A stretch of DNA of 64,000 bases from Chromatiaceae bacterium (GTDB lineage Bacteria; Pseudomonadota; Gammaproteobacteria; Chromatiales; Chromatiaceae): positions 1 through 64,000 of the forward strand of contig JACDZG010000028.1 of the NCBI GenBank assembly GCA_013426805.1. Direction: 5' to 3'. The first letter of the stretch is position 1; every line of letters starts with the position of its first letter. The notes below the pieces were generated by a model. It was not told the DNA's origin. It did not search any database and saw nothing but the letters and a program-made list of their open reading frames with translations. The translations under genes were made by a program, and so were the position numbers. Below are positions 1-64,000 of this stretch, piece after piece.

Positions 1-724
1 CCGCCCCCTCAAAGAAGGTGTTGGTCAGATCATAGAGGGTGACGGTCCAGTCCAGTCCGAACAGGTCACTGACGCGCGTAAAGACCGTCTGCTCGATCAC
101 CGCCCGGTGGCGCATCAGCAGGTCCGCCGCGCGGTAGAACGGCGCCAGGGAAAGTGCCTCGAAGTCGACCTCCAGCAATTCCCCCAACGCGCTGCGCTCA
201 CCCAGCCAGCGGTGGGTCGCCCGTTCCGAGCCCGGTGCGGCCATGCGCCCGACCACCGCCCCAACAATCAGCGCCCGCTGCGGGCCGCTCAACCCCAAGC
301 CCTGGAGCAGCGCGACAAAGTTCACTTCCGCCATCGCCCACAGCGCCACCGACTCCACCCCGACGCTGCGCGGGCGGCTCAGTTCCAGCGAGTCGACGTC
401 GACCGCCTGCACATCGCCCCCGTCGGTGCGGCCGGCGAGGGGTGGGGCCACGCCCTGGCGCGCCAACAACCGGGCGAACAGCCGCTGCGCCTTCCGTTCG
501 ACGGGGCCGGAGCCGGCCAGCAAGGCGCCCTGGCCGCTACGCAGTTCTTCCAACCGCGCACAGAGTGCCGGCCACTCCTCCTGGGGCAGCGTGAACTGGC
601 GGCCCAGGTTCAGCAGGGTGACCTGCCGCACCCGGCCGCCCACGCGCTCGGACTGCACCAGGCGGTGGGTGGTGTAGCGCTCCCCGGTGGCGCTGTTCGT
701 GGTATGGGTGCGACGGATGTACAT
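1..724 (-). CDS. IS1634-family transposase, 5' part only (runs off left edge)
   Basis: The reading frame starts at the ATG on the minus strand ending at 724 (MYIRRTHTTNSATGER) and is open to the window edge, giving about 241 residues. Near the edge it reads VTLYDLTNTFFEG, the conserved first catalytic-Asp block (YDLTNTYFEG-like) of IS1634/IS4-group DDE transposases. The opening with a Y-I-R-R start and the later GERxTTHRLVQSERVGG stretch also fit that family. The rest of the gene and the left inverted repeat lie outside the window. No clear terminal inverted repeat was found just upstream (725-865), so the element's right boundary is undefined. Whether the copy is intact cannot be judged. Confidence 0.8.
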   Translation of the reverse strand, partial: MYIRRTHTTNSATGERYTTHRLVQSERVGGRVRQVTLLNLGRQFTLPQEEWPALCARLEELRSGQGALLAGSGPVERKAQRLFARLLARQGVAPPLAGRTDGGDVQAVDVDSLELSRPRSVGVESVALWAMAEVNFVALLQGLGLSGPQRALIVGAVVGRMAAPGSERATHRWLGERSALGELLEVDFEALSLAPFYRAADLLMRHRAVIEQTVFTRVSDLFGLDWTVTLYDLTNTFFEGA

Positions 725-820
725 CCCGGTACTCTACGACACCCGGCACCGGCTTTACTTTGACCCTATTGAATAACTTGGCACTACATTGCGATTTTCG
801 GCAGGCGTGTACAAAAGGAT

Positions 821-841
821 CAGATGGTTAGGTACCATCTG
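821..841 (-). terminator. Hairpin downstream of hydF
   Basis: An 8-base stem CAGATGGT/ACCATCTG with a 5-base loop lies 25 bases past the hydF stop. On the minus strand it is followed by ATCCTTTTG, a short T-rich tail. It could be a weak rho-independent terminator for hydF. The tail is short, so this is tentative. Confidence 0.4.
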
Positions 842-865
842 GGGGTGCTTATCAATGGGGTCATG

Positions 866-2085
866 TTAAAGATGGGTTAGCGCAGCGGGAAAGCACTGCA
901 AAGCGCGCGGCAGCACCCCCTGCAGCAGCGAGATCGCCACGCCATAGTTGGTCATGGGCACCTGCTGACGCTCGGCCCGATAGAGCCAGGAGAGCATGTG
1001 CTTGCGGGTCACCATGCAGGCACCGCATTGGATGATGAGGTCGTAGTGCGCGATCTCGTCGGGAAAATACTTGCCGGTGCTGAAGTCGACTTGCAACTCG
1101 CCGCCGACGAACTGGCGCAGCCAGCGTGGGATCTTCACGCGCCCGATGTCGTCGCAGATGAGGTCATGGGTGCAGGCCTCGGCGATGAGTACGCGGTCGC
1201 CGGGCTGCAGCCGGTGGATCGCCGCCGCGCCCGCGCTGAGCTTGACGAGGTCCGCCTTGAAGCGGGCCATCAGGATCGAGAAGGTCGTCAGGGGATATCG
1301 GGGGGTGTATCGGCAACGGTCTTCAATACCACCTGGGAGTCGCAGACGACCAGCGCCGGCCTGGCGCGCAGATTTCCGAGCGCGGCGGCCAGCTCGCGCT
1401 CCTTCACCACGACACAGACGGCATCGGCGTCCAGCGCCTCGCGGATCGCCTGCACCTGCGGGGGGATCAGCCGCCCCGTGGGCGCCCCAAGGTCGATCGG
1501 GACGACAAGGACCAGGGTGCTGCCCGGCCGGATCAGGTCGGCCACCAGCGGCGGCCCTTGCAGATGCTCCTCCGGGACCAGCCGGATCATGGACTCTTTG
1601 ACCGCCTCGATCCCTTGTCCATGCAGGGCGCAGACGCGGACCAGGTCCGTCTCCTCGCCCGGCAGACCCGCGAGCGCCACATCGGGCCGGGGTCCCAGGT
1701 CGGTCTTGTTGAGGACACAGAGCACCGGCGTCTTGCGCTCCGCCAGTTGGGCGAGGAGCGCGCGCTCATCGTCCCCGATGCCGGTGTGGTCGCAGACCAG
1801 CAGCGCGATGTCGACCCGCTCCAGCACCCCGGCCGTTCTGGCCATGCGCAGGCCGCCCAGTTCGCCGGCGTCGTCGATACCGGCGGTGTCGACGAAGACC
1901 ACGGGGCCGATCGGGGGCAACTCGATCGCCTTTTCAACGGGGTCCGTGGTGGTTCCGGCAACGGGCGAGACGATCGACAGCGGATAGCCCAGCAGGGCGT
2001 TGACCAGGCTTGACTTGCCGACGTTGCGGCGGCCGAAGACGCCGATGTGCAGGCGCAGGCTATTGGAGGTATTCAGCATGTGCAT
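866..2085 (-). pseudogene. hydF: [FeFe]-hydrogenase maturation GTPase HydF, frameshifted
   Basis: HydF is the scaffold GTPase on which the [FeFe]-hydrogenase H-cluster is assembled with HydE and HydG. The first part (2085 to about 1290) holds a TrmE/Era-like GTPase domain with P-loop GRRNVGKS, DTAG (switch) and NKTD. The second part (to 866) holds the cluster-binding domain with ACTHD and CGAC, so all three cysteine ligands are present. The two parts are in different frames. The first ends ...PPDIP then stop; the second continues LTTFSILMARFK, exactly the expected continuation. One C lost from a CCCC run near 1290 explains it. This may be a real inactivating mutation or a homopolymer sequencing error. 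No hydA, hydE or hydG is nearby. Confidence 0.85.
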
Positions 2086-2433
2086 GACTCAGGATCGGTA
2101 ACGGTTCAGTCTGCCCTGCCGCTGTCAGGTTGCGCATTGCCATTCTGGCGACACCCCTGTTTTTGCCGCTCTGCGGCCCGTGCCATCGTAGCGTAGCATC
2201 CTGACCCGCAACCCGCGTCGCCACACCCGCCCCGCTCCCCCGTGACCCCAGCATCGTTGGACCTTACCGGTAGGCCACCGAGGCCAGGCTTGGGGCGATG
2301 TGCCTCCAATGGCGGATTCCCATCGGCGTCCCTCGTGACCGGGGCCGCGGTGCTATGCTTCGGGGCGACGCAGCGGCGGCATCGCCAGCCATTGCGCCGC
2401 GCCGCGACTGTATGGTTCAACCGGGACGCCCTA

Positions 2434-3501
2434 ATGCTCGACACGATTCGCTTGGTCGATTTCAAGAATCATCGGGATACCAGCATCCGCCTGGGGCGGC
2501 TCACCCTGCTGGTCGGACCGAACGGGGCAGGCAAATCCGGCGTATTGCAGGCCATCGATACGACTTGGCGCACTTTCCTCCCGCATCGCGTGGTCATAGA
2601 GAGGGACCATCTCGGCCTGGTCCGGTCCGGGCAGCCTGGTTTCGACCTCGAGCTCAATGGGGCGGACGACAGCAACAAGGACGGACGCTGGATCCTGAAA
2701 TGGCGGATTCGAGTCGGCGAGCCTGGCGGTCCGGCCGGCTCCTTCGACTTCTCCGGGACCGATGCGACCGGACGCAGCGACCTGCTCGGCATTGCTGGAC
2801 CGGAGAACCTCACGCGGCAGGCCGTGCAGCGGTCCATCGGCAAGGTGCTGCGTTTACATCTCTCCGCTCAACGGCTTGCCGCCGAGAGCGCGCTGGACTC
2901 CGAGCATGCGCAGATCGACAGCGAAGGGTTCGGGCTGCCGTCGGTCATCGCGAACCTGCTACTCGCCGACCGAGACCGCTTCGACGCGCTGGAGGCGGAC
3001 TTGCGGGCCATCGTGCCAGCCGTGAAGCGCATCCGCATCCGGCGGATCAGCCGACCGGTGAAGCCGAAAGGCGAGGAGCCGTTCAGGAAGGAGCTCGCCG
3101 ACCAGTTGTCCCTGGACATGCGCTCCGGCGATGAACTGCCGCCGGAAGCCATCAGCGAGGGCACCCTGATCCTGCTGGGTCTGCTGACGGTGCTCAACGC
3201 CGCCGACAGCCCGCGGCTGCTGCTGATCGACGACATCGACCAGGCCTTGCACCCGCGGGCGCAGGCAGACCTGATCCAACTGCTGCGGCAGGCGCTGGAC
3301 CAGCATCCTGGGTTGCAGATCGTCGCGACCAGCCACTCGCCTTACCTGATCGATGAACTGCGCGATGACGAGGTCTGGGTACTGAATACCCGTAACGACG
3401 GCACCGCGGTCGCCGCCTGCCTCGCCGATCACCCTGATGGGGCACGGTTTCGCGGCACGCTGCGCACCGGCGAGTTCCTGAGTGCGGTCGGCGATGACTG
3501 A
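2434..3501 (+). CDS. AAA family ATPase (AAA_21/OLD-like)
   Basis: The protein is 355 residues with an ABC/SMC-like ATPase fold. It begins MLDTIRLVDFKNHRDTSIRL, the typical start of RecF/OLD-type ATPases. Walker A is GPNGAGKS (residues about 28-35). A late Walker B LLLIDDIDQALHP is followed by ATSHSPYLIDEL (H-loop). The ATG at 2434 was chosen because the upstream in-frame sequence (from 2242) has no family similarity. The stop overlaps the start of the next gene, so they form a pair. Such ATPases plus a small nuclease-like partner are often anti-phage or plasmid systems, but the role here is inferred. No TOPRIM domain is in this protein itself. Confidence 0.8.
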   Translation: MLDTIRLVDFKNHRDTSIRLGRLTLLVGPNGAGKSGVLQAIDTTWRTFLPHRVVIERDHLGLVRSGQPGFDLELNGADDSNKDGRWILKWRIRVGEPGGPAGSFDFSGTDATGRSDLLGIAGPENLTRQAVQRSIGKVLRLHLSAQRLAAESALDSEHAQIDSEGFGLPSVIANLLLADRDRFDALEADLRAIVPAVKRIRIRRISRPVKPKGEEPFRKELADQLSLDMRSGDELPPEAISEGTLILLGLLTVLNAADSPRLLLIDDIDQALHPRAQADLIQLLRQALDQHPGLQIVATSHSPYLIDELRDDEVWVLNTRNDGTAVAACLADHPDGARFRGTLRTGEFLSAVGDD

Positions 3502-3755
3502 GTGCTCGGCCAGGAGACATGCGATGCGGCTGGTACTGATCGTTGAGGACCACGCCCATGCCCAGGCCGCACGGGTGTTGGCGGATCGGGTGCTGATCGA
3601 ATGCGGACCGGACTGGCTTGGGGCGGAGACCATCGACGGCTTGCGTCAGTGGTCCGGTTTACCCCCCAACACTGATCGGACCCGCTGGACGGAGCTTGAT
3701 GCGCTCGCAAAATCCCCTGATCGCGGCGATTATGCGGCTCGTGGCGTAATTGAAG
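3494..3755 (+). pseudogene. Truncated partner of the AAA ATPase (unknown family)
   Basis: The start at 3494 overlaps the stop of the ATPase gene (ATGACTGA), so translation is coupled. The first about 85 residues (MRLVLIVEDHAHAQAARVLA and following) look like a real protein opening with a hydrophobic strand and acidic residues (LIVEDHAHA). This resembles the beginning of TOPRIM-like or DUF4276-like partners of such ATPases, though I do not recognise it firmly. From about 3750 the frame runs antisense into the 3' end of cbiO on the other strand and loses sense. The true 3' end has therefore been lost by a rearrangement near 3750-3800. The end coordinate is approximate. Confidence 0.5.
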
Positions 3756-3765
3756 ACAGGAGACT

Positions 3766-4635
3766 TCAGTTAAGAATAGATCGCTTGATGGATTGGTTCC
3801 GCGAACTTTGGATCCGGGCGATCAGGGCGGCCGGCGTGCGAGGCGGAGGTTGCGGGTCTTCCGGACCACCACCGAACCCCAGCGCAACGGCCAGGGCCAA
3901 CAGGGTGGGCGTTCGCAGGTGCGCGGCGCGCAAGCGTTCCGCATCCGCGAGGGTCGCCAGGGCTTCACCCTGACAGACCACGCGACCTTGACCCAGGATG
4001 GCCACGTCATCCGCCCAGCCATAGGCCAGGTCAACATCATGGGTGGAAAACACCAGGGTCGTGCCGGCCAGGCACAGTTGTTCCAGGGCGGACAGCAGGT
4101 GGGCAACGCCCTGGGGGTCCAGCCCGGCGGTGGGTTCGTCCAGAATCAGAACCTCGGGTCGCATCGCCAGCACCCCGGCGATGGCGACCCGCTTCTTCTG
4201 GCCGAAGCTCAAGGAATGGGTCGGACGCTCGGCCAACGCGGCGATGCGCAGGGTCGCCAACGACTCGGCGACCCGTGCGCGCACAACCGCCTCCGGCAGT
4301 CCCTGATTGAGTGGGCCGAAGGAGACATCCTGCTCGACGGTGGCCAAAAAGAGTTGGTCGTCCGGCTCCTGCAAGACCAACCCGACCTTGTTGCGCCAGA
4401 CGTTGAGCGCCTGACGGCCATACCCCGCGACCGCGCCGTCCAGTAAGACCTGGCCGCGGGAGGGCTTCAGCGTGCCGTTCAGGTGCAGGAGCAGGGTGGT
4501 CTTGCCGCAGCCGTTGGCGCCCAACAGGGCGAGCTTGCGGCCCCGCGATACCTCAAGGTCCAAACCGCTCAAGGCAACGATGCCTCCGGGGTAACTGTAT
4601 TCCAGCCCCCGTGCAGACAGGATGATCGGGTTCAT
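3766..4635 (-). CDS. cbiO: Cobalt/nickel ECF transporter ATP-binding protein CbiO
   Basis: This is an energy-coupling ATPase for cobalt (or nickel) uptake, working with CbiM, CbiN and CbiQ in the inner membrane. It has Walker A GANGCGKT, a Q-loop LQEPDDQLF (the EPDDQ form typical of ECF ATPases), signature LSFGQKKRVA, Walker B VLILDEPTAGLDP and H-loop STHD. The ATG at 4635 overlaps the stop of the cbiQ remnant, as in intact operons. The last residues (QSSRNQSIKRSILN) look foreign and lie at the rearrangement junction with the gene at 3494. The nucleotide-binding domain is complete, but cbiQ is gutted and cbiM is absent here, so the transporter is probably non-functional unless parts exist elsewhere. 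Confidence 0.85.
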   Translation of the reverse strand: MNPIILSARGLEYSYPGGIVALSGLDLEVSRGRKLALLGANGCGKTTLLLHLNGTLKPSRGQVLLDGAVAGYGRQALNVWRNKVGLVLQEPDDQLFLATVEQDVSFGPLNQGLPEAVVRARVAESLATLRIAALAERPTHSLSFGQKKRVAIAGVLAMRPEVLILDEPTAGLDPQGVAHLLSALEQLCLAGTTLVFSTHDVDLAYGWADDVAILGQGRVVCQGEALATLADAERLRAAHLRTPTLLALAVALGFGGGPEDPQPPPRTPAALIARIQSSRNQSIKRSILN

Positions 4636-4770
4636 GCCAGGCCCCGATCCAGCAGCACGGATCCCAGGGCGACCGCCAGCAGCAGACTCCCAATCCCCGC
4701 CAGCCGGCGCCGGGACAGGGTGGTGACGGCGCCAGCGATTGGTCCAGGCGTGCCGGTCAATCGCGAGCAT
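4632..4770 (-). pseudogene. cbiQ: cbiQ remnant with internal deletion
   Basis: The first 18 codons (MLAIDRHAWTNRWRRHHP) match the N-terminus of CbiQ, the membrane component of cobalt ECF transporters. The sequence then jumps, in another frame, to a plausible CbiQ C-terminal helix (LAGIGSLLLAVALGSVLLDR) ending in a TGA that overlaps the cbiO start. Normal CbiQ is roughly 230-280 residues, so about 600 bases are missing from the middle while both gene ends and both overlaps with neighbours are kept. The start overlaps the end of cbiN. Confidence 0.65.
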
Positions 4771-5080
4771 CGACGGCCTGCGCGTCGAGCCGGGCCGGGT
4801 CTGCGTCTGGTTTGCGCCGCTGCGACTCACCGCGCCGCAGGCCGAGGTAATAGCCGAGCAGACCCGCCCCCAGGGCCGCCTGCAGGGCAAACAGCAGGCT
4901 TTCGATCTCTCCGCTCGGCGGCTCCCACAGGGGCGTGAACCAGGGCTGGTAGTCCGGATTCGCCGCGATGATCGCGGTCTGGGCTTGGGCATCGGCCCCG
5001 GCGAAGGGCTCGGCAAGCCCGCCGGGCAGCGGGAGGATCAGCGGCAGCGCGGCGATGACCACCACCGCCGCCAGGAGCAA
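4757..5080 (-). CDS. cbiN: Cobalt transport protein CbiN
   Basis: This is a small membrane component of the CbiMNQO cobalt transporter. It has an N-terminal hydrophobic helix (LLAAVVVIAALPLILPLP), a periplasmic stretch containing FAGADAQAQ, the characteristic PLWEPPSGEIESLLFALQAA motif, and a second helix (LGAGLLGYYLGLRRG). The usual ATG start is missing: the frame is closed by a TGA at about 5091, leaving TTG (5080) or an upstream CTG as the only starts. The 5' end may therefore have been clipped when cbiM was lost. The 3' end overlaps the cbiQ start. About 107 residues is normal for the family. Confidence 0.75.
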   Translation of the reverse strand: MLLAAVVVIAALPLILPLPGGLAEPFAGADAQAQTAIIAANPDYQPWFTPLWEPPSGEIESLLFALQAALGAGLLGYYLGLRRGESQRRKPDADPARLDAQAVDARD

Positions 5081-5249
5081 CAGAATCGTAGCCCAGACCC
5101 AGGGTCAGGGGGTACAGGATGCCTCCACCAGGCCGGCCCAACCGTCATCCAGCATCCCGATCAGCGCGCAGGTTTCAGTCAACGAGGCGACAGGATAAGC
5201 CGGCGTGTTGGATGGGGTTAGCCGAACATGGCTGACCGAGGGTCAGGAG

Positions 5250-5604
5250 TTAGGCAAAGAGCCGCTCCATCCAGGCCACGAACCGGCGTGCCGCCTCTGC
5301 GTCATGGGCGAATGTCGCCGCCCGGATCGCGGTGCCGAAGGGTTGACCGGGCTCTTTCTGCCAGGCAAGCCAGGTATGGATGCTGGCCTTGATGAAATCG
5401 GGCTCGGTGAATCCGGCGCCCAGTTGGCGGGCCTGCATGGTGCTCTCCCCGGCCCAGGCCCAGCAAGGGTCGGCTGGCGGCACGAGCAGGGCCAGGAAGT
5501 CCTCGAGTTTGCCCGGGGTCTGGTTGTCGGGCATGAGCCAGACACCAAGCCGCTTGCCACCTCAGCCGATGGGGCGCGTCCGGCCTCATCTTCGATCGGC
5601 TCAT
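5250..5604 (-). pseudogene. DUF3226 (TOPRIM-like) gene, internally deleted
   Basis: The gene starts with ATG at 5604 overlapping the stop of the preceding ATPase gene. About ten codons (MSRSKMRPDA) match the family's start. After a jump and frame change the sequence reads RLGVWLMPDNQTPGKLEDF and continues to a normal C-terminus with KASIHTWLAWQKEPGQPFG, which is characteristic of DUF3226 proteins partnered with AAA ATPases. Roughly half the protein, including most TOPRIM residues, is missing. It cannot be functional. Confidence 0.7.
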
Positions 5605-6111
5605 CCCCGCACCTCAATGTGGTGGCGTGCGGCGATCTCGATGTCCGCGGCCGAATAGCGCACCGCCGCGGGCTCGGTCCGGTCGATGCGGTGCACCGAG
5701 ACCTCCGCCGCCAGATCGGGTGCGTCGGTTTGGAGCCAGGCCAAGGCGCGAATGCAATCGCCGCTATGGGATGTGGCGAAGACCTGCACATCGAGCCGCC
5801 GGGCGGACTCGATGACGAAGCGCCACATGGACTCCAGCGTGGTGTAGTGGAACGGGAGGCTTACCTTCCGGATTGTCCGGCCCGGTCATCACCAGTTCAA
5901 AGGGGAGTCCGACTCCGACCAGGTCAATCAATGGATCAAGCTTCGCGGGATCCGCTTTATTAGGCCGAATACTGCAACCGACCACCTGAGCGGCATTGCC
6001 GTAACCGGCACTCAACTTGAACGACACGCCGTCGCGGATCTGATGTCCATAAAATAGATGGCTCAAATCGACATCCCAACCGGTCGCGCTCTAGCCGGGC
6101 GACTCAGGCTG
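5601..6111 (-). pseudogene. AAA ATPase partner of DUF3226, internally deleted
   Basis: Two fragments of one protein are recognisable. One (about 6105-5870) contains WDVDLSHLFYGHQI and later LPFELVMTGPDN. The other (about 5868-5601), in a different frame, reads FHYTTLESMWRFVIESARR then VQVFATSHSGDCI, the end-of-Walker-B/H-loop region of an OLD-like ATPase. The P-loop region and the stretch holding Walker B are gone. It overlaps the start of the DUF3226 remnant, showing the original two-gene operon. The 5' end is undefined because a TAG closes the frame near 6112. Confidence 0.65.
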
Positions 6112-6167
6112 GTGGGGTCGGCTGAGCCGATTCCGACGGCCGACCTGATCATCCTGCCGGGATTGAC

Positions 6168-6209
6168 TGAGAAATATGAGACTGGTTTCTCATTTATAAG
6201 ATATGATAA
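6168..6209 (+). promoter_or_regulatory. AT-rich palindromes upstream of the Fur/Zur-family gene
   Basis: In an otherwise GC-rich region, 6168-6192 is a perfect inverted repeat TGAGAAA...TTTCTCA, with a nested ATGAGA-N6-TCTCAT at 6176-6193. Just after it, 6194-6209 (TTATAAGATATGATAA) is a second imperfect palindrome with 12 of 16 bases symmetric. Fur-superfamily operators are AT-rich dyads of this size. The position before the regulator suggests autoregulation. It also argues that translation starts at the GTG at 6245 rather than the ATG at 6203, which lies inside the palindrome. Confidence 0.5.
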
Positions 6210-6244
6210 TCTCTTCTCAGTTTTGGTCAACGGGAGCATCGGGC

Positions 6245-6628
6245 GTGAGCTACTCCACCCGGCAACGCGAGGCGATACTGAACACCTTACGGCGGACGGA
6301 TCGACCGCTGACGCCACAAGAGATTCGGGAGGGGGCAAGCCGGGATTGCGCTGGGATCGGGTTGGCAACCGTGTACCGCGCTCTGAAGTCCTTCATGGCG
6401 CAAAAAGACGTTCTGCTGGTCGAGATTCCCGGCAATCCGCCCTGTTACGAACCGGCCGACCGGGGCCATCACCATCATTTTGTGTGTGACCGCTGTCGCC
6501 ATGTTTTCGATCTGCACGGCTGCGTGCAGGACCTGGACACGCTGGTTCCTCGCGATTTCAGCGTCCAGCGACACGACATCACGCTATACGGAGTGTGCGC
6601 CGCGTGCGGCACGGGGGCGGACGGATGA
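6245..6628 (+). CDS. Fur-family transcriptional regulator, probably Zur
   Basis: The protein is about 127 residues with a winged helix (STRQREAILNTLRRTDRPL, ATVYRALKSF) followed by a metal-binding dimer domain: GHHHHFVCDRCRHVFDL and a C-terminal CAAC pair. This CxxC...CxxC structural zinc site and the HHHHF motif define the Fur superfamily. The short length, the DUF1826 gene immediately downstream and the Zur-box-like site at 9185 favour a zinc sensor over an iron sensor. GTG 6245 is preferred as start; ATG 6203 would add 14 unlikely residues and lies within an operator-like palindrome. The stop overlaps the next start (GATGA). Confidence 0.8.
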   Translation: MSYSTRQREAILNTLRRTDRPLTPQEIREGASRDCAGIGLATVYRALKSFMAQKDVLLVEIPGNPPCYEPADRGHHHHFVCDRCRHVFDLHGCVQDLDTLVPRDFSVQRHDITLYGVCAACGTGADG

Positions 6629-7371
6629 ACGCGCTGTCAGCGTCGTTGCGTGATGTCTCGCTAAGAATCCGATCAGGTATCATGTTCCCGGAGTCGCAGA
6701 TGCAGACCCACACTCAACACCCCGCACACCAGGGGACGATCCCGCCGGGCCCGCGGCGCGCTCGCGAGCCGGCCGCGCTGACCGAGATCCAGGACCCGGC
6801 TCGGAACCTGACCCTGTGGCGACGCACCCTCGATCCGGATCTCGTTGCCGAGCTTGTGCGCCTACCCCGGCTCCCGGCCCAGGCCACCCGTCACCGCCTG
6901 GCACCTGGGGCTGGCTGGGACGCACGGCGGCGGGCCGTCGTCACCCTGCTCGCGGACCATGGCCTGGACGCGCTGGACCTGCCGGTCTGGACGGCCGATC
7001 TCCTGGACCTGCTCGACCGCTTTCTGCGCCTGGCCCCGGACTGGCCGGCAGAGCTCCGACTGGAGGTCGTCAGCGATGACGCATGCCGCCGTTTCCACGT
7101 CGACCGCACCCGTCTGCGCCTCGTCTGCACCTATCGAGGACCGGGCACCGAATGGCTCGATGACGGCCAGGTGGACCGGGAGGCCTTGATGAATCATCTG
7201 CCCAATGAGTCCATCCTCCGCCACGGGCACCCGAAGCGCATGGAGACCGGCTGGGTGGGCCTCATGAAGGGCGCGATCTATCCGGACGACCGAGCCTTGG
7301 GGCTGGTGCATCGCTCGCCCCCCATCGCCGACACCGGTGAGACCCGGATACTCTTCTGCCTGGACGCCTGA
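6625..7371 (+). CDS. DUF1826 domain protein
   Basis: The protein is about 248 residues matching the DUF1826 family. These are proteins of unknown activity repeatedly found beside zur and COG0523 metal chaperones. Visible conserved parts are NLTLWRRTLDPDLVAEL, FHVDRTRLRLVCTYRGPGTEW and the C-terminal RMETGWVGLMKG and HRSPP. The ATG at 6625 overlaps the stop of the Fur-family gene, so the two are probably co-transcribed and co-regulated. The first about 50 residues are Pro/Arg-rich and poorly conserved; a later start at ATG 6682 is possible. A role in zinc homeostasis is inferred from context. Confidence 0.75.
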   Translation: MNALSASLRDVSLRIRSGIMFPESQMQTHTQHPAHQGTIPPGPRRAREPAALTEIQDPARNLTLWRRTLDPDLVAELVRLPRLPAQATRHRLAPGAGWDARRRAVVTLLADHGLDALDLPVWTADLLDLLDRFLRLAPDWPAELRLEVVSDDACRRFHVDRTRLRLVCTYRGPGTEWLDDGQVDREALMNHLPNESILRHGHPKRMETGWVGLMKGAIYPDDRALGLVHRSPPIADTGETRILFCLDA

Positions 7372-7394
7372 CACTCGGCGGCCTGATCGACTCA

Positions 7395-7437
7395 CTCCAT
7401 CAATGCGCTCCATCAATGCGCTCCATCAATGCGCTCC
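7395..7437. repeat. 13-bp tandem repeat, 3.3 copies
   Basis: The unit CTCCATCAATGCG is repeated exactly three times plus four bases, in the gap between the DUF1826 gene and the next gene. It is a short slippage-prone array with no evident coding role. Confidence 0.9.
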
Positions 7438-7518
7438 ACCGGCCGACATACGGCCGTGGCGTCGAATGATGGGTTCATTGGCTCTACCTGCCTAACTCAG
7501 CCAACCACGGAGACTGCC

Positions 7519-8058
7519 ATGACCTTGATCCACCGCTACCGTCCGCTGACCTCGCCGCTGCTGGTCGTTGCCCTGACCGTCGCCGCGGCCGGGCTAGCCC
7601 CGCACACGGTTTATGCCGCCGACGTCGCCGAAATGGAAGCCGAGCACAGGTCCTGGGCCGAGGACCACGCCCGCTGGAGTGCCGAGAATGCCGACGCCGA
7701 GACCGAACACAGTGCCGCCGAAGCGGCGGCCTACAAGCTGTTATGGCTGATCAGCCGGCACCGCAGTGAGATCGCCGCAGAGGCCAGCGAAATGCGCGCA
7801 CACGGTGAAGCGATCACCGCCCATGAACAGGCGCTCGCTGCCGGCACGGACACGGTTGCGCTCGACGCGCAACATGCGCAGATGGCGGCCAGGCATGCCG
7901 CACAGACCGCAACACAGGCGCGCTATGCCGACCTGCATGCCAAGATTGCGGCCATTGTCCGCCAGATCGAGGCGCTTCCTCCCGCAGCGACAGGCCATCC
8001 GACTGTCGACGGACCGGCAAACCATCATCCTGCCGGCGCCCCGTCGGCCGACCAGTGA
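7519..8058 (+). CDS. Secreted Ala/His-rich coiled-coil protein, unknown
   Basis: The protein is 179 residues with a signal peptide (hydrophobic segment [20 protein letters not shown], cleavage likely after YAA). The mature part is almost wholly helical and Ala/Glu/His/Gln-rich (for example [25 protein letters not shown]), with heptad-like spacing suggesting a periplasmic coiled coil. The many histidines and the position just after a Zur-like regulator and DUF1826 would fit metal binding, but that is speculation. ATG 7519 was chosen because the signal peptide begins there. The stop overlaps the start of the ParA fragment. I do not recognise a family. Confidence 0.6.
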
Positions 8059-8297
8059 GGGCACCGGCGCCCGGCCCGCGGCGGACCGTCTTACGGCATC
8101 AGAAGGGCGGCACCGGCAAGACCACGCTGGCCATTGCCTATGCCGTCCGCCTGGCCATGGACGGTCACCGGGTCCTGCTGATCGACACCGATCCCCAGGG
8201 CACCGCCACCGCCTGGGGTGAACGCTTTGCCGCGCGCGGGGGCCTGGTCGTGCGCGGCGCGTGCGGCGCCGCGATCTGGCGCAGTCTCGCCGAGTAG
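8055..8297 (+). pseudogene. ParA-family ATPase, N-terminal fragment
   Basis: About 80 residues contain the deviant Walker [13 protein letters not shown] and [14 protein letters not shown] (Walker A'), the opening of MinD/ParA ATPases. These are normally 200 residues or more. The frame stops at 8297 (WRSLAE), and no continuation with the Walker B or C-terminal half is recognisable before yceI on the other strand. The start GTG overlaps the preceding stop. It is most likely a degraded gene. 8298-8399 shows nothing else. Confidence 0.6.
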
Positions 8298-8399
8298 TCA
8301 GGCCATCATGGCCTGGCGGTGTCGGTCTGGAACAGTCAGGTCTGGAAGCACCGGACGCGGGGCAAGGTCCGACCGGCGGGCGTTGCCCCGCCGCGCGGA

Positions 8400-8999
8400 T
8401 CAGCTCCCGCCGTCCACGAAGGTCAGGACGAAATTCACCGGCACCGCGTTGCTGATGGCCGCCAGACCGGCCAGTTCGCGCAGCTTCTCCACGCCGTCGC
8501 TCATGCCGAACTTGGCCGCATCGATCACCAGCGGCTTGACGCTCGCCACCATCACGGTGTTGGCGGACACCTTCGCGGCCTGCACCACCAGCACCATGGG
8601 CTGGGTCTGGCCGTGCAGGGACAGCACGCCTTCGGCGGTGATCTCGGCAATCTCGCCGACGGCCATCGACTTGATCCGCTCCGGGTCGATCTTGGCGGTG
8701 AGCACGGCCTCCTTGTAGTCGGCGGTGTCGAACAGGAACTCGCGCATGCGTTCGTTGCGAATGGGAATGAGGGTCTCGACGCTGTCCAGCATCAGGACCA
8801 CCTTGGTCTGACCGTCGGGTGCGATGGTGCCGGCCATCTCCTTGAACGTGTGAATCTCGGCCACGTCCTTGGCCTTGATGGAAATGAAGGCCAGGTGCGA
8901 ACGGGCGGGGTCGAGATTCCAGTCCGCCCAAGCCGGGACGGCGGAGAAGGCATAGGTGATCGCGACGAATCCGAGCGTGGTGAGAGCGGGACGTTTCAT
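8400..8999 (-). CDS. YceI family periplasmic protein
   Basis: The protein is 199 residues. A signal peptide (MKRPALTTLGFVAITYAF, cleavage near PAWA/DW) is followed by the YceI lipocalin-like beta barrel: WNLDPARSHLAFISIKAKD, alternating strands, and a closing VPVNFVLTFVDGG. YceI proteins bind isoprenoid-like lipids in the periplasm. Their function varies and none is shown here. ATG 8999 is chosen over upstream in-frame codons because the signal peptide starts there. It is transcribed divergently from the ABC operon at 9250, sharing a 250-base region that holds the Zur-like palindrome. Confidence 0.85.
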   Translation of the reverse strand: MKRPALTTLGFVAITYAFSAVPAWADWNLDPARSHLAFISIKAKDVAEIHTFKEMAGTIAPDGQTKVVLMLDSVETLIPIRNERMREFLFDTADYKEAVLTAKIDPERIKSMAVGEIAEITAEGVLSLHGQTQPMVLVVQAAKVSANTVMVASVKPLVIDAAKFGMSDGVEKLRELAGLAAISNAVPVNFVLTFVDGGS

Positions 9000-9184
9000 G
9001 GTGTTCCTCCAGGTTGTTATCCATCCCTGAAGGTGGCGCACCGTAGCCAGATCACAAGTAGCGATCACAAGTGGGGATCACCAGCCGGCATCCCACGTGG
9101 GGATCAGGGTCGGCGACCACCGGCAACACCGCCACCGGTGTTCGGCTGGATGACATGCGGGAAACCGAAAAGCGCAGGCGCATC

Positions 9185-9199
9185 TGGTACAATGTAACA
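9185..9199 (+). promoter_or_regulatory. Zur-box-like palindrome upstream of the ABC/DUF3299 operon
   Basis: TGGTACA-A-TGTAACA is a 7-1-7 dyad with only one mismatched base pair. It fits the proteobacterial Zur operator core TGTTATA-N-TATAACA (same spacing, matching outer and inner bases). It lies 50 bases before the ABC ATPase start, in promoter position. With a Fur/Zur-type gene 3 kb upstream, it is the likely zinc-responsive operator for 9250-11912. Confidence 0.55.
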
Positions 9200-9249
9200 T
9201 TCGCGCAGCCTGAACTCCTGGCCGCACCGACTCACTTGATCAATCAACC

Positions 9250-9975
9250 ATGACCGCAGTTCCCGTGACTCCGCCCGCCCCGGCGGCGATTGCCATCCGT
9301 GACCTGCGCTTTCGCTGGCGGGCGGACTTGCCGCCGGTGTTGGCTATCGACACCCTGGACATTCAACCGGGTGAGCGGGTTTTCATCGAGGGACCGAGCG
9401 GCAGCGGCAAGACCACCCTGCTGGGGCTGCTGTCCGGGGTGCTGCCCGTGGTCGACGGGACCCTGACCGTGCTGGATCAGCCGCTGCATCGCCTCGGCGC
9501 GGTGGAGCGCGACCACTTCCGCGCCGACCACGTGGGCTATGTGTTCCAGATGTTCAACCTGATTCCCTATCTCTCGATGCTGGATAATGTCACCCTGCCC
9601 TGCCGCTTCTCGCGGCGGCGGCGCGCCCGCGCTCTGGCGCGCGGCGGCAGCCTGAACGCGGAGGCGGTGCGCCTGCTCGCCCACCTGGACCTGGACGACC
9701 CCGGTCTGCGCGCCCGCCCGGTGACTGAACTCTCGGTTGGCCAACAACAGCGGGTGGCGGCGGCACGGGCCTTGATGGGCGCGCCCGAGATCCTGATCGC
9801 CGACGAGCCCACCTCGGCGCTCGATGCCGACCGGCGCGCCGGCTTCGTCAAACTGCTGTTCCGGGAATGTCGGGAGGCCGGGCTGACCCTGGTCTTCGTC
9901 AGTCACGACGCGAGTCTCGAAGGGCTGTTCGATCGGACCCTGCGACTCGCTGAACTGAACCTCGCAGCGGCCTAA
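9250..9975 (+). CDS. ABC transporter ATP-binding protein (LolD/MacB type)
   Basis: The protein is 241 residues with a complete nucleotide-binding domain: Walker A GPSGSGKTTL, Q-loop FQMFNLIPYL, signature LSVGQQQRVA, Walker B ILIADEPTSALD and H-loop FVSHD. It is of the LolD/MacB/FtsE class that drives mechanotransmission rather than simple import. It pairs with the FtsX-like permease 24 bases downstream and the DUF3299 lipoprotein. The same three families occur together in zinc-responsive loci of other gammaproteobacteria, consistent with the upstream Zur-like site. The substrate is unknown. Confidence 0.85.
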   Translation: MTAVPVTPPAPAAIAIRDLRFRWRADLPPVLAIDTLDIQPGERVFIEGPSGSGKTTLLGLLSGVLPVVDGTLTVLDQPLHRLGAVERDHFRADHVGYVFQMFNLIPYLSMLDNVTLPCRFSRRRRARALARGGSLNAEAVRLLAHLDLDDPGLRARPVTELSVGQQQRVAAARALMGAPEILIADEPTSALDADRRAGFVKLLFRECREAGLTLVFVSHDASLEGLFDRTLRLAELNLAAA

Positions 9976-9999
9976 CGGACACTGGGGCGAACACGCGCT

Positions 10000-11271
10000 A
10001 TGCCAATTCTCATACTCGCCTGGAAAAGCCTGCTGAACCGGCGCTTCACCGCGCTGCTGACGCTGCTGTCGATCGCCTTCAGCGTCACCCTGCTGATCGG
10101 GGTGGAGCGGCTGCGCGGGGAGGTGCGCGAGGGCTTCACCAATACGGTGTCCGGCACCGACTTGATCGTCGGCGCCCGCGGCGGCCAAATCAACCTGCTG
10201 CTCTACGCGGTGTTCCGCATCGGCAACGCCACCAACAACATCTCCTGGGAGAGTTATCAGGCGATCACGAACCTCCCTAAGGTCGCCTGGACCATCCCGC
10301 TCTCATTGGGCGATTCGCACCGGGGTTTCCGTGTGCTCGGCACCACCCCCGCCTATTTCGAGCACTACCGCTATGCGCGCGACCGCGGGCTCACACTGGC
10401 CCAGGGTGAGCCCTTCGCGGACCTCTACGATGCGGTCTTGGGGTCCGAGGTGGCGCGGACCCTGGGCTACCGACTGGGCGACCCGATCGTCATCGCCCAT
10501 GGGACCGGGGATGTGAGCTTCGCCCGTCACACGGACAAACCCTTTCGGGTCGCCGGCATCCTGGCCCCCACCGGGACGCCGGTCGATCGCACCGTCCATG
10601 TCAGTCTCACGGCGATCGAAGCCATCCATGTCGGCTGGGAGTCGGGTGCCGCCGCCTCGGGCCGCTCCCCTGACGCGGAGCAGACCCGCGCGCTGGCGGC
10701 CACCGGCGCCCTGACGCCGCAAGCGATCACGGCGGTCCTGGTGGGACTCAAGTCGCGCATCGCAACCTTTCAGGTCCAACGCGCCGTCAATGACTATCCG
10801 GAGGAACCCCTGCTCGCGATCCTCCCCGGGGTCGCACTGGCGGACCTCTGGAGTCTGATCGGCATCGGTGAACGGGCCCTGTTGGCGGTGTCCGCCGCGG
10901 TCGTCGTCGTCGGGCTGTTCGGCATGCTGACCGCGCTGCTGACCAGCCTGAACGAGCGGCGCCGGGAGATGGCGATCCTGCGCTCGGTGGGCGCGCGCCC
11001 GGCCCATGTGCTCGCGCTGATCCTGGGGGAAGCCGTCTTCCTCACCCTGGTCGGCGCCCTGCTGGGAGTTGCGTTACTCTACGGCGTGCTCTTGCTGGGC
11101 GGACCCCTGATCACCGACCGGCTCGGGCTCTTCATCGGCATGGGCCCGCCGAGCGCCGCGGAGGGTCTGTTGCTGGCCGCGGTGGTCGCGGCCGGTATCC
11201 TGGTCGGACTGATTGCCGGCTATCGCGCCTACCGCCTGTCGCTGTCCGACGGGCTGCTGATCCGCATTTGA
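10000..11271 (+). CDS. FtsX-like ABC transporter permease
   Basis: The protein is 423 residues in MacB/FtsX layout. An N-terminal membrane helix (FTALLTLLSIAFSVTLLIGV) is followed by a large periplasmic domain (about residues 40-290) and three C-terminal helices around residues 290-415. The last region contains LNERRREMAILRSVGARP, the cytoplasmic coupling helix typical of these permeases. It is the second gene of the operon with the ATPase at 9250; the DUF3299 lipoprotein follows. It probably acts on envelope lipoproteins or a metal-related periplasmic partner; this is inferred. Confidence 0.85.
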   Translation: MPILILAWKSLLNRRFTALLTLLSIAFSVTLLIGVERLRGEVREGFTNTVSGTDLIVGARGGQINLLLYAVFRIGNATNNISWESYQAITNLPKVAWTIPLSLGDSHRGFRVLGTTPAYFEHYRYARDRGLTLAQGEPFADLYDAVLGSEVARTLGYRLGDPIVIAHGTGDVSFARHTDKPFRVAGILAPTGTPVDRTVHVSLTAIEAIHVGWESGAAASGRSPDAEQTRALAATGALTPQAITAVLVGLKSRIATFQVQRAVNDYPEEPLLAILPGVALADLWSLIGIGERALLAVSAAVVVVGLFGMLTALLTSLNERRREMAILRSVGARPAHVLALILGEAVFLTLVGALLGVALLYGVLLLGGPLITDRLGLFIGMGPPSAAEGLLLAAVVAAGILVGLIAGYRAYRLSLSDGLLIRI

Positions 11272-11291
11272 GTCAATGGAGACCCTGGCAT

Positions 11292-11912
11292 ATGCGTCTG
11301 ATAGACACCCTGGCAGCATTGGTATTGGCGGCCGGCATAGCGGGCTGCGACGGCCAATCCGAGAATGGCCAAGCGGATAACGGCAAGGCTCAGACCGAGG
11401 CCGCGGAAACGGTCGCGGCCCCGGTGTTGACGGCAGCGACCCCCCAGGACCTGGACTGGGACACCCTGATCCCGGAGGACTGGCAGCCGGACACACTCTT
11501 CGAGAAGTACGACCTCAACAGCCTGCAGGACGATGACCCGCAGGCGAAAGAACTCATGGCCAAACTCAAACAGCTCTGGGCCGAGGCCCCGGTGGTGCCC
11601 GCACTCGACGGTAAACTGGTGCGGCTGCCCGGCTTTATCGTCCCCGTGGAGTCGGAGTCGACCAAGATCACCGAATTTCTGCTGGTTCCATATTACGGTG
11701 CCTGTATCCACGTACCGCCGCCGCCGGCCAACCAGACGGTCTACGTCAAACTGGCGCCGGAGCAGGTCTTCGAGGGCGCGCTGTTTGATACCGTCTGGGT
11801 CACCGGGACCCTCAAGGTCACACCGACCAGCAGTGACTTGGCCGATGCCGGCTACCGGATCGAGGCGACCGGAATCGCACCTTATGAGAAAGAGGACGAG
11901 CCGGGCCAGTAG
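11292..11912 (+). CDS. DUF3299 lipoprotein
   Basis: The protein is 206 residues. It has a lipoprotein signal MRLIDTLAALVLAAGIAGC with lipobox AGIAGC, then an acidic low-complexity linker and a DUF3299 domain. Landmarks are VRLPGFIVPVE, FLLVPYYGACIHVPPPPANQ (with a conserved Cys/His that could bind metal) and VWVTGTLKV. ATG 11292 is chosen because it gives a proper lipoprotein signal; an upstream ATG at 11268 overlapping the permease stop would add eight residues. It is the third gene of the zinc-type operon and probably a periplasmic partner of the ABC transporter. It ends 10 bases from the convergent transglycosylase gene. Confidence 0.85.
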   Translation: MRLIDTLAALVLAAGIAGCDGQSENGQADNGKAQTEAAETVAAPVLTAATPQDLDWDTLIPEDWQPDTLFEKYDLNSLQDDDPQAKELMAKLKQLWAEAPVVPALDGKLVRLPGFIVPVESESTKITEFLLVPYYGACIHVPPPPANQTVYVKLAPEQVFEGALFDTVWVTGTLKVTPTSSDLADAGYRIEATGIAPYEKEDEPGQ

Positions 11913-11922
11913 GGCAAGCGCC

Positions 11923-12600
11923 TCATCCGCCGGCCGGCCGCTCGTACCCCATGTGCTGGAGCACCTGGCGGACATAGTTGCGCGTCTCGGAGTAGGGCGG
12001 GATCTGATAGCCGTTGCGGATGACGGCGTTTTCCCCGGCGTTGTAGCCGGCCAGGGCCAGCGTGAGGTCCTGGCCGAACAGGTCGAGCAGATCGCGCAGG
12101 TAGGCCGCCCCGCCACGCAGGTTCTCGATCGGATTGAAACTGTCTTTGACCCCGTAGCGCGCCGCGGTGCCCGGCATCAGTTGCATCAAGCCCTGAGCCC
12201 CGGCGTGCGACACGGCCTCATGGTTGTAGGCGGATTCGGTGCGGATCACGGCGTGAAGCAGTTCCGGACTCAGCTTGTTGAGCCGCGCATAGGCGTTGAT
12301 CAGCCGTTCGAAACGGGCGCGACGGGCCGCCAGTGACTGACTCGCCGCGGCGGGCTTGGAAACCGAAGGGGCCTGGTTCGCGGCCGGCCGCGGGTTCAGA
12401 CTCGCCAGCCGCTGGCGATTCTCGTTGACCAGACCGCGCGACTCGCGCTTCCACTCCAGCCGATATTTGGCACCCTTGAGCGGCGCGTCGGTGAAATAGG
12501 TATTGCCTTTGGCATCCACATATTTGTACACGTCCGCCCGGACGCCGGTCACGGCGCACACCGTCGCCGCGAACACCAGTGCCAACATGATGATCGGCAT
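11923..12600 (-). CDS. Lytic transglycosylase with N-terminal DUF4124
   Basis: The protein is 225 residues. A signal peptide (MLALVFAATVCAVTGVRA) is followed by a DUF4124 segment (DVYKYVDAKGNTYFTDAP) and a Slt-type catalytic domain. The latter has AVIRTESAYNHEAVS (catalytic Glu in the ES motif), GAQGLMQLMPGTAARYGV and LALAGYNAGENAV. It cleaves peptidoglycan in the periplasm. ATG 12600 begins the signal peptide. The NUDIX gene lies 29 bases upstream on the same strand. Confidence 0.9.
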   Translation of the reverse strand: MPIIMLALVFAATVCAVTGVRADVYKYVDAKGNTYFTDAPLKGAKYRLEWKRESRGLVNENRQRLASLNPRPAANQAPSVSKPAAASQSLAARRARFERLINAYARLNKLSPELLHAVIRTESAYNHEAVSHAGAQGLMQLMPGTAARYGVKDSFNPIENLRGGAAYLRDLLDLFGQDLTLALAGYNAGENAVIRNGYQIPPYSETRNYVRQVLQHMGYERPAGG

Positions 12601-12629
12601 GCCATCCCCCCCTGTTCCCCGGATTCGAA

Positions 12630-13265
12630 TCACTGCGCGAGATCGACGGCGGCAGGACCGCTGCGGGCGGCCGCCCAAAGTTCGTGGATCCGATGGCGGT
12701 TCAACGCCAGCCACTGGACCGCAATGATAAGGGTGGCCGCGGTGAGCCGCCCATGACCAAGATCATGGATCACGCGATCCAGATCGCGTAAAACGACGCG
12801 TGTGTATTCGCCCTCGTGCGGATTTCCCGCCGTCGCGGGGAGGTCGGTATCGAGCAACTCGCCGCAGTAAATATCCACACACTCGTCGCTGAAGCCGGGG
12901 CTGGTGTGACAGAGGGCAATGCGGGTCATGGCCCCGAGCCGGCATCCGGTCTCTTCCAGCGCCTCCCGTCGAGCCGTTTCCGCCGCACTGTGTCCCGTCG
13001 CAATCACGCCGCCCGGCGGCTCCCAGGTCAGGCCGCCGGTGGCCGAGTGCCGGGTTCCGACCCGGAACTGCTCCACCAGTACGACCTGACCGGACACGGG
13101 ATCGAAGGGCAGCACCACCGCGGCGCGCAGGCCATCTATACACTCCCGGTCTACGACAACCCGCGCCTCCGAACCCGGCACGGCCAGGCCGAGACGGTAG
13201 CGATTGAGCCTCAGAAACCCGTCGCTGAGCGGCACACTGCGAATGATCTCAACGTTCGTCGTCAT
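12630..13265 (-). CDS. NUDIX hydrolase, ADP-ribose pyrophosphatase type
   Basis: The protein is 211 residues. The Nudix helix reads GVIATGHSAAETARREALEE followed by TG, so REALEETG is intact. The Glu of the leading Gx5E is replaced by His, a tolerated but unusual change. Upstream VVLVEQFRVGTRHSA and WEPPGG match the NudF/ADP-ribose pyrophosphatase subfamily, which hydrolyses ADP-ribose to AMP and ribose 5-phosphate. The start ATG at 13265 gives a normal N-terminal domain. The segment 13266-13513 is AT-rich upstream sequence with no recognisable gene. Confidence 0.85.
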   Translation of the reverse strand: MTTNVEIIRSVPLSDGFLRLNRYRLGLAVPGSEARVVVDRECIDGLRAAVVLPFDPVSGQVVLVEQFRVGTRHSATGGLTWEPPGGVIATGHSAAETARREALEETGCRLGAMTRIALCHTSPGFSDECVDIYCGELLDTDLPATAGNPHEGEYTRVVLRDLDRVIHDLGHGRLTAATLIIAVQWLALNRHRIHELWAAARSGPAAVDLAQ

Positions 13266-13513
13266 GATCGAACCTTAGCACTGATTTCGGTGAACCGCGA
13301 GACCGTACATCGGAAACAAATCTGAAGCCGAATCAAGTAGTCGCCAAGTCACTCATTATTTCCCGATTTTTTTCGTAGGGTTATATTGACTTCTTAGTGC
13401 GTTGCAAGAATCGCCGAACGGATACCGGTCCACGTCGATTTGCTATTGCTTTTCCGATCGAGCCACCTATAATCGGCTAGCATCATCACAACGTCAAATG
13501 TACCGGGGGGAAC

Positions 13514-14041
13514 ATGAATCGACGTTATTTCCTGGGGTTATCCCTGTCCGCCGTAGCGGCGCCGGCGCTGGCAAGACGGCCGGCCGAACGCCCACGGGCA
13601 CTGTCGCTACACCACATGCACACCGATGAACGTCTTTCTTTGGTGTACCGGGTCGGCGACCACTATAAACGCAGCGCATTGCAGGACCTCAACTGGTTCT
13701 TGCGGGACTTCCGCACCGGCGACAAGGTTGCGATCGACCCGCAGTTGTTCGACCTGCTCTACGACGTCAAGGCGTCGCTGGGTGACACCGAGGCCCGCTA
13801 CGAGATCCTGAGCGCGTACCGCTCACCGCAAACCAACGCCATGTTGCGGCGGACCGGCCATCGGGTCGCCCGCAACAGCCTGCACCTTTCCGGTCAGGCA
13901 ATTGATATTCGCTTCCCTGACTTGGCCACCAGAGAGATCCGCGACGCCGCATTGGCCCTTGGCCGCGGCGGCGTGGGCTATTACCCCGGCTCGGACTTCG
14001 TGCACATCGACACGGGTGCGGTGCGGCACTGGCGGGCTTAA
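13514..14041 (+). CDS. DUF882 / YcbK-type peptidase M15-like protein
   Basis: The protein is 175 residues. It opens with a twin-arginine-like signal (NRRYFLGLSLSAVAAPALA). The mature part has SAYRSPQTNAML, HLSGQAIDIRFPD and GVGYYPGSDFVHIDTGAVRH, the zinc-site pattern (H...D...H) of YcbK/DUF882 murein-processing proteins. It is probably a periplasmic or exported peptidoglycan hydrolase. It is preceded by an AT-rich region at 13320-13510, a likely promoter, and stands alone. Confidence 0.85.
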   Translation: MNRRYFLGLSLSAVAAPALARRPAERPRALSLHHMHTDERLSLVYRVGDHYKRSALQDLNWFLRDFRTGDKVAIDPQLFDLLYDVKASLGDTEARYEILSAYRSPQTNAMLRRTGHRVARNSLHLSGQAIDIRFPDLATREIRDAALALGRGGVGYYPGSDFVHIDTGAVRHWRA

Positions 14042-14432
14042 TCGAGCCGATCCCGGTCGCGATCCCGTTGGGCTGAACGGCCCGATGATCGGTGATCCGG
14101 CCAATCAATAGGATGCGGGGCCAGGCCCCGCATCAATTTTCGCGTGGGCGTAACCGATCACAGCCAAGACGCATGAAAGTTCAACACAAAGACCCTAAGC
14201 TTTTTGTGCAAGTTTATTAATTTCATCTATTGATTTTTCTCTGAGTGATGCGCGTCGCGCCTGACGCATCGACGGACGACAGTCGGCGCTGACACGACGT
14301 TCAGACCTTGCGACCTGATATCCAGACACGGTAAACCGCGTCGGCTTGGTGTAGGGGCGGGTTTAAAACCTGCCCCTACGTCCGGTTATCACGTCCGAAT
14401 GCTATAACATCGCCTACCCTGCTGGGCGCGGT
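14042..14432. other. Non-coding gap between DUF882 gene and RNase
   Basis: These 390 bases hold no credible gene. The middle (about 14180-14240) is unusually AT-rich for this window (CTTTTTGTGCAAGTTTATT), and the right part holds the palindrome at 14351. The rest is featureless. Confidence 0.7.
14351..14379. repeat. 29-base near-perfect palindrome (REP-like)
   Basis: GTAGGGGCGGGTTT / AAAACCTGCCCCTAC forms a 14-base stem with one mismatch. It resembles dispersed GTAGGGGC palindromes and lies downstream of the convergent DUF882 and RNase genes. A related arm (GGGGCGACT...AGTCGCCCC) sits at about 36019-36037. It could act as a bidirectional terminator, although there is no T-run. Confidence 0.7.
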
Positions 14433-16259
14433 TTAGCCCAGCACCCGAAAGCTGACCGTCTGATCCGGCACGTCAACTTCCCTGACGCCCACCCGAATGC
14501 CCTGATTCAGATCGGGTTCATCGCGCAGCCGCAGCCGCGTCTCGAGGGCGAGCGCGCCGATCAGGGCTACCCCCTTGCGTTCCTCCTTCCCGACGATGAT
14601 CGCCTCGCCCTGCCAGTCCGGGTGATCCTTGAGAAAGACCAGCTTCCAATGCAGATTCGAGAGCCGTTCGGCCCGCCGGACCGTACCCGCGGCCGCCTCG
14701 GCCTCGCCGATCCGCTCGGTGACCTGCTCCGCGGTCAGCAGCGGCCGGCCGGACAGCCAGGCACAGAGTTGCTGGTGGACCAGGAGGTCCGAATAACGCC
14801 GCAAAGGACTGGTGGCGCGGGTGTAGAGCGGCAGTCCCAGACCGGCGTGCAGGTCCGGGGTGACCAACATGCGGGTCGGCTTGAAGGTTCGCCGGCGAGC
14901 GTACATGGCGGCGAGGTCGCGCGGCTGATCGCCGGCGTCCGGCGCGACCTGCGTGGCGTAACTGATCGGAATCGCGTGCTCCCGACAGAAACGCGCCACC
15001 CCCTCCCCGGCCATCAACATGGCCTCGGTGACCAGCCCCCGGCTGGCCAGTCGCGGGAGCGGCCGGATCGTCACTCGACCGTCGACGACCCGCACACTCA
15101 CCTCCGGCAAATCGAGCGAGATTGCTCCCAGTGACACCCGCCGGGCACGAAAACGGTCGGTCAGTGCACACATGGCCGCAAACGGCGCTTCACTTAGCCG
15201 GCCATCCACCGTGTCATAGGTCAGACGCTGGGCGCGAATCCAGGATCGGTGCACCTCGATATCGGTCAGCTCCCCCTGCGCGTCGCAGCGCAGCGCAATC
15301 GACAGGGCGGGCGAGACCGGCTGCAAACCCAACCCTAACTGCTCGGTCACGCCCTGGGGGAGCATGTTGATGACCCGCTCGGGCAGATAGAGGTTACTGC
15401 CGCGCGCGCGCGCCTCGCGCTCGACGGCGCCGTCCGGCGCGACCAGCGCCGCCAGGTCAGCCACATGCACCCAGAGCCGGTCGCCGTCGAGGCTCAACGC
15501 GTCATCCGGATCCTGGTTGCCCTCATCATCAATGGCGTAGGCCGGCAAATCGGTCAGATCGAGACGCGCTTGATCCGGTAACGCGGGGACCGGCAGGTCA
15601 GGATCCGCCGTCGGTACCGCGCAACGCCCCGGGTAGGGGTTATAACGATCCGACCAATGGCCGACCTGAATCAGGGCGCGATGGGCATTGACCGGGGTCT
15701 GCTCGTGACCCAAGGCCTCCAAGACGCGGCTGCGCTCGCTCTGGCCCAGCGCCAGACGCTCCACCTCGGTGAGACGGCCGGCGTCCTGCGGTGCCGGCGC
15801 GGCCTGCGCCATACGCCCGAGAAAGGCCTGCCACTCACGCTCGGCGACCGCCTTGGCATCACGCTGGGCGCGGTCGTGCTCGACCTCGGCCCGCGGACGG
15901 GCACGGATGGCACCGGGGGTGCCGGTGAAGCTCAGCCCCTCCGCCACCAGTTGCCAGGCGGCCCAGGCGGTGACCGGGGTGAAGGCGGAGAAGGCGAGTT
16001 CGGCCAACTCCTGGAGGGTGGTCTCGCTGCCCTCCAGCAGCTCCCAGGCGGCCTCGACCTCGCCCACCTGAGGCACGAGTTCGCCCAGACTACGCAGCGG
16101 CCCTGGATGGAGCAGTTCCAAATCCTTGGCGCGCACGCGCTTGGACTGCCCGCCGTCGAGCGCGATTTCGATCTTTTCGCCCACGCTGACGACACGCGCG
16201 GGATGCACCTTATAGAGCACCAGACTATCGGCCGGCGGACTGGATTGATGTGACGACAA
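14433..16259 (-). CDS. RNB-domain exoribonuclease (RNase II/R family)
   Basis: The protein is about 608 residues. An N-terminal region (LYKVHPARVVSVGEKIEI) is followed by the RNB catalytic domain: YAIDDEGNQDPDDALSL carries the magnesium-binding aspartates, then WVHVADLAAL, GSNLYLPERVINMLP and TRATSPLRRYSDLLVHQQL. It degrades RNA 3' to 5'. No in-frame ATG is suitable. TTG at 16259 is proposed because the conserved sequence begins just after it and the divergent ygfZ gene starts at 16375, leaving a shared promoter between. The overall length and lack of a clear S1 tail resemble the RNB subfamily found next to ygfZ in Chromatiales rather than classical RNase R. Confidence 0.8.
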   Translation of the reverse strand: MSSHQSSPPADSLVLYKVHPARVVSVGEKIEIALDGGQSKRVRAKDLELLHPGPLRSLGELVPQVGEVEAAWELLEGSETTLQELAELAFSAFTPVTAWAAWQLVAEGLSFTGTPGAIRARPRAEVEHDRAQRDAKAVAEREWQAFLGRMAQAAPAPQDAGRLTEVERLALGQSERSRVLEALGHEQTPVNAHRALIQVGHWSDRYNPYPGRCAVPTADPDLPVPALPDQARLDLTDLPAYAIDDEGNQDPDDALSLDGDRLWVHVADLAALVAPDGAVEREARARGSNLYLPERVINMLPQGVTEQLGLGLQPVSPALSIALRCDAQGELTDIEVHRSWIRAQRLTYDTVDGRLSEAPFAAMCALTDRFRARRVSLGAISLDLPEVSVRVVDGRVTIRPLPRLASRGLVTEAMLMAGEGVARFCREHAIPISYATQVAPDAGDQPRDLAAMYARRRTFKPTRMLVTPDLHAGLGLPLYTRATSPLRRYSDLLVHQQLCAWLSGRPLLTAEQVTERIGEAEAAAGTVRRAERLSNLHWKLVFLKDHPDWQGEAIIVGKEERKGVALIGALALETRLRLRDEPDLNQGIRVGVREVDVPDQTVSFRVLG

Positions 16260-16374
16260 GTGGCTGGGTGCTCCGCGGTGATGCAAGTGAGGGACTGGGG
16301 CTTTGGGTATGATACCCCCGATGCCGTGATCGACAGGCGCCGATGGGCGGTGCCGCAGCAAGAGGGTAGCGAAG

Positions 16375-17403
16375 ATGAATCCTGATTGGCGCACTTTTCT
16401 CACCGCACGTGGCGCAGGCGGCGCGGACGCGCACGCACCGGCGCCGGGAGCGCCCGCCGACGCGGACTGCACCCGCTATGACCTCTCACACCTGGGACTG
16501 ATCGCGGTGCGGGGCGAGGATGCCGTGACCTTCCTACAAGGCCAGTTGACCAACGATGTCCGCGCCGTCTCGGACACCCACAGCCAGCTGAGCAGCCACT
16601 GCAGCCCCAAAGGCCGGATGCTCGCCTTGTTCCGGGTCATGCGCCTGGGTGACGCGATGGTGCTCCAACTGCCGCGCGAACGGGTCGCGGACACCCTCAA
16701 ACGGCTGCGGCTGTTCGTGATGCGCGCCAAGGTCACTCTCGAAGACCACAGCGACGGCCCGATCCGCATCGGCGTCGCCGGCAGCGGTGCGGTTGGAGCC
16801 CTGGCGGTGCTCGGGCTCGCGCTGCCGCAGTTGGACAACGCGTTGGCAGTGACCGACGACGTCACCGTACTGCGCCTGCCGGCCCCGGTCCCGCGCTTCG
16901 AGCTGATCGGCCCGTTCGAGCGGCTCGCACCCCTGTGGGATGCGCTGACACCCGACTCAGTGATGGGGGATGCGGACGCCTGGGCACTGCTCGACATTCG
17001 TGCCGGCATCCCCACCGTGTATAACACCACGGTCGAGACCTTCGTCCCACAGATGGTGAACATGCAACTCATTGATGGCGTTAGCTTCAACAAGGGGTGT
17101 TATGTCGGTCAGGAGGTGGTCGCGCGAATGCGCTACCTGGGCACGCTCAAGCGCCGTATGTACCTGGCGGAGGTCGAGAGCCCGACGCCGCCGCAACCCG
17201 GCGATGCGATCCACGCGGCCGGCAGCACCTCCGAACAGGGGGCCGGCCGGGTGGTCGATGCGCGTCCGATCGGCGCGGGCCGCTATGCACTCCTGGCGGT
17301 CGTGGAGATCGCGGCGGCCGAGGCCGGTGACGTCAGACTGGGCGCGACCGGTTCGCTGCTGCAGCTGACGGCACCGCCCTATGGGTTTTCCGCCGAGTCT
17401 TGA
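16375..17403 (+). CDS. ygfZ: YgfZ/GcvT-fold folate-binding protein
   Basis: The protein is 342 residues with the YgfZ signature KGCYVGQEVVARMRYLG (the K-G-C-Y-x-G-Q-E motif) and the tetrahydrofolate-binding fold (AVRGEDAVTFLQGQLTND, SSHCSPKGRML). YgfZ helps assemble or repair certain Fe-S proteins using folate. Divergent from the RNB gene; its 3' side is followed by the REPIN cluster. Confidence 0.9.
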   Translation: MNPDWRTFLTARGAGGADAHAPAPGAPADADCTRYDLSHLGLIAVRGEDAVTFLQGQLTNDVRAVSDTHSQLSSHCSPKGRMLALFRVMRLGDAMVLQLPRERVADTLKRLRLFVMRAKVTLEDHSDGPIRIGVAGSGAVGALAVLGLALPQLDNALAVTDDVTVLRLPAPVPRFELIGPFERLAPLWDALTPDSVMGDADAWALLDIRAGIPTVYNTTVETFVPQMVNMQLIDGVSFNKGCYVGQEVVARMRYLGTLKRRMYLAEVESPTPPQPGDAIHAAGSTSEQGAGRVVDARPIGAGRYALLAVVEIAAAEAGDVRLGATGSLLQLTAPPYGFSAES

Positions 17404-17469
17404 TGACCGCATCCGTGGTCGCGAGCCACCGTCTCACCCCCGATCTCCTGCCGATCTAATCGCAACCCC

Positions 17470-17536
17470 GTAGGAGCCCGCTTGCGGGCGACCGCTCCCG
17501 ATGACCGCTGACGGTCGCCCGCAAGCGGGCTCCTAC
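17470..17536. repeat. REPIN, 67 bases (copy 1)
   Basis: Two inverted REP units (GTAGGAGCCCGCTTGCGGGC ... GCCCGCAAGCGGGCTCCTAC) flank a short spacer. It is identical over all 67 bases to the copy at 18086-18152, and together they bracket the RAYT gene. Confidence 0.95.
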
Positions 17537-17555
17537 CGCGCGCCCGCCGTCGTGC

Positions 17556-17588
17556 AGCGGGCTCCTGTAGGAGCCCGCTTGCGGGCGG
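17556..17588. repeat. REP unit with compact palindrome
   Basis: AGCGGGCTCCTGTAGGAGCCCGCT (17556-17579) is a head-to-head pair of truncated REP arms. The right arm continues to a full single REP unit up to 17588. It lies 41 bases past the RAYT stop. Confidence 0.9.
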
Positions 17589-17628
17589 CACGCCGGTGCG
17601 AGACGCGTCGGCGTCCGCCCATCCGCGG

Positions 17629-18081
17629 TTAGACCCATCGCGCATCCCAATGCGGATAATCCCGAACCGATTGCACCAATCCCGCTCGGACCGGATTGGC
17701 GATGACGTACCTTGCGACAGCCCGAAGATCCTCTTCGTTGCGCAGCGCATGATCGTGGAATCCCTTTTGCCAAAGCCGCCCGGTGTGGCCCAACGCTCGG
17801 TTGATGGTGATCGCCGAGCGTGATTTCACCCGCAGGATCAGCCGCGACAGATCCGCATCGCCGAGTTCCACCAGCCAATGCAAATGATCGGGCATCACCA
17901 CAAACGCCCAAGTGACCGCCCAGCCCAGCGCGTCCGCCGCTCGAAGTTCCTGAACCACCAGGCGAGCGCACCAGAAATCCGCGAAGACCGGACGCCGACC
18001 TTGCGTGACGGTCGTGATCAAATAGACCTGCCCCGTTTCGGACCAGCGGCCTTTGCGCAGATCACATCCATGGGGTCCAAT
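17629..18081 (-). CDS. REP-associated tyrosine transposase (RAYT, Y1/IS200-like)
   Basis: The protein is about 150 residues with the HUH-type core: VYLITTVTQGRRPVF, VVMPDHLHWLVEL (His-hydrophobic-His metal site), then LWQKGFHDHAL and VIANPVRAGLV, the RAYT hallmark. RAYTs are single-copy domesticated transposases that mobilise the REP/REPIN palindromes around them. Here identical REPINs lie on both sides. No ATG is in frame; the start is near 18081 (ATT) or slightly downstream and is uncertain. Domain length and motifs look intact. Confidence 0.8.
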   Translation of the reverse strand: MGPHGCDLRKGRWSETGQVYLITTVTQGRRPVFADFWCARLVVQELRAADALGWAVTWAFVVMPDHLHWLVELGDADLSRLILRVKSRSAITINRALGHTGRLWQKGFHDHALRNEEDLRAVARYVIANPVRAGLVQSVRDYPHWDARWV

Positions 18082-18085
18082 ACGC

Positions 18086-18152
18086 GTAGGAGCCCGCTTG
18101 CGGGCGACCGCTCCCGATGACCGCTGACGGTCGCCCGCAAGCGGGCTCCTAC
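18086..18152. repeat. REPIN, 67 bases (copy 2)
   Basis: Identical to the 67-base repeat at 17470-17536 and in the same orientation. It lies immediately upstream of the RAYT coding sequence. Confidence 0.95.
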
Positions 18153-18216
18153 CGGTCATCGCGCACCCGTCGTCGTGATTCGGCCGGAGCAGCGCCATGT
18201 CATGGTCCTTCGCGCT

Positions 18217-18272
18217 GTAGGAGCCCGCTTGCGGGCGACGGTTCCGACGGTCGCCCGCAAGCGGGCTCCTAC
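18217..18272. repeat. REPIN, 56 bases, shorter spacer
   Basis: Same REP arms as the 67-base copies but with an 11-base shorter centre (GACGGTTCCGACGGTC). It sits between the RAYT and the lysS 3' end. Confidence 0.95.
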
Positions 18273-18322
18273 ACATGCCCACGGAACGCCTGCCCGACCA
18301 TGCACGGCAGATGGGTCCGCCC

Positions 18323-19858
18323 TCAGTCCTCCGGCCGCATGTGCGGAAACAGCAGCACGTCGCGGATCGAGGGTGAGTCGGTGAACAGCATCACCAACCG
18401 GTCGATGCCGATGCCCTCGCCCGCGGTAGGCGGCAGGCCGAACTCCAGGGCGCGGATGTAGTCGGCGTCGAAGAACATGGCTTCCTCATCCCCGGCATCC
18501 TTCTGCGCGACCTGATGGCGGAAGCGCTCGGCCTGATCCTCGGGGTCGTTCAGCTCCGAGAAGCCGTTGGCGATCTCGCGCCCGCCGATGAAGAACTCGA
18601 AACGGTCGGTGACCAGCGGGTTGCGATCATTGCCGCGGGCGAGCGGCGAGACCTCGGTAGGGTACTCGGTGATGAAGGTGGGTTGGATGAGCTGGTGTTC
18701 GCCGGTCTGTTCGAAGATCTCGATGTGGATGCGGCCCAGCCCCCAGTCGTCCTTGGCGTGAATGCCCAGGGTCGCCGCACTGCGCCGCGCGGCGTCCAAG
18801 TCATCGATGTCGGCCGGCGTGAACCCCGGATTGAAGCGCAACACGGCGTCGCGCACGCTCAGACGCTCGAACGGCAGACCAAAGTCGAACCGGGTGCCCT
18901 GATAGTCGAACACCGGGGTGCCCAGCACCGCCTCGGCCATGCCCCGCAGCAGGTCCTCGGTCAGGTCCATCAGGTCGCGGTAGTCCGCGTAGGCCTGATA
19001 GAACTCTAGCATGGTGAACTCGGGATTGTGGCGGGTGGACAGACCCTCGTTGCGGAAATTGCGGTTGATTTCATAGACGCGCTCGAACCCGCCGACCACC
19101 AGCCGCTTGAGATAGAGCTCCGGGGCGATCCGCAGGTACAGCGTCATATCGAGCGCATTGTGGTGGGTCACAAAGGGACGTGCGACCGCCCCCCCTGGGA
19201 TCACGTGCATCATCGGCGTTTCCACCTCCAGGAAGGCCCTGGAGTTCAGATAATCGCGGATGTACTGGATGATGGCGATGCGGGTGCGGAAAGCGGCACG
19301 GGTCGATTCGTTGACGATCAAATCCACGTAGCGCTGACGGTAACGCGTCTCCTGGTCGGCCAGACCATGCCACTTCTCGGGCAACGGCCGCAGCGCCTTG
19401 GTCAGCAGGCGCAGCGACTGACAGCGCACCGACAGTTCGCCGGTCTTGGTCTTGAACAAGGTCCCCGCGACGCCGACGATGTCGCCGATATCCAGGTCGC
19501 GCTTGTAGACGGCATAGACGTCCTCACCCAAGACCTCGCGCTGGGCGAAAATCTGGATGCGACCCGACATGTCCTGCACGTGGGAGAAGCTCGCCTTACC
19601 CATGATCCGCCGGCTCATCAGGCGGCCGGCAATGGTGACCCGGACCGGGGCCGCCTCCAGGGCCTCGACCGCCCAGTCGCCATAGTCGGCCAGCAGTTCA
19701 CCGGCGAGCGCGTCGCGCCGGAAGTCGTTGGGAAACGCGTTGCCCTGGGTGCGCAACTGCGCGAGCTTTTCGCGCCGCTGGGCGATCAGCTTGTTATCGT
19801 CGCGATTCTCCTCTGGCGCGGGCGCAGCACGCGACTCGTCCTGGATAGATTCAGACAT
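18323..19858 (-). CDS. lysS: Lysyl-tRNA synthetase, class II
   Basis: The protein is 511 residues, normal for bacterial class II LysRS. An OB-fold anticodon-binding domain ([18 protein letters not shown]) is followed by the class II core: motif 1 around [18 protein letters not shown], motif 2 [20 protein letters not shown], and motif 3 [13 protein letters not shown]. It attaches lysine to tRNA-Lys. ATG 19858 starts MSESIQDES. It lies 20 bases downstream of prfB on the same strand, the standard prfB-lysS operon. Confidence 0.97.
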
Positions 19859-19878
19859 CACCAACATGCTCCGGAAGG

Positions 19879-20974
<1,096 letters not shown>

Positions 20975-21117
20975 GATCGTTACTCCGGTTGATCGAACCC
21001 GTGAGTATACGGGCAGATGCAGGGTTGGCGCCATGACCGAGCGCGATGACGGGATTGACCCGGCCTGGGGTCGTCTATACTTTACCTCAAGCCAATCAAC
21101 CGTATCCGACCCCACTC

Positions 21118-21834
21118 ATGGCACGCCTACCCCGCTTTGTCTTGCCCGGTGTCCCGCAGCATGTGATCCAGCGCGGCAACAATCGCCAGCAAATTCTTTT
21201 CAAGGAAGAAGATTACTGGTTCCTGTGGGAAAAAATCGGTGCCGCCGCCGAGAAATTTGACTGCAAGATTCACGCCTACGTGCTGATGCCAAATCACTTG
21301 CATCTGGTGTTGACCCCCTTCAGCCAGGACGGCATCGGTAAGCTGATGCAGTACGTCGGACGCTACTATGTCCAATATTTCAACAATTGCTACGACCGCA
21401 CCGGCACCCTGTGGGAAGGCCGCTACCGCGCGACCCTCTTCGACCCGACCGCCTTCCTAGTTCCGATCAGTCAATACGTGGAGTCCAACCCGGTTCGTGC
21501 CGGACTGGTCGCGGCGCCGGCCGATTATGCCTGGTCGAGCTTCGCGGCCAACGCGACGGGTGTGGAAGACCGTCTGATCACCCCCCACGCCGCCTTCGAG
21601 CGACTGGGCCGCAGCCCGAAGACCCGTCAGACGGCCTATTTGAAAGGCTTCGGAAAACCGCTGGATGAGGCCCTGTTGAATCGCATCCGCGACGCCACCA
21701 ACAAAGCGTGGGTGTTGGGCGATCCAGCGTTCTGCACCCAGATCGAAGAGCAAGCGGACCGCCGCGCATCACCTCGCCCGCGCGGTGGTGACCGGCGTTC
21801 CGCCGCTTACCGCGAAGCCACCGGACGCGCCTAA
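21118..21834 (+). CDS. RAYT-like transposase (IS200/Y1 family, long form)
   Basis: The protein is 238 residues. It starts MARLPRFVLPGVPQHVIQRG, then NRQQILF, AYVLMPNHLHLVLTP (HUH metal site), GTLWEGRYRATL and VESNPVRAGLV, with a basic C-terminal tail. This is the longer RAYT group, distinct from the copy at 17629. ATG 21118 gives the conserved N-terminus. No REP palindromes of the GTAGGAGCCC type flank it, so its partners lie elsewhere. It looks intact. Confidence 0.85.
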   Translation: MARLPRFVLPGVPQHVIQRGNNRQQILFKEEDYWFLWEKIGAAAEKFDCKIHAYVLMPNHLHLVLTPFSQDGIGKLMQYVGRYYVQYFNNCYDRTGTLWEGRYRATLFDPTAFLVPISQYVESNPVRAGLVAAPADYAWSSFAANATGVEDRLITPHAAFERLGRSPKTRQTAYLKGFGKPLDEALLNRIRDATNKAWVLGDPAFCTQIEEQADRRASPRPRGGDRRSAAYREATGRA

Positions 21835-21842
21835 GCCAGCAC

Positions 21843-23696
21843 ATGAATCTAGACGAAGCACTCCGCCCGGAAGGGCAAAGCCCGTGGACCCGGCTCCTGG
21901 GAACCGGCCTGCCCGCGCGCACCCTGGATTTACGTTTCGATTGCCTGCTACCCCGCGGATCACGTCATCGTCCGGACGTGGATCCACAGCGGGTCAGGAT
22001 GCGTTATCTCACCGAGCGGGAGAATCCTTGGGCGCTGTTGGCGACGATCACCGAGCATGCCCGTCTGGTCAATCGCAGCCGGGTCTCACTTGATACACGG
22101 TTTACTATAGCAGAGATCGGACTGACGGCCGTCGCCGGAATCGCCCGCGGTATGGTGACCGAGCAACTCGCACGCCGCGGCGGCGTACCCGAGGAACCGG
22201 GACGTCGGGATGCCCTGAACGCGCTATCAACGGCTCTGCGGGTCCTGCTCACGGCTTACGAACTGGTTTTTCAAACCGATTACGGCAAAGGTCGATTCTG
22301 GTACGTGCGGTCGCGACGCCGCATCCATCAGTGCGCCCATCGCCTGCTCGAGGTGATCGGGATGATACAACAAGTGTACGCCCTGCGCTATCAGCGCCTG
22401 GACGGCGATCTGTGGCGCACCGCAAACACCGTCTATCGGGTGATGCTCGAATACGAACTGGTCGAGATCCCCCAGGAGACCGTGGGCGCGCTGCTCGGAT
22501 CACTCATCGGACGCCAGCAACGCAGCATCCAGGACCTCTACGCGGCCATTCAGGTCCCTGAGATCATCGGCTGTCTGAGCTGGCCGGAGGCACTGTTTCC
22601 CTATGCGCTGGACTATTGCCGATTGCTATCGAATGCGATACGTTTTCTCCCATCGAACGGCACCGCGTGCGGTGAGTTCCAGTTACTGACCGGTTGCTAT
22701 GCGGACCGTGAACCGGCGCGGGAACCGCTGCCGGAGGACATGGGACCGGCCCTGCTGATCGATTACACGAACCTCGCGATGCAGGCCCGAACCGATTTCG
22801 ACCAGTTGCGCCGCGCGCGTGCCGCTCGTAACCCGCAGGCCCTGCCCCGCCGCTTCGCGCCACTGCATCCGTCGCAGTTACTGACCACCGGCTATCTCTT
22901 GGAGGGCATTGCCGAGCGTCGTTTACTGGCCTGGTCCGCACCCGGCAGCCGCCCCGAGGAGCGGGATCTGCGTATCCATGCGAGTTTTCAGGATGTTTAC
23001 GATCACCTCCTGGCGATCTTCGAGCCCACCGGGCGCATCGCCGCCACCCGCGAGCTCTCCGACATGTTCGCACAGCGCTCCGCCGCCATCGGCGAAGACC
23101 ACACGGCGACCGAATCCAGCCTCTGGTACATTCTCCAGGAGGCACCCGAGTATCTGCGCCTCCACACCCAGGAAACCCGCTTTACCCATCGCCTGACGAT
23201 CGGCTCCTTCCTCGCCTATGGGGTCGGCGAGGCCGGCATCCGCCGTCCCCGCCTGGGCAAAGTCACCCGCATCCATCGCCCGGATACGGGCATGGTTCAG
23301 GTGGACGTGGCCGTCATCGCCGATTACGCCCGTCCGAGCGCAATCCGACCGTTCGAAGGAAGCACTGCATCGAGCATTGCCGCCCCCACCGCCGCACCCA
23401 TCCGAGTCCTGTTGACCTACGGGGACGCCGCGGGCTGGGGTCTGCTACTCCCCGACCAGGCGCAGTTTTGGGAAGATTCCACGGTATTGCTGATCAGTGG
23501 CGGCAAGGATATCCGCCTCGAGCTGGGCGCGTTGCGGGATCTGGGGGAGGGCTACGGTCTGTTTCGGCTCAAAGCACGGCTGAACCAGGGCGTTCGCCCC
23601 GCCTACCCGACGGCGCTGGCCGGTAATGCCGCCGGGGGCGATCCGGTTGTCGCACCCGGATACCAGTCGGCATCGCCGGCAGCGGCACCAGGATGA
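21843..23696 (+). CDS. Conserved hypothetical protein, 617 aa
   Basis: I do not recognise the family. The middle is strongly helical. A C-terminal region about residues 455-500 (RLTIGSFLAYGVGEAGIRRP then RLGKVTRIHRPDTGMVQVDV) looks like a small beta barrel reminiscent of PilZ-like or SH3-like domains, which would fit a regulatory protein. There is no signal peptide or membrane segment, so it is probably cytoplasmic. The stop overlaps the start of the next gene (ATGA at 23693), indicating an operon of 21843, 23693 and perhaps 24276. The RAYT gene ends 8 bases upstream. Confidence 0.6.
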   Translation: MNLDEALRPEGQSPWTRLLGTGLPARTLDLRFDCLLPRGSRHRPDVDPQRVRMRYLTERENPWALLATITEHARLVNRSRVSLDTRFTIAEIGLTAVAGIARGMVTEQLARRGGVPEEPGRRDALNALSTALRVLLTAYELVFQTDYGKGRFWYVRSRRRIHQCAHRLLEVIGMIQQVYALRYQRLDGDLWRTANTVYRVMLEYELVEIPQETVGALLGSLIGRQQRSIQDLYAAIQVPEIIGCLSWPEALFPYALDYCRLLSNAIRFLPSNGTACGEFQLLTGCYADREPAREPLPEDMGPALLIDYTNLAMQARTDFDQLRRARAARNPQALPRRFAPLHPSQLLTTGYLLEGIAERRLLAWSAPGSRPEERDLRIHASFQDVYDHLLAIFEPTGRIAATRELSDMFAQRSAAIGEDHTATESSLWYILQEAPEYLRLHTQETRFTHRLTIGSFLAYGVGEAGIRRPRLGKVTRIHRPDTGMVQVDVAVIADYARPSAIRPFEGSTASSIAAPTAAPIRVLLTYGDAAGWGLLLPDQAQFWEDSTVLLISGGKDIRLELGALRDLGEGYGLFRLKARLNQGVRPAYPTALAGNAAGGDPVVAPGYQSASPAAAPG

Positions 23697-24265
23697 CACT
23701 CAGGCGCGTCACCCACCCTCGGCGACTGACCGGCGGCGGCCTGTGTTGTTCGCTGCTGCTGGTTTGGGCGAGCACTGCGGCAACGACGTTGCGCGACTCC
23801 GGCTACGGCGACGGCAGCTTGGTCGATCGCGGCGGCAACTACTATTACCCGCAACCCGACGGCAGCTACCTGGACCCTTACGGCTCGCGCTACCACCCGC
23901 TTGGGGACGGGGTTTATGCGGATGCCATCGGCAACAGGATCGAGGACGGGAGATCACCGGATGCCCCTGCGGCGGACCCACCCCGGGATGCGTTCGGCGC
24001 ACCAGCGCGCGTTGAGACCAAGGTGCCGGACACCGGCTCCCGGCCGGAGCAAGGCGACGACCCGGCGCCCGCCCGCCCCGGCTCACTCCCGGGAGATCGC
24101 GCCGATCACGTCGACAACGCGGTGTTCGGCTCCATGTATCTGGAGGACGCCGGGGACGGATATCTTGAGATCACCCCCGACGCCTTCGCCCCCGACCCGC
24201 GCCTGGCCCCATCGCCGCAATCATCACCGACCCCTGCCCTTAACCGACCCGCCGGTCTTGACTGA
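23693..24265 (+). CDS. Secreted hypothetical protein, Gly/Tyr/Pro-rich
   Basis: The protein is 190 residues. An N-terminal signal (GGLCCSLLLVWASTAATT) could be a lipoprotein-like or Sec signal. Next come short repeats of the form D-G-S-Y-x-D-P-Y-G (GGNYYYPQPDGSYLDPYGSR), then a disordered Pro/Asp-rich tail. Such YYYP/DPYG motifs occur in small exported proteins of unknown function. Translation is coupled to the upstream gene by ATGA overlap. Confidence 0.55.
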   Translation: MTLRRVTHPRRLTGGGLCCSLLLVWASTAATTLRDSGYGDGSLVDRGGNYYYPQPDGSYLDPYGSRYHPLGDGVYADAIGNRIEDGRSPDAPAADPPRDAFGAPARVETKVPDTGSRPEQGDDPAPARPGSLPGDRADHVDNAVFGSMYLEDAGDGYLEITPDAFAPDPRLAPSPQSSPTPALNRPAGLD

Positions 24266-24275
24266 TCGCAAAACC

Positions 24276-24851
24276 ATGAACCAGGACGCGATTGCCGCCG
24301 TCTTTCACCTCTATGATCCACCCGTGTGGCTGGTGACCGCCGCCTACGACGGACGCCGTGGCGGCCTGATCGCCACCTCGGCGGTCCGTGCGTCGATCGT
24401 CGCGGAGCAGCCGCGGATGCTGATCGCCATCGCCCGCCACCATCACACCTGGGGGTTGATCGCGGGCAGCGGGCGCTTCGCCCTGCACCTGTTGCCGATC
24501 AGCGGCCTGGATGCGGTTTGGCGTTTCGGACTCCAGAGCGGCCATCAGCAGGATAAATTCGCCGACTTGCCGCCGGAGACGACGCCGGATGGCAACCCGC
24601 GCTATGCCGACTGTGTCGCCTGGCTCGACTGCCGGGTGGAGGAGACGCTGGATATCGGCGACCGCAGTGTCTACGTTGCCGCAGTCACCGAGGGCGCGGT
24701 GCCGGGAAACGGACCAGTCTTAAGTGTCGCCACGCTGCTGCGGAATGCACCCGGCGAGCGGCGCGCGGAACTCGATCGACGCTATGCCGCCGATCAGGCC
24801 AGTGACCGCGAGGCGATCCGGATTTGGCGCCGGGACCGGGGTCTGGCCTGA
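24276..24851 (+). CDS. Flavin reductase-like domain protein
   Basis: The protein is 191 residues with the FMN-binding split barrel: PPVWLVTAAYDGRRGGLIAT, MLIAIARHHHTWGLI, GRFALHLLP and later VAWLDCRVEETLDIGDRSVY. It probably reduces free flavin using NAD(P)H or supports a partner oxygenase, although none is adjacent. ATG 24276 is preferred; an in-frame upstream stretch from 23901 is not similar to the family and overlaps the preceding gene. Confidence 0.75.
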   Translation: MNQDAIAAVFHLYDPPVWLVTAAYDGRRGGLIATSAVRASIVAEQPRMLIAIARHHHTWGLIAGSGRFALHLLPISGLDAVWRFGLQSGHQQDKFADLPPETTPDGNPRYADCVAWLDCRVEETLDIGDRSVYVAAVTEGAVPGNGPVLSVATLLRNAPGERRAELDRRYAADQASDREAIRIWRRDRGLA

Positions 24852-25087
24852 CGGGTGCCTGCCGCTCAGGAGATCCGCACCCTCCGCCAAGGAGCACTGA
24901 CCTGATTCGACGCTGCCGCTATACTTGGAAGATACGCAAGGAAATGCGGCGATCGAGTGTCAGTTTTTCTTACACCGGAGTCGTTCGCAGCGGCAAAACA
25001 GGAGTCTGCCATACGACAGATCAAGTAGATTGCTCGATGGTATGAAATTCGCTTGCGCTCACTTGATCACGGCCTTCAGGAGTTACG

Positions 25088-25699
25088 ATGATCCATCAGC
25101 CCTTGGAACCCAACACGGATCGCGAGCCGCTGCTTCAGGACCGACGGCGCTTGCTACAGGCCGCGGCGGCAGCGGCGCCGCTCATCGCAACACTGCCGAA
25201 CGGGGCCGCGGCGGCGACCGCCAGTACCGCTCAGTGCATCGTGATATCACGTAAAGCCAAGCCTCTGAACAACGTCATCCCGGACGCTACCCCGCCGAGT
25301 GATACCTTTGTGCGTCAGCATGGCACCATGGCAGTCTTCCACCTCAACGCGCAACCGAACACGAAAGAAACAGTCTACTCAATGGCGTTCGATCCCGTCC
25401 CCGGCACCTATTACAAGAGCGACGGCGTTGTGTTTGACCCCACCGAATGGACTAAGGAAACCGAGAACCCCGTTCTGCTGTTGCGTGTATTCCGACCCGT
25501 TAGCGACAACGGCAATCCCGACACCAACCCAACCTCAATGGCTGATTGCGGGACTACCCCGATCCCCCCACAGTGTATCTTTCCGGTGACTCAACAGGAG
25601 TCGAGCAACATGGGCAACATGGGCATCGCCGCCAGTTGCCTGTGCTCGGTCAACCCCAATCTGCTGGGCACAGGGGCCTGTGACGCGTTCCAACCGTGA
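25088..25699 (+). CDS. Secreted six-cysteine protein of the HprK-related cluster
   Basis: The protein is 203 residues. The N-terminus has a twin-arginine-like signal (DRRRLLQAAAAAAPLIATL, cleavage near NGAAAA). The mature part carries six cysteines (QCIV, ADCG, PQCI, SCLC and ACDAF), enough for three disulfides or a metal/cluster site, and ends shortly after the last Cys. I do not recognise a family. It opens a tight cluster: the PqqD-like gene follows after 20 bases. It is the natural candidate for a substrate or product of the kinase/chaperone system, which is inference from position only. The 236 bases upstream (24852-25087) hold no gene and probably contain the promoter. Confidence 0.6.
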   Translation: MIHQPLEPNTDREPLLQDRRRLLQAAAAAAPLIATLPNGAAAATASTAQCIVISRKAKPLNNVIPDATPPSDTFVRQHGTMAVFHLNAQPNTKETVYSMAFDPVPGTYYKSDGVVFDPTEWTKETENPVLLLRVFRPVSDNGNPDTNPTSMADCGTTPIPPQCIFPVTQQESSNMGNMGIAASCLCSVNPNLLGTGACDAFQP

Positions 25700-25721
25700 G
25701 CCTGATCCGGTTGGGGGCTTG

Positions 25722-26021
25722 ATGAAGGAACCGGCACCAGGCGGTGATCAGTACCTCAGCTCGGCCGACACGCGCATTGTGGCAACCTGGGGCGCCGAGA
25801 GCAGTGTGTACTGCCGCCGCACCGGCGATACCCACCTGCTGAGCATCCTCCCGGCCGAGTTGCTCGCCATGCTGCCCGCGGAGCCGACGGACCTCGGGAC
25901 GGTCACCGCCCGCATGGCGCGGTTATGTGCGCAACCCGTCACCCCGGAATGGACCACACGCATCCGTTCCATGCTCGACGAACTGGTCCGCCTCGAACTC
26001 GTCGACCGGTTACCGGGGTGA
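25722..26021 (+). CDS. PqqD-like peptide chaperone of the HPr-rel-A system
   Basis: The protein is about 99 residues. It shares the small PqqD fold used to hand peptide substrates to modifying enzymes and belongs to the group always paired with HprK-related kinase A. Recognisable parts are VATWGAESSVYCRRTGDTHL and LLSILPAELLAML, and helical turns ending RLELVDRLPG. The start is taken as ATG 25722 (MKEPAPGGDQY); an upstream in-frame start at 25680 overlaps the previous gene. The stop overlaps the next start. Confidence 0.7.
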   Translation: MKEPAPGGDQYLSSADTRIVATWGAESSVYCRRTGDTHLLSILPAELLAMLPAEPTDLGTVTARMARLCAQPVTPEWTTRIRSMLDELVRLELVDRLPG

Positions 26022-26938
26022 CCCTGTCGGAGTTGAGGCAAGCGCAGGGATGGCGCGGATGCGCCGGCGACGATCTGTATTACCGCTGCGGGCCCTTCAT
26101 CGTCCAGTTGCGGTCGCGACTCGCCGACACGCTCGACCTGCTGGAGCAATTCTACGGCCCCTGCTGGGCCAGCCGCAGCCCCGCCGTCGCGCATTTTCAG
26201 GTTGAGGTCAACAGCGCGCCAGGACTCCGGCGCTGGTGGCGCTCTCAAACCGTGTTCGCATTGGACGGTCTGCATCCATTCGAGCCCTTTCCCCGCGCAC
26301 AAGCATTTGCGCTGCTTGAATGGGGCCTGAACTGGAGTATCGCCACCCGCGCCCACCAGTATCTGATGCTGCACGCGGGTGCACTGGAACGCAAGGGCCA
26401 AGCATTGTTGCTGCCCGCCATGCCGGGCGCGGGCAAGAGTACGCTCAGCGCCGCCCTTGCCTACCGCGGCTGGCGACTGCTCGGCGACGAGTTTGGACTG
26501 ATCCGCCCCGCTGACGGTGCCATCGTGCCGCTGCCACGCGCCATTCCACTGAAAAACCGGTCGATTCCGGTCATTCGCGAGTTCTTGCCGGACGCCTTTC
26601 TCGGGCCTGTCTTCCCCAAGACCAGAAAGGGTGACGTCGCTCACCTGCGGCCACCGCTCCCAAGCCTGGAACGTCAGACCGAACCGGCACATCCGCGCTG
26701 GATTACCTTTCCGCGGTTTGTACCCGGCTTGCGACGGCCGCAACTCAAGCGCCTGGAAAAGAGCCTTGGATTCACTCGCCTGGCACAGAACGCCTTCAAC
26801 TATCGCCTGCTCGGCGAAGACGGGTTCACGACCCTGGTCCGCCTGGTGCGTGAGTGCGCATGCTTCAGCCTGGACTATGGCGATCTCGACACGGCCATCG
26901 CGCGGATCGCGGAGATCACCGCGGATGCACCCCGCTAA
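26018..26938 (+). CDS. HprK-related kinase A
   Basis: The protein is about 306 residues. A lead domain is followed by an HPr-kinase-like P-loop PAMPGAGKSTLSAAL, then YRGWRLLGDEFGLI (the GDE metal-binding motif) and IPLKNRSIPVIREF. HprK phosphorylates a seryl side chain in Gram-positive sugar regulation, but this subfamily belongs to a peptide-handling gene cluster whose substrate is unknown. The start is a GTG at 26018 overlapping the preceding stop. The stop lies 14 bases inside the next gene, showing tight coupling. Confidence 0.8.
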   Translation: MTLSELRQAQGWRGCAGDDLYYRCGPFIVQLRSRLADTLDLLEQFYGPCWASRSPAVAHFQVEVNSAPGLRRWWRSQTVFALDGLHPFEPFPRAQAFALLEWGLNWSIATRAHQYLMLHAGALERKGQALLLPAMPGAGKSTLSAALAYRGWRLLGDEFGLIRPADGAIVPLPRAIPLKNRSIPVIREFLPDAFLGPVFPKTRKGDVAHLRPPLPSLERQTEPAHPRWITFPRFVPGLRRPQLKRLEKSLGFTRLAQNAFNYRLLGEDGFTTLVRLVRECACFSLDYGDLDTAIARIAEITADAPR

Positions 26939-28031
26939 GCTGCACCCGCTGTTGCGGAGCGCTCGCGACCCGTTGGCCGTTGTGCACTTCTCGGCAGACG
27001 ACTGGAACCGCTGCCTGCGTACGGCACGCACCGAGCGTGTGCTCGCGCGACTCGGTTATCGCATCGCGGATGCCGACGCACTGGACCGCTGCCCGGCGGC
27101 GGCCCGCGACCAACTGATCGCGGCGCGCGCCTATCCAGGCTTTCTCCAAGGCCGGATCGCGCACGAAGTCTCGCAGGTCCGCCGCGCGCTACCCGCCGCC
27201 GACGGCGACCTGATCTTGCTCAAGGGTGCCGCCTATCACTGCGCCGGATTACCGCTGACGCGCGGGCGGCAACTGCGTGACCTGGATATCCTGGTGCCGC
27301 GCGCACGGATCGGAGCCTGCGAGCGCGACTTGCTGGCCGGCGGCTGGGAATCGCAACCCCTCAATGATTACGACCAACGCTATTACCGTGACTGGATGCA
27401 TGAGATCCCGCCGCTGCGGCATCGGCACCGGGATGTCGAGGTCGACCTCCATCATCGGCTCCTGCCCCTGACCAGCCGCCTGCGGCCGGACCCTGACCTC
27501 CTATGGGAGTCCTCGCTCCCGGTCGCCGGGATGCCCGGGGTGCGGGTCCTGAGCCCCGCGGACATGCTGCTGCACACCGCCACCCATTTGTTTCATGACG
27601 GCGCGATCCGGGGCGGACTCAATGACCTCTGGGACATTGATGAACTGGTGCGTCACTTCGGGGGGCGGCCGGAGTTCTGGGGCAAACTGCCGGGGCGCGC
27701 CGCGCGCCTGGACCTGGGTCGCCCACTGTATTACGGGCTCCTGTTCTCGCACGCGCTCCTGGGCACTCCGATCCCGGCGGCCGTCCTGACCGACGTCGGC
27801 CGACGCTTCGCTCCAGCCCGACCGGTCAAGGCACTGATGCACACGCTGGTGACCCGCGCGCTCCCGCCGCAGGAAGGCTGGTCCGCGTTCGCCGGCCTGG
27901 CGAACTGGCTCCTGTATGTCCGCTCCCACTGGCTGCGGATGCCGCCGCATCTGTTGCTGCCGCATCTGATCCGCAAATCATTGCGTCGGCTCGACAGCCT
28001 TGATCAGCATTCCGGTCGGCTCAGGGGATGA
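26925..28031 (+). CDS. Nucleotidyltransferase family protein (PF14907 type)
   Basis: The protein is 368 residues. Motifs LLKGAAYHCAGLPLTRGRQL and RDLDILVPR match the NTP_transf_5 (PF14907) family, minimal nucleotidyltransferases often paired with HprK-related kinases and PqqD-like proteins. Further conserved blocks are VDLHHRLLPLTSRL and SPADMLLHTATHLFHDG. It probably transfers a nucleotide or acts on a kinase product. The start overlaps the kinase gene by 14 bases. It is the last gene of the cluster; its 3' end overlaps a remnant on the other strand. Confidence 0.8.
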   Translation: MHPAKLHPLLRSARDPLAVVHFSADDWNRCLRTARTERVLARLGYRIADADALDRCPAAARDQLIAARAYPGFLQGRIAHEVSQVRRALPAADGDLILLKGAAYHCAGLPLTRGRQLRDLDILVPRARIGACERDLLAGGWESQPLNDYDQRYYRDWMHEIPPLRHRHRDVEVDLHHRLLPLTSRLRPDPDLLWESSLPVAGMPGVRVLSPADMLLHTATHLFHDGAIRGGLNDLWDIDELVRHFGGRPEFWGKLPGRAARLDLGRPLYYGLLFSHALLGTPIPAAVLTDVGRRFAPARPVKALMHTLVTRALPPQEGWSAFAGLANWLLYVRSHWLRMPPHLLLPHLIRKSLRRLDSLDQHSGRLRG

Positions 28032-28261
28032 CGGTGTAGGGTTTCACCCGTTGATTGTTGCCGTCGTAGGTCTCGGCGCTGACGCGGGTGGCATCAATGA
28101 AGGCGCGCAGCGATTTGGCGGCAGCGGCGCTGGCGGGAAGTCCGTCGAGCGTCAGGGTGCGGCTGGCCCCGGCGGCGAGAGTGCCGACGGACACCATGGC
28201 ATCGCCCGCGGTGCCGCAGACGGGGACGCCTGCCTGATCGACCCAGAGGGCGAGTTACCAT
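28021..28261 (-). pseudogene. C-terminal remnant of a CARDB-type secreted protein
   Basis: Read on the minus strand, one frame gives about 77 residues beginning LALWVDQAGVPVCGTAGDAM and continuing VGTLAAGASRTLTLDGLP and AFIDATRVSAETYDGNNQ, then KPYTVIP. This is the end of an Ig-like CARDB adhesion domain. A stop sits directly before it and nothing upstream belongs to the same protein, so only the last domain of a once larger secreted protein is left. It overlaps the last 11 bases of the nucleotidyltransferase gene. Confidence 0.6.
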
Positions 28262-28288
28262 AGGTGTTTCGTTGTGCTCCAGCGGGTT

Positions 28289-28311
28289 GGTCCGCGCAGC
28301 GGACCCTACGG
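28289..28311. repeat. Dispersed palindrome GGTCCGC-NNN-GCGGACC (copy A)
   Basis: GGTCCGCGCAGCGGACC followed by CTACGG. The same 23-base unit recurs at 35769 and as an inverted pair at 45303-45360. It sits in the short gap after clpB. Confidence 0.85.
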
Positions 28312-28334
28312 AACACTGTGCCTCGTTGTCGCGG

Positions 28335-30935
<2,601 letters not shown>

Positions 30936-31057
30936 GGTGCAGATCTCTGATGAAACATGTGGATATCCGCAAGTTGCGGACGGGCGGTCCGACTTCAAGG
31001 GGTGCGGTTCGTAACCGAACACGACTATCCTTGTTTCCATTTTGGGACTGATCACGC

Positions 31058-31675
31058 ATGATTGAACCGGACGCACTGCTCTCCGAGCGCTTCTTCGATG
31101 CCCTGCGCTATGCCGGGCAACTGCACAACCGTCAGGTCCGCAAGGGCGCCAAGGCCCCGTACATCGCGCATCTGCTGGCCGTGGCCAGTCTGGTACTGGA
31201 GCACGGCGGCAGTGAGGACGAGGCGATCGCCGCCCTGCTGCACGACGCCATCGAGGATCAGGCGGAGCATCAGGGCGGCGCCGCGGCGCTGCGCGCCGCC
31301 ATCCACGCACGCTACGGGACGACCGTGCTCCGGATCGTCAACGCCTGCACCGATGCCGAGGTCGTTCCCAAACCGCCCTGGCGCGAGCGCAAGGAGTCCT
31401 ACATCCGGCATGTGCGCGATACACCGGACCCGGCCTACCACCGCGTCAGTATCGCCGACAAGCTGCACAATGCCCGCGCCATGCTGCTTGATTACCGCAG
31501 CCTCGGCGACACCCTGTGGGAGCGCTTTAGCCGGCGGGAGCCGGCCGAGCACCTGTGGTACTACCGCAGTCTCGCGGACGCCTTCCGCACGGCCGGCGAG
31601 GCACCGGCGGCACTGATCGACGAACTGGAGCGGGTGGTGGCCGAGTTGGAATCGCTGGTCAACCGCGCAAAATAA
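31058..31675 (+). CDS. HD-domain phosphohydrolase (RelA/SpoT hydrolase-like)
   Basis: The protein is 205 residues. The metal-binding HD pattern is visible as H...LLHDAIED, with [18 protein letters not shown] upstream and [14 protein letters not shown] downstream (the D of SIADKLHN). This matches the hydrolase half of SpoT-like proteins. There is no synthetase, TGS or ACT domain, so it is a stand-alone hydrolase, perhaps of ppGpp-like or other nucleotides. It is transcribed divergently from clpB. Confidence 0.85.
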
Positions 31676-31741
31676 CCTCACTCCTCTCGGGTATCCTCCC
31701 CCACGCGGCCATGCGGCCGCGCTGCCCTGTGGAGTCGCCCG

Positions 31742-31965
31742 ATGAGACGCTGGTTGCTGCCGTGGCTCCTGTTGTTCCTCTGTGTCGGCGGCTCACTGGA
31801 GATCGGCACCTTGGAGGACACCGAGCCGACGCTGACCGCGCCGGGGACCCGCTTGGCAGCAGCCTCTTCCTCGGAGTCGATACCCTGATCGGACCCGCCT
31901 ATTTGGGCCTCGGGGTCTCCGGCGACGGTGAAGGCACCGGCTATATCAGCATCGGGTGGCCCTGA
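31742..31965 (+). pseudogene. Collapsed patatin/autotransporter paralog
   Basis: The frame starts with a signal peptide (MRRWLLPWLLLFLC) and jumps directly to VGGSLEIGTLEDTEPTL and, one frame over, LGSSLFLGVDTLIGPAYLGL then GTGYISIGWP. The latter is a close relative of the last 60 residues of the intact gene at 32065 (GSSLFLGADTWLGPAYFGV). About 670 codons, the whole patatin domain and most of the barrel, are missing, and a one-base loss near 31855 breaks the remaining frame. It lies directly upstream of its intact paralog, so it began as a tandem duplicate. Confidence 0.75.
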
Positions 31966-32064
31966 CCCGCCGTCATGGATTCGCAACGGCAGCACGGGAA
32001 GCGGGTCGGGTATGATCCCGCCTATGGACGCACGGCCCCGCGCCCCCATGGAGTTACAAACCCG

Positions 32065-34257
32065 ATGAAACGCCTGTTGTTGCTGTTGTTGATTTGCTGC
32101 GTCGCGCTGCCGACCGCGGCGCGCGATGCCGCCTACCCGCGGATCGGTCTGGTGCTGAGCGGCGGCGGTGCCCGCGGGGCGGCGCATGTGGGTGTGCTCA
32201 AGGTACTGGAAGAATTGCGCATTCCCATCACGGTCGTGGTCGGAACCAGCATGGGCGCCTTGGTGGGCGGCACCTACGCCAGCGGCGTCAGTCCGGCCGA
32301 AATGGAGCGCCGCTTGACCGCGGTGAACTGGAACAAACTCTTTGTCGATGACTCGCCGCGGGACGACTGGCCGATCCGCCGCCGCGAGCAGAGCCTGCAA
32401 CCGAACTTCGACTTCAGCGTCGGCGTGCGTGAGGGCAAGCTCAGACTGCCGAGCGGAGCGCTGGCCGGACAGAAAGTCGAGCTGTTCTTCGGTGACCTGG
32501 TCAAGAACGCCGACGGCATCAAGCAGTTCGATGAGCTGCCGATCCCGTTCCGCGCGGTGGCTACCAATCTGGAAAACGGCGACATGCAGGTGTTCGACTC
32601 AGGCCCGTTGCCGGAGGTGATGCGCGCCAGCATGTCGGTGCCAGGGCTCTTCGCCCCGGTGGAGATCGGCAAGAACATCTATGTGGACGGCGGCCTGGTG
32701 CGCAATCTACCGGTGGACGTGGCCCGCGCCATGGGTGTCGATCTGGTCATCGCGGTCAACCTGGGCGGGTCTTATCTTCCACGCGATCAGTTGGAGTCGG
32801 TCGTGGGCGTCGTGGGGCAGATGGTCGCGATTCTCACCGAACAGAACGTCCAGCGCTCACTCAAGGAACTGCGCCCCGGCACAGACGTACTGATCTCACC
32901 GGATCTGGGCGACATCACCTCCAGCAACTTCGACCGCGCCGCCGACGCGATCCGCATCGGCGAGATCGCGGCCCGCAAGGCCGCGCCGCGCCTGGCGCAC
33001 CTGAGCGTCAGCCCCGACGCCTATGCCGCTTGGCAGGCCGGCCGTCCACTGGCCATTCCGGACCGGGCGCCCATCGACGAGGTCAAGGTCACGGGACTGG
33101 ATTTCGTCAATCCAGCCATCTTCGAGCCGCTGGTCGACCATCAGGAAGGACGGGCGCTGGACCGGAAACGGCTGGAATCCGACATCGAGAAGATCTATGG
33201 CCGAGGCGACTTCAAGAACATCAACTACGACCTGGATCGGAAGAACGGCACCAACCGCCTGGACATCAACGCCCGCGAGAAACCCTGGGGACCCGGCTAT
33301 CTGACCTTCGGTCTCGGCATCGCCACGGACTTCGAGGGCGACAACCGCTTCGGCCTGCGCGGGACCTATCGCCGGACCTGGCTCAATGAACTTGGCGCCG
33401 AGTGGTATACGACCGCGCAGGTCGGTAACGTCACCGATCTCTACACCGAGTTTTACCAACCGTTCTCAGTCGAACGCTCCACTTTCGTGCTGCCCAGCCT
33501 GGGGTTTTCGCGAGTGCCGCTCAGTGTCTTCAAGGACGGTAGACGTGTCGCGCGCTATGACCTGTCGCGCAGCACGCTGGGCCTCGACCTGGGCGCAACC
33601 CTCTTCGGCGGCAATGCGCAACTGCGCATCGGCGCCATCCTTGGCCGCGCCAATGCCAAACTGGATACCGGCGACCCTGAACTCCCCGAACCGGACACGA
33701 ATGAAACCGGCCTGCGCGCCGCCTTCGTCTATGACACCCTCGACTCCGCTTTTCTGCCGCGGCGGGGCAATCGCCTGGCACTGGACCTGCATTCGCCCCA
33801 ACCGGCGATGGGGGCGGACCTCAGCTTCAACCGCGCCTCGGGCTACTGGGCCGGTGCCTTCAGCTTCGGAGACAATACTATCGTCGCCCGCTCCGAGGTC
33901 GGTACCGCCTTCGGCAGCGATATGCCCTATTACGATCAATTCACATTGGGCGGCTTCCACCGGCTGTCGGGCTATGCCACGGACGAGTTCCGCGGCAACA
34001 ACCTCGCCTTCGGCTCACTGACCTACTACCGACTGCTCACCGCCCTGCCGCCGCCGCTGGGCCGCGGGGTCTATGTCGGCGGATCACTGGAAATCGGCAC
34101 CCTGACCGAAACCATCGAGCAACTGAACGAATCCGGAACCCGCTTCGGCAGCAGCTTGTTTCTCGGTGCCGATACCTGGCTGGGACCGGCGTATTTCGGT
34201 GTCGGTCTGACCGGAGATGGCGAGACTACCGGATATCTCATCCTCGGGCGGCCATGA
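32065..34257 (+). CDS. Patatin-like phospholipase, type Vd autotransporter (PlpD-like)
   Basis: The protein is 730 residues. Signal peptide (RLLLLLLICCVALPTAA), then a patatin domain with LSGGGARGAAHVGVL (oxyanion hole), VVGTSMGAL (GxSxG nucleophile Ser) and IYVDGGLVRNLP (catalytic Asp). A POTRA-like segment follows (about residues 345-415: IDEVKVTGLDFVNPAIFEPL). It ends in a 16-strand-type outer-membrane barrel (about 420-730), finishing with an aromatic-rich strand. It probably secretes or displays its lipase domain on the surface. ATG 32065 is preferred because it starts the signal peptide. Confidence 0.9.
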   Translation: MKRLLLLLLICCVALPTAARDAAYPRIGLVLSGGGARGAAHVGVLKVLEELRIPITVVVGTSMGALVGGTYASGVSPAEMERRLTAVNWNKLFVDDSPRDDWPIRRREQSLQPNFDFSVGVREGKLRLPSGALAGQKVELFFGDLVKNADGIKQFDELPIPFRAVATNLENGDMQVFDSGPLPEVMRASMSVPGLFAPVEIGKNIYVDGGLVRNLPVDVARAMGVDLVIAVNLGGSYLPRDQLESVVGVVGQMVAILTEQNVQRSLKELRPGTDVLISPDLGDITSSNFDRAADAIRIGEIAARKAAPRLAHLSVSPDAYAAWQAGRPLAIPDRAPIDEVKVTGLDFVNPAIFEPLVDHQEGRALDRKRLESDIEKIYGRGDFKNINYDLDRKNGTNRLDINAREKPWGPGYLTFGLGIATDFEGDNRFGLRGTYRRTWLNELGAEWYTTAQVGNVTDLYTEFYQPFSVERSTFVLPSLGFSRVPLSVFKDGRRVARYDLSRSTLGLDLGATLFGGNAQLRIGAILGRANAKLDTGDPELPEPDTNETGLRAAFVYDTLDSAFLPRRGNRLALDLHSPQPAMGADLSFNRASGYWAGAFSFGDNTIVARSEVGTAFGSDMPYYDQFTLGGFHRLSGYATDEFRGNNLAFGSLTYYRLLTALPPPLGRGVYVGGSLEIGTLTETIEQLNESGTRFGSSLFLGADTWLGPAYFGVGLTGDGETTGYLILGRP

Positions 34258-34329
34258 GGCCCGCACCTTGGTTCATGGCTTCCCGAGAATAAACCCTCGT
34301 TGTCGCCTTGGTCGTCGTTTCGGCCGCCG

Positions 34330-34471
34330 GAAGACCGGAGGCCGAGGCTTTAGCCGGTCGACATCGCGTTTGCGTGGTCCTCGCCCGGTTAAAGCCTCGG
34401 CCTCCGGCCTCGATCATCGCTCCGGCCAGCGATACGCATTTGGAGTCCAAGGCTTCAGCCTTGGACTCCAG
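34330..34471. repeat. Cluster of inverted repeats after the patatin gene
   Basis: GGAGGCCGAGGCTTTAGCCGG (from 34338) is matched in inverse by CCGGTTAAAGCCTCGGCCTCC (about 34385-34405). A separate perfect stem TGGAGTCCAAGGCT/AGCCTTGGACTCCA spans 34441-34470. A diverged copy of the first unit (GCCGAGGCTTAAGCCGGTCG) occurs at about 41573-41592, so this is a dispersed family. The rest of 34258-34553 holds no gene. Confidence 0.75.
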
Positions 34472-34553
34472 TCGGCTGGCCGGAACCATGACCAAGGCCG
34501 GGCGCAGACCATGGAATGATCGACCCTGGCACCATAGCCCGGCACCTTAGCCC

Positions 34554-34976
34554 CTAAGTTCCGTCCTGGAACAGATTCTCGAACGGTTCGTGCTGCTTCC
34601 AGCGGTAGGCATGGAAATCCCGCTGGTCGGTGGACAGGATGCGCCCGTGCGAGAGGGGCTCGGCGAGGACGACCAGCGACGCGTCCGCCAGGTCCATCGG
34701 CAGGTCCGCGTACTTGTCCAAGAGTTGGAGGATTCTCGGAATCTGTGCATCCCCGATCTCATAGATGTGAAAGGCGCCTTGGACGTAGCCCGCGAGGAAC
34801 CGCCGTTGGGCGCTTTCGCCGCGCCGTTGCAACAACAGGTGACAAGTCTCGGCGAGCACCGGCCAAGTGGTGACGAGCGGCTCGCGAATGCTGGCCAAGA
34901 CCTTGACAGCACAGGCATGGTGTTTGTCCTTGCCGTTCCCGAGCGCGAGCCAGAAGCCGGTATCAACGATCACCAT
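34554..34976 (-). CDS. PIN-domain ribonuclease toxin (VapC type)
   Basis: The protein is about 140 residues. PIN-domain acidic residues are visible: VIVDTGFWLAL (first Asp), ETCHLLL, LADASLVVLAE (Asp) and ILSTDQRDFHAYRW (Asp). It cleaves RNA and is normally held by an antitoxin encoded just upstream. ATG 34976 is preferred; a TTG at 34988 is an alternative. The start overlaps the 3' end of the (frameshifted) antitoxin gene. The toxin itself appears intact. Confidence 0.8.
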   Translation of the reverse strand: MVIVDTGFWLALGNGKDKHHACAVKVLASIREPLVTTWPVLAETCHLLLQRRGESAQRRFLAGYVQGAFHIYEIGDAQIPRILQLLDKYADLPMDLADASLVVLAEPLSHGRILSTDQRDFHAYRWKQHEPFENLFQDGT

Positions 34977-35216
34977 GCTTATGCTCAAGCGCCTTCGTCA
35001 GCACCGCCTTGTAGTTTTCCGAGAGGTTAGGCTCGGCGTCGAGACTGCCGATAAAGCCGACCCGTTCGAGAATTGTCGACGGGTCAGCCGCCGGCCGGGC
35101 GCGGGCACCCTGTCGTCGTAGCGCTGTTTGAGAAACAGCATGAAATCCAGCGCCTCGCGCCGCGCATCCGGCGGCAGGCGCCGGTAGAGGTCAGAGACTT
35201 GTTCCAACTCGGTCAT
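34963..35216 (-). pseudogene. VapB-like antitoxin, frameshifted
   Basis: The N-terminal part (MTELEQVSDLYRRLPPDARR then EALDFMLFLKQRYDD) is in one frame. The C-terminal part (ARARPAADPSTILERVGFIG and later LSENYKAVLTKALEHKH) follows in another, the shift lying near 35105. The loss of one base in the GGGTGCCCGCGCCC run accounts for it. In the current frame the protein would end in an unrelated tail. The normal stop (34963) would overlap the toxin start, as in working TA pairs. Confidence 0.7.
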
Positions 35217-35285
35217 GGGAATGCCTCCGGTTGCGTTACGGTCATCGATTAGCCCCAATCCCAGAGCCCGCACCATTGGCAATGC

Positions 35286-35531
35286 TTACGCGATATTTGG
35301 CTCAAGGAGCACGACGTTAGATTCCTCCTTGATGCGATTCGCATACTTACCACGAACCAGCTCGCCAAAATCGGATCTGCTATATTCAGGCCGAAGTTCG
35401 TCTTCCGAATGATCTGGATCATGGCCGGTCGCCGAAAGCTGATCACGCAACACGCTGGATGCCTCTTCAAAGGTCACTCCATGTTTGCGCTGATTTGCTC
35501 TCGCCTTTTTCGGGTCCCACTCGAAGCTCAT
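35286..35531 (-). pseudogene. BrnT toxin fused in frame to a second TA-type protein
   Basis: Residues 1-46 (MSFEWDPKKARANQRKHGVT and following, up to DPDHSEDE) are the N-terminal half of a BrnT ribonuclease toxin. From LRPEYSRSDFGELVRGKYAN the sequence switches, without a frame break, to a small protein family normally encoded just after brnT (R-S-D-F-G-E-L-V-R-G-K-Y-A, then SNVVLLEPNIA). The C-terminal half of BrnT and the start of the downstream gene have been deleted together. The frame ends at a TAA where relatives have a Lys codon; the lost tail (ALPMV...) is still readable behind it. Possibly inactive; possibly a new chimeric protein. Confidence 0.6.
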
Positions 35532-35768
35532 GATTTCGCCGACTTCTATAGCGCTATAACGCTCGTCTCAGCAGCCGTGATTGGGTGCTCACCTGACGTG
35601 CCTAGCCTTCCCCCCGACGAGGATAATGCCTTTGCCAGTCTAATCACATTTCGCACTTCTGTGAATGTAGATAAATCCGATTGATTACTTTGGCCGAAAC
35701 GCTGATCAAAGCCGGGCCGCGCAGGCCGTGACCATAATCCCGCCCATCTCACCGACTGCGAGGCCGCT

Positions 35769-35791
35769 GGTCCGCACAGCGGACCCTACGG
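35769..35791. repeat. Dispersed palindrome GGTCCGC-ACA-GCGGACC (copy B)
   Basis: Perfect 7-base stem GGTCCGC/GCGGACC followed by CTACGG, the same unit as at 28289 and 45303. Confidence 0.9.
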
Positions 35792-35984
35792 ACCGACGCG
35801 TCTAAGCTGCATGCAGTCTGGCACTCAAGCATTTTACGCCACCCGGAAAGGCTACCGCACCTCCGCCGCCAAGACCGCGCTCCATCAAGCTGGAACCGCG
35901 ACCGCGACCTTCCCACACGGACTTTGGTTCAAGCTCTGCGCTGCCTCGCGATCTGCGCGGTCCGACAGATCGCGATCTGACTTT

Positions 35985-36124
35985 AGGTGATTTCCGGGAA
36001 AGGATCTACCGACGGGTGGGGGCGACTGAAGTCGCCCCTACAGGCGCCCCAACAGGCGCCCATATATAGCCCTACGGTTCTTGCAGGCATGCACAGTCGG
36101 GATCTTTATTCCCGGAAATCACCT
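35985..36124. mobile_element. MITE-like element with 16-base perfect terminal inverted repeats
   Basis: AGGTGATTTCCGGGAA (35985-36000) is repeated exactly inverted as TTCCCGGAAATCACCT (36109-36124). The 108 bases between them contain a smaller stem (GGGGCGACT/AGTCGCCCC at about 36019-36037) and no gene. The same end (CCGGAAATCACCT) reappears alone at 52759-52771. Size and structure fit a miniature inverted-repeat element. Clear target-site duplications are not seen. Confidence 0.55.
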
Positions 36125-36168
36125 TAGGGTTCGCTGCGCGAACCGATCACGAGCGGCCGGAACCATGA

Positions 36169-37638
36169 TCAAGGCCCACCCCCGCCACAGGCACCATCCA
36201 CCCATTCACCATGGAATCCGGGCGGGGTCCCGTGGGGTAAGGGCAGCACCGCCTGGAGGCTCAGATCGGCGCCGCGCAGGATCACCAGGTCGGTGCGCCG
36301 TGCCGCCGCCCGGTAGACCAGGGTCAGCACCCATGCGGCCTCGTCGCTGCCGCGGGGGATCGGGATGGGCTCGCCCGGGAGGTCCGGGTAGAACTCGTGG
36401 ACCAGGTCGTCACCGGTCTGCGTATCCAGCCGCTGGATGCAGGTCAGATAGGGGGCACGGCGCTCCGGCGGGGCACCGACGCTGAAGAGGTAGCGCCGCG
36501 GCCCGCTGCCGCCCGGGGCGACGCGCGGAAACTCGGCGATGCGGGTGCCCAGGGGGCGGGTGCGACAGGTCCCGGACGCGGGATCGATAGTCAGGCGCTC
36601 GAACTTCGGGGCGAGGACCGGACCGTCGGGCGCAAACATCAACTCGGGACTATCGAGCCGCGGGAAGGCCCGGTAGCGGATCAGGTCGAGTTCGAGCGTT
36701 CCGTCGTCACGGTCATAGCCCTGGGCGATGTGGAAGACGAATCCGGTGCCGGCGTCCAGACTGCGGGCTGGTCCGCCGGCGCGCGGGATCAACAGGACCG
36801 CCAGCGGCTGCCCGGCAACGACCCGCAGCGATCCCGCCGGAGTGATGCGTCCGAGCAGGACCCGCGGAAAGTCGAAGGCGGCATGAGGCACCAGAAAGAC
36901 CAGGTAACGCGGAGTGAGTGCGAAGTCGTGGATGAAGCTGCAATGGGGCAGTTCGTGAACCCCGGGCGCGGCCATGGTGCCGTCCGCGGCCACACGGTAG
37001 AGCAGCAGCCGGTTCTTGCCCAAACCGGGCAGGACACCGAAGTTGAAGAGCGCGCCGGTGGTCTCGTCGCGGCGTGGATGGGCGGAGAATGGCAGTTCGG
37101 GGCTGAGCGCGCGCTCAACGCGCGAGAAGGGGTTGCGCAGCCGGCCGTCATAGTCGTCCGGCCCCAGGGTAGCCAGGGTCCGGGGGTCCAGCCGATGGGG
37201 CAGGCCGCCCTCCCACAGGGCCAGGAGTTTGCCGCCATGCCAAATGACGTTGGTGTTGGCGGCATTCTTGAACTTCAGCCGCAGGGCATTGGCGAACACT
37301 CCGCCCGGCAGATTGGTGCCGAAACCCCGATACAGCAGGCGGTCGGCCGCTGCTTCGGCGACGAATTCCCGCGTCCGCACGAAACGATTGGTATAGCGCA
37401 CGCGTCCCCCGGCGCAGGCCAGACGGAGGATATGTCCATCCCCGTCGAAGGCGTGGCCATAGGGGACACCGCCGCGCTCCAGCCGACCGGGGCCGTTGCG
37501 GTACAGCACGCCGTTGAGATCCGCTGGCACCGCGCCTTGGCTGCATACCAAATCGTGATCGGCGTATTCGTCCGCGACGGTGGCGTTGGCCGCGGCGAGG
37601 ATCTGGACCATTTGGGCGCTGGAGAGCGTGGTCATCAT
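36169..37638 (-). CDS. Carotenoid cleavage oxygenase family protein
   Basis: The protein is 489 residues of the RPE65/CCD family, which cleave carotenoid double bonds with O2 at a non-haem Fe(II) held by four histidines. All four appear in place: His187 (FSAHPRRD), His237 (SFIHDFAL), His303 (GFVFHIAQGYD) and His476 (PPGFHGEWVDG). NGVLYRNGPGRLE and HAFDGDGHILRL are the family's N-terminal blade motifs. Start ATG at 37638 (a second ATG follows directly). Carotenoid chemistry would suit a phototroph. It stands alone. Confidence 0.9.
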   Translation of the reverse strand: MMTTLSSAQMVQILAAANATVADEYADHDLVCSQGAVPADLNGVLYRNGPGRLERGGVPYGHAFDGDGHILRLACAGGRVRYTNRFVRTREFVAEAAADRLLYRGFGTNLPGGVFANALRLKFKNAANTNVIWHGGKLLALWEGGLPHRLDPRTLATLGPDDYDGRLRNPFSRVERALSPELPFSAHPRRDETTGALFNFGVLPGLGKNRLLLYRVAADGTMAAPGVHELPHCSFIHDFALTPRYLVFLVPHAAFDFPRVLLGRITPAGSLRVVAGQPLAVLLIPRAGGPARSLDAGTGFVFHIAQGYDRDDGTLELDLIRYRAFPRLDSPELMFAPDGPVLAPKFERLTIDPASGTCRTRPLGTRIAEFPRVAPGGSGPRRYLFSVGAPPERRAPYLTCIQRLDTQTGDDLVHEFYPDLPGEPIPIPRGSDEAAWVLTLVYRAAARRTDLVILRGADLSLQAVLPLPHGTPPGFHGEWVDGACGGGGP

Positions 37639-37719
37639 TGGGGTCCGGCGATGCTTCGCGATGGATCAGTGACAAGTCAATCATCAGTTGAACAACGACA
37701 ACGACCGAGACGCCAATCC

Positions 37720-38157
37720 TTACCCAGGCAGCCACCCCGAATCGAGAATCTGGTCTGCGCTCCATGGGCAGGAGTCCGGAAAATCCGCAAGGCCGGTCTC
37801 GTCAGCGGCCTGAGCCGTGGCGTCATCCCAGACACCAGCCCACCAGGCCGGTTCGTTGAGCTTGGGTCGAAGGCTCGGGGTCTCGGTGAGGCGGCGGGCG
37901 ATGCCGCGGCGTTGATTGCGGATGGTCACCTGCCAACTCGCGCCCCGGCGTCCGGGCTGGCATTGCCACTTGAGCAGGTGGGCCAGCAGGACGGCCATCC
38001 GGTTGACGAGTTCCCGCTGTTCGCTCTTGCCCACGTCTTCGATCTCCTCCGCCAGATGCGCGATGTCCAGGAGGTCGAACCGACCCTCGCGCAATAGCCG
38101 CGCCTGCTCGGTGGACCAGGCGACAACGTCCTCTTCGTAGCGTACGGCGCTCGTCAT
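37720..38157 (-). CDS. DUF29 family protein
   Basis: The protein is 145 residues. YEEDVVAWSTEQARLLREGR, LDIAHLAEEIEDVGKSEQRE and LLKWQCQPGRRGASW are the DUF29 hallmarks. The family is common and multi-copy in cyanobacteria and purple bacteria; its function is unknown. The protein is complete. It lies between the carotenoid oxygenase and the paaK operon with a gap on either side. Confidence 0.9.
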   Translation of the reverse strand: MTSAVRYEEDVVAWSTEQARLLREGRFDLLDIAHLAEEIEDVGKSEQRELVNRMAVLLAHLLKWQCQPGRRGASWQVTIRNQRRGIARRLTETPSLRPKLNEPAWWAGVWDDATAQAADETGLADFPDSCPWSADQILDSGWLPG

Positions 38158-38286
38158 CCCGTGTCCCCCGATATCGGTTCGCCTTGGTGATCATGATCGC
38201 CATTTCGGCCAAAGCGATCTTCCGGATCATATTTCCGAACCAGCGCATCGGCGAAAGCTGGTCGGAACGACGATCCAAGCCTTTGG

Positions 38287-39618
38287 TCAAGCCTCGGTCA
38301 GCCCCCGCTTATCCATCACCCGCTTCGCCTTGCCGGCAAAGCGCTCGATGCTGCGCGGCTCCACCAGTTCCACTTCGGCGCGGATACCGGCGACCGTGTG
38401 AATTTCGCGGGCAATACGCTCACGCAGCGCCTGCATCCGGTCCATGCGGTCGGAGAAGGATTCGGGGCGGATCTCCACCTTGACCGTGACCTGATCCAGG
38501 GTGCCGGGGCGGCTGACCTCGATCAGATAATGGGGGGTGGTGCCGTCGACCCGCAACAGGGCTTCCTCGATCTGCGATGGAAAGACATTGACGCCGCGGA
38601 TGATCAGCATATCGTCGCTACGCCCGGCCACCCGACTCATGCGCAGAGTGTTGCGGCCGCACGGACAGGGTTCGCGGTAAATCCTCGCAATATCACGCGT
38701 TCGGTAGCGAATCATCGGCATGGCCTGCCGGGTCAGGGTGGTGATGACCAGTTCACCAGACTCACCCTCGGCCACCGGCGCCAGGGTCTCCGGGTCAATG
38801 CACTCCACCAGAAAGTGATCTTCTTGCAGATGCATGCCGTTACGGGCCGCGCACTCGCCGCTGACCCCAGGGCCGATGACCTCCGAGAGTCCGTAGTTGT
38901 TGAAGGCGAGGATGTCGAGTTGCTCTTCGATCTCGCGGCGCATGTCCTCGGTCCAAGGCTCGCCGCCGAAGTGGCCGTAGCGCAGCGACAATGCGCGCGG
39001 GTCCAGACCGGCATCGCGGGCGGCATCCGCGATGGTCAGGGCATAACTCGGGGTGCAGATCAGCACTTCGGGTTGCAGATCGTGGATGATATCGAGCTGA
39101 CGCCGGGTATTGCCGGAAGCGGCGGGGATGATGGCCGCACCGACCAGTTCGACCCCGTAGTGCAGCCCGAAACCGCCGGTGAAGAGCCCGTAACCGAAGG
39201 CAATCTGCACCGTATGCTCGGGTTTCAGACCCCCCGCGACCAGGAAGCGCGCGCACAGCCCGGACCAGATGCGCAGATCGTCCGGCGTATAGGCGACGAA
39301 GGTCGGCCGGCCGGTGGTTCCGGACGAGCCATGAATGCGCGCCAGATCCTTGCGCGGGACCGCCAGAAAACCCAATGGCTGGTGACGGCGCAGATCGTCC
39401 TTGGTGGTGAACGGCAGACGGCGCAGATCATCGAGCGTGCGGATGCTGCGCCTGGTGATGTCATGCAGAGTGAAATGGTCGCGGTAAAAATGGACGTGCG
39501 CGACCCGCTCCACCAAGTCACGCAAACGCGCCAATTGCAGCGCGGCCAGATCCGGCCGCGACAGGGTCTCCGCCGGGTCGAAGATGCGGTTTTCGACTAG
39601 AAGGCCGGATTGCGGCAT
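38287..39618 (-). CDS. Phenylacetate-CoA ligase (second copy in operon)
   Basis: The protein is 443 residues of the PaaK family: GSSGTTGRPTFVAYT (P-loop), FGYGLFTGGFGLHYGVEL, YGLSEVIGPGVSGEC and RVAGRSDDMLIIRGVNVFP. It makes an aryl-acetyl-CoA from the acid, ATP and CoA. ATG 39618 gives the family's normal N-terminus. It is the last gene of the iorAB-paaK-ACT-paaK operon. It differs clearly from the copy at 40161, so it is a diverged paralog, perhaps with another aryl acid substrate. Confidence 0.9.
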   Translation of the reverse strand: MPQSGLLVENRIFDPAETLSRPDLAALQLARLRDLVERVAHVHFYRDHFTLHDITRRSIRTLDDLRRLPFTTKDDLRRHQPLGFLAVPRKDLARIHGSSGTTGRPTFVAYTPDDLRIWSGLCARFLVAGGLKPEHTVQIAFGYGLFTGGFGLHYGVELVGAAIIPAASGNTRRQLDIIHDLQPEVLICTPSYALTIADAARDAGLDPRALSLRYGHFGGEPWTEDMRREIEEQLDILAFNNYGLSEVIGPGVSGECAARNGMHLQEDHFLVECIDPETLAPVAEGESGELVITTLTRQAMPMIRYRTRDIARIYREPCPCGRNTLRMSRVAGRSDDMLIIRGVNVFPSQIEEALLRVDGTTPHYLIEVSRPGTLDQVTVKVEIRPESFSDRMDRMQALRERIAREIHTVAGIRAEVELVEPRSIERFAGKAKRVMDKRGLTEA

Positions 39619-39629
39619 GGGTGATTGAC

Positions 39630-40067
39630 TCACGGGAAGTGGCTGAAGAGTTCCTCGGCATCGACGATATGCAGGCCGGCGGTCTTGAGGACATCGATCG
39701 CCGGGTCCGGGTCCTCGAAGCGGAAGATCAGGATGGCCTTGTCGCCGCGGCGCAGTGAGAAGGCATACATGTACTCGATGTTGAGGCCCGCGCTCTCCAA
39801 GACCCGCAGCACCTCGGCCAGACCGCCGGGACGGTCGGGCACGTCGACCGCCACCACCTCGGTGAGATTGACCACCCACCCGGCGTGCTCCAGGACCTGC
39901 TTGGCCCGCTCCCACTCCCGCACGATCAGGCGCAGGATGCCGAACTGGGCGGTGTCCGCCAGTGACAGGGTCATCAGATTGATACCCTCGGCGGCGATGG
40001 CCTCCAAGGGGGCGCCCAGGCGCCCCGGGCGGTTCTCGAGAAAGAGGGACAACTGTTGCAGTTTCAT
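39630..40067 (-). CDS. Tandem ACT-domain amino-acid-binding protein
   Basis: The protein is 145 residues made of two ACT domains: LSLFLENRPGRLGAPLEAIA and VAVDVPDRPGGLAEVLRVLE, both carrying the Gly-Leu turn that binds amino acids. It sits between two phenylacetate-CoA ligases, a recurrent arrangement that suggests it senses aromatic amino acids for this pathway. No catalytic domain is present. Confidence 0.9.
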   Translation of the reverse strand: MKLQQLSLFLENRPGRLGAPLEAIAAEGINLMTLSLADTAQFGILRLIVREWERAKQVLEHAGWVVNLTEVVAVDVPDRPGGLAEVLRVLESAGLNIEYMYAFSLRRGDKAILIFRFEDPDPAIDVLKTAGLHIVDAEELFSHFP

Positions 40068-40160
40068 GAGTCGACACTCCCGATCGTGGTTGCCGCCGAC
40101 GGCCGTCGGCCGCCGGCTTCCAACCTGGGTTTGAAGGGCGAAATTCGCTGGCGGACGGCG

Positions 40161-41495
40161 TCAGATGTTGCGCTGGTCGATCACCCGCCGGGCCTTGCCC
40201 TCGCTGCGCGCGATGGTGCGCGGCTCCACCAGCCGCAGGTCGACGCGAATCCCGCAGATGTGCTCGATGGCCTGGGCGAGACGGGCGCGCACGGCCTCCA
40301 GGGCACGGATCTTGTCGCTGAAGACCTCCGCGGTGACCTCGACTTCCACCGCGATCTGGTCCAGCCCGCGCTCGCGGGTGAGGATGATCTGATAATGCGG
40401 CAGGGTCCCTTCCACCTCCAGCAGCGCGGCCTCGATCTGGGAGGGGAAGACATTGACCCCGCGGATGATGATCATGTCGTCACTGCGCCGCCCGATCCGC
40501 CGGATGCGCCGCAGGCTGCGACCGCAGGCGCAAGGCTCACTGATGATCCGGGTGATATCGCGGGTGCGGTAGCGGATCATCGGCATCGCTTTCTTGCTGA
40601 GTGTGGTCAGCACCAGCTCACCCTCGGCACCGTCGGGCAGCGGCCGGCAAGTCTCCGGGTCGATGATCTCCGGGTAGAAGTGGTCTTCGAAGACATGTAG
40701 CCCATCCTGGACTGCGCACTCGCTGGCGACGCCGGGACCGATGATCTCGGAGAGGCCATAGATGTCATAAGCCTTGACCCCGGCCTCGGCCTCGATGTGC
40801 GCCCGCATGGCGTCCGACCAGGGCTCGGCACCGAAGACGCCGACCCGCAGCGGAAGTTCGCGCAGATCCACCCCGACCTCCCGCGCCCGCTCGATCAGGT
40901 GCACGAAGTAGCTCGGGGTGCAGCACAGGGCGGACACCCCGAAGTCCTTCAGGACCATGATCTGGCGTTCGGTGTTGCCGCCGGAAACCGGGATGACGGT
41001 CGCGCCCAGCGCCTCGGCGCCATAGTGCGCACCCAAGCCCCCGGTGAAGAGCCCGTAGCCGAAGGCGTTTTGCAGGATGTCGCCGCGATGCAGGCCGCAG
41101 GCGGCGAAGGTGCGGGCCATGACCTCGGCCCAGACCTCCACGTCCTCGCGTGTATAGGCGACCACGATCGGCTTGCCGGTCGTTCCGGAGGAGGCGTGCA
41201 GTCGTACCACGTCGCCCATCGAACTCGCGAAGAGCCCGAACGGATAGGTGTCGCGCAGATCGGTCTTGACGGTGAACGGCAGCTTGGCGATGTCCGCGAG
41301 GCCGCCGATAGCCTCCGGCGTCAGCCCCAGGTCTTCCATGCGTTGGCGGAACAAGGGAACGTGCGCATAGGCACGCCCGACCACCGCCCGCAAGCGCCGC
41401 AGTTGCACCTCTTGCAGGCGCGCCTCGGGCAGGAAGTCCGGCGCACTGACGGGATGAAAGCCCCCCGCCGCGTCGTTCCAAAGCTCGGTTTGCAT
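40161..41495 (-). CDS. paaK: Phenylacetate-CoA ligase (first copy in operon)
   Basis: The protein is 444 residues with LHASSGTTGKPIVVAYT, FGYGLFTGGLGAHYGAEA, YGLSEIIGPGVASEC and RIGRRSDDMIIIRGVNVFP. It activates phenylacetate-type acids to CoA thioesters. There are no ring-hydroxylating paaABCDE genes nearby. With iorAB next to it, the role is probably linking aryl-pyruvate oxidation to aryl-acetate, in either direction, rather than ring cleavage. The gap to iorB is about 120 bases and holds a GCCGAGGCTTAAGCCGG repeat. Confidence 0.9.
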   Translation of the reverse strand: MQTELWNDAAGGFHPVSAPDFLPEARLQEVQLRRLRAVVGRAYAHVPLFRQRMEDLGLTPEAIGGLADIAKLPFTVKTDLRDTYPFGLFASSMGDVVRLHASSGTTGKPIVVAYTREDVEVWAEVMARTFAACGLHRGDILQNAFGYGLFTGGLGAHYGAEALGATVIPVSGGNTERQIMVLKDFGVSALCCTPSYFVHLIERAREVGVDLRELPLRVGVFGAEPWSDAMRAHIEAEAGVKAYDIYGLSEIIGPGVASECAVQDGLHVFEDHFYPEIIDPETCRPLPDGAEGELVLTTLSKKAMPMIRYRTRDITRIISEPCACGRSLRRIRRIGRRSDDMIIIRGVNVFPSQIEAALLEVEGTLPHYQIILTRERGLDQIAVEVEVTAEVFSDKIRALEAVRARLAQAIEHICGIRVDLRLVEPRTIARSEGKARRVIDQRNI

Positions 41496-41617
41496 GGATG
41501 CTCGTCTCCTGAAGGCAGTGGTTAGTGGTTAGTGGCTGTTGGGTCCGTGATCGTCGTTCCGGCGGCCGCAAGCCGAGGCTTAAGCCGGTCGCCATCTCCA
41601 GTGCGCCACTCCAGGGC

Positions 41618-42112
41618 TCAGGCCGGGGTCACCCGCTGCGCCGCGGCAGCCCGGCCCAGTGCAAAGGCCTGCTCATTGAGCGTGTGCAGCTTGGTCTCCA
41701 GGTTGGCATGGATGGCCGCGTCCCAATGCTCCTGGGGGATTTCCAGCAATGCCGACAGCGCTCCCAGCAGGGCCACATTCAGGCTCTTGCGGGTCTTGAG
41801 GACGTTGGGACCGATCAGGTCCGGACCGATCAGCGCCCCGCCGGGGCGCAACACGCCGCGGTTGATCTCCACCTGGGTCTCCTCCAGCACAACCAGCACA
41901 TCGGCCTCCCCCGCGGGGACCATGGGACTCCACACCTGCTCACCGAAGCGCACGTCGCTGCTCACTGAACCGCCGCGCTGACTCATGCCGTGCAATTCAC
42001 TCTTCTTGACGTCAAAACCGGCCCGGAAGGCGGCATCCGCCAGGATGTCGGAGGCCTTGAGCACCCCTTGACCGCCGAGCCCGGCGATAACGATATTCGT
42101 GACATTATTCAT
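41618..42112 (-). CDS. iorB: Indolepyruvate ferredoxin oxidoreductase, beta subunit
   Basis: The protein is 164 residues, the gamma-type domain of 2-oxoacid ferredoxin oxidoreductases: IVIAGLGGQGVLKASDIL and SELHGMSQRGGSVSSDVRFG. With IorA it oxidatively decarboxylates indolepyruvate and other aryl-pyruvates to aryl-acetyl-CoA using ferredoxin. The start ATG is 42112, 9 bases after the iorA stop. It is somewhat shorter than typical IorB (about 190-200). Confidence 0.92.
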   Translation of the reverse strand: MNNVTNIVIAGLGGQGVLKASDILADAAFRAGFDVKKSELHGMSQRGGSVSSDVRFGEQVWSPMVPAGEADVLVVLEETQVEINRGVLRPGGALIGPDLIGPNVLKTRKSLNVALLGALSALLEIPQEHWDAAIHANLETKLHTLNEQAFALGRAAAAQRVTPA

Positions 42113-42121
42113 CGCGCGACC

Positions 42122-43750
42122 TCAATCGTCCGCCAACTGGGACGGGCAGGCAGCCTGCAACCGATCGGCCGCGGCCTTCTCATAGAAACGGATCTTCGGG
42201 GCAGCCAGCACACAGGGCTGACGGGCCACCACCAGCGAGGTCTCGGACCGGGTCAGCAAGTCCTTCAGCAACCGCTCCAGCGTGCCCTCCTCCGACTGGA
42301 AGTGCACCACATGAACGTTCTGCACCCCCATGGCGCGCGCCAGATCCTCGAAACAGATCTTGCCGGTCGGGTCGTGATGCAGGGTGCGCCCGGTGCCCGG
42401 ATGCTCCTGCTGGCCGGTCATGGCCGTGGTGCCGTTGTCCAGGATCATGACGACATGGCCGGTCTTGGGCGGGTTGTAGACCATCTCGGCCAGGCCGGTG
42501 ATGCCGGAATGGACGAAGGTGGAGTCGCCGATGACACTGACCACCCGCCGCGCCTGCTCCTCCGGCAGGACATGCCGCAGCCCCAAACCAACGCCGATGC
42601 TCGCCCCCATGCACACGCAGGTATCCATGGCCTGGAAGGGCGGCAGTACCCCGAGGGTGTAGCAGCCGATGTCCCCGGCAACGATACAGTTCATGTCCCG
42701 CAGGACCTCGAAAACTCCCCGGTGCGAACACCCCTGGCACAGCTCCGGCGGCTTGCCCTTGGGCGGCACCGGCTCCGGGGTCTGGTCGTGAGCCAGGATG
42801 CGCCGCACCCGCTGCACCGACAGCTCGCCGAAGCGGAAGGACTCGGGCTTACCTTCCGCCGGGATGCCGGCCGCGCCCAGTGCCTCGACCAGCACCGGAT
42901 CGCCCTCCTCGAGCACCACGAGCCGGTCGCAGCCGGCGGCGAAGCGCCGGATCGTTTCCAGCGGCAGGGGATGCGTCATCCCGATGGTGAGCAGGCGCGC
43001 CTGCGGCGCCGCCTCGCGGGCATGCACGGCGGCAATGCCGGTGGCGATGATGCCGAGTGCGGACCCGCCGTCGAAGATCTGATGCGGCCCCTGCGCATCG
43101 TTCCAGGCCGCAATCGCGGCGATCTTCTCGCGCAAGCGGCGATGGGCCGGCTTGGCATAGGCCGGGATCATGACCCGCGACGGGATGTTGCGCGCAAAAT
43201 CCGGTTCAGGCGCGAGGTGCGGCGTCGCGCCGGGTCGCACGATGGTCTTGGAGTGACAAACGCGGGTGGTGATGCGCAGGATCACCGGGATCTGCCAGCG
43301 CTCGGAGATCTCGAAGGCCAGCAAGGTCAGGTCATAGGCTTGCTGGGAGTCGATGGGCTCCAGCATGGGCACGGCCGCGGCGCGGGCGTAGTGCCGGTTG
43401 TCTTGCTCGTTCTGGCTGGAGGCCATGCCCGGATCGTCCGCCGAGACCAGCACCAGCCCGCCGGCCAGATCCGTATAGGTTGCCGTGAACAGCGGATCCG
43501 CGGCCACGTTCAACCCGACGTGCTTCATGGTCACCAGGGTCCGCGCCCCACCGAAGGCCGCGCCCAGACCAACCTCCAGCGCGACCTTCTCATTGGGCGA
43601 CCACTGCGCCCGGCCGCCGAGCCGGTCGAAGGTTTCCAGAATCTCGGTGGATGGGGTTCCCGGATAACCGGTACCCAACCGGACGCCGGCGTGCAGCGCC
43701 GCCAGGGCGATCGCCTCGTCGCCACTCAACAGTTGCGGTGACTCGCTCAT
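42122..43750 (-). CDS. iorA: Indolepyruvate ferredoxin oxidoreductase, alpha subunit lacking the ferredoxin domain
   Basis: The protein is 542 residues. The thiamine-diphosphate enzyme core is complete: GTGYPGTPSTEILE, ELCQGCSHRG, GDIGCYTLGVLPPF and VVSVIGDSTFVHSGITGL. Archaeal and many bacterial IorA proteins end in a two-[4Fe-4S] ferredoxin domain (about 60-80 residues with CxxCxxC sets). Here the sequence stops soon after VARQPCVLAAPKIRFY with no such cysteines. Electrons must then pass by a separate ferredoxin, or the C-terminus was lost. It is the first gene of the operon. Confidence 0.92.
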   Translation of the reverse strand: MSESPQLLSGDEAIALAALHAGVRLGTGYPGTPSTEILETFDRLGGRAQWSPNEKVALEVGLGAAFGGARTLVTMKHVGLNVAADPLFTATYTDLAGGLVLVSADDPGMASSQNEQDNRHYARAAAVPMLEPIDSQQAYDLTLLAFEISERWQIPVILRITTRVCHSKTIVRPGATPHLAPEPDFARNIPSRVMIPAYAKPAHRRLREKIAAIAAWNDAQGPHQIFDGGSALGIIATGIAAVHAREAAPQARLLTIGMTHPLPLETIRRFAAGCDRLVVLEEGDPVLVEALGAAGIPAEGKPESFRFGELSVQRVRRILAHDQTPEPVPPKGKPPELCQGCSHRGVFEVLRDMNCIVAGDIGCYTLGVLPPFQAMDTCVCMGASIGVGLGLRHVLPEEQARRVVSVIGDSTFVHSGITGLAEMVYNPPKTGHVVMILDNGTTAMTGQQEHPGTGRTLHHDPTGKICFEDLARAMGVQNVHVVHFQSEEGTLERLLKDLLTRSETSLVVARQPCVLAAPKIRFYEKAAADRLQAACPSQLADD

Positions 43751-43880
43751 GGTTTCGTTCGCCCTCGCGGACAGTCGTTTGGAAACGGGCGATTATCCGC
43801 TCCGCGCTCGCCTCGCAGCAAGGGCGGCGGCAGCGCCAGGCAAACCACTGTCCCGAGGCACGCGCCGGCCGGTTCCGATT

Positions 43881-44960
43881 TCAGGCGAACCGGGCGACAA
43901 AGCCGTCGATTTCCGCCGCCAACTCGGCACGCGCCGTCAGCCCGTCGATCCAGCGAGCGGGGATCGCGTCGAGCCCCAGGGCGGCACCCAGGATGGCACC
44001 CAAGACCGCGCCGCGGTGGCAGTTATCCCCACCGACACCGGCATTGGCAATCAACGCGGACTCGAAATCGCCGTGATAACGTGCCGCCAGGTACAAAACA
44101 GACGGGAAGGACTGATCGATGTAGCAGGCCGGACTCAACTGGCCGCCGATCACACTCAGATCGGACAGCCCCGCGCGCTCGACCTTCTCGATCACCGCCT
44201 TGGCGGGAAACCCCAGGCGTTCGGCCGCGGCACAGGCCAGCGGCCCGACCGCCGGCGCCGGGTCTTCCAGCAGCCGGACCAGCAACTCACCCAGAGCCAG
44301 CGCATAGCGCTCCAACCCGGCGGAGCGATGCGTCAGCCGCAGTTGCGCGAGCAGCGCACCCGCCGCCCGGTCGGACGCGGAACGCGCGGCCAGGATCACC
44401 GGCGGCAGACCGACCAGACCGCCGATCGAGGCCGTATCGTGCCCTTCCGCCCCGGCACAGTCGGCCGGCGGCACACCGCGCGCGTAGTTGGCGAAAAAGG
44501 CGCGGTGGTAGGACTCCGCATAGGTATCCCGGTGGCTGTCCGGCGCCGTCATGAAGTCCACATAGTCGCGCAGAAAGGCGGCCGGGTCCGGCCCGCCGGC
44601 CGCGGTCAGGCCGCGGATCAAGAGCCGGGCACACAGCAGATTGAGCGTATTGTCCCCGGCCCGCAAACCATGGTGATAATGCATGTTCGGCTGGCCCCAC
44701 AGATGCTTGCGGCCCTTGAGGATGACCCCGCCGACCACCTCACCGGACTGATCCCCGCGCCCCGCCTTGCCGGTACTGGCCAGCGGCATGATCGAACTGG
44801 GGTGATGCGCGCGCGGCGCCTGGTAGTCGCGCAACGTCCCGAAGTCCCGCTGCAAGGCCGCCACGTCGTAGTACCAATGCACCGGCATCGCCAGTGCATC
44901 GCCGACGAACAGGCCCCACAGGCAGCCCCGCATTCGGTCAGTGACCGTCAATTCAGTCAT
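43881..44960 (-). CDS. ADP-ribosylglycohydrolase family protein
   Basis: The protein is 359 residues of the DraG/ARH fold: MRGCLWGLFVGDALAMPVHW, then GRGDQSGEVVG, LRAGDNTLNLL and GVGGDNCHRGAVLGAILGAA, which supply the di-magnesium ligands. It removes ADP-ribose from proteins or other targets. The GGDNCHRG form resembles the Tri1-type group rather than nitrogenase-reactivating DraG, and no draT or nif gene is nearby. ATG 44960 is chosen over an upstream in-frame start. Confidence 0.88.
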   Translation of the reverse strand: MTELTVTDRMRGCLWGLFVGDALAMPVHWYYDVAALQRDFGTLRDYQAPRAHHPSSIMPLASTGKAGRGDQSGEVVGGVILKGRKHLWGQPNMHYHHGLRAGDNTLNLLCARLLIRGLTAAGGPDPAAFLRDYVDFMTAPDSHRDTYAESYHRAFFANYARGVPPADCAGAEGHDTASIGGLVGLPPVILAARSASDRAAGALLAQLRLTHRSAGLERYALALGELLVRLLEDPAPAVGPLACAAAERLGFPAKAVIEKVERAGLSDLSVIGGQLSPACYIDQSFPSVLYLAARYHGDFESALIANAGVGGDNCHRGAVLGAILGAALGLDAIPARWIDGLTARAELAAEIDGFVARFA

Positions 44961-45170
44961 CGCTCCACTCCGTCGACACACACGCGAGAAGCCCGGACAA
45001 ACGGGCGTCAATTCGGCCGCTGACTGGCCGCACCCACCCACTCGGACACGGCAGCGCGCCGGGGGTCCCGCCCACTGATGCGGCCCGCCGATCGTGAATC
45101 AACCGGTGTCATCCAGCGGCTTTCCAAGGGGCAAGACCAGTCGCGAACCGCGGTCAAGGGTCGCGCGAAC

Positions 45171-45271
45171 GGCCGATGCTCGTGCTGTCCACGCGTTTCG
45201 TATAATGTCTCCGAAGCGCCCGGCGACACAGAGGAAAGGACATCGCCTTGAGCGCCGCCGCGCCCAGCTCG
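45171..45271 (+). repeat. Partial duplicate of the hsdM promoter and start (left direct repeat)
   Basis: This 100-base segment copies 47241-47360. Both contain CTGTCCACGCGTT, TATAATGTC, GACACAGAGGAAAGGACATC and GCCTTGAGCGCC (the hsdM start) and end GCCCAGCTCG, with scattered substitutions and small gaps (very roughly 85% identity by eye). Downstream of this copy the hsdM frame is abandoned. The OLD-type nuclease gene lies between the two copies. Confidence 0.8.
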
Positions 45272-45302
45272 GCCTTGATCATCGTTCCGGCCGGCCGCGG
45301 AC

Positions 45303-45360
45303 GGTCCGCACAGCGGACCCTACGGTAACACCGTGACCTGTAGGGTCCGCTGTGCGGACC
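45303..45360. repeat. Inverted pair of the GGTCCGC palindrome (copies C and D)
   Basis: GGTCCGCACAGCGGACCCTA (45303-45322), then the exact inverse TAGGGTCCGCTGTGCGGACC (45341-45360). Together they make a long hairpin just before the OLD-type nuclease gene. Same family as 28289 and 35769. Confidence 0.9.
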
Positions 45361-45435
45361 GACGACCGTGCCGATCGCGCGGTGGCCGGGTTTATAACCA
45401 AGGCCCCCAGCTCGCTATCCGAGACGGAATGTCCC

Positions 45436-47229
45436 ATGCGCCTGCTTCATTATCTTGAAATCCAGAACTTCAAGCGCTTCGGTGACCGGCAGCGCATCGA
45501 GCTGGACCATCCGGCCGTGCTCATCGGCCCCAACAACTGCGGCAAGACAACGGCGATCCAGGCCATCGCGCTCTGGTCCCAAGCCATCAGGACCTGGCAG
45601 GCGAGTAAGGGAAAAGCACCGCCCAAGGAGCGCACCTCGACCTCGCTCAACCGCCTGAACATCGTGTCGGTGCCGGTTGCGCGCACGCGCTACTTCTGGC
45701 ACAACGCGGCGGTGCGCACCGGCAACACGGACATCCCGCTGTTGATTACGCTCGGCGTGCTTCATCAAAATATAGTCGAACCCGTCACGCTGCGCTTCCG
45801 CAACCAGGGCGACGAGCTGGTGTATTGCACGCCCGACGATGCCGCCCTGGAACGACCGGATCTCATCGAAACAGCGGCCGGGCTCAATGTCGAACTGTTG
45901 TACCCCATGTCCGGCCTGGAAACCGAGGAACCGATTCTCCAGCCGGGCCGCATCGGTGTGCTATTGGGACAGGGCCAGACAGCGCAGGTACTGCGCAACC
46001 TGTGTCTGCTGGTGTTTAAAGACGCACCAGAGGACTGGCGCCGCATCGCTGCGCTGATGCGGCGCTTGTTCACGGTCGATCTGGGAGACCCCACGGAGAC
46101 CGCGCGCGGCAGTATCAATCTATTCTACCGGCAAGCGCGGGTGAAGGAACCCCTGGATATTGCGCTCGCGGGACGCGGGTTCCAGCAGATGCTCCTGATC
46201 TTTGCCTATCTTTATTCACATCGCCGCAGCGTCCTGCTGATCGACGAACCGGACGCCCATCTGGAGATCTTGCGCCAGAAGCAGGTCTATGTACTGCTGC
46301 GCGAGATTGCGGCCGAGAACGAATCCCAAGTGATCTTGGTCACCCACTCGGAGGTGATTCTCGAGGAAGCGCTCGACCACAACCTCACGCTGCTGTTGGG
46401 CGGTCAGACCGACGATATTGCGGCGAAGTCGGATATCAAGAACGCCCTGAAACACTACGGCGCGGAACACTACGTCCGCGCGCGCCAGCGGGGCTATGTG
46501 CTTTATGTGGAAGGCGGTACCGATCTTGAGATATTGAAGGCGCTGGCAAACCGCCTGGGTCACCGCGTGGCGAATCTCTGGGACGAGCGGGTCAATGCCT
46601 TCTATGTCCAAGACAACTTCCCTGACCCCGATCTGAACTCCGAGCTGGAACGCGTAGAGGGCGGCTTCGGCGTGACGCCCAAGAAACACTTCTTCGCGCT
46701 TCGTAACATGGTCCCCGGACTCGCCGGCCTGGCGATCCTGGACAATGACGGTCGACAACGGCAAGACTCGGACGAGGGCGGACTGCATACTGTCTACTGG
46801 AGTCGCTACGAGGCCGAAAACTACTTCATCACGCCTGATCTGTTAAGGAACTTCGCCATTCGGAGCTACCAGGACCTTCCCCTCTTTGGGCAGATTCAAA
46901 GTGAGACTGATGAAGTGCTTGACGCGCTGATTACTGAGCGCGTGTTTGGCGGACGTGCCCGTGACCTCGAGATTTGGCGAAGTCTCGATCCGGCGGCGGC
47001 TCGGCTCCTGTGGGAGGCGAGAACTGAAAGGGTGAAACTCAGCGAGTTTGCCGAGGCGTTTTTCCGGCGCCTTGCCGCCCGATTGGGACACGCGATGCTG
47101 TTGCGCAAGGGGGAGTTTTATCGACTCGTTGACTTCGTCGACCCCCAGGGACTCCCGGAGGAGGTCACCGAGAAGCTGGATTTGCTCGCGGCGCTCTTCG
47201 CTGGGGCGGCCCCTGGGGAAGAGGCATGA
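45436..47229 (+). CDS. OLD-family ATPase/TOPRIM nuclease (class 1-like, defence candidate)
   Basis: The protein is 597 residues. The N-terminal ABC-type ATPase has Walker A IGPNNCGKTTAIQAIAL (31-38), Walker B VLLIDEPDAHLEI (267-275) and ILVTHSEVILEEA (H-loop). A TOPRIM nuclease follows, with VLYVEGGTDLEIL (Glu359) and AGLAILDNDGR (Asp436, Asp438). ATPase plus TOPRIM in one chain is the OLD layout, as in GajA. No UvrD-like helicase follows, so it is a stand-alone (class 1-like) OLD rather than Gabija. ATG 45436 starts MRLLHYLEIQNFKRFG. Its position between two copies of the hsdM promoter suggests insertion into the restriction locus. Both active sites look complete. Confidence 0.85.
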   Translation: MRLLHYLEIQNFKRFGDRQRIELDHPAVLIGPNNCGKTTAIQAIALWSQAIRTWQASKGKAPPKERTSTSLNRLNIVSVPVARTRYFWHNAAVRTGNTDIPLLITLGVLHQNIVEPVTLRFRNQGDELVYCTPDDAALERPDLIETAAGLNVELLYPMSGLETEEPILQPGRIGVLLGQGQTAQVLRNLCLLVFKDAPEDWRRIAALMRRLFTVDLGDPTETARGSINLFYRQARVKEPLDIALAGRGFQQMLLIFAYLYSHRRSVLLIDEPDAHLEILRQKQVYVLLREIAAENESQVILVTHSEVILEEALDHNLTLLLGGQTDDIAAKSDIKNALKHYGAEHYVRARQRGYVLYVEGGTDLEILKALANRLGHRVANLWDERVNAFYVQDNFPDPDLNSELERVEGGFGVTPKKHFFALRNMVPGLAGLAILDNDGRQRQDSDEGGLHTVYWSRYEAENYFITPDLLRNFAIRSYQDLPLFGQIQSETDEVLDALITERVFGGRARDLEIWRSLDPAAARLLWEARTERVKLSEFAEAFFRRLAARLGHAMLLRKGEFYRLVDFVDPQGLPEEVTEKLDLLAALFAGAAPGEEA

Positions 47230-47240
47230 AGTCCACATCG

Positions 47241-47332
47241 TCGCGCAGAGCGGACGGCCGACGCTCGTTCTGTCCACGCGTTACGTATAATGTCCCCGGA
47301 ACACCCCGCGACACAGAGGAAAGGACATCGCC
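47241..47332 (+). promoter_or_regulatory. hsdM promoter region (right direct repeat)
   Basis: A perfect -10 TATAAT (47286-47291) and a strong ribosome site GAGGAAAGGA (from 47314) precede the TTG start at 47333. The repeat extends to 47360 within hsdM and is duplicated at 45171-45271. Confidence 0.65.
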
Positions 47333-49132
47333 TTGAGCGCCGACAGCCACGCCCAGCTCGCCAACTTCATCTGGAGCATCTGCAACCTGTTGCGGGGACC
47401 CTACAAGCGCAACGAATACCGCATCAAGAAGTTCGCCTCGGTCGATCTCTCCCCGGATCGCGTCGACAACCTCCAGATGGGCTACGTCTTCGAGGAGCTG
47501 ATCCGAATCGGCGCCGAGCAGTCGAACGAGGAAGCCGGCGAGCACTTCACCCCGCGCGAGGTGATCAAGCTGATGGTCAATCTCCTGCTTTCCCCGGAGG
47601 AGGATCTGCGTAGGAGCCACGTCGTCAAGACCATCTACGACCCGGCCTGCGGCACCGGCGGCATGCTCTCGGTCGCGGAGCGCTACATCCGCGATCTCAA
47701 TGCCGACGCCGATCCCCACCTGTTCGGTCAGGACTGGAACGACGAGTCCTGGGCCATCTGCAAGGCCGATATGCTGATCAAGGGCGAGGACGCCGACCAC
47801 ATCGTCCTCGGCGACACCTTCACCCAGGATGGCTTCGACCGCGACGCGGGGGGCAAGCGGCGCACGTTCGACTATATGTTGGCCAACCCACCCTTCGGCG
47901 TGGAGTGGAAGCAGCAGCAGAAATACATCGAGGACGAGGCCAGTTCACTGGGGTACAGCGGCCGGTTCGGCGCCGGCCTGCCGCGCATCAACGACGGCTC
48001 GCTGCTCTTCCTGCAGCACATGCTCGCCAAGATGCGGGCCCCGGCGGAGGGCGGCAGCCGGATCGGCATCGTCTTCAACGGCTCGCCGCTCTTCACCGGC
48101 GACGCCGGCAGCGGCGAGAGCACGATCCGCCAGTGGATCATCGAGAACGACTGGCTCGAAGCCGTGGTCGCGCTCCCCGACCAGCTCTTCTACAACACCG
48201 GCATCTCCACATACCTCTGGGTGCTCACCAACCGCAAGGAGCCCAGACGCAAGGGCAAGGTGCAACTCATCGACGCCCGGCGCTTCTTCGTGAAGATGCC
48301 CAAGAGCCTCGGCAACAAGCGCAACAAGATCGGCGATCCCGCCGACCGGCCGAGCGAACCGGACCAGATCGGCGACATCACCCGCCTGTTCGGCAGCTTC
48401 ACCGACGGCGAGACCCGCACCTTCACCGAAGAAGACCCGATCACCAAGCAGCCCGTCGCACGGGTGCGTGTCGTCAGCAAGGTCTTCGACAACCAGGATT
48501 TCGGCTTCCACAAGATCACGGTCGAGCGCCCGTTGCGCCTGAGCTTCCAGGCGACCGCGGAGCGGATCGCCCGCCTGAAAACCGAGAGCGGCTTCGTCAA
48601 GCTCGCCACCAGCACCAAGAAGAACGAGAAGGCCCGGCTCGACGACATCGCGACCGGCAAACGGCGGCAGGACCAGATTCGCAACCTCCTCGCCCGATTC
48701 GCCGCGGCGCACGGTGACACGCTCTACAAAGACCGCACTGACTTCCTGACTGCCCTGCGCGAGGTCGATCGCGCCGCCGGTGTCCGGTTGACCGCACCCG
48801 AACTCAAAGCCGTGCTCGGCGCCTTGGGCGAGCGCGACGAGACGGCGGAGCCCTGCCGCGACCGCAATGGCAACCCCGAGCCTGACCCGGATCTGCGCGA
48901 CACCGAAAGCGTGCCCCTGAAGGAAGGCATCGCGCAGTACTTTGAGCGCGAGGTGCGCCCGCACGTCCCCGACGCCTGGATCGACGAGGACAAGACCAAG
49001 GTCGGTTACGAGATCCCGCTCAACCGGCACTTCTATCGCTATGAGCCACCCCGTCCGCTTGAGGTCATCGAGAACGATATCAAGACGTTGGAGCAGGATA
49101 TTCTCGCACTTCTCAAGGAAGTCGCTGCATAA
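47333..49132 (+). CDS. hsdM: Type I restriction-modification methyltransferase HsdM with N-terminal deletion
   Basis: The protein is 599 residues. The N6-adenine methylase core is complete: DPACGTGGML (SAM binding, about 103-112), NPPFGV (185-190), and the C-terminal helices. The N-terminal HsdM domain is cut: residues 1-30 (SHAQLANFIWSICNLLRGPY then KRNEYR) are joined directly to IKKFASVDLSPDRVDNLQMG. Relatives continue EYRK-VILPLTVLRRFD and carry about 100-110 more residues before the KKFA stretch. The deletion (at about 47422) is in frame. The start is TTG 47333, with a good ribosome site. It works with HsdS at 49837 and HsdR at 52981. Whether this shortened protein still methylates is doubtful. 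Confidence 0.85.
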   Translation: MSADSHAQLANFIWSICNLLRGPYKRNEYRIKKFASVDLSPDRVDNLQMGYVFEELIRIGAEQSNEEAGEHFTPREVIKLMVNLLLSPEEDLRRSHVVKTIYDPACGTGGMLSVAERYIRDLNADADPHLFGQDWNDESWAICKADMLIKGEDADHIVLGDTFTQDGFDRDAGGKRRTFDYMLANPPFGVEWKQQQKYIEDEASSLGYSGRFGAGLPRINDGSLLFLQHMLAKMRAPAEGGSRIGIVFNGSPLFTGDAGSGESTIRQWIIENDWLEAVVALPDQLFYNTGISTYLWVLTNRKEPRRKGKVQLIDARRFFVKMPKSLGNKRNKIGDPADRPSEPDQIGDITRLFGSFTDGETRTFTEEDPITKQPVARVRVVSKVFDNQDFGFHKITVERPLRLSFQATAERIARLKTESGFVKLATSTKKNEKARLDDIATGKRRQDQIRNLLARFAAAHGDTLYKDRTDFLTALREVDRAAGVRLTAPELKAVLGALGERDETAEPCRDRNGNPEPDPDLRDTESVPLKEGIAQYFEREVRPHVPDAWIDEDKTKVGYEIPLNRHFYRYEPPRPLEVIENDIKTLEQDILALLKEVAA

Positions 49133-49336
49133 CAATGAAGCGATTCCGACAGACTGTGGCCCCGCAACCGGACCAAGGCGACGAGACCTCCGCCTTCGTC
49201 TACCCGGCAACCCTTCGGGGCTCTCGCTCTTGCCTGTTGTCGTCGCTCAGGTCTACAATTATCCGCAACAACACCCCCCACGCATCCCGTCGGATCTGCG
49301 CACCATGGGGGGTTACTTTTTTCCGGAGGCGCACAG
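49133..49336. other. Spacer between hsdM and the abi remnant
   Basis: About 200 bases with no credible gene. A GGAGG-type ribosome site (TCCGGAGGCGCACAG) lies just before the abi start. Confidence 0.6.
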
Positions 49337-49796
49337 GTGCGCTTCGATAAGCCCCCGCTCAGCTTCGAGCAACAGCTCGACCGAATGATCGAGCGCGGCA
49401 TCCGCTGCGATGACCGCCAGCAGGCGCTCCACTATCTTGCCCATCTCAATGGACGAAAGCAACCTCACCTCGTTTCTCCACCACCTCACAATCATCCGCA
49501 ACATCTGCGCCCATCACGGTCGTCTCTGGAACCGGGAATTCACCGTCACCTTCCGCCTGCCGAGCCATCGGCCCAAAACGCTGATTTCCAGTCTCAACCC
49601 GAAGGACGGGCGCCGCATTTACAACACACTCGCCATGCTTGCCGACCTGATGGATCGAATCAGCCCCGGCCACCACTGGAAACGCCGGTTGCGAACGCTC
49701 CTGGAACAGCACCGCATCGACACCCGGCCCATGGGATTCCCGGATCATTTTGCCCTTCGGCCGCTCTGGGCCGATGTTTGGACGGAGGCCCGCTGA
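49337..49796 (+). pseudogene. Abi_2-type abortive infection gene, internally deleted
   Basis: The start (GTG 49337) gives VRFDKPPLSFEQQLDRMIER then DRQQALHYLAHLN, the N-terminus of Abi_2/AbiD-like proteins. At about 49450 the sequence changes frame and continues SFLHHLTIIRNICAHHGRLW (with the RNxCAHHxRLW HEPN-type motif) and AMLADLMDRISPGHHWKRR to a normal end at 49796. Relatives are about 300-330 residues, so roughly 170-200 middle codons are missing. The catalytic RN...H motif is left in the second fragment, which could only be made from an internal start. It sits between hsdM and hsdS, a common place for such genes. Confidence 0.65.
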
Positions 49797-49836
49797 TGAC
49801 AACACAGCCGACCGGCATACGGATCCGAGGCCGTCG

Positions 49837-51210
49837 ATGAGATATCAACCCTATCCGAGGTACAAACCGAGCGGGGTCGAGTGGCTTGGGGAGGTACCTG
49901 AACATTGGAACGTGAAGCGGCTCAAAGCCGTTGCGACTTATTCGGTCAGCAACGTAGATAAGGTGCCGTCAGAGAACGAGATGCCGGTACGCCTGTGCAA
50001 TTACACCAACGTCTATTACCACGACCAAATCCGTCCGGGTATGGGACTGATGGAGACGACAGCAACGCCGGAAGAGGTCCGCCGTTTTGGACTGAAGGTT
50101 GGCGACGTGGTCATTACAAAGGACTCTGAGGAGTGGAGTGACATCGCTGTTCCGGCCCTCGTAGTCGAATCCGCCGCCGATCTAGTCTGCGGTTACCACT
50201 TGGCGATTGTACGACCCAACCAGCCGCAACTGCTCGGGCGGTTTCTCTTGCGGGTATTTCAGGCCTGCGCGGTGAACCAGCAGTTCCAAGTAGCAGCAAC
50301 TGGTGTGACGCGATACGGCTTACCAAAATCATCGATCGGAGAGGCATGGCTCCCGCTTCCGTCCACGACAGAACAACATGCCATCGCCGACATCCTCGAC
50401 CGCGAGACGTTGATGCTCGACACGCTGGTGGCGAAGAAGCGGACCTTGATCGAGCGGCTGAAAGAGAAGCGCACCGCACTCATTTCGCGGACGGTCACCC
50501 GCGGCCTACCTCCCGACGCCGCCCGCGCCGTCGGCCTCGACCCACACCCCAAGCTCAAGCCCTCCGGCATCGAATGGCTTGGCGACGTGCCGGAGCATTG
50601 GGGCGTGGCGCAGTTGCGGCGCAGGTGCGTGATCCTCGACTGCATGCATCGCACGGTCTCGTTCATTGACGATGGGGTTCCTCTTGCAAGCATCCGTGAG
50701 GTCCATGGATTCGAAGTCGACCTGTCCAATGCAAAGCAGACAACGGAGGAAGAGTATCTAGGGCTACTTGAAGGTGGTAGACGCCCTCGCATTGGAGACA
50801 TCATCTACAGCAGAAACGCGTCGGTCGGCGACGCGGCCATTATCGCGACATCGGAGCGGTTTGCGATGGGCCAGGATGTTTGCCTTCTCCGCTCGGAGGC
50901 ACAGGATGCAAAGCACCTGCTCCTGCTTCTTCGGTCAGAGCCACTCGTACAGCAGCTAGAGTCCTTCGTAGTCGGCGCCACATTCCGGCGAATCAACGTC
51001 GGCCAGATTCGCACGTTCTGGGCCTGCTGGCCACCGGTCGAGGAGCAACGCGCCATCGCAGCGTTCCTCAACCGCGAGACAACGAGAATTGACGCCATGA
51101 TCGCCAAGATCGAAACCGCCATCAACCGCTTGCAGGAATACCGCACCGCGCTGATCACCGCCGCCGTCACCGGCAAGATCGACGTACGCGCAAGAGCAAG
51201 CACAGCGTAA
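49837..51210 (+). CDS. hsdS: Type I restriction specificity subunit HsdS
   Basis: The protein is 457 residues. It has two target-recognition halves, each opening with the same motif (KPSGVEWLGEVPEHW near residue 11 and KPSGIEWLGDVPEHW near 245), each followed by a coiled-coil spacer with EQxAIADILDRET / EQRAIAAFLNRET. The protein reads as complete. The two halves recognise the two parts of a bipartite DNA site. ATG 49837 begins MRYQPYPRYK. The gene lies 40 bases after the abi remnant; the next gene begins 10 bases past its stop. Confidence 0.92.
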   Translation: MRYQPYPRYKPSGVEWLGEVPEHWNVKRLKAVATYSVSNVDKVPSENEMPVRLCNYTNVYYHDQIRPGMGLMETTATPEEVRRFGLKVGDVVITKDSEEWSDIAVPALVVESAADLVCGYHLAIVRPNQPQLLGRFLLRVFQACAVNQQFQVAATGVTRYGLPKSSIGEAWLPLPSTTEQHAIADILDRETLMLDTLVAKKRTLIERLKEKRTALISRTVTRGLPPDAARAVGLDPHPKLKPSGIEWLGDVPEHWGVAQLRRRCVILDCMHRTVSFIDDGVPLASIREVHGFEVDLSNAKQTTEEEYLGLLEGGRRPRIGDIIYSRNASVGDAAIIATSERFAMGQDVCLLRSEAQDAKHLLLLLRSEPLVQQLESFVVGATFRRINVGQIRTFWACWPPVEEQRAIAAFLNRETTRIDAMIAKIETAINRLQEYRTALITAAVTGKIDVRARASTA

Positions 51211-51219
51211 TAACGCAAA

Positions 51220-51594
51220 ATGATGTTCAGAGAGACATTGCCCGAAGACTGTCCACCTGGAGCGGCAGACGAAATTGCGGAACAGCGCGATGTTTATCGG
51301 CTGGTCGCCTCCGATCCGCCAACAGAGGCAGACTTTCGCTCACAGCGCGCATTGCGGCCTACCGCCGTGTTCAGTGTCTCGGAGTGTCAGGCGTGCGGGC
51401 TTTCAGTGCATACCGAACGGGCGGACTCGCTGCGCGCAGCGAAGTTGCCAAGACTCAGGGGTAAGCGGATCTGTCGGGTGCGACTGCTGCCGGGTGCGGG
51501 CTATCTGCAGCAAACGGGCACGCCCTCGCACCACACCTGGTGGCCGTCGGCGGACTTCGACATTCTGGCGCAGTGTGAGGCTGCAATGTCATGA
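51220..51594 (+). CDS. Unknown small protein, first of a pair between hsdS and hsdR
   Basis: The protein is 124 residues. I do not recognise a family. It has no signal peptide or membrane segment. A CxxC pair (SECQACGLSVH) could hold zinc, and the C-terminal half is basic (RLRGKRICRVRLLPG) then ends TWWPSADFDILAQ. The start is ATG 51220 or 51223, 10 bases after hsdS, and the stop overlaps the next start (ATGTCATGA), so it is co-translated with 51591. It resembles an accessory or inhibitor protein inserted in a restriction operon. Confidence 0.6.
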   Translation: MMFRETLPEDCPPGAADEIAEQRDVYRLVASDPPTEADFRSQRALRPTAVFSVSECQACGLSVHTERADSLRAAKLPRLRGKRICRVRLLPGAGYLQQTGTPSHHTWWPSADFDILAQCEAAMS

Positions 51595-52736
51595 CCACAA
51601 TCCGGCATCTACGAACCTTGTATTTCTACGATGGGCCTCAGGTCATCGAGGCACGAGACGCTATCGGAGGGCATTACGTTGGGGTCCTGATCGAACCCGA
51701 CGGAGCGCATGATCGCTTCCTGGTCTGCGGTGTAGATCCGGATCGTCTGCGCGAGTTCCGCATCGGCCATCTGGATTTGCTTGCCCTGCTCACGGAGCAG
51801 GACGAAGCAAGGTATTTCCTCGCCACCGTGACCGGGGCATTGAGCGAGCCGCTGCACCTTACGGCGATCAATCATGAGGCAGACATCCAAGGCTATCTTC
51901 CAGACGAAGGATTTGTGCTGCACGATCCTCCGATCGAGGACCTGACATTGCGCGAGGCGCACGACCGAAACACCCTGGTGCTCAACATCGCGGTCGATCC
52001 ACCGGAAGCGAATTCGGAGAACCGCATCCGGGTGTCCACGCTGGTGGGCCTGCTGAACAATGTGCAGACGCTGTTAAGGCATGCATATGGCGCTGCCCTG
52101 CGGGATCTGCCTGCTGCCGCCCGGCGCAGCATCGACCGTACGGATGCGCACTTGATGGACGTGGTGGTTCCGGCCGCGTCAGGCTCGTTCCGGATCGTCT
52201 TAGCTGCGTCCAGGGCCAGCGACTTGCTGGGACACAACGAACTGGCGCGCGCGTTGGAGAGGGTCGATGCGATGTTCGACGACATTGATCAGCCGGAAGT
52301 GGTTCTGGAGCGCGTGCGTACGCATCGAGGGCATTTTGCCGGCGCTTTCCTGCGCTTGTTGCGATTTCTGGTGGACCACCGGTCCGGCATGCGATACGAC
52401 TGGGCGCAGCCGGGCTTCTCAGCTCCACGATCCCGGTCGATCAGCCAGGCGCAATCGCTGCCCATTGTCGAGCTACTATCGGGTGTGTCCAATCTGGGTT
52501 CGGAATCGATCACTTTAACCGGTATTCTGGAAGAAGCGGATGTCACTCGGCGTACCTGGCGGATGGCGACGGACGAAGGCAAGGTGACGGGTGGGGTACA
52601 GGAGAGCGGCCCAACACTCGAAGGCTTACGGCTCGGGGCCGCCTATGAGTTTTCGTGTATCGAGGAGATCGAGTTCTTCGATGGCACCGGCCAGGAAGCC
52701 CGTAAGATGATCTTGACCGAGCATCGCCCGCGCTGA
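51591..52736 (+). CDS. Unknown 381-aa protein, second of the pair (DUF6575-like)
   Basis: The protein is 381 residues. Beta-rich N-terminus (IRHLRTLYFYDGPQVIEARD, HYVGVLIEPDG, FRIGHLDLLALLTEQDEARY), a helical middle (VSTLVGLLNNVQTLLRHAYG, LARALERVDAMFDDID) and a beta-rich C-terminus (YEFSCIEEIEFFDGTG). I recall related uncharacterised proteins labelled DUF6575, but no activity is known. No nuclease, ATPase or membrane motif is evident. It overlaps the preceding gene by 4 bases and is followed by a 244-base gap before hsdR. Its location in a type I restriction operon suggests a defence or restriction-control role. Confidence 0.6.
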   Translation: MTTIRHLRTLYFYDGPQVIEARDAIGGHYVGVLIEPDGAHDRFLVCGVDPDRLREFRIGHLDLLALLTEQDEARYFLATVTGALSEPLHLTAINHEADIQGYLPDEGFVLHDPPIEDLTLREAHDRNTLVLNIAVDPPEANSENRIRVSTLVGLLNNVQTLLRHAYGAALRDLPAAARRSIDRTDAHLMDVVVPAASGSFRIVLAASRASDLLGHNELARALERVDAMFDDIDQPEVVLERVRTHRGHFAGAFLRLLRFLVDHRSGMRYDWAQPGFSAPRSRSISQAQSLPIVELLSGVSNLGSESITLTGILEEADVTRRTWRMATDEGKVTGGVQESGPTLEGLRLGAAYEFSCIEEIEFFDGTGQEARKMILTEHRPR

Positions 52737-52758
52737 GCGCCAAACGTTAGGGCGATTG

Positions 52759-52771
52759 CCGGAAATCACCT
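52759..52771. repeat. Solo end of the 16-base inverted repeat found at 35985-36124
   Basis: CCGGAAATCACCT matches 13 bases of the right end of the MITE-like element at 35985-36124. The second end is not present nearby. It lies in the 244-base gap before hsdR (52737-52980), which is otherwise without a gene and probably holds the hsdR promoter. Confidence 0.5.
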
Positions 52772-52980
52772 ACATTGCGGGTCATCGGGCCGCCGCTCAG
52801 ATCGCTTAAGCCCGCAATCTCCGACGAGCGGCAAAGCGGCCCGTCGCTTATTTGACGGCTATTTGACGCCATGCCTGGCGGACAGCGGCCAATGTTCGGA
52901 TATGCCTTGTAACTGACTGAGAAAGCGTAAATGTCTGCGTTTGCGGTGCCGCCTGCTTATTTGATGGAAGCCTGAGACCC

Positions 52981-55900
52981 ATGCCAAAAACCAACGAGCG
53001 AGCCTTCGAGTCTTACGTCGAGCTGATGCTCCTCGACCGCGGCTGGCAGCCTGGCACGAACGCCGAGTGGGATGTCGAGCGCGCGCTGTTTCCCGCCCGC
53101 GTCTGCGCCTTCATTCAGGCGACTCAAGGGGAACTCTGGAAGGACATGCGTGACTTACACGCCGCCGGCCTGGAGGCGTTACTGATCGGCGCGCTCGTCA
53201 AGGAACTCGACCTCAAGGGCACCTTGCATGTGCTGCGGCATGGTTTCAAGTTCTACGGCAAGACCTTCCGGCTCGCGTACTTCAAGCCGGCCCATGGCCT
53301 GAACGACGCGGTACAGGCGCTCTACGCCCAGAATCAGCTCACGATCACCCGCCAGGTGCTTTGCCATCCGGGCAAGCACGACACGGTGGATGTCCTGTTC
53401 GCGGTCAATGGACTCCCGGTCGGGAGCTGCGAGCTGAAGAATCCCGGCACCGGCCGGAACTGGCGTCACGCCGTGCGCCAGTACCAGCAGGACCGCGATC
53501 CGCGCGCGCCCCTGTTCGCCTTCAAGACGCGCGCTCTGGTGCACTTCGCCGCCGACCCGGACGAGGTACACATGACAACGCGGCTGCGCGGCGCACACAC
53601 CCACTTTTTGCCCTTTAATCGCGGCAGCCATCCAGGCGAGGTGCAGTGCGGCGCCGGCAATCCGCAGCATCCGTCGGGCTACCGTACAGGTTACTTCTGG
53701 GAGGACGTGCTGAGCCGCGACAGCGTCCTCGACATCCTCGGGCACTTCATGTTCGTGGAGAAGAAGGAAGAGAAGGTCGACGACAGTCCTTCATCCGGAC
53801 GGCGTAGCGGTCAGCGGCGCATCACGAAGGAGGCGGTGATCTTCCCGCGCTATCACCAACTCGACACCGTGCGAAAAGTCATCGACGCGGCACGCAGCGA
53901 AGGGGCGGGCTGTCATTATCTGATTGCGCATTCGGCGGGCAGCGGGAAGACCAACAGCATCTCGTGGCTGTCGCATCGCCTCGCCAGTCTGCACGACAGC
54001 GCGGACCGCAAGGTGTTCGACTGTGTGGTGGTCATCACCGATCGGCGCGTGCTCGACAAGCAGCTTCAGGATGCGATTTACCAGATCGAGCATGCCCAGG
54101 GCGTGGTCAAGGCCATCGACCAGGACAGCAAGCAACTCGCGGCGGCGTTGATCGACGGGACCAAGATCGTGATCACCACGTTGCAGAAGTTTCCCTTCGT
54201 TCTGCGCGGGCTGCTACGCATGGCCGGCGCCCAGACGCAGGAGCAGGCAAGCGCGCAGGAACAAGCGCAAGCGGCGGCCTGGGAGAGCGAGATCGCAAAA
54301 CGCCGTTACGCCGTCATCGTCGACGAGGCCCATTCCAGCCAGACCGGCGAGACGGCGCGGGAGCTCAAGGCCATCCTTGGCGCCGGCGCCGCCGCGGACG
54401 TGGAAGGCGAGACCGACTGGGAGGATCGTCTCAACCAGGTCATGGCCTCGCGCGGCCGACAGCCGAACCTGAGCTTCTTTGCCTTCACGGCCACCCTCAA
54501 AGGTAAAACACTGGAACTGTTCGGGCGACCAGGAAGCGGCGGAACACCGGAGGCATTTCATCTCTACAGCATGCGGCAAGCGATCGAGGAAGGCTTCATC
54601 CTCGATGTGCTCACCCACTATACGACCTACGCCACCTACTACCGCTTGCTGAAGGCCGCCGAGGACGATCCGAATCTGCCAAAGAAGAAGGCGGCGCGGG
54701 CGCTGGCAAAGTTCATGAGCCTGCACCCGCATAACATCGAGCAGAAAACCGAGGTCATCGTCGAGCACTTCCGCCGCAGCGTGATGCACCGGCTCGGCGG
54801 ACGTGGCAAGGCCATGGTGGTGACCAGCTCGCGTCTGCATGCGGTGCGTTACAAGCTGGCCTTCGAGCGCTACCTCGCCGAGCACGGCTATCCGGATATC
54901 CGTCCGCTGGTCGCCTTCAGCGGCAAAGTGATGGACCCGCAGACCGGTATCGAATACACCGAGCCCGGCATGAACACCGATAGCATAACGGGCAAACCCA
55001 TCAGTGAAGCCGCTTTGCCCGCGCGCTTTGAGACGCCCGATTACCAGGTGCTGCTGGTCGCCAACAAGTATCAGACCGGTTTCGACCAGCCCCTGCTATG
55101 CGCCATGTACGTGGACAAGCGGCTCGATGGCGTGCAGGCCGTGCAGACACTCTCGCGTCTGAACCGCATGATCCCCGGCAAGGACGCACCTTTCGTGCTC
55201 GACTTCATCAACGACGCCGCGAACATCTACCGCGCATTCAAGCCCTACTACGACAAGACCGAGCTTGCGGCAGCGTCGGACCCGGCCATGATGGACGCGT
55301 TGAAGCATGCACTCGATCAGGCGCAGGTCTATTACTGGAGCGAGGTCGAGGCGTTCGCCCAGATATTCTACAAACCGATCCAGCGGCAGGTTGCCGCCGA
55401 CCATGCGCACATGCAGCGCCACCTGCAACCCGCGGTTGACCGCTTCAAGGTGGTCACCGACCAGGCCAAACGCGAGGCGTTTCGAGAGACGCTTGCAGGC
55501 TTTATACGGGTCTATGCCTTTCTGAGTCAGATCGTGCCCTACGCCGATTCGGACCTGGAGATGCTCTACAGCTACGGACGGCTTCTGCTGCCCCACCTGC
55601 CGCTCGATCGTGACATGACGATCCTCAAAGTGGGTGATGAGGTGGCGCTGCAGTATTACCGACTGGAACGGGTATTCTCCGGTACGATCGATATCAAGGA
55701 TGGCGACCCGCAGTATGTCAAGAGCCCGAGCGACGTGGGCACCGGCAAGGCTCAAGACGAGAAGGCACCGCTCTCTGAGATCATCGACGTACTCAACGAA
55801 CGCTTCGGCACCCAGTTCAGTGAAGAAGACCGGCTGTTCTTTGCACAGATCAAGGAGAAGGCGTGCAAGAGCGAGAAAGTCATTCAGACAGCACTGGCCA

Positions 55901-56109
55901 ATCCGCTCGACAAATTCGAACTCGGCGTGCGCAAGCTGATCGAGGGCTTGATGATCGAACGTATGGCCGAGAACGACAGGATCGTGACACGCTACATGGC
56001 GGATCAGGAGTTCCAAGGTTCCGCGTTTCCCATTCTTGCACGCGAGATTTTCGAGGCCGTGCGCGGTCAGCCAGTGGCTCAGGAACACAGCGTCGAGAAA
56101 CAGCCTTAA
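52981..56109 (+). CDS. hsdR: Type I restriction endonuclease HsdR
   Basis: The protein is 1042 residues, normal for HsdR. The PD-(D/E)xK nuclease is at Asp136 and ELKNP (151-155). The SF2 translocase follows: Walker A AHSAGSGKTNS (about 317-326), DEAH at 448-451 (VIVDEAHSSQTGE) and motif VI region NKYQTGFDQPLL, then a C-terminal helical domain that docks onto HsdM. It cleaves DNA far from unmethylated sites after ATP-driven translocation. ATG 52981 gives MPKTNERAFESYVEL, the family start. The protein looks intact, in contrast to the shortened HsdM. Confidence 0.93.
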   Translation: MPKTNERAFESYVELMLLDRGWQPGTNAEWDVERALFPARVCAFIQATQGELWKDMRDLHAAGLEALLIGALVKELDLKGTLHVLRHGFKFYGKTFRLAYFKPAHGLNDAVQALYAQNQLTITRQVLCHPGKHDTVDVLFAVNGLPVGSCELKNPGTGRNWRHAVRQYQQDRDPRAPLFAFKTRALVHFAADPDEVHMTTRLRGAHTHFLPFNRGSHPGEVQCGAGNPQHPSGYRTGYFWEDVLSRDSVLDILGHFMFVEKKEEKVDDSPSSGRRSGQRRITKEAVIFPRYHQLDTVRKVIDAARSEGAGCHYLIAHSAGSGKTNSISWLSHRLASLHDSADRKVFDCVVVITDRRVLDKQLQDAIYQIEHAQGVVKAIDQDSKQLAAALIDGTKIVITTLQKFPFVLRGLLRMAGAQTQEQASAQEQAQAAAWESEIAKRRYAVIVDEAHSSQTGETARELKAILGAGAAADVEGETDWEDRLNQVMASRGRQPNLSFFAFTATLKGKTLELFGRPGSGGTPEAFHLYSMRQAIEEGFILDVLTHYTTYATYYRLLKAAEDDPNLPKKKAARALAKFMSLHPHNIEQKTEVIVEHFRRSVMHRLGGRGKAMVVTSSRLHAVRYKLAFERYLAEHGYPDIRPLVAFSGKVMDPQTGIEYTEPGMNTDSITGKPISEAALPARFETPDYQVLLVANKYQTGFDQPLLCAMYVDKRLDGVQAVQTLSRLNRMIPGKDAPFVLDFINDAANIYRAFKPYYDKTELAAASDPAMMDALKHALDQAQVYYWSEVEAFAQIFYKPIQRQVAADHAHMQRHLQPAVDRFKVVTDQAKREAFRETLAGFIRVYAFLSQIVPYADSDLEMLYSYGRLLLPHLPLDRDMTILKVGDEVALQYYRLERVFSGTIDIKDGDPQYVKSPSDVGTGKAQDEKAPLSEIIDVLNERFGTQFSEEDRLFFAQIKEKACKSEKVIQTALANPLDKFELGVRKLIEGLMIERMAENDRIVTRYMADQEFQGSAFPILAREIFEAVRGQPVAQEHSVEKQP

Positions 56110-56112
56110 CCC

Positions 56113-56130
56113 CCCGGTTGCACAGCCGGG
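56113..56130 (+). terminator. Possible hairpin after hsdR
   Basis: CCCGGTTGCACAGCCGGG can form a 7-base stem (one G-T pair) with a 4-base loop three bases after the hsdR stop. There is no T-run, so rho-independent action is doubtful. Confidence 0.3.
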
Positions 56131-56178
56131 AGCGTAGACTACTGTTCCCCCTTCGGGGTCCACGTTCGTCTTGAGATC

Positions 56179-59100
56179 ATGGCTATGCGCGAAATCCGGT
56201 TCGGGTGGCTGTCAGGGTTCACCGGCAAGAACACCGCCCGGCCGGTCGGCGACGAGCCGCCGTTGCGCGCGGAGCTGTTCAGCGCGGTCCAGATGGAACA
56301 GCACGGCAAGGCCCTGGCCGCCGCGCATGTGCTGACTCCGGAGCACGCGTCGGACCGGCTGCTGGTGCGGCTGACCGCGAATGAGCGCACCCTGATCGAC
56401 TGCTGCGCCCTGCTGATGCAGGCGGCGACCGCGACACGGCGGATCGCGCCGGCCGGGGAGTGGCTGCTCGATAATTTCTATCTGATCGAAGAACAGATTC
56501 GCACCGCGAAACGGCATCTGCCCAAGGGTTACAGTCGGGAGCTGCCGCGGCTGCGCGCCGGCCCCTCGGCCGGCTTGCCGCGGGTCTATGACATCGCGCT
56601 CGAGATCATCGCGCACGGCGACGGCCGGGTGGACCCGGAGAATCTCAGCCGCTTCGTCGCCGCCTACCAGGAGGTGACCACGCTCAAACTGGGCGAGTTG
56701 TGGGCCATCCCGATCATGCTGCGGCTCGCCTTGATCGAGAATCTGCGCCGGGTCGCGGTCCGGGTCAGCGCCGGGCGGGCCGACCAGGATTTGGCCGACG
56801 GCTGGGCCGATCAATTGACGGCGATGGCCGAGACCGATCCGAAGAATCTGATCCTGGTGATCGCCGACATGGCGCGGTCGAACCCGCCGATGTCGAGTGC
56901 TTTCGTGGCCGAATTGGCGCGCCGACTGCAGGGTCAGGGCGCCGCACTGGCTTTGCCGTTGACCTGGATCGAGCAGCATCTGGCCGACGCGAATCTCACG
57001 ATTGAGCAACTGGTGCAGACCGAGAATCAGCAGCAGGCCGCCGCTCAGGTCTCGATCGGCAACAGCATCGGCAGTCTGCGGTTCCTGGGGGCGATGGACT
57101 GGCGCGAGTTCGTGGAGACCATGAGCCTGGTCGAACGCACCCTGCGCGAGGATCCGGCAGCGCTCTACGCCAGAATGGATTTCGCCACGCGCGATCGTTA
57201 CCGCCACGTGGTGGAACGCATCGCCAAGCGGGGCCGGCGCGCGGAGTCCGAGGTGGCGCGGGCCGCCATCGACCTGGCCGGCGCAGGCGCGGGCCGGGCG
57301 GACGACACCGAGCGCACCGGGCATGTGGGTTTTTATCTGATCGATAACGGATTGCCGCTGCTGGAACGGCGGGTGCGGGCACGCCTGGGCCTGGTGGACA
57401 GGCTGCAGCGGCGGGGCCGCCGGATTCCGCTCATCCTTTATCTGGGCGGGATCACGCTGATCGCGGTGCTCTTCACGGCAAACCTGCTGGCGTCGGCCGC
57501 GGCGGCGCCGGGTTGGTTGCTCGCCCTCCTGGGTGTGCTCGCCTTGCTCGGCACCAGTCAGTTGGCAGTGGCCCTGGTGAACTGGCTGGCGACCCTGCTG
57601 GCGACGCCTTATCCGCTGCCGCGGATCGACCTGGACACCGGCATCCCGCAGCAATTGCGCACCCTGGTGATCACGCCGACCATGCTCACCAGCGCGGCCG
57701 GCATCGACGCGCTGATCGAAGCGCTGGAGGTCCGGTTCCTGGCCAATCGGGACGACAGTCTGCACTTCGGCCTGCTGACCGATCTGCGTGACGCGCCGGT
57801 CGAGACCCTGCCGGAAGACCAGTCCCTGCTGGACTTGGCCGCCCGCGGGATCGCGGCACTGAATGAACGCTACCCGCGGGAGCAGGGCGACACCTTCTAT
57901 CTGTTCCACCGGTCGCGCCGCTGGAATGCGCAGGAGCAGGTCTGGATGGGTTACGAGCGCAAGCGCGGCAAGCTGGCCGACTTGAACGCCCTACTGCGCG
58001 GGGAGCTTGGTGATCAGGTCGCGGAGCGCTTCGCGCTGGTCGTCGGCGATACGCGACCGCTGCTGGGTCTGCGCTATGTGATCACCCTGGACACCGACAC
58101 CCAGCTCCCGCGTGATGCGGCGCGCGAACTGATCGGCGCCATGGCGCACCCGCTCAATCGTCCGCGCTACGACGCCGCCCGCGGCCGGGTCTGCGCCGGC
58201 TACGGCATCCTGCAGCCGCGCGTGGCCGTCAGTCTGCCCGGCGCTAACCGGTCGCGTTACGCGCGGCTGCACGGCAGCGATGCCGGCATCGACCCCTACA
58301 CGCACGCCATCTCCGATGTCTACCAGGACTGGTTCCAGGAAGGCTCGTTCATCGGCAAGGGCATTTATGACGTGGCGGCCTTCGAGCAAGCGCTCGGCGG
58401 GCGCTTTCCCGACAACCAGATCCTGAGCCATGACCTGCTGGAAGGCTGTTACGCCCGCTCGGGGCTGCTCTCCGATGTGCAGTTGTACGAGGATTATCCG
58501 GCCACGTATCACGCGGACGTGAGCCGACGGCACCGCTGGATCCGCGGGGACTGGCAAATTGCCGGGTGGTTGTTGCCCTGGGTACCGGATGCGGCCGGCG
58601 GGCGGCGCAAGAACGCGCTCTCGGCACTGTCGCGCTGGAAGCTGGCCGACAACCTGCGGCGCAGCCTGGTGCCCGCGGCCCTGACCCTGCTGTTCGTACT
58701 GGGCTGGCTGCTGGTGTCCGCACCCTGGTTCTGGACCCTGTCGGTGCTCGGCATCGTGCTGGTGCCGGCGCTGCTGACGGCGCTGCTCGGCGGACTGCGC
58801 AAACCGGGCGATGTACGCTGGGGCCAGCACCTCGCCGCCGAGGTCCGCGCGGCGGGCCGGCAGTTGATGCAGGCGGGATTCACCATCGCCTGCCTCCCCT
58901 ATGAGGCCTACTTCAGCCTGGATGCCGTGGTCCGCACCCTCTGGCGAATGGGCGTGAGCCGCGAACGCCTGCTCGAATGGACCGCCTCGGGCGATCAGAC
59001 CGCCGGACCGCACGGCCTCCGCGACTGCTACCGGCACATGGCCGCCGCCCCCACGCTGGCCCTGCTGACGGCACTGGCGGTCGCGGCGCTGCATCCGGCG

Positions 59101-62100
59101 GCCTTGAGCGCCGCGGCACCACTCCTGTTGCTGTGGCTGGCGGCGCCGGCACTGGCCTGGTGGCTCAGCCGCCCGCGCCTGCAGCGCCCGGCCCGCCTGA
59201 GCCTTGAGCAGACCCACTTCCTGCGCGCCAGCGCTCGCAAGACCTGGGCCTTCTTCGAGACCTTCGTTGGCGCGGAAGATCATTGGCTGCCGCCGGACAA
59301 CTATCAGGAGTACCCCGCGCCCGTGGTCGCGCATCGCACCTCGCCGACCAACCTGGGGCTGTCCTTGCTCGCCAATCTGGCCGCCTACGATTTTGGCTAT
59401 CTGCCGGCCGGCGCACTGCTGGAGCGCACCGCCCATGCACTGCGTACCATGGCGGGCCTGGAGCGCTACCGCGGCCACTTCTACAACTGGTACGACACCC
59501 AATCGCTGCGGCCGCTCGCCCCGCTCTATGTCTCCGCGGTGGACAGCGGCAACCTTGCCGGCCATCTGCTGACCTTGCAGCCGGGGCTGCTCGAACTGGT
59601 GGATGCACCGATCCTGAACGCCCGCTGGCCGGCGGGCCTCGACGACACCTTGCGAATTCTGACCGCCACGCTGGACGGCGCCCTGCCGGACGCGCTCGCG
59701 GACGTCCGGCGACAACTGGACGCCGCGTTGCGGACACCCCCGACCACACCGGCGGCGGTGCATCAGTGCCTGGACGCCTTGGCCGCCGGTGCCGCGGCCG
59801 GGGTTGCCGGTCTGCGCCCGAACGCCGATCGCGAAGCCAACTATTGGGCGCAGGCGCTGGCCCGGCAATGCCGCGCCACGCTGGATGAACTGCTGTTCCT
59901 CGCACCCTGGCTCGAACTGCCCGCCGGGTCCACCGATCCAACACCGATCGACACGATCCCGACCCTGCGCCAGTTAGCGCAACTGCCGGACACGACGCTG
60001 CCGCCGCTCCTGGCCGAGGCCGGCCGCCGCGCCCGTGAACGCATCAGTGCACTCGAGATCCTGGCGCTGCAAGCCGGCGAGCTGGCTCAGATGGATTACA
60101 ACTTCCTCTACGACGAGGCCCACCATCTGCTCGCGATCGGCTATCACGTCGGCGAGCGGCGGCTGGATACCAGTTACTACGATCTGCTGGCGTCGGAGGC
60201 GCGCCTGGCCAGTTTCGTGGCGATTGCCCAGGGCCAACTGCCCCAGGAAAACTGGTTTGCCCTGGGCCGCCTGCTGACCAGCGCGGCCGGCGAACCCACG
60301 CTCCTGTCATGGAGCGGTTCGATGTTCGAGTACCTGATGCCACTGCTGGTGATGCCGACCTACGACAACACCCTGCTCGACCAGACCTATCGGGCCGCGG
60401 TGGCCAGGCAGATCGCCTACGGCAAGGCGCGCGGTGTGCCCTGGGGCGTGTCCGAATCCGGCTACAACACGGTCGATCTCCAGTCCAATTACCAATACCG
60501 CGCCTTCGGCGTGCCCGGCCTGGGGCTCAAGCGCGGACTGGCCGAGGATTTGGTGATTGCGCCCTATGCCAGCGCCCTGGCCTTGATGGTGGCGCCCGAG
60601 GCCGCATGCGTGAATCTGCAGCGCCTCGCCGCCGCCGGCTTCACCGGCCGCTTCGGCTTCTACGAGGCCATCGACTACACCACCGCGCGCGTGCCCCACG
60701 GGCAGGCGAGCGCCCTGGTGCGCTCCTTCATGGTCCATCACCAGGGCATGAGCTTGCTGGCGCTCGCCTATCTGCTGCTCGACCGCCCGATGCAGCGGCG
60801 TTTCGCGTCGGCCCCCCTGTTCCAGGCGACCGCCCTGCTGCTGCAGGAGCGCATCCCCAAGACCCCGGCTTTCTATTCACACACCAGCGAGTCGGTCACC
60901 GACTTCCGCCCCGCCGGGACCGGTCAGGAGGCGCCGGTGCGCGTGTTCAGCAGCCCCAACACGCGCCTGCCGCAGGTGCAGTTGTTATCGAACGGCCGTT
61001 ACCACGTGATGATCACCAACGCCGGCGGCGGCTACAGCCGCTGGAAAGACCTGGCCGTCACCCGCTGGCGCGAGGACAGCACCCGCGACGCCGACGGCAG
61101 CTTCTGTTACCTCCGCGATCCGGCGACCAACGCCTGCTGGTCGACCACCTATCAGCCGACCCTTAAGCAGCCGGACTCCTTCGAGACGATCTTTTCGGAG
61201 GGCCGGGCCGAGTTTCGCCGTCGCGACTATGAGCTCGATTCCTATACCGAGATCGTGGTCTCCCCCGAGGACGACATCGAACTGCGCCGGATGCGCCTGA
61301 CCAACCGCAGCCGCACCCGCCGGGTCATCGAGGTCACCAGCTACGCCGAGGTCGTGCTCGCCCCGGCGGCCGCGGACGCGCTGCATCCGGCCTTCAGCAA
61401 CCTCTTCGTGCAGACCGAGGTGCTCGATCCGCGGCCGGCCATCCTCTGCACCCGCCGGCCACGCTCACCGGAGGAGCGCACGCCTTGGATGTTTCACCTG
61501 ATGGCGGCGCGCGGGGCCGAGCACGGGACCGTCAGCTACGAGACGGATCGGCTGCGCTTCATCGGCCGCGGTCGCGGTCTGGCCGCACCGGCCGCCTTGA
61601 CCACGGACGGACCGCTCTCCGGGACCGCGGGTTCCGTGCTGGACCCGATCGTCGCCATCCGCTACTGCATTACGCTCGACCCGGACCAATCGGTCATGCT
61701 CGATCGGGTCACCGGCATCGGCGACACCCGCGCGGACGCCCTGGCGCTGGTCGAGAAATACCAGGATCAGCGGCTGGCGGACCGCTGCTTCGATCTCGCC
61801 TGGACGCACAGCCAGGTGGTTCTGCGACAACTCAATGCCAGCCCGGCCGACGCCCAACTCTATGGCCATCTGGCCGGGTCGATTCTTTATACGAATGCCT
61901 CGCTGCGCGCCGAGCCGAGTGTGCTGATCCAGAACCACCGCGGTCAATCCGGGTTGTGGAGCCACGCGGTGTCCGGCGATGTCCCGCTGGTGCTGTTGCA
62001 GATCGGCGACCCGGAGAACATCGCGCTGGTTCATCAACTGGTTCAGGCCCATGCCTGGTGGCGCTTGAAGGGATTGAGCGTGGATCTCGTGATCTGGAAC

Positions 62101-64000
62101 GAGGATCAGGCCGGTTATCGGCAGGAACTCCAGGAACAAATCCTGGGGCTGATCGCCGCGGGCGTCGAGGCCCATATCGTGGACCGCCCCGGCGGGATCT
62201 TCATTCGGCCCGCGGATCAGATCTCGGGCGAGGACCGGCTCCTGTTCCAGACTGTGGCCCGCGCCATCCTCAGCGACAGCCGGGGCACGCTGGCGGAGCA
62301 ACTCGGCCGGCGCGGTCCGCTGGAGCGGCGCCCGCCGCGCCTGCGGCCGAGCCGCACCGACGGCTGGGAGCGCGCTCCTGCGGCGCGGCCGGCGCGCGCG
62401 GCGGCCGGCACCCGCGCGGCCGCCCTGCTGTTCGACAACGGACTCGGGGGGTTTGCCCCCGACGGACGCGAGTATGTCATCACCATCGGACCCGACCAGA
62501 CGACGCCCGCGCCCTGGGTGAATGTGCTGGCCAATCCACTCTTCGGCAGCGTCGTCTCGGAGAGCGGCGCGGCCTACACTTGGAGCGAAAACGCCCACGA
62601 GTTCCGCCTGACGCCCTGGCACAATGACCCGGTCGCCGACCCGAGCGGCGAGGCGTTTTACATCCGCGACGAGGACAGCGGCCGCTTCTGGTCGCCCACG
62701 CTGCTGCCCTGCCGCGGCGCCACTCCCTATGTCAGCCGGCACGGTTTCGGCTACAGCGTCTTCGAGCACACCGAGGATGGCATCGCGTCGGAACTCTGGG
62801 TCTACGTGGCGCTGGACGCACCCGTCAAGTTCTCGGTCCTGAAGCTACGCAACCGCTCGGACCGGGTGCGTCGACTCTCCGCGACCGGCTACGTGGAATG
62901 GGTCCTGGGCGATCTGCGCCCCAAGACGGCCCCCTATCTCATCACCGAGATCGACCCACGCAGCGGCGCCCTGCTCGCGCGCAATCCGTACAACACCGAG
63001 TTCGCCCATCATCTCGCCTTTTTCGATGTAGACGACCCCGCCCGCGGCTACAGCGGCGACCGGACCGAATTCATCGGGCGCAATGGGTCCTTGCGCCATC
63101 CGGCCGCGCTGCTGCGCACCGGGCTCTCGGGCAAGGTCGGCGCCGCCCTGGACGCCTGCGCCGCGCTCCAGGTGGCCGTTGCACTGGACCCCGGCGAGGA
63201 ACAGGAGATCGTCTTCCGACTCGGCGTCACCGGTCGACGCGGTTCGGACGACCCCGGCAACGCGGTCTATTCCGGTCGCGGCACCGCGGCAGCCCGCGCC
63301 GCACTGGATGCCGTGCGGCAACACTGGCAGCACACACTGGGCGCCGTGCAGGTGGAGACCCCGGACCCGGCGCTCGACTGCCTGGCCAATGGCTGGCTGC
63401 TGTACCAGACCATCGCCTGCCGCCTGTGGGCGCGCAGCGGCTACTACCAGTCGGGCGGCGCCTTCGGCTTCCGCGACCAGCTGCAGGATGTCGCCGCGCT
63501 CATTCACTGCGAGCCCGCGCTGATCCGCGGCCAACTGCTGCTCAGCGCCAGCCGTCAGTTCCCGGAAGGCGATGTGCAGCACTGGTGGCATCCGCCCACC
63601 GGCCGCGGCGTGCGCACCCGCTGCTCCGACGACTATCTGTGGCTGCCGCTGGTGACCGCGCGCTACTGTCTGGCCACCGGGGATACCGGCGTGCTGGATG
63701 AGCCGGTGGGGTTCCTGGAAGGCCGCCTGGTCAGCGGCGAGGACGACTCCTATTACGACCTGCCCGGTCAGTCCGACGAAACGGCGACCCTCTACCAGCA
63801 CTGCGTGCGCGCCATCCTGCACGGTCTGCGGTTCGGCGAGCATGGTCTGCCGCTGATGGGCTCGGGCGACTGGAACGACGGCATGAACCTGGTGGGAATC
63901 AAGGGTCGGGGCGAGAGTGTCTGGCTCGGCTTCTTCCTCTACGACGTGCTGATGCGCTTCAGCGCGGTCGCGGACCGGCACGGCGACCACGCCTTCGTCG
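56179..64000 (+). CDS. ndvB: Cyclic beta-1,2-glucan synthase (NdvB/ChvB family), 3' end outside window
   Basis: The frame is open from ATG 56179 to the right edge, 2607 codons so far. Domains in order: N-terminal region; membrane helices at about residues 416-437 and 445-475; a GT84 glycosyltransferase with VITLDTDTQLPRDAARELIG (DxD, about 634-650) and RHRWIRGDWQIAGWLLP; more helices at about 830-873 and 958-995; a glucoamylase-like domain (YNFLYDEAHHLLAIGYHVGE; ESGYNTVDLQSNYQYRAFG; MVHHQGMSLLALAYLL); and a C-terminal GH94 phosphorylase-like domain ending near GSGDWNDGMNLVG (catalytic Asp about 2565). The enzyme primes, extends, cyclises and trims beta-1,2-glucans at the inner membrane, used as periplasmic osmoregulators. 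About 250 residues probably lie beyond the window. It starts 69 bases after hsdR. Confidence 0.93.
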   Translation, partial: MAMREIRFGWLSGFTGKNTARPVGDEPPLRAELFSAVQMEQHGKALAAAHVLTPEHASDRLLVRLTANERTLIDCCALLMQAATATRRIAPAGEWLLDNFYLIEEQIRTAKRHLPKGYSRELPRLRAGPSAGLPRVYDIALEIIAHGDGRVDPENLSRFVAAYQEVTTLKLGELWAIPIMLRLALIENLRRVAVRVSAGRADQDLADGWADQLTAMAETDPKNLILVIADMARSNPPMSSAFVAELARRLQGQGAALALPLTWIEQHLADANLTIEQLVQTENQQQAAAQVSIGNSIGSLRFLGAMDWREFVETMSLVERTLREDPAALYARMDFATRDRYRHVVERIAKRGRRAESEVARAAIDLAGAGAGRADDTERTGHVGFYLIDNGLPLLERRVRARLGLVDRLQRRGRRIPLILYLGGITLIAVLFTANLLASAAAAPGWLLALLGVLALLGTSQLAVALVNWLATLLATPYPLPRIDLDTGIPQQLRTLVITPTMLTSAAGIDALIEALEVRFLANRDDSLHFGLLTDLRDAPVETLPEDQSLLDLAARGIAALNERYPREQGDTFYLFHRSRRWNAQEQVWMGYERKRGKLADLNALLRGELGDQVAERFALVVGDTRPLLGLRYVITLDTDTQLPRDAARELIGAMAHPLNRPRYDAARGRVCAGYGILQPRVAVSLPGANRSRYARLHGSDAGIDPYTHAISDVYQDWFQEGSFIGKGIYDVAAFEQALGGRFPDNQILSHDLLEGCYARSGLLSDVQLYEDYPATYHADVSRRHRWIRGDWQIAGWLLPWVPDAAGGRRKNALSALSRWKLADNLRRSLVPAALTLLFVLGWLLVSAPWFWTLSVLGIVLVPALLTALLGGLRKPGDVRWGQHLAAEVRAAGRQLMQAGFTIACLPYEAYFSLDAVVRTLWRMGVSRERLLEWTASGDQTAGPHGLRDCYRHMAAAPTLALLTALAVAALHPAALSAAAPLLLLWLAAPALAWWLSRPRLQRPARLSLEQTHFLRASARKTWAFFETFVGAEDHWLPPDNYQEYPAPVVAHRTSPTNLGLSLLANLAAYDFGYLPAGALLERTAHALRTMAGLERYRGHFYNWYDTQSLRPLAPLYVSAVDSGNLAGHLLTLQPGLLELVDAPILNARWPAGLDDTLRILTATLDGALPDALADVRRQLDAALRTPPTTPAAVHQCLDALAAGAAAGVAGLRPNADREANYWAQALARQCRATLDELLFLAPWLELPAGSTDPTPIDTIPTLRQLAQLPDTTLPPLLAEAGRRARERISALEILALQAGELAQMDYNFLYDEAHHLLAIGYHVGERRLDTSYYDLLASEARLASFVAIAQGQLPQENWFALGRLLTSAAGEPTLLSWSGSMFEYLMPLLVMPTYDNTLLDQTYRAAVARQIAYGKARGVPWGVSESGYNTVDLQSNYQYRAFGVPGLGLKRGLAEDLVIAPYASALALMVAPEAACVNLQRLAAAGFTGRFGFYEAIDYTTARVPHGQASALVRSFMVHHQGMSLLALAYLLLDRPMQRRFASAPLFQATALLLQERIPKTPAFYSHTSESVTDFRPAGTGQEAPVRVFSSPNTRLPQVQLLSNGRYHVMITNAGGGYSRWKDLAVTRWREDSTRDADGSFCYLRDPATNACWSTTYQPTLKQPDSFETIFSEGRAEFRRRDYELDSYTEIVVSPEDDIELRRMRLTNRSRTRRVIEVTSYAEVVLAPAAADALHPAFSNLFVQTEVLDPRPAILCTRRPRSPEERTPWMFHLMAARGAEHGTVSYETDRLRFIGRGRGLAAPAALTTDGPLSGTAGSVLDPIVAIRYCITLDPDQSVMLDRVTGIGDTRADALALVEKYQDQRLADRCFDLAWTHSQVVLRQLNASPADAQLYGHLAGSILYTNASLRAEPSVLIQNHRGQSGLWSHAVSGDVPLVLLQIGDPENIALVHQLVQAHAWWRLKGLSVDLVIWNEDQAGYRQELQEQILGLIAAGVEAHIVDRPGGIFIRPADQISGEDRLLFQTVARAILSDSRGTLAEQLGRRGPLERRPPRLRPSRTDGWERAPAARPARAAAGTRAAALLFDNGLGGFAPDGREYVITIGPDQTTPAPWVNVLANPLFGSVVSESGAAYTWSENAHEFRLTPWHNDPVADPSGEAFYIRDEDSGRFWSPTLLPCRGATPYVSRHGFGYSVFEHTEDGIASELWVYVALDAPVKFSVLKLRNRSDRVRRLSATGYVEWVLGDLRPKTAPYLITEIDPRSGALLARNPYNTEFAHHLAFFDVDDPARGYSGDRTEFIGRNGSLRHPAALLRTGLSGKVGAALDACAALQVAVALDPGEEQEIVFRLGVTGRRGSDDPGNAVYSGRGTAAARAALDAVRQHWQHTLGAVQVETPDPALDCLANGWLLYQTIACRLWARSGYYQSGGAFGFRDQLQDVAALIHCEPALIRGQLLLSASRQFPEGDVQHWWHPPTGRGVRTRCSDDYLWLPLVTARYCLATGDTGVLDEPVGFLEGRLVSGEDDSYYDLPGQSDETATLYQHCVRAILHGLRFGEHGLPLMGSGDWNDGMNLVGIKGRGESVWLGFFLYDVLMRFSAVADRHGDHAFV

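Follow-up and report, generated by a model that had tools for sequence, protein, structure and literature searches.

A four-gene cassette in a 64,000-nt stretch of Chromatiaceae bacterium DNA (contig JACDZG010000028.1; hereafter the window) raises the question of what an HprK-related kinase of the HPr-rel-A system modifies, and at which residue. In the upstream to downstream direction, and all on the + strand, the cassette encodes a 203-aa protein (25088..25699; here called 25088), a PqqD-like peptide chaperone (25722..26021), an HprK-related kinase A (26018..26938) and a nucleotidyltransferase of the NTP_transf_5 type (26925..28031). The original prediction of a tightly coupled four-gene set at 25088-28031 is confirmed by the open reading frames, the profile scores and the spacing: 22 nt separate the 25088 gene from the PqqD-like gene, if the latter starts at the ATG at 25722, the GTG start of the kinase gene overlaps the stop of the PqqD-like gene (4 nt shared), and the kinase and transferase genes overlap by 14 nt. 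A search of PHROGs with all four proteins gave no match up to E 0.01.

The enzymes themselves are readily assigned. Against their curated profiles, the kinase scored 362 bits with TIGR04352 (cut-off 200), the transferase 179 bits with PF14907 (cut-off 31.2), and the PqqD-like protein 35.6 bits with TIGR04353, only marginally above the cut-off of 35. Kinase residues H119, K140, D157 and E158 are invariant in 127/127 aligned sequences, with the P-loop and the catalytic His/Asp intact, and the same holds in 118/118 aligned transferases for K100, G101, R115, D119, D121, H159, D174 and H176; the DxD site of the transferase, judged by D119, D121 and D174, is present. The structure model of the kinase has the PEPCK/HprK fold; superfamily fold and P-loop are common to it and HprK/P. 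Foldseek ranked ATP-PEPCK above HprK/P, with both listed; VIA-align placed HprK/P outside the best 50 matches listed, which is no evidence against likeness to HprK/P. At the sequence level, Pfam Hpr_kinase_C matched the kinase at E 0.42 only, and neither kinase nor transferase matched any PDB sequence up to E 1. In one relative (L173) a single 708-aa open frame matches the kinase and transferase profiles alike. Neither the transferase nor the PqqD-like gene is constant, since the transferase profile has no match at 9/53 phylum loci (one of them, L172, ends just past the kinase) and a PqqD-like ORF was found to adjoin 113/126 kinases. Outside the cassette genes, no neighbour cluster exceeds 20 loci.

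The NCBIfam models of the HPr-rel-A system name its enzymes, and although two of them (TIGR04352 and TIGR04353) pass their cut-offs here, none matches 25088. Neither a substrate nor a product of this system was found in the open-licence literature, which also yielded no mention of 'HprK-related kinase'. 25088 had no match in NCBIfam plus Pfam up to E 1, PEP-CTERM models included, and only two weak ones among PDB sequences (E 0.15 and 0.88). Its N-terminus, with RRR, is signal-like; an RR motif, as in Tat signals, is seen by eye, with no Pfam match, and among 62 relatives scanned TAT_signal was weakly matched in one (E 0.0087). The conserved leader/signal region spans residues 19-50 (RRRLLQ...APLIATLPNGAAAATAST..C50; 25142..25237), and alignment of 20 members of its class (class A) shows R19, R20, A26, P31, T35, L36, A41, A43, S46 and C50 to be invariant. 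Near the other end lies the motif SCLCSV (residues 183-188; 25634..25651), with Cys184 and the candidate modified residue Ser187, whose codon is at 25646-25648. The protein had been described as a six-cysteine secreted protein, and six Cys are indeed present (50, 154, 163, 184, 186 and 198), but their number is not conserved: nine class A relatives have 2, 4 or 6, and only C50 and C184 are invariant in the alignment, which rules out six cysteines as a defining feature. What class A shares is the leader, Cys50 and the C-terminal SCxxS[FLIVM] motif. The predicted structure of 25088 has a mean pLDDT of 57.6, and its low-confidence tail may reflect disorder or merely a shallow alignment.

Is this protein tied to the kinase elsewhere? 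Among 73 fetched kinase loci of the family, 68 have a leader-bearing ORF, directly upstream of the kinase in 62, where leader matches in kinase loci are counted above a lenient limit of 14 bits; the 25088 family is thus found beside HprK-related kinase A genes in other genomes. In a set of 194 family genomes, 74 have the kinase, 76 a 25088-like leader and 72 both (kinase alone 2, leader alone 4, neither 116). Far from never being linked to the kinase, as would have told against a substrate role, the homologs track it, with a leader in 72/74 kinase-bearing genomes vs 4/120 kinase-free ones; since the leader model was trained on leaders at the family kinase loci in these genomes, the agreement on the kinase-positive side is in part built in. 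Co-occurrences were evaluated by Fisher tests that ignore phylogeny, and the first-look candidates scored per genome numbered at most 38 for the leader, 12 for the family kinase and for XrtA, and 6 for the phylum-wide kinase; this cap may have hidden second leader copies, as well as leaders in genomes that lack the kinase. A single leader match was found in 74 of the 76 genomes and two in the other two, including one genome (G167) with two kinases. These single matches, with ≤38 candidates scored, disfavour a general sorting signal that serves many proteins in each genome. Phylum-wide, a candidate neighbour protein is present at 48/53 fetched kinase loci and a recognisable one is absent at five; in a set of named genomes (80 of at least 149 relatives, partly overlapping the family and phylum sets) it is present at 73/80. 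A phylum-wide sample of 398 genomes (Pseudomonadota, judged from the named relatives; ≤6 candidates scored in each) includes 61 with the kinase.

Among these relatives the leader is conserved and the bodies form classes unrelated to each other, none with a family in Pfam or NCBIfam. Identity between classes is 37.6% for leaders vs 20.7% when shuffled, the leaders having previously been selected by the leader model itself, and 22.9% vs 22.3%, i.e. chance, for bodies. A model scan of 62 of the 87 relatives returned three single weak matches, each to a different NCBIfam model. Conserved leader, divergent core and adjoining PqqD-like protein are together the marks of a RiPP-like precursor, and a shared leader on unrelated bodies is what is expected if a PqqD-like carrier reads the leader. 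Of the 87 non-redundant bodies, 48 carry the SCxxS[FLIVM] motif, compared with a mean of 0.03 and a maximum of 1 after shuffling, for patterns chosen after the sequences had been inspected. The motif Ser position is Ser in 51/52 motif matches and is followed by 1-19 residues; in 25088, 16 follow Ser187, the last of them Pro. The minimal relative (L176) has a body of just 19 residues, with the motif inside it. Class C bodies (19/87) have a conserved Ser-rich N-terminal stretch, C-x-x-S-G-x-x-S-G-N, right behind the leader (its profile was iterated across all sequence sets); they lack the tail motif, so a single modification site for all classes is not established. A looser pattern, S-x-[WYFLM...]-x-S, hits 76/87 bodies of all classes but also many shuffled ones (mean 24.5/87, maximum 36), and is therefore not claimed for class C.

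The linkage to the kinase and the leader common to unrelated bodies make it very likely, on sequence grounds, that the cassette is a leader-guided protein-modification set with 25088 as its dedicated substrate, as originally predicted. Lasso-peptide precedents suggest the chemistry. In the passages covered of PMC9266682 and PMC8498205, a Ser at the C-terminus is phosphorylated by the kinases PadeK and ThcoK, and PsmN attaches a hexose to the phosphate; the lasso peptides concerned (paeninodin, pseudomycoidin) likewise have a PqqD-like leader binder, an HPr-type kinase and a nucleotidyltransferase. H119, K140 and D157 of our kinase correspond to His, Lys and Asp in the lasso-kinase motif given in the covered part of PMC9266682; that motif has Asp where the cassette kinase has the invariant E158. 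By title, it is lasso-peptide work in which PqqD and HPr kinase come up together in the open-licence literature. The differences are that phosphorylation falls on the final residue there, the candidate Ser here being residue 187 of 203, and that the substrate here would be a 203-aa Tat-like exported protein. No B2 protease or ATP-dependent C cyclase was found among seven window proteins (21.0-28.0 kb) or ten window ORFs, and with a candidate Ser that is not C-terminal the locus is rejected as a lasso peptide cluster.

We propose that the PqqD-like protein binds the conserved 25088 leader in the cytoplasm and that the kinase would then phosphorylate Ser187, the Ser closing the SC-x-x-S-hydrophobic motif; its conservation and the lasso-peptide kinases tip the balance towards this residue, and the joint claim, 25088 as substrate and its Ser as phosphorylated, is favoured by a similarly slim margin. 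The PF14907 enzyme might extend the phosphate, a sugar or a nucleotide being the likeliest addition by analogy with pseudomycoidin; this is a tentative step that we rate lower because the transferase is missing beside 9/53 phylum kinases. The modified protein would be exported by Tat. This offers the HPr-rel-A system a proposed dedicated substrate family with a predicted modified residue, and the 19-residue natural core of L176 makes the chemistry accessible by co-expression. If true, lasso-peptide tailoring by kinase and nucleotidyltransferase extends to exported proteins.

The 25088-type neighbour could instead be a partner, exported by Tat to act outside the cell with the product of enzymes that modify a PEP-CTERM protein, a polysaccharide precursor or a small molecule. 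The diversity of the bodies fits this, as do the glycosyltransferases or amidotransferase of the XrtA exopolysaccharide system within the fetched flanks of 43/126 loci, but a partner role would hardly account for a leader kept on unrelated bodies beside a PqqD-like protein, or for the almost invariable Ser motif near the C-terminus, and we consider it unlikely. It is quite improbable that another Ser, N-terminal or elsewhere, is modified, with the SCxxS tail as a recognition or folding element and sites differing between classes A/B and C: the class C stretch behind the leader and the invariant Cys50 of the 20 class A members speak for it, against the near-constant motif Ser (51/52) and the L176 core, which offers few alternatives (S2, T3, T7, T9, S11 and S15). 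Phosphorylation, elimination and attack by a nearby Cys to give a lanthionine-like ring would use the motif Cys near the Ser and the second Cys behind the leader, but is very improbable: the ten annotated neighbour clusters include no lyase or lanthionine cyclase, and most class B tails, by eye, have Ala or Ser where the motif Cys would be. Equally far-fetched is an ordinary Tat signal on a chance operon passenger, which the RR motif and AxA site of the leader would allow, since P31, T35, L36 and S46 go beyond what Tat is known to require, 116/120 kinase-free genomes have no leader match over the cut-off, and a second copy is almost never present in kinase genomes (≤38 candidates scored in both cases).

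For the substrate reading, the place of use would probably be the cell surface, with the exosortase A/exopolysaccharide system. XrtA is found in 57/74 kinase-bearing genomes vs 7/120 kinase-free ones (≤12 candidates scored per genome); 17 kinase-bearing genomes thus have no XrtA above the cut-off. This co-occurrence makes a function of the modified protein in the exopolysaccharide matrix a reasonable conjecture at a little under even chances. It is improbable that a Tat-exported protein bearing Ser-phosphate-sugar or Ser-phosphate-nucleotide is, one per genome, the anchor or primer of exosortase A-type exopolysaccharide in a widespread system for attaching protein to matrix. 25088 differs from the clients of the exosortase A/PEP-CTERM system in having no PEP-CTERM C-terminal domain. 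'HPr kinase' was not found among the matches listed in the open-licence exosortase/PEP-CTERM literature; the passages covered of PMC1569441 do not mention HPr, PqqD or nucleotidyltransferase, and those of PMC9850573 do not contain the searched terms. If the proposed modification and use are right, the modified protein is a new partner of the exosortase A/exopolysaccharide system. In the Chromatiaceae bacterium, a purple sulfur bacterium, XrtA is encoded on a different contig from the cassette.

The four cassette genes lie at window positions 25088-28031 as originally predicted, and the enzymes belong to families already named: the HprK-related kinase A matches TIGR04352 (362 bits; cut-off 200), the small PqqD-like protein TIGR04353 (35.6; cut-off 35) and the product of the fourth gene, a nucleotidyltransferase (hereafter transferase), PF14907 (179 bits; cut-off 31.2). 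Genes 2 and 3 overlap by 4 nt and genes 3 and 4 by 14 nt. The first gene (25088..25699, + strand) encodes a 203-aa Tat-like secreted protein, here called 25088, which matches no family in Pfam or NCBIfam (limit E 1) or among the PHROGs (limit E 0.01). Among the matches listed, from which the window's own genome may have been excluded, the kinase has its nearest named relative in Lamprocystis purpurea DSM 4197 (91% identity), which makes a purple sulfur bacterium close to that species the probable source of the window.

The original prediction proposed 25088 as the substrate of the kinase, a proposal now well supported by comparative genomics: in the same family (Chromatiaceae), proteins with a 25088-like leader are linked to HprK-related kinase A in 68 of 73 loci. 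The kinase is over cut-off in 74 of 194 family genomes, and its 75 matches yielded these 73 loci after exclusion of the window's own and one fragment. With 25088 as sole phmmer query, one ORF matched in 32 of 80 family loci, i.e. the 73 plus seven with a below-cut-off kinase. An iterated profile of the leader, the conserved N-terminal signal region, detected a signal ORF upstream of the kinase in 62 of the 73, the count of 68 being reached once other positions within the fetched locus were allowed; in the remaining five, the kinase domain starts 111-647 nt from a contig end.

A genome-wide search of these 194 genomes with a 44-member leader alignment, scoring at most 38 first-look candidates in each, gave matches in 76. 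Both kinase and leader occur in 72 genomes, the kinase only in 2, the leader only in 4 and neither in 116 (Fisher p 1.5e-45, in a test that treats genomes as independent, ignoring relatedness). Because the profile derives from leaders of kinase loci, the informative part is its silence in 116 of the 120 kinase-free genomes and the rarity of second copies; only two genomes gave two leader matches, and one of these (G167) also has two kinases. Two of the four genomes with a leader alone do carry kinase-like sequence: in G012 a kinase fragment truncated by a contig end, in G209 a weak kinase match directly adjoining the leader; no kinase was seen beside the leader in G076 or G213.

We sorted 87 non-redundant candidate substrates by the body, the part outside the leader, into class A (49, including 25088), class C (19) and class B or other (19). 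Between classes, leader identity is 37.6% vs 20.7% for shuffled sequences, and body identity 22.9% vs 22.3%. Invariant residues in a 20-member class A alignment are R19, R20, A26, P31, T35, L36, A41, A43, S46, C50, C184 and S187. Of the 87 bodies, 48 carry the motif [ST]C[WLMFY].S[FLIVM] in their final 30 residues, against a mean of 0.03 and at most 1 in 500 rounds of shuffling; a looser pattern that also covers class B is present in 61 of the 68 bodies outside class C, against a mean of 2.2 and at most 7 in 1000 rounds. Across 52 matches the motif Ser position holds Ser in 51 and Thr in one, followed by a median of 5 residues; one candidate, at locus L176, has a body of just 19 residues with the C-terminus TASCLDSFNGL. 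Class C bodies form a homologous domain (consensus ...SPGYWKNH...ARHLVAAYLNA...GYYEPTAGVKW...), matched by an iterated profile in 78 of 220 partly overlapping loci, with examples beside the kinase in L043, L068, L216, L223 and L246. When 62 of the 87 were scanned with Pfam and NCBIfam, five families matched one member each (E 0.0028-0.0087), and for the class C proteins in this set there were only single weak matches. The structure model of 25088 is poor overall, with a beta core predicted at ~74-153 and a tail from residue 166 at pLDDT <50.

In the phylum sample, 61 of 398 genomes have the kinase over cut-off, and 53 of these loci were fetched, the window's own and seven others being excluded. 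Candidate neighbours were found in 48 of the 53: (i) 35 by the leader profile at a lenient limit of at least 14 bits; (ii) L158, whose leader neighbour was excluded solely by a distance rule; (iii) L154, L155 and L188, with class C-like proteins recognised by eye; and (iv) nine loci (L190-L198) whose upstream ORF ends TC[FY]ASLQ, an RR signal being visible in seven. None was found in L169, L170, L180, L185 or L200. A further set of 80 loci from named genomes, partly the same loci, gave a class C protein in 50, a class A neighbour in 16, class B in 1 and only a leader-like ORF in 6; seven had no candidate, three of them near a contig end. Three weak kinase relatives (L201, L206 and L207; 70-86 bits to the kinase profile) are also preceded by a Tat-like ORF, with SRR.FLKKA but another tail, and perhaps represent a sister system.

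The active sites are intact: kinase residues H119, K140, D157 and E158 are conserved in all 127 sequences aligned, and transferase residues K100, G101, R115, D119, D121, H159, D174 and H176 in all 118. The kinase structure is modelled with confidence (pLDDT 96) and resembles ATP-PEPCK (1ii2_A; 282 residues, Z 15.9, rmsd 5.2) more strongly than HprK/P (3tqf; Foldseek E 0.0021). A PqqD-like ORF ends beside the kinase in 113 of 126 loci. The transferase was matched in 73 of 80 family loci; nine of the 53 phylum loci gave no match to its profile (in one, the sequence stops just past the kinase), so it is not a constant partner in the phylum set. A single 708-aa open frame (L173:5938-8064, + strand) matches both kinase and transferase profiles, a possible natural fusion of the two enzymes. 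Ten loci, including L157, L164-L166, L174 and L202, have an extra gene (open frames of ~570-760 aa) between kinase and transferase, whose representative gave below-cut-off TPR-type matches alone (MamA, PrsT).

Two reviews on lasso peptides (PMC9266682, PMC8498205) describe HPr-type kinases with a His-Lys-Asp-Asp motif that phosphorylate the C-terminal Ser of the precursor, a leader-binding B1 protein of the PqqD-like type and, for pseudomycoidin, the addition of one or two hexoses onto the phosphate by a nucleotidyltransferase (PsmN). As there described, lasso systems use the same three enzyme types as the cassette, PsmN being likened by enzyme type and not by PF14907 membership, and on this basis we propose that the PqqD-like protein would bind the leader of 25088, the kinase would phosphorylate Ser187, the transferase would extend that phosphate, and modified 25088 would be exported by Tat. 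What the data show is the pairing of the genes, their conservation, the intact active sites and a predicted fold; we infer all of these chemical steps, and likewise the site of use. Action of the transferase on the Ser phosphate, argued by analogy, seems to us slightly more doubtful than probable, an estimate lowered to take account of the nine phylum loci where it was not found.

Recurrent neighbours at kinase loci include exosortase A-system genes (TIGR03087, TIGR03088, TIGR04063, TIGR03013 and TIGR03108, the scanned representative being over cut-off for each). By phmmer to these representatives, at least one lies in the fetched flanks of 43 of 126 loci (16 of 73 family, 27 of 53 phylum). 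Of the 74 genomes with the kinase, 57 also have exosortase A (XrtA) over cut-off, vs 7 of 120 kinase-free genomes (Fisher p 8.6e-26, 194 genomes). The XrtA of the window's own genome is on a different contig (C163), and the kinase and XrtA genes are 18 kb to 3 Mb apart in 14 same-contig genomes compared (one XrtA match being below cut-off); the two are therefore inherited together without forming a fixed operon. We found the substrate family, its motif and the XrtA link described neither in Pfam or NCBIfam nor in the papers searched.

Elsewhere in the window, a REP-associated tyrosine transposase-like ORF (21046-21834; Y1_Tnp, passing the Pfam but not the NCBIfam cut-off) lies ~3 kb upstream of the cassette, a single ORF at 31975-34257 joins a patatin-like phospholipase with an Omp85-type barrel, and 45352-56109 likely encodes a type I restriction-modification set, with AAA ATPase, N6 methylase, specificity and SWI2/SNF2-HSDR proteins.
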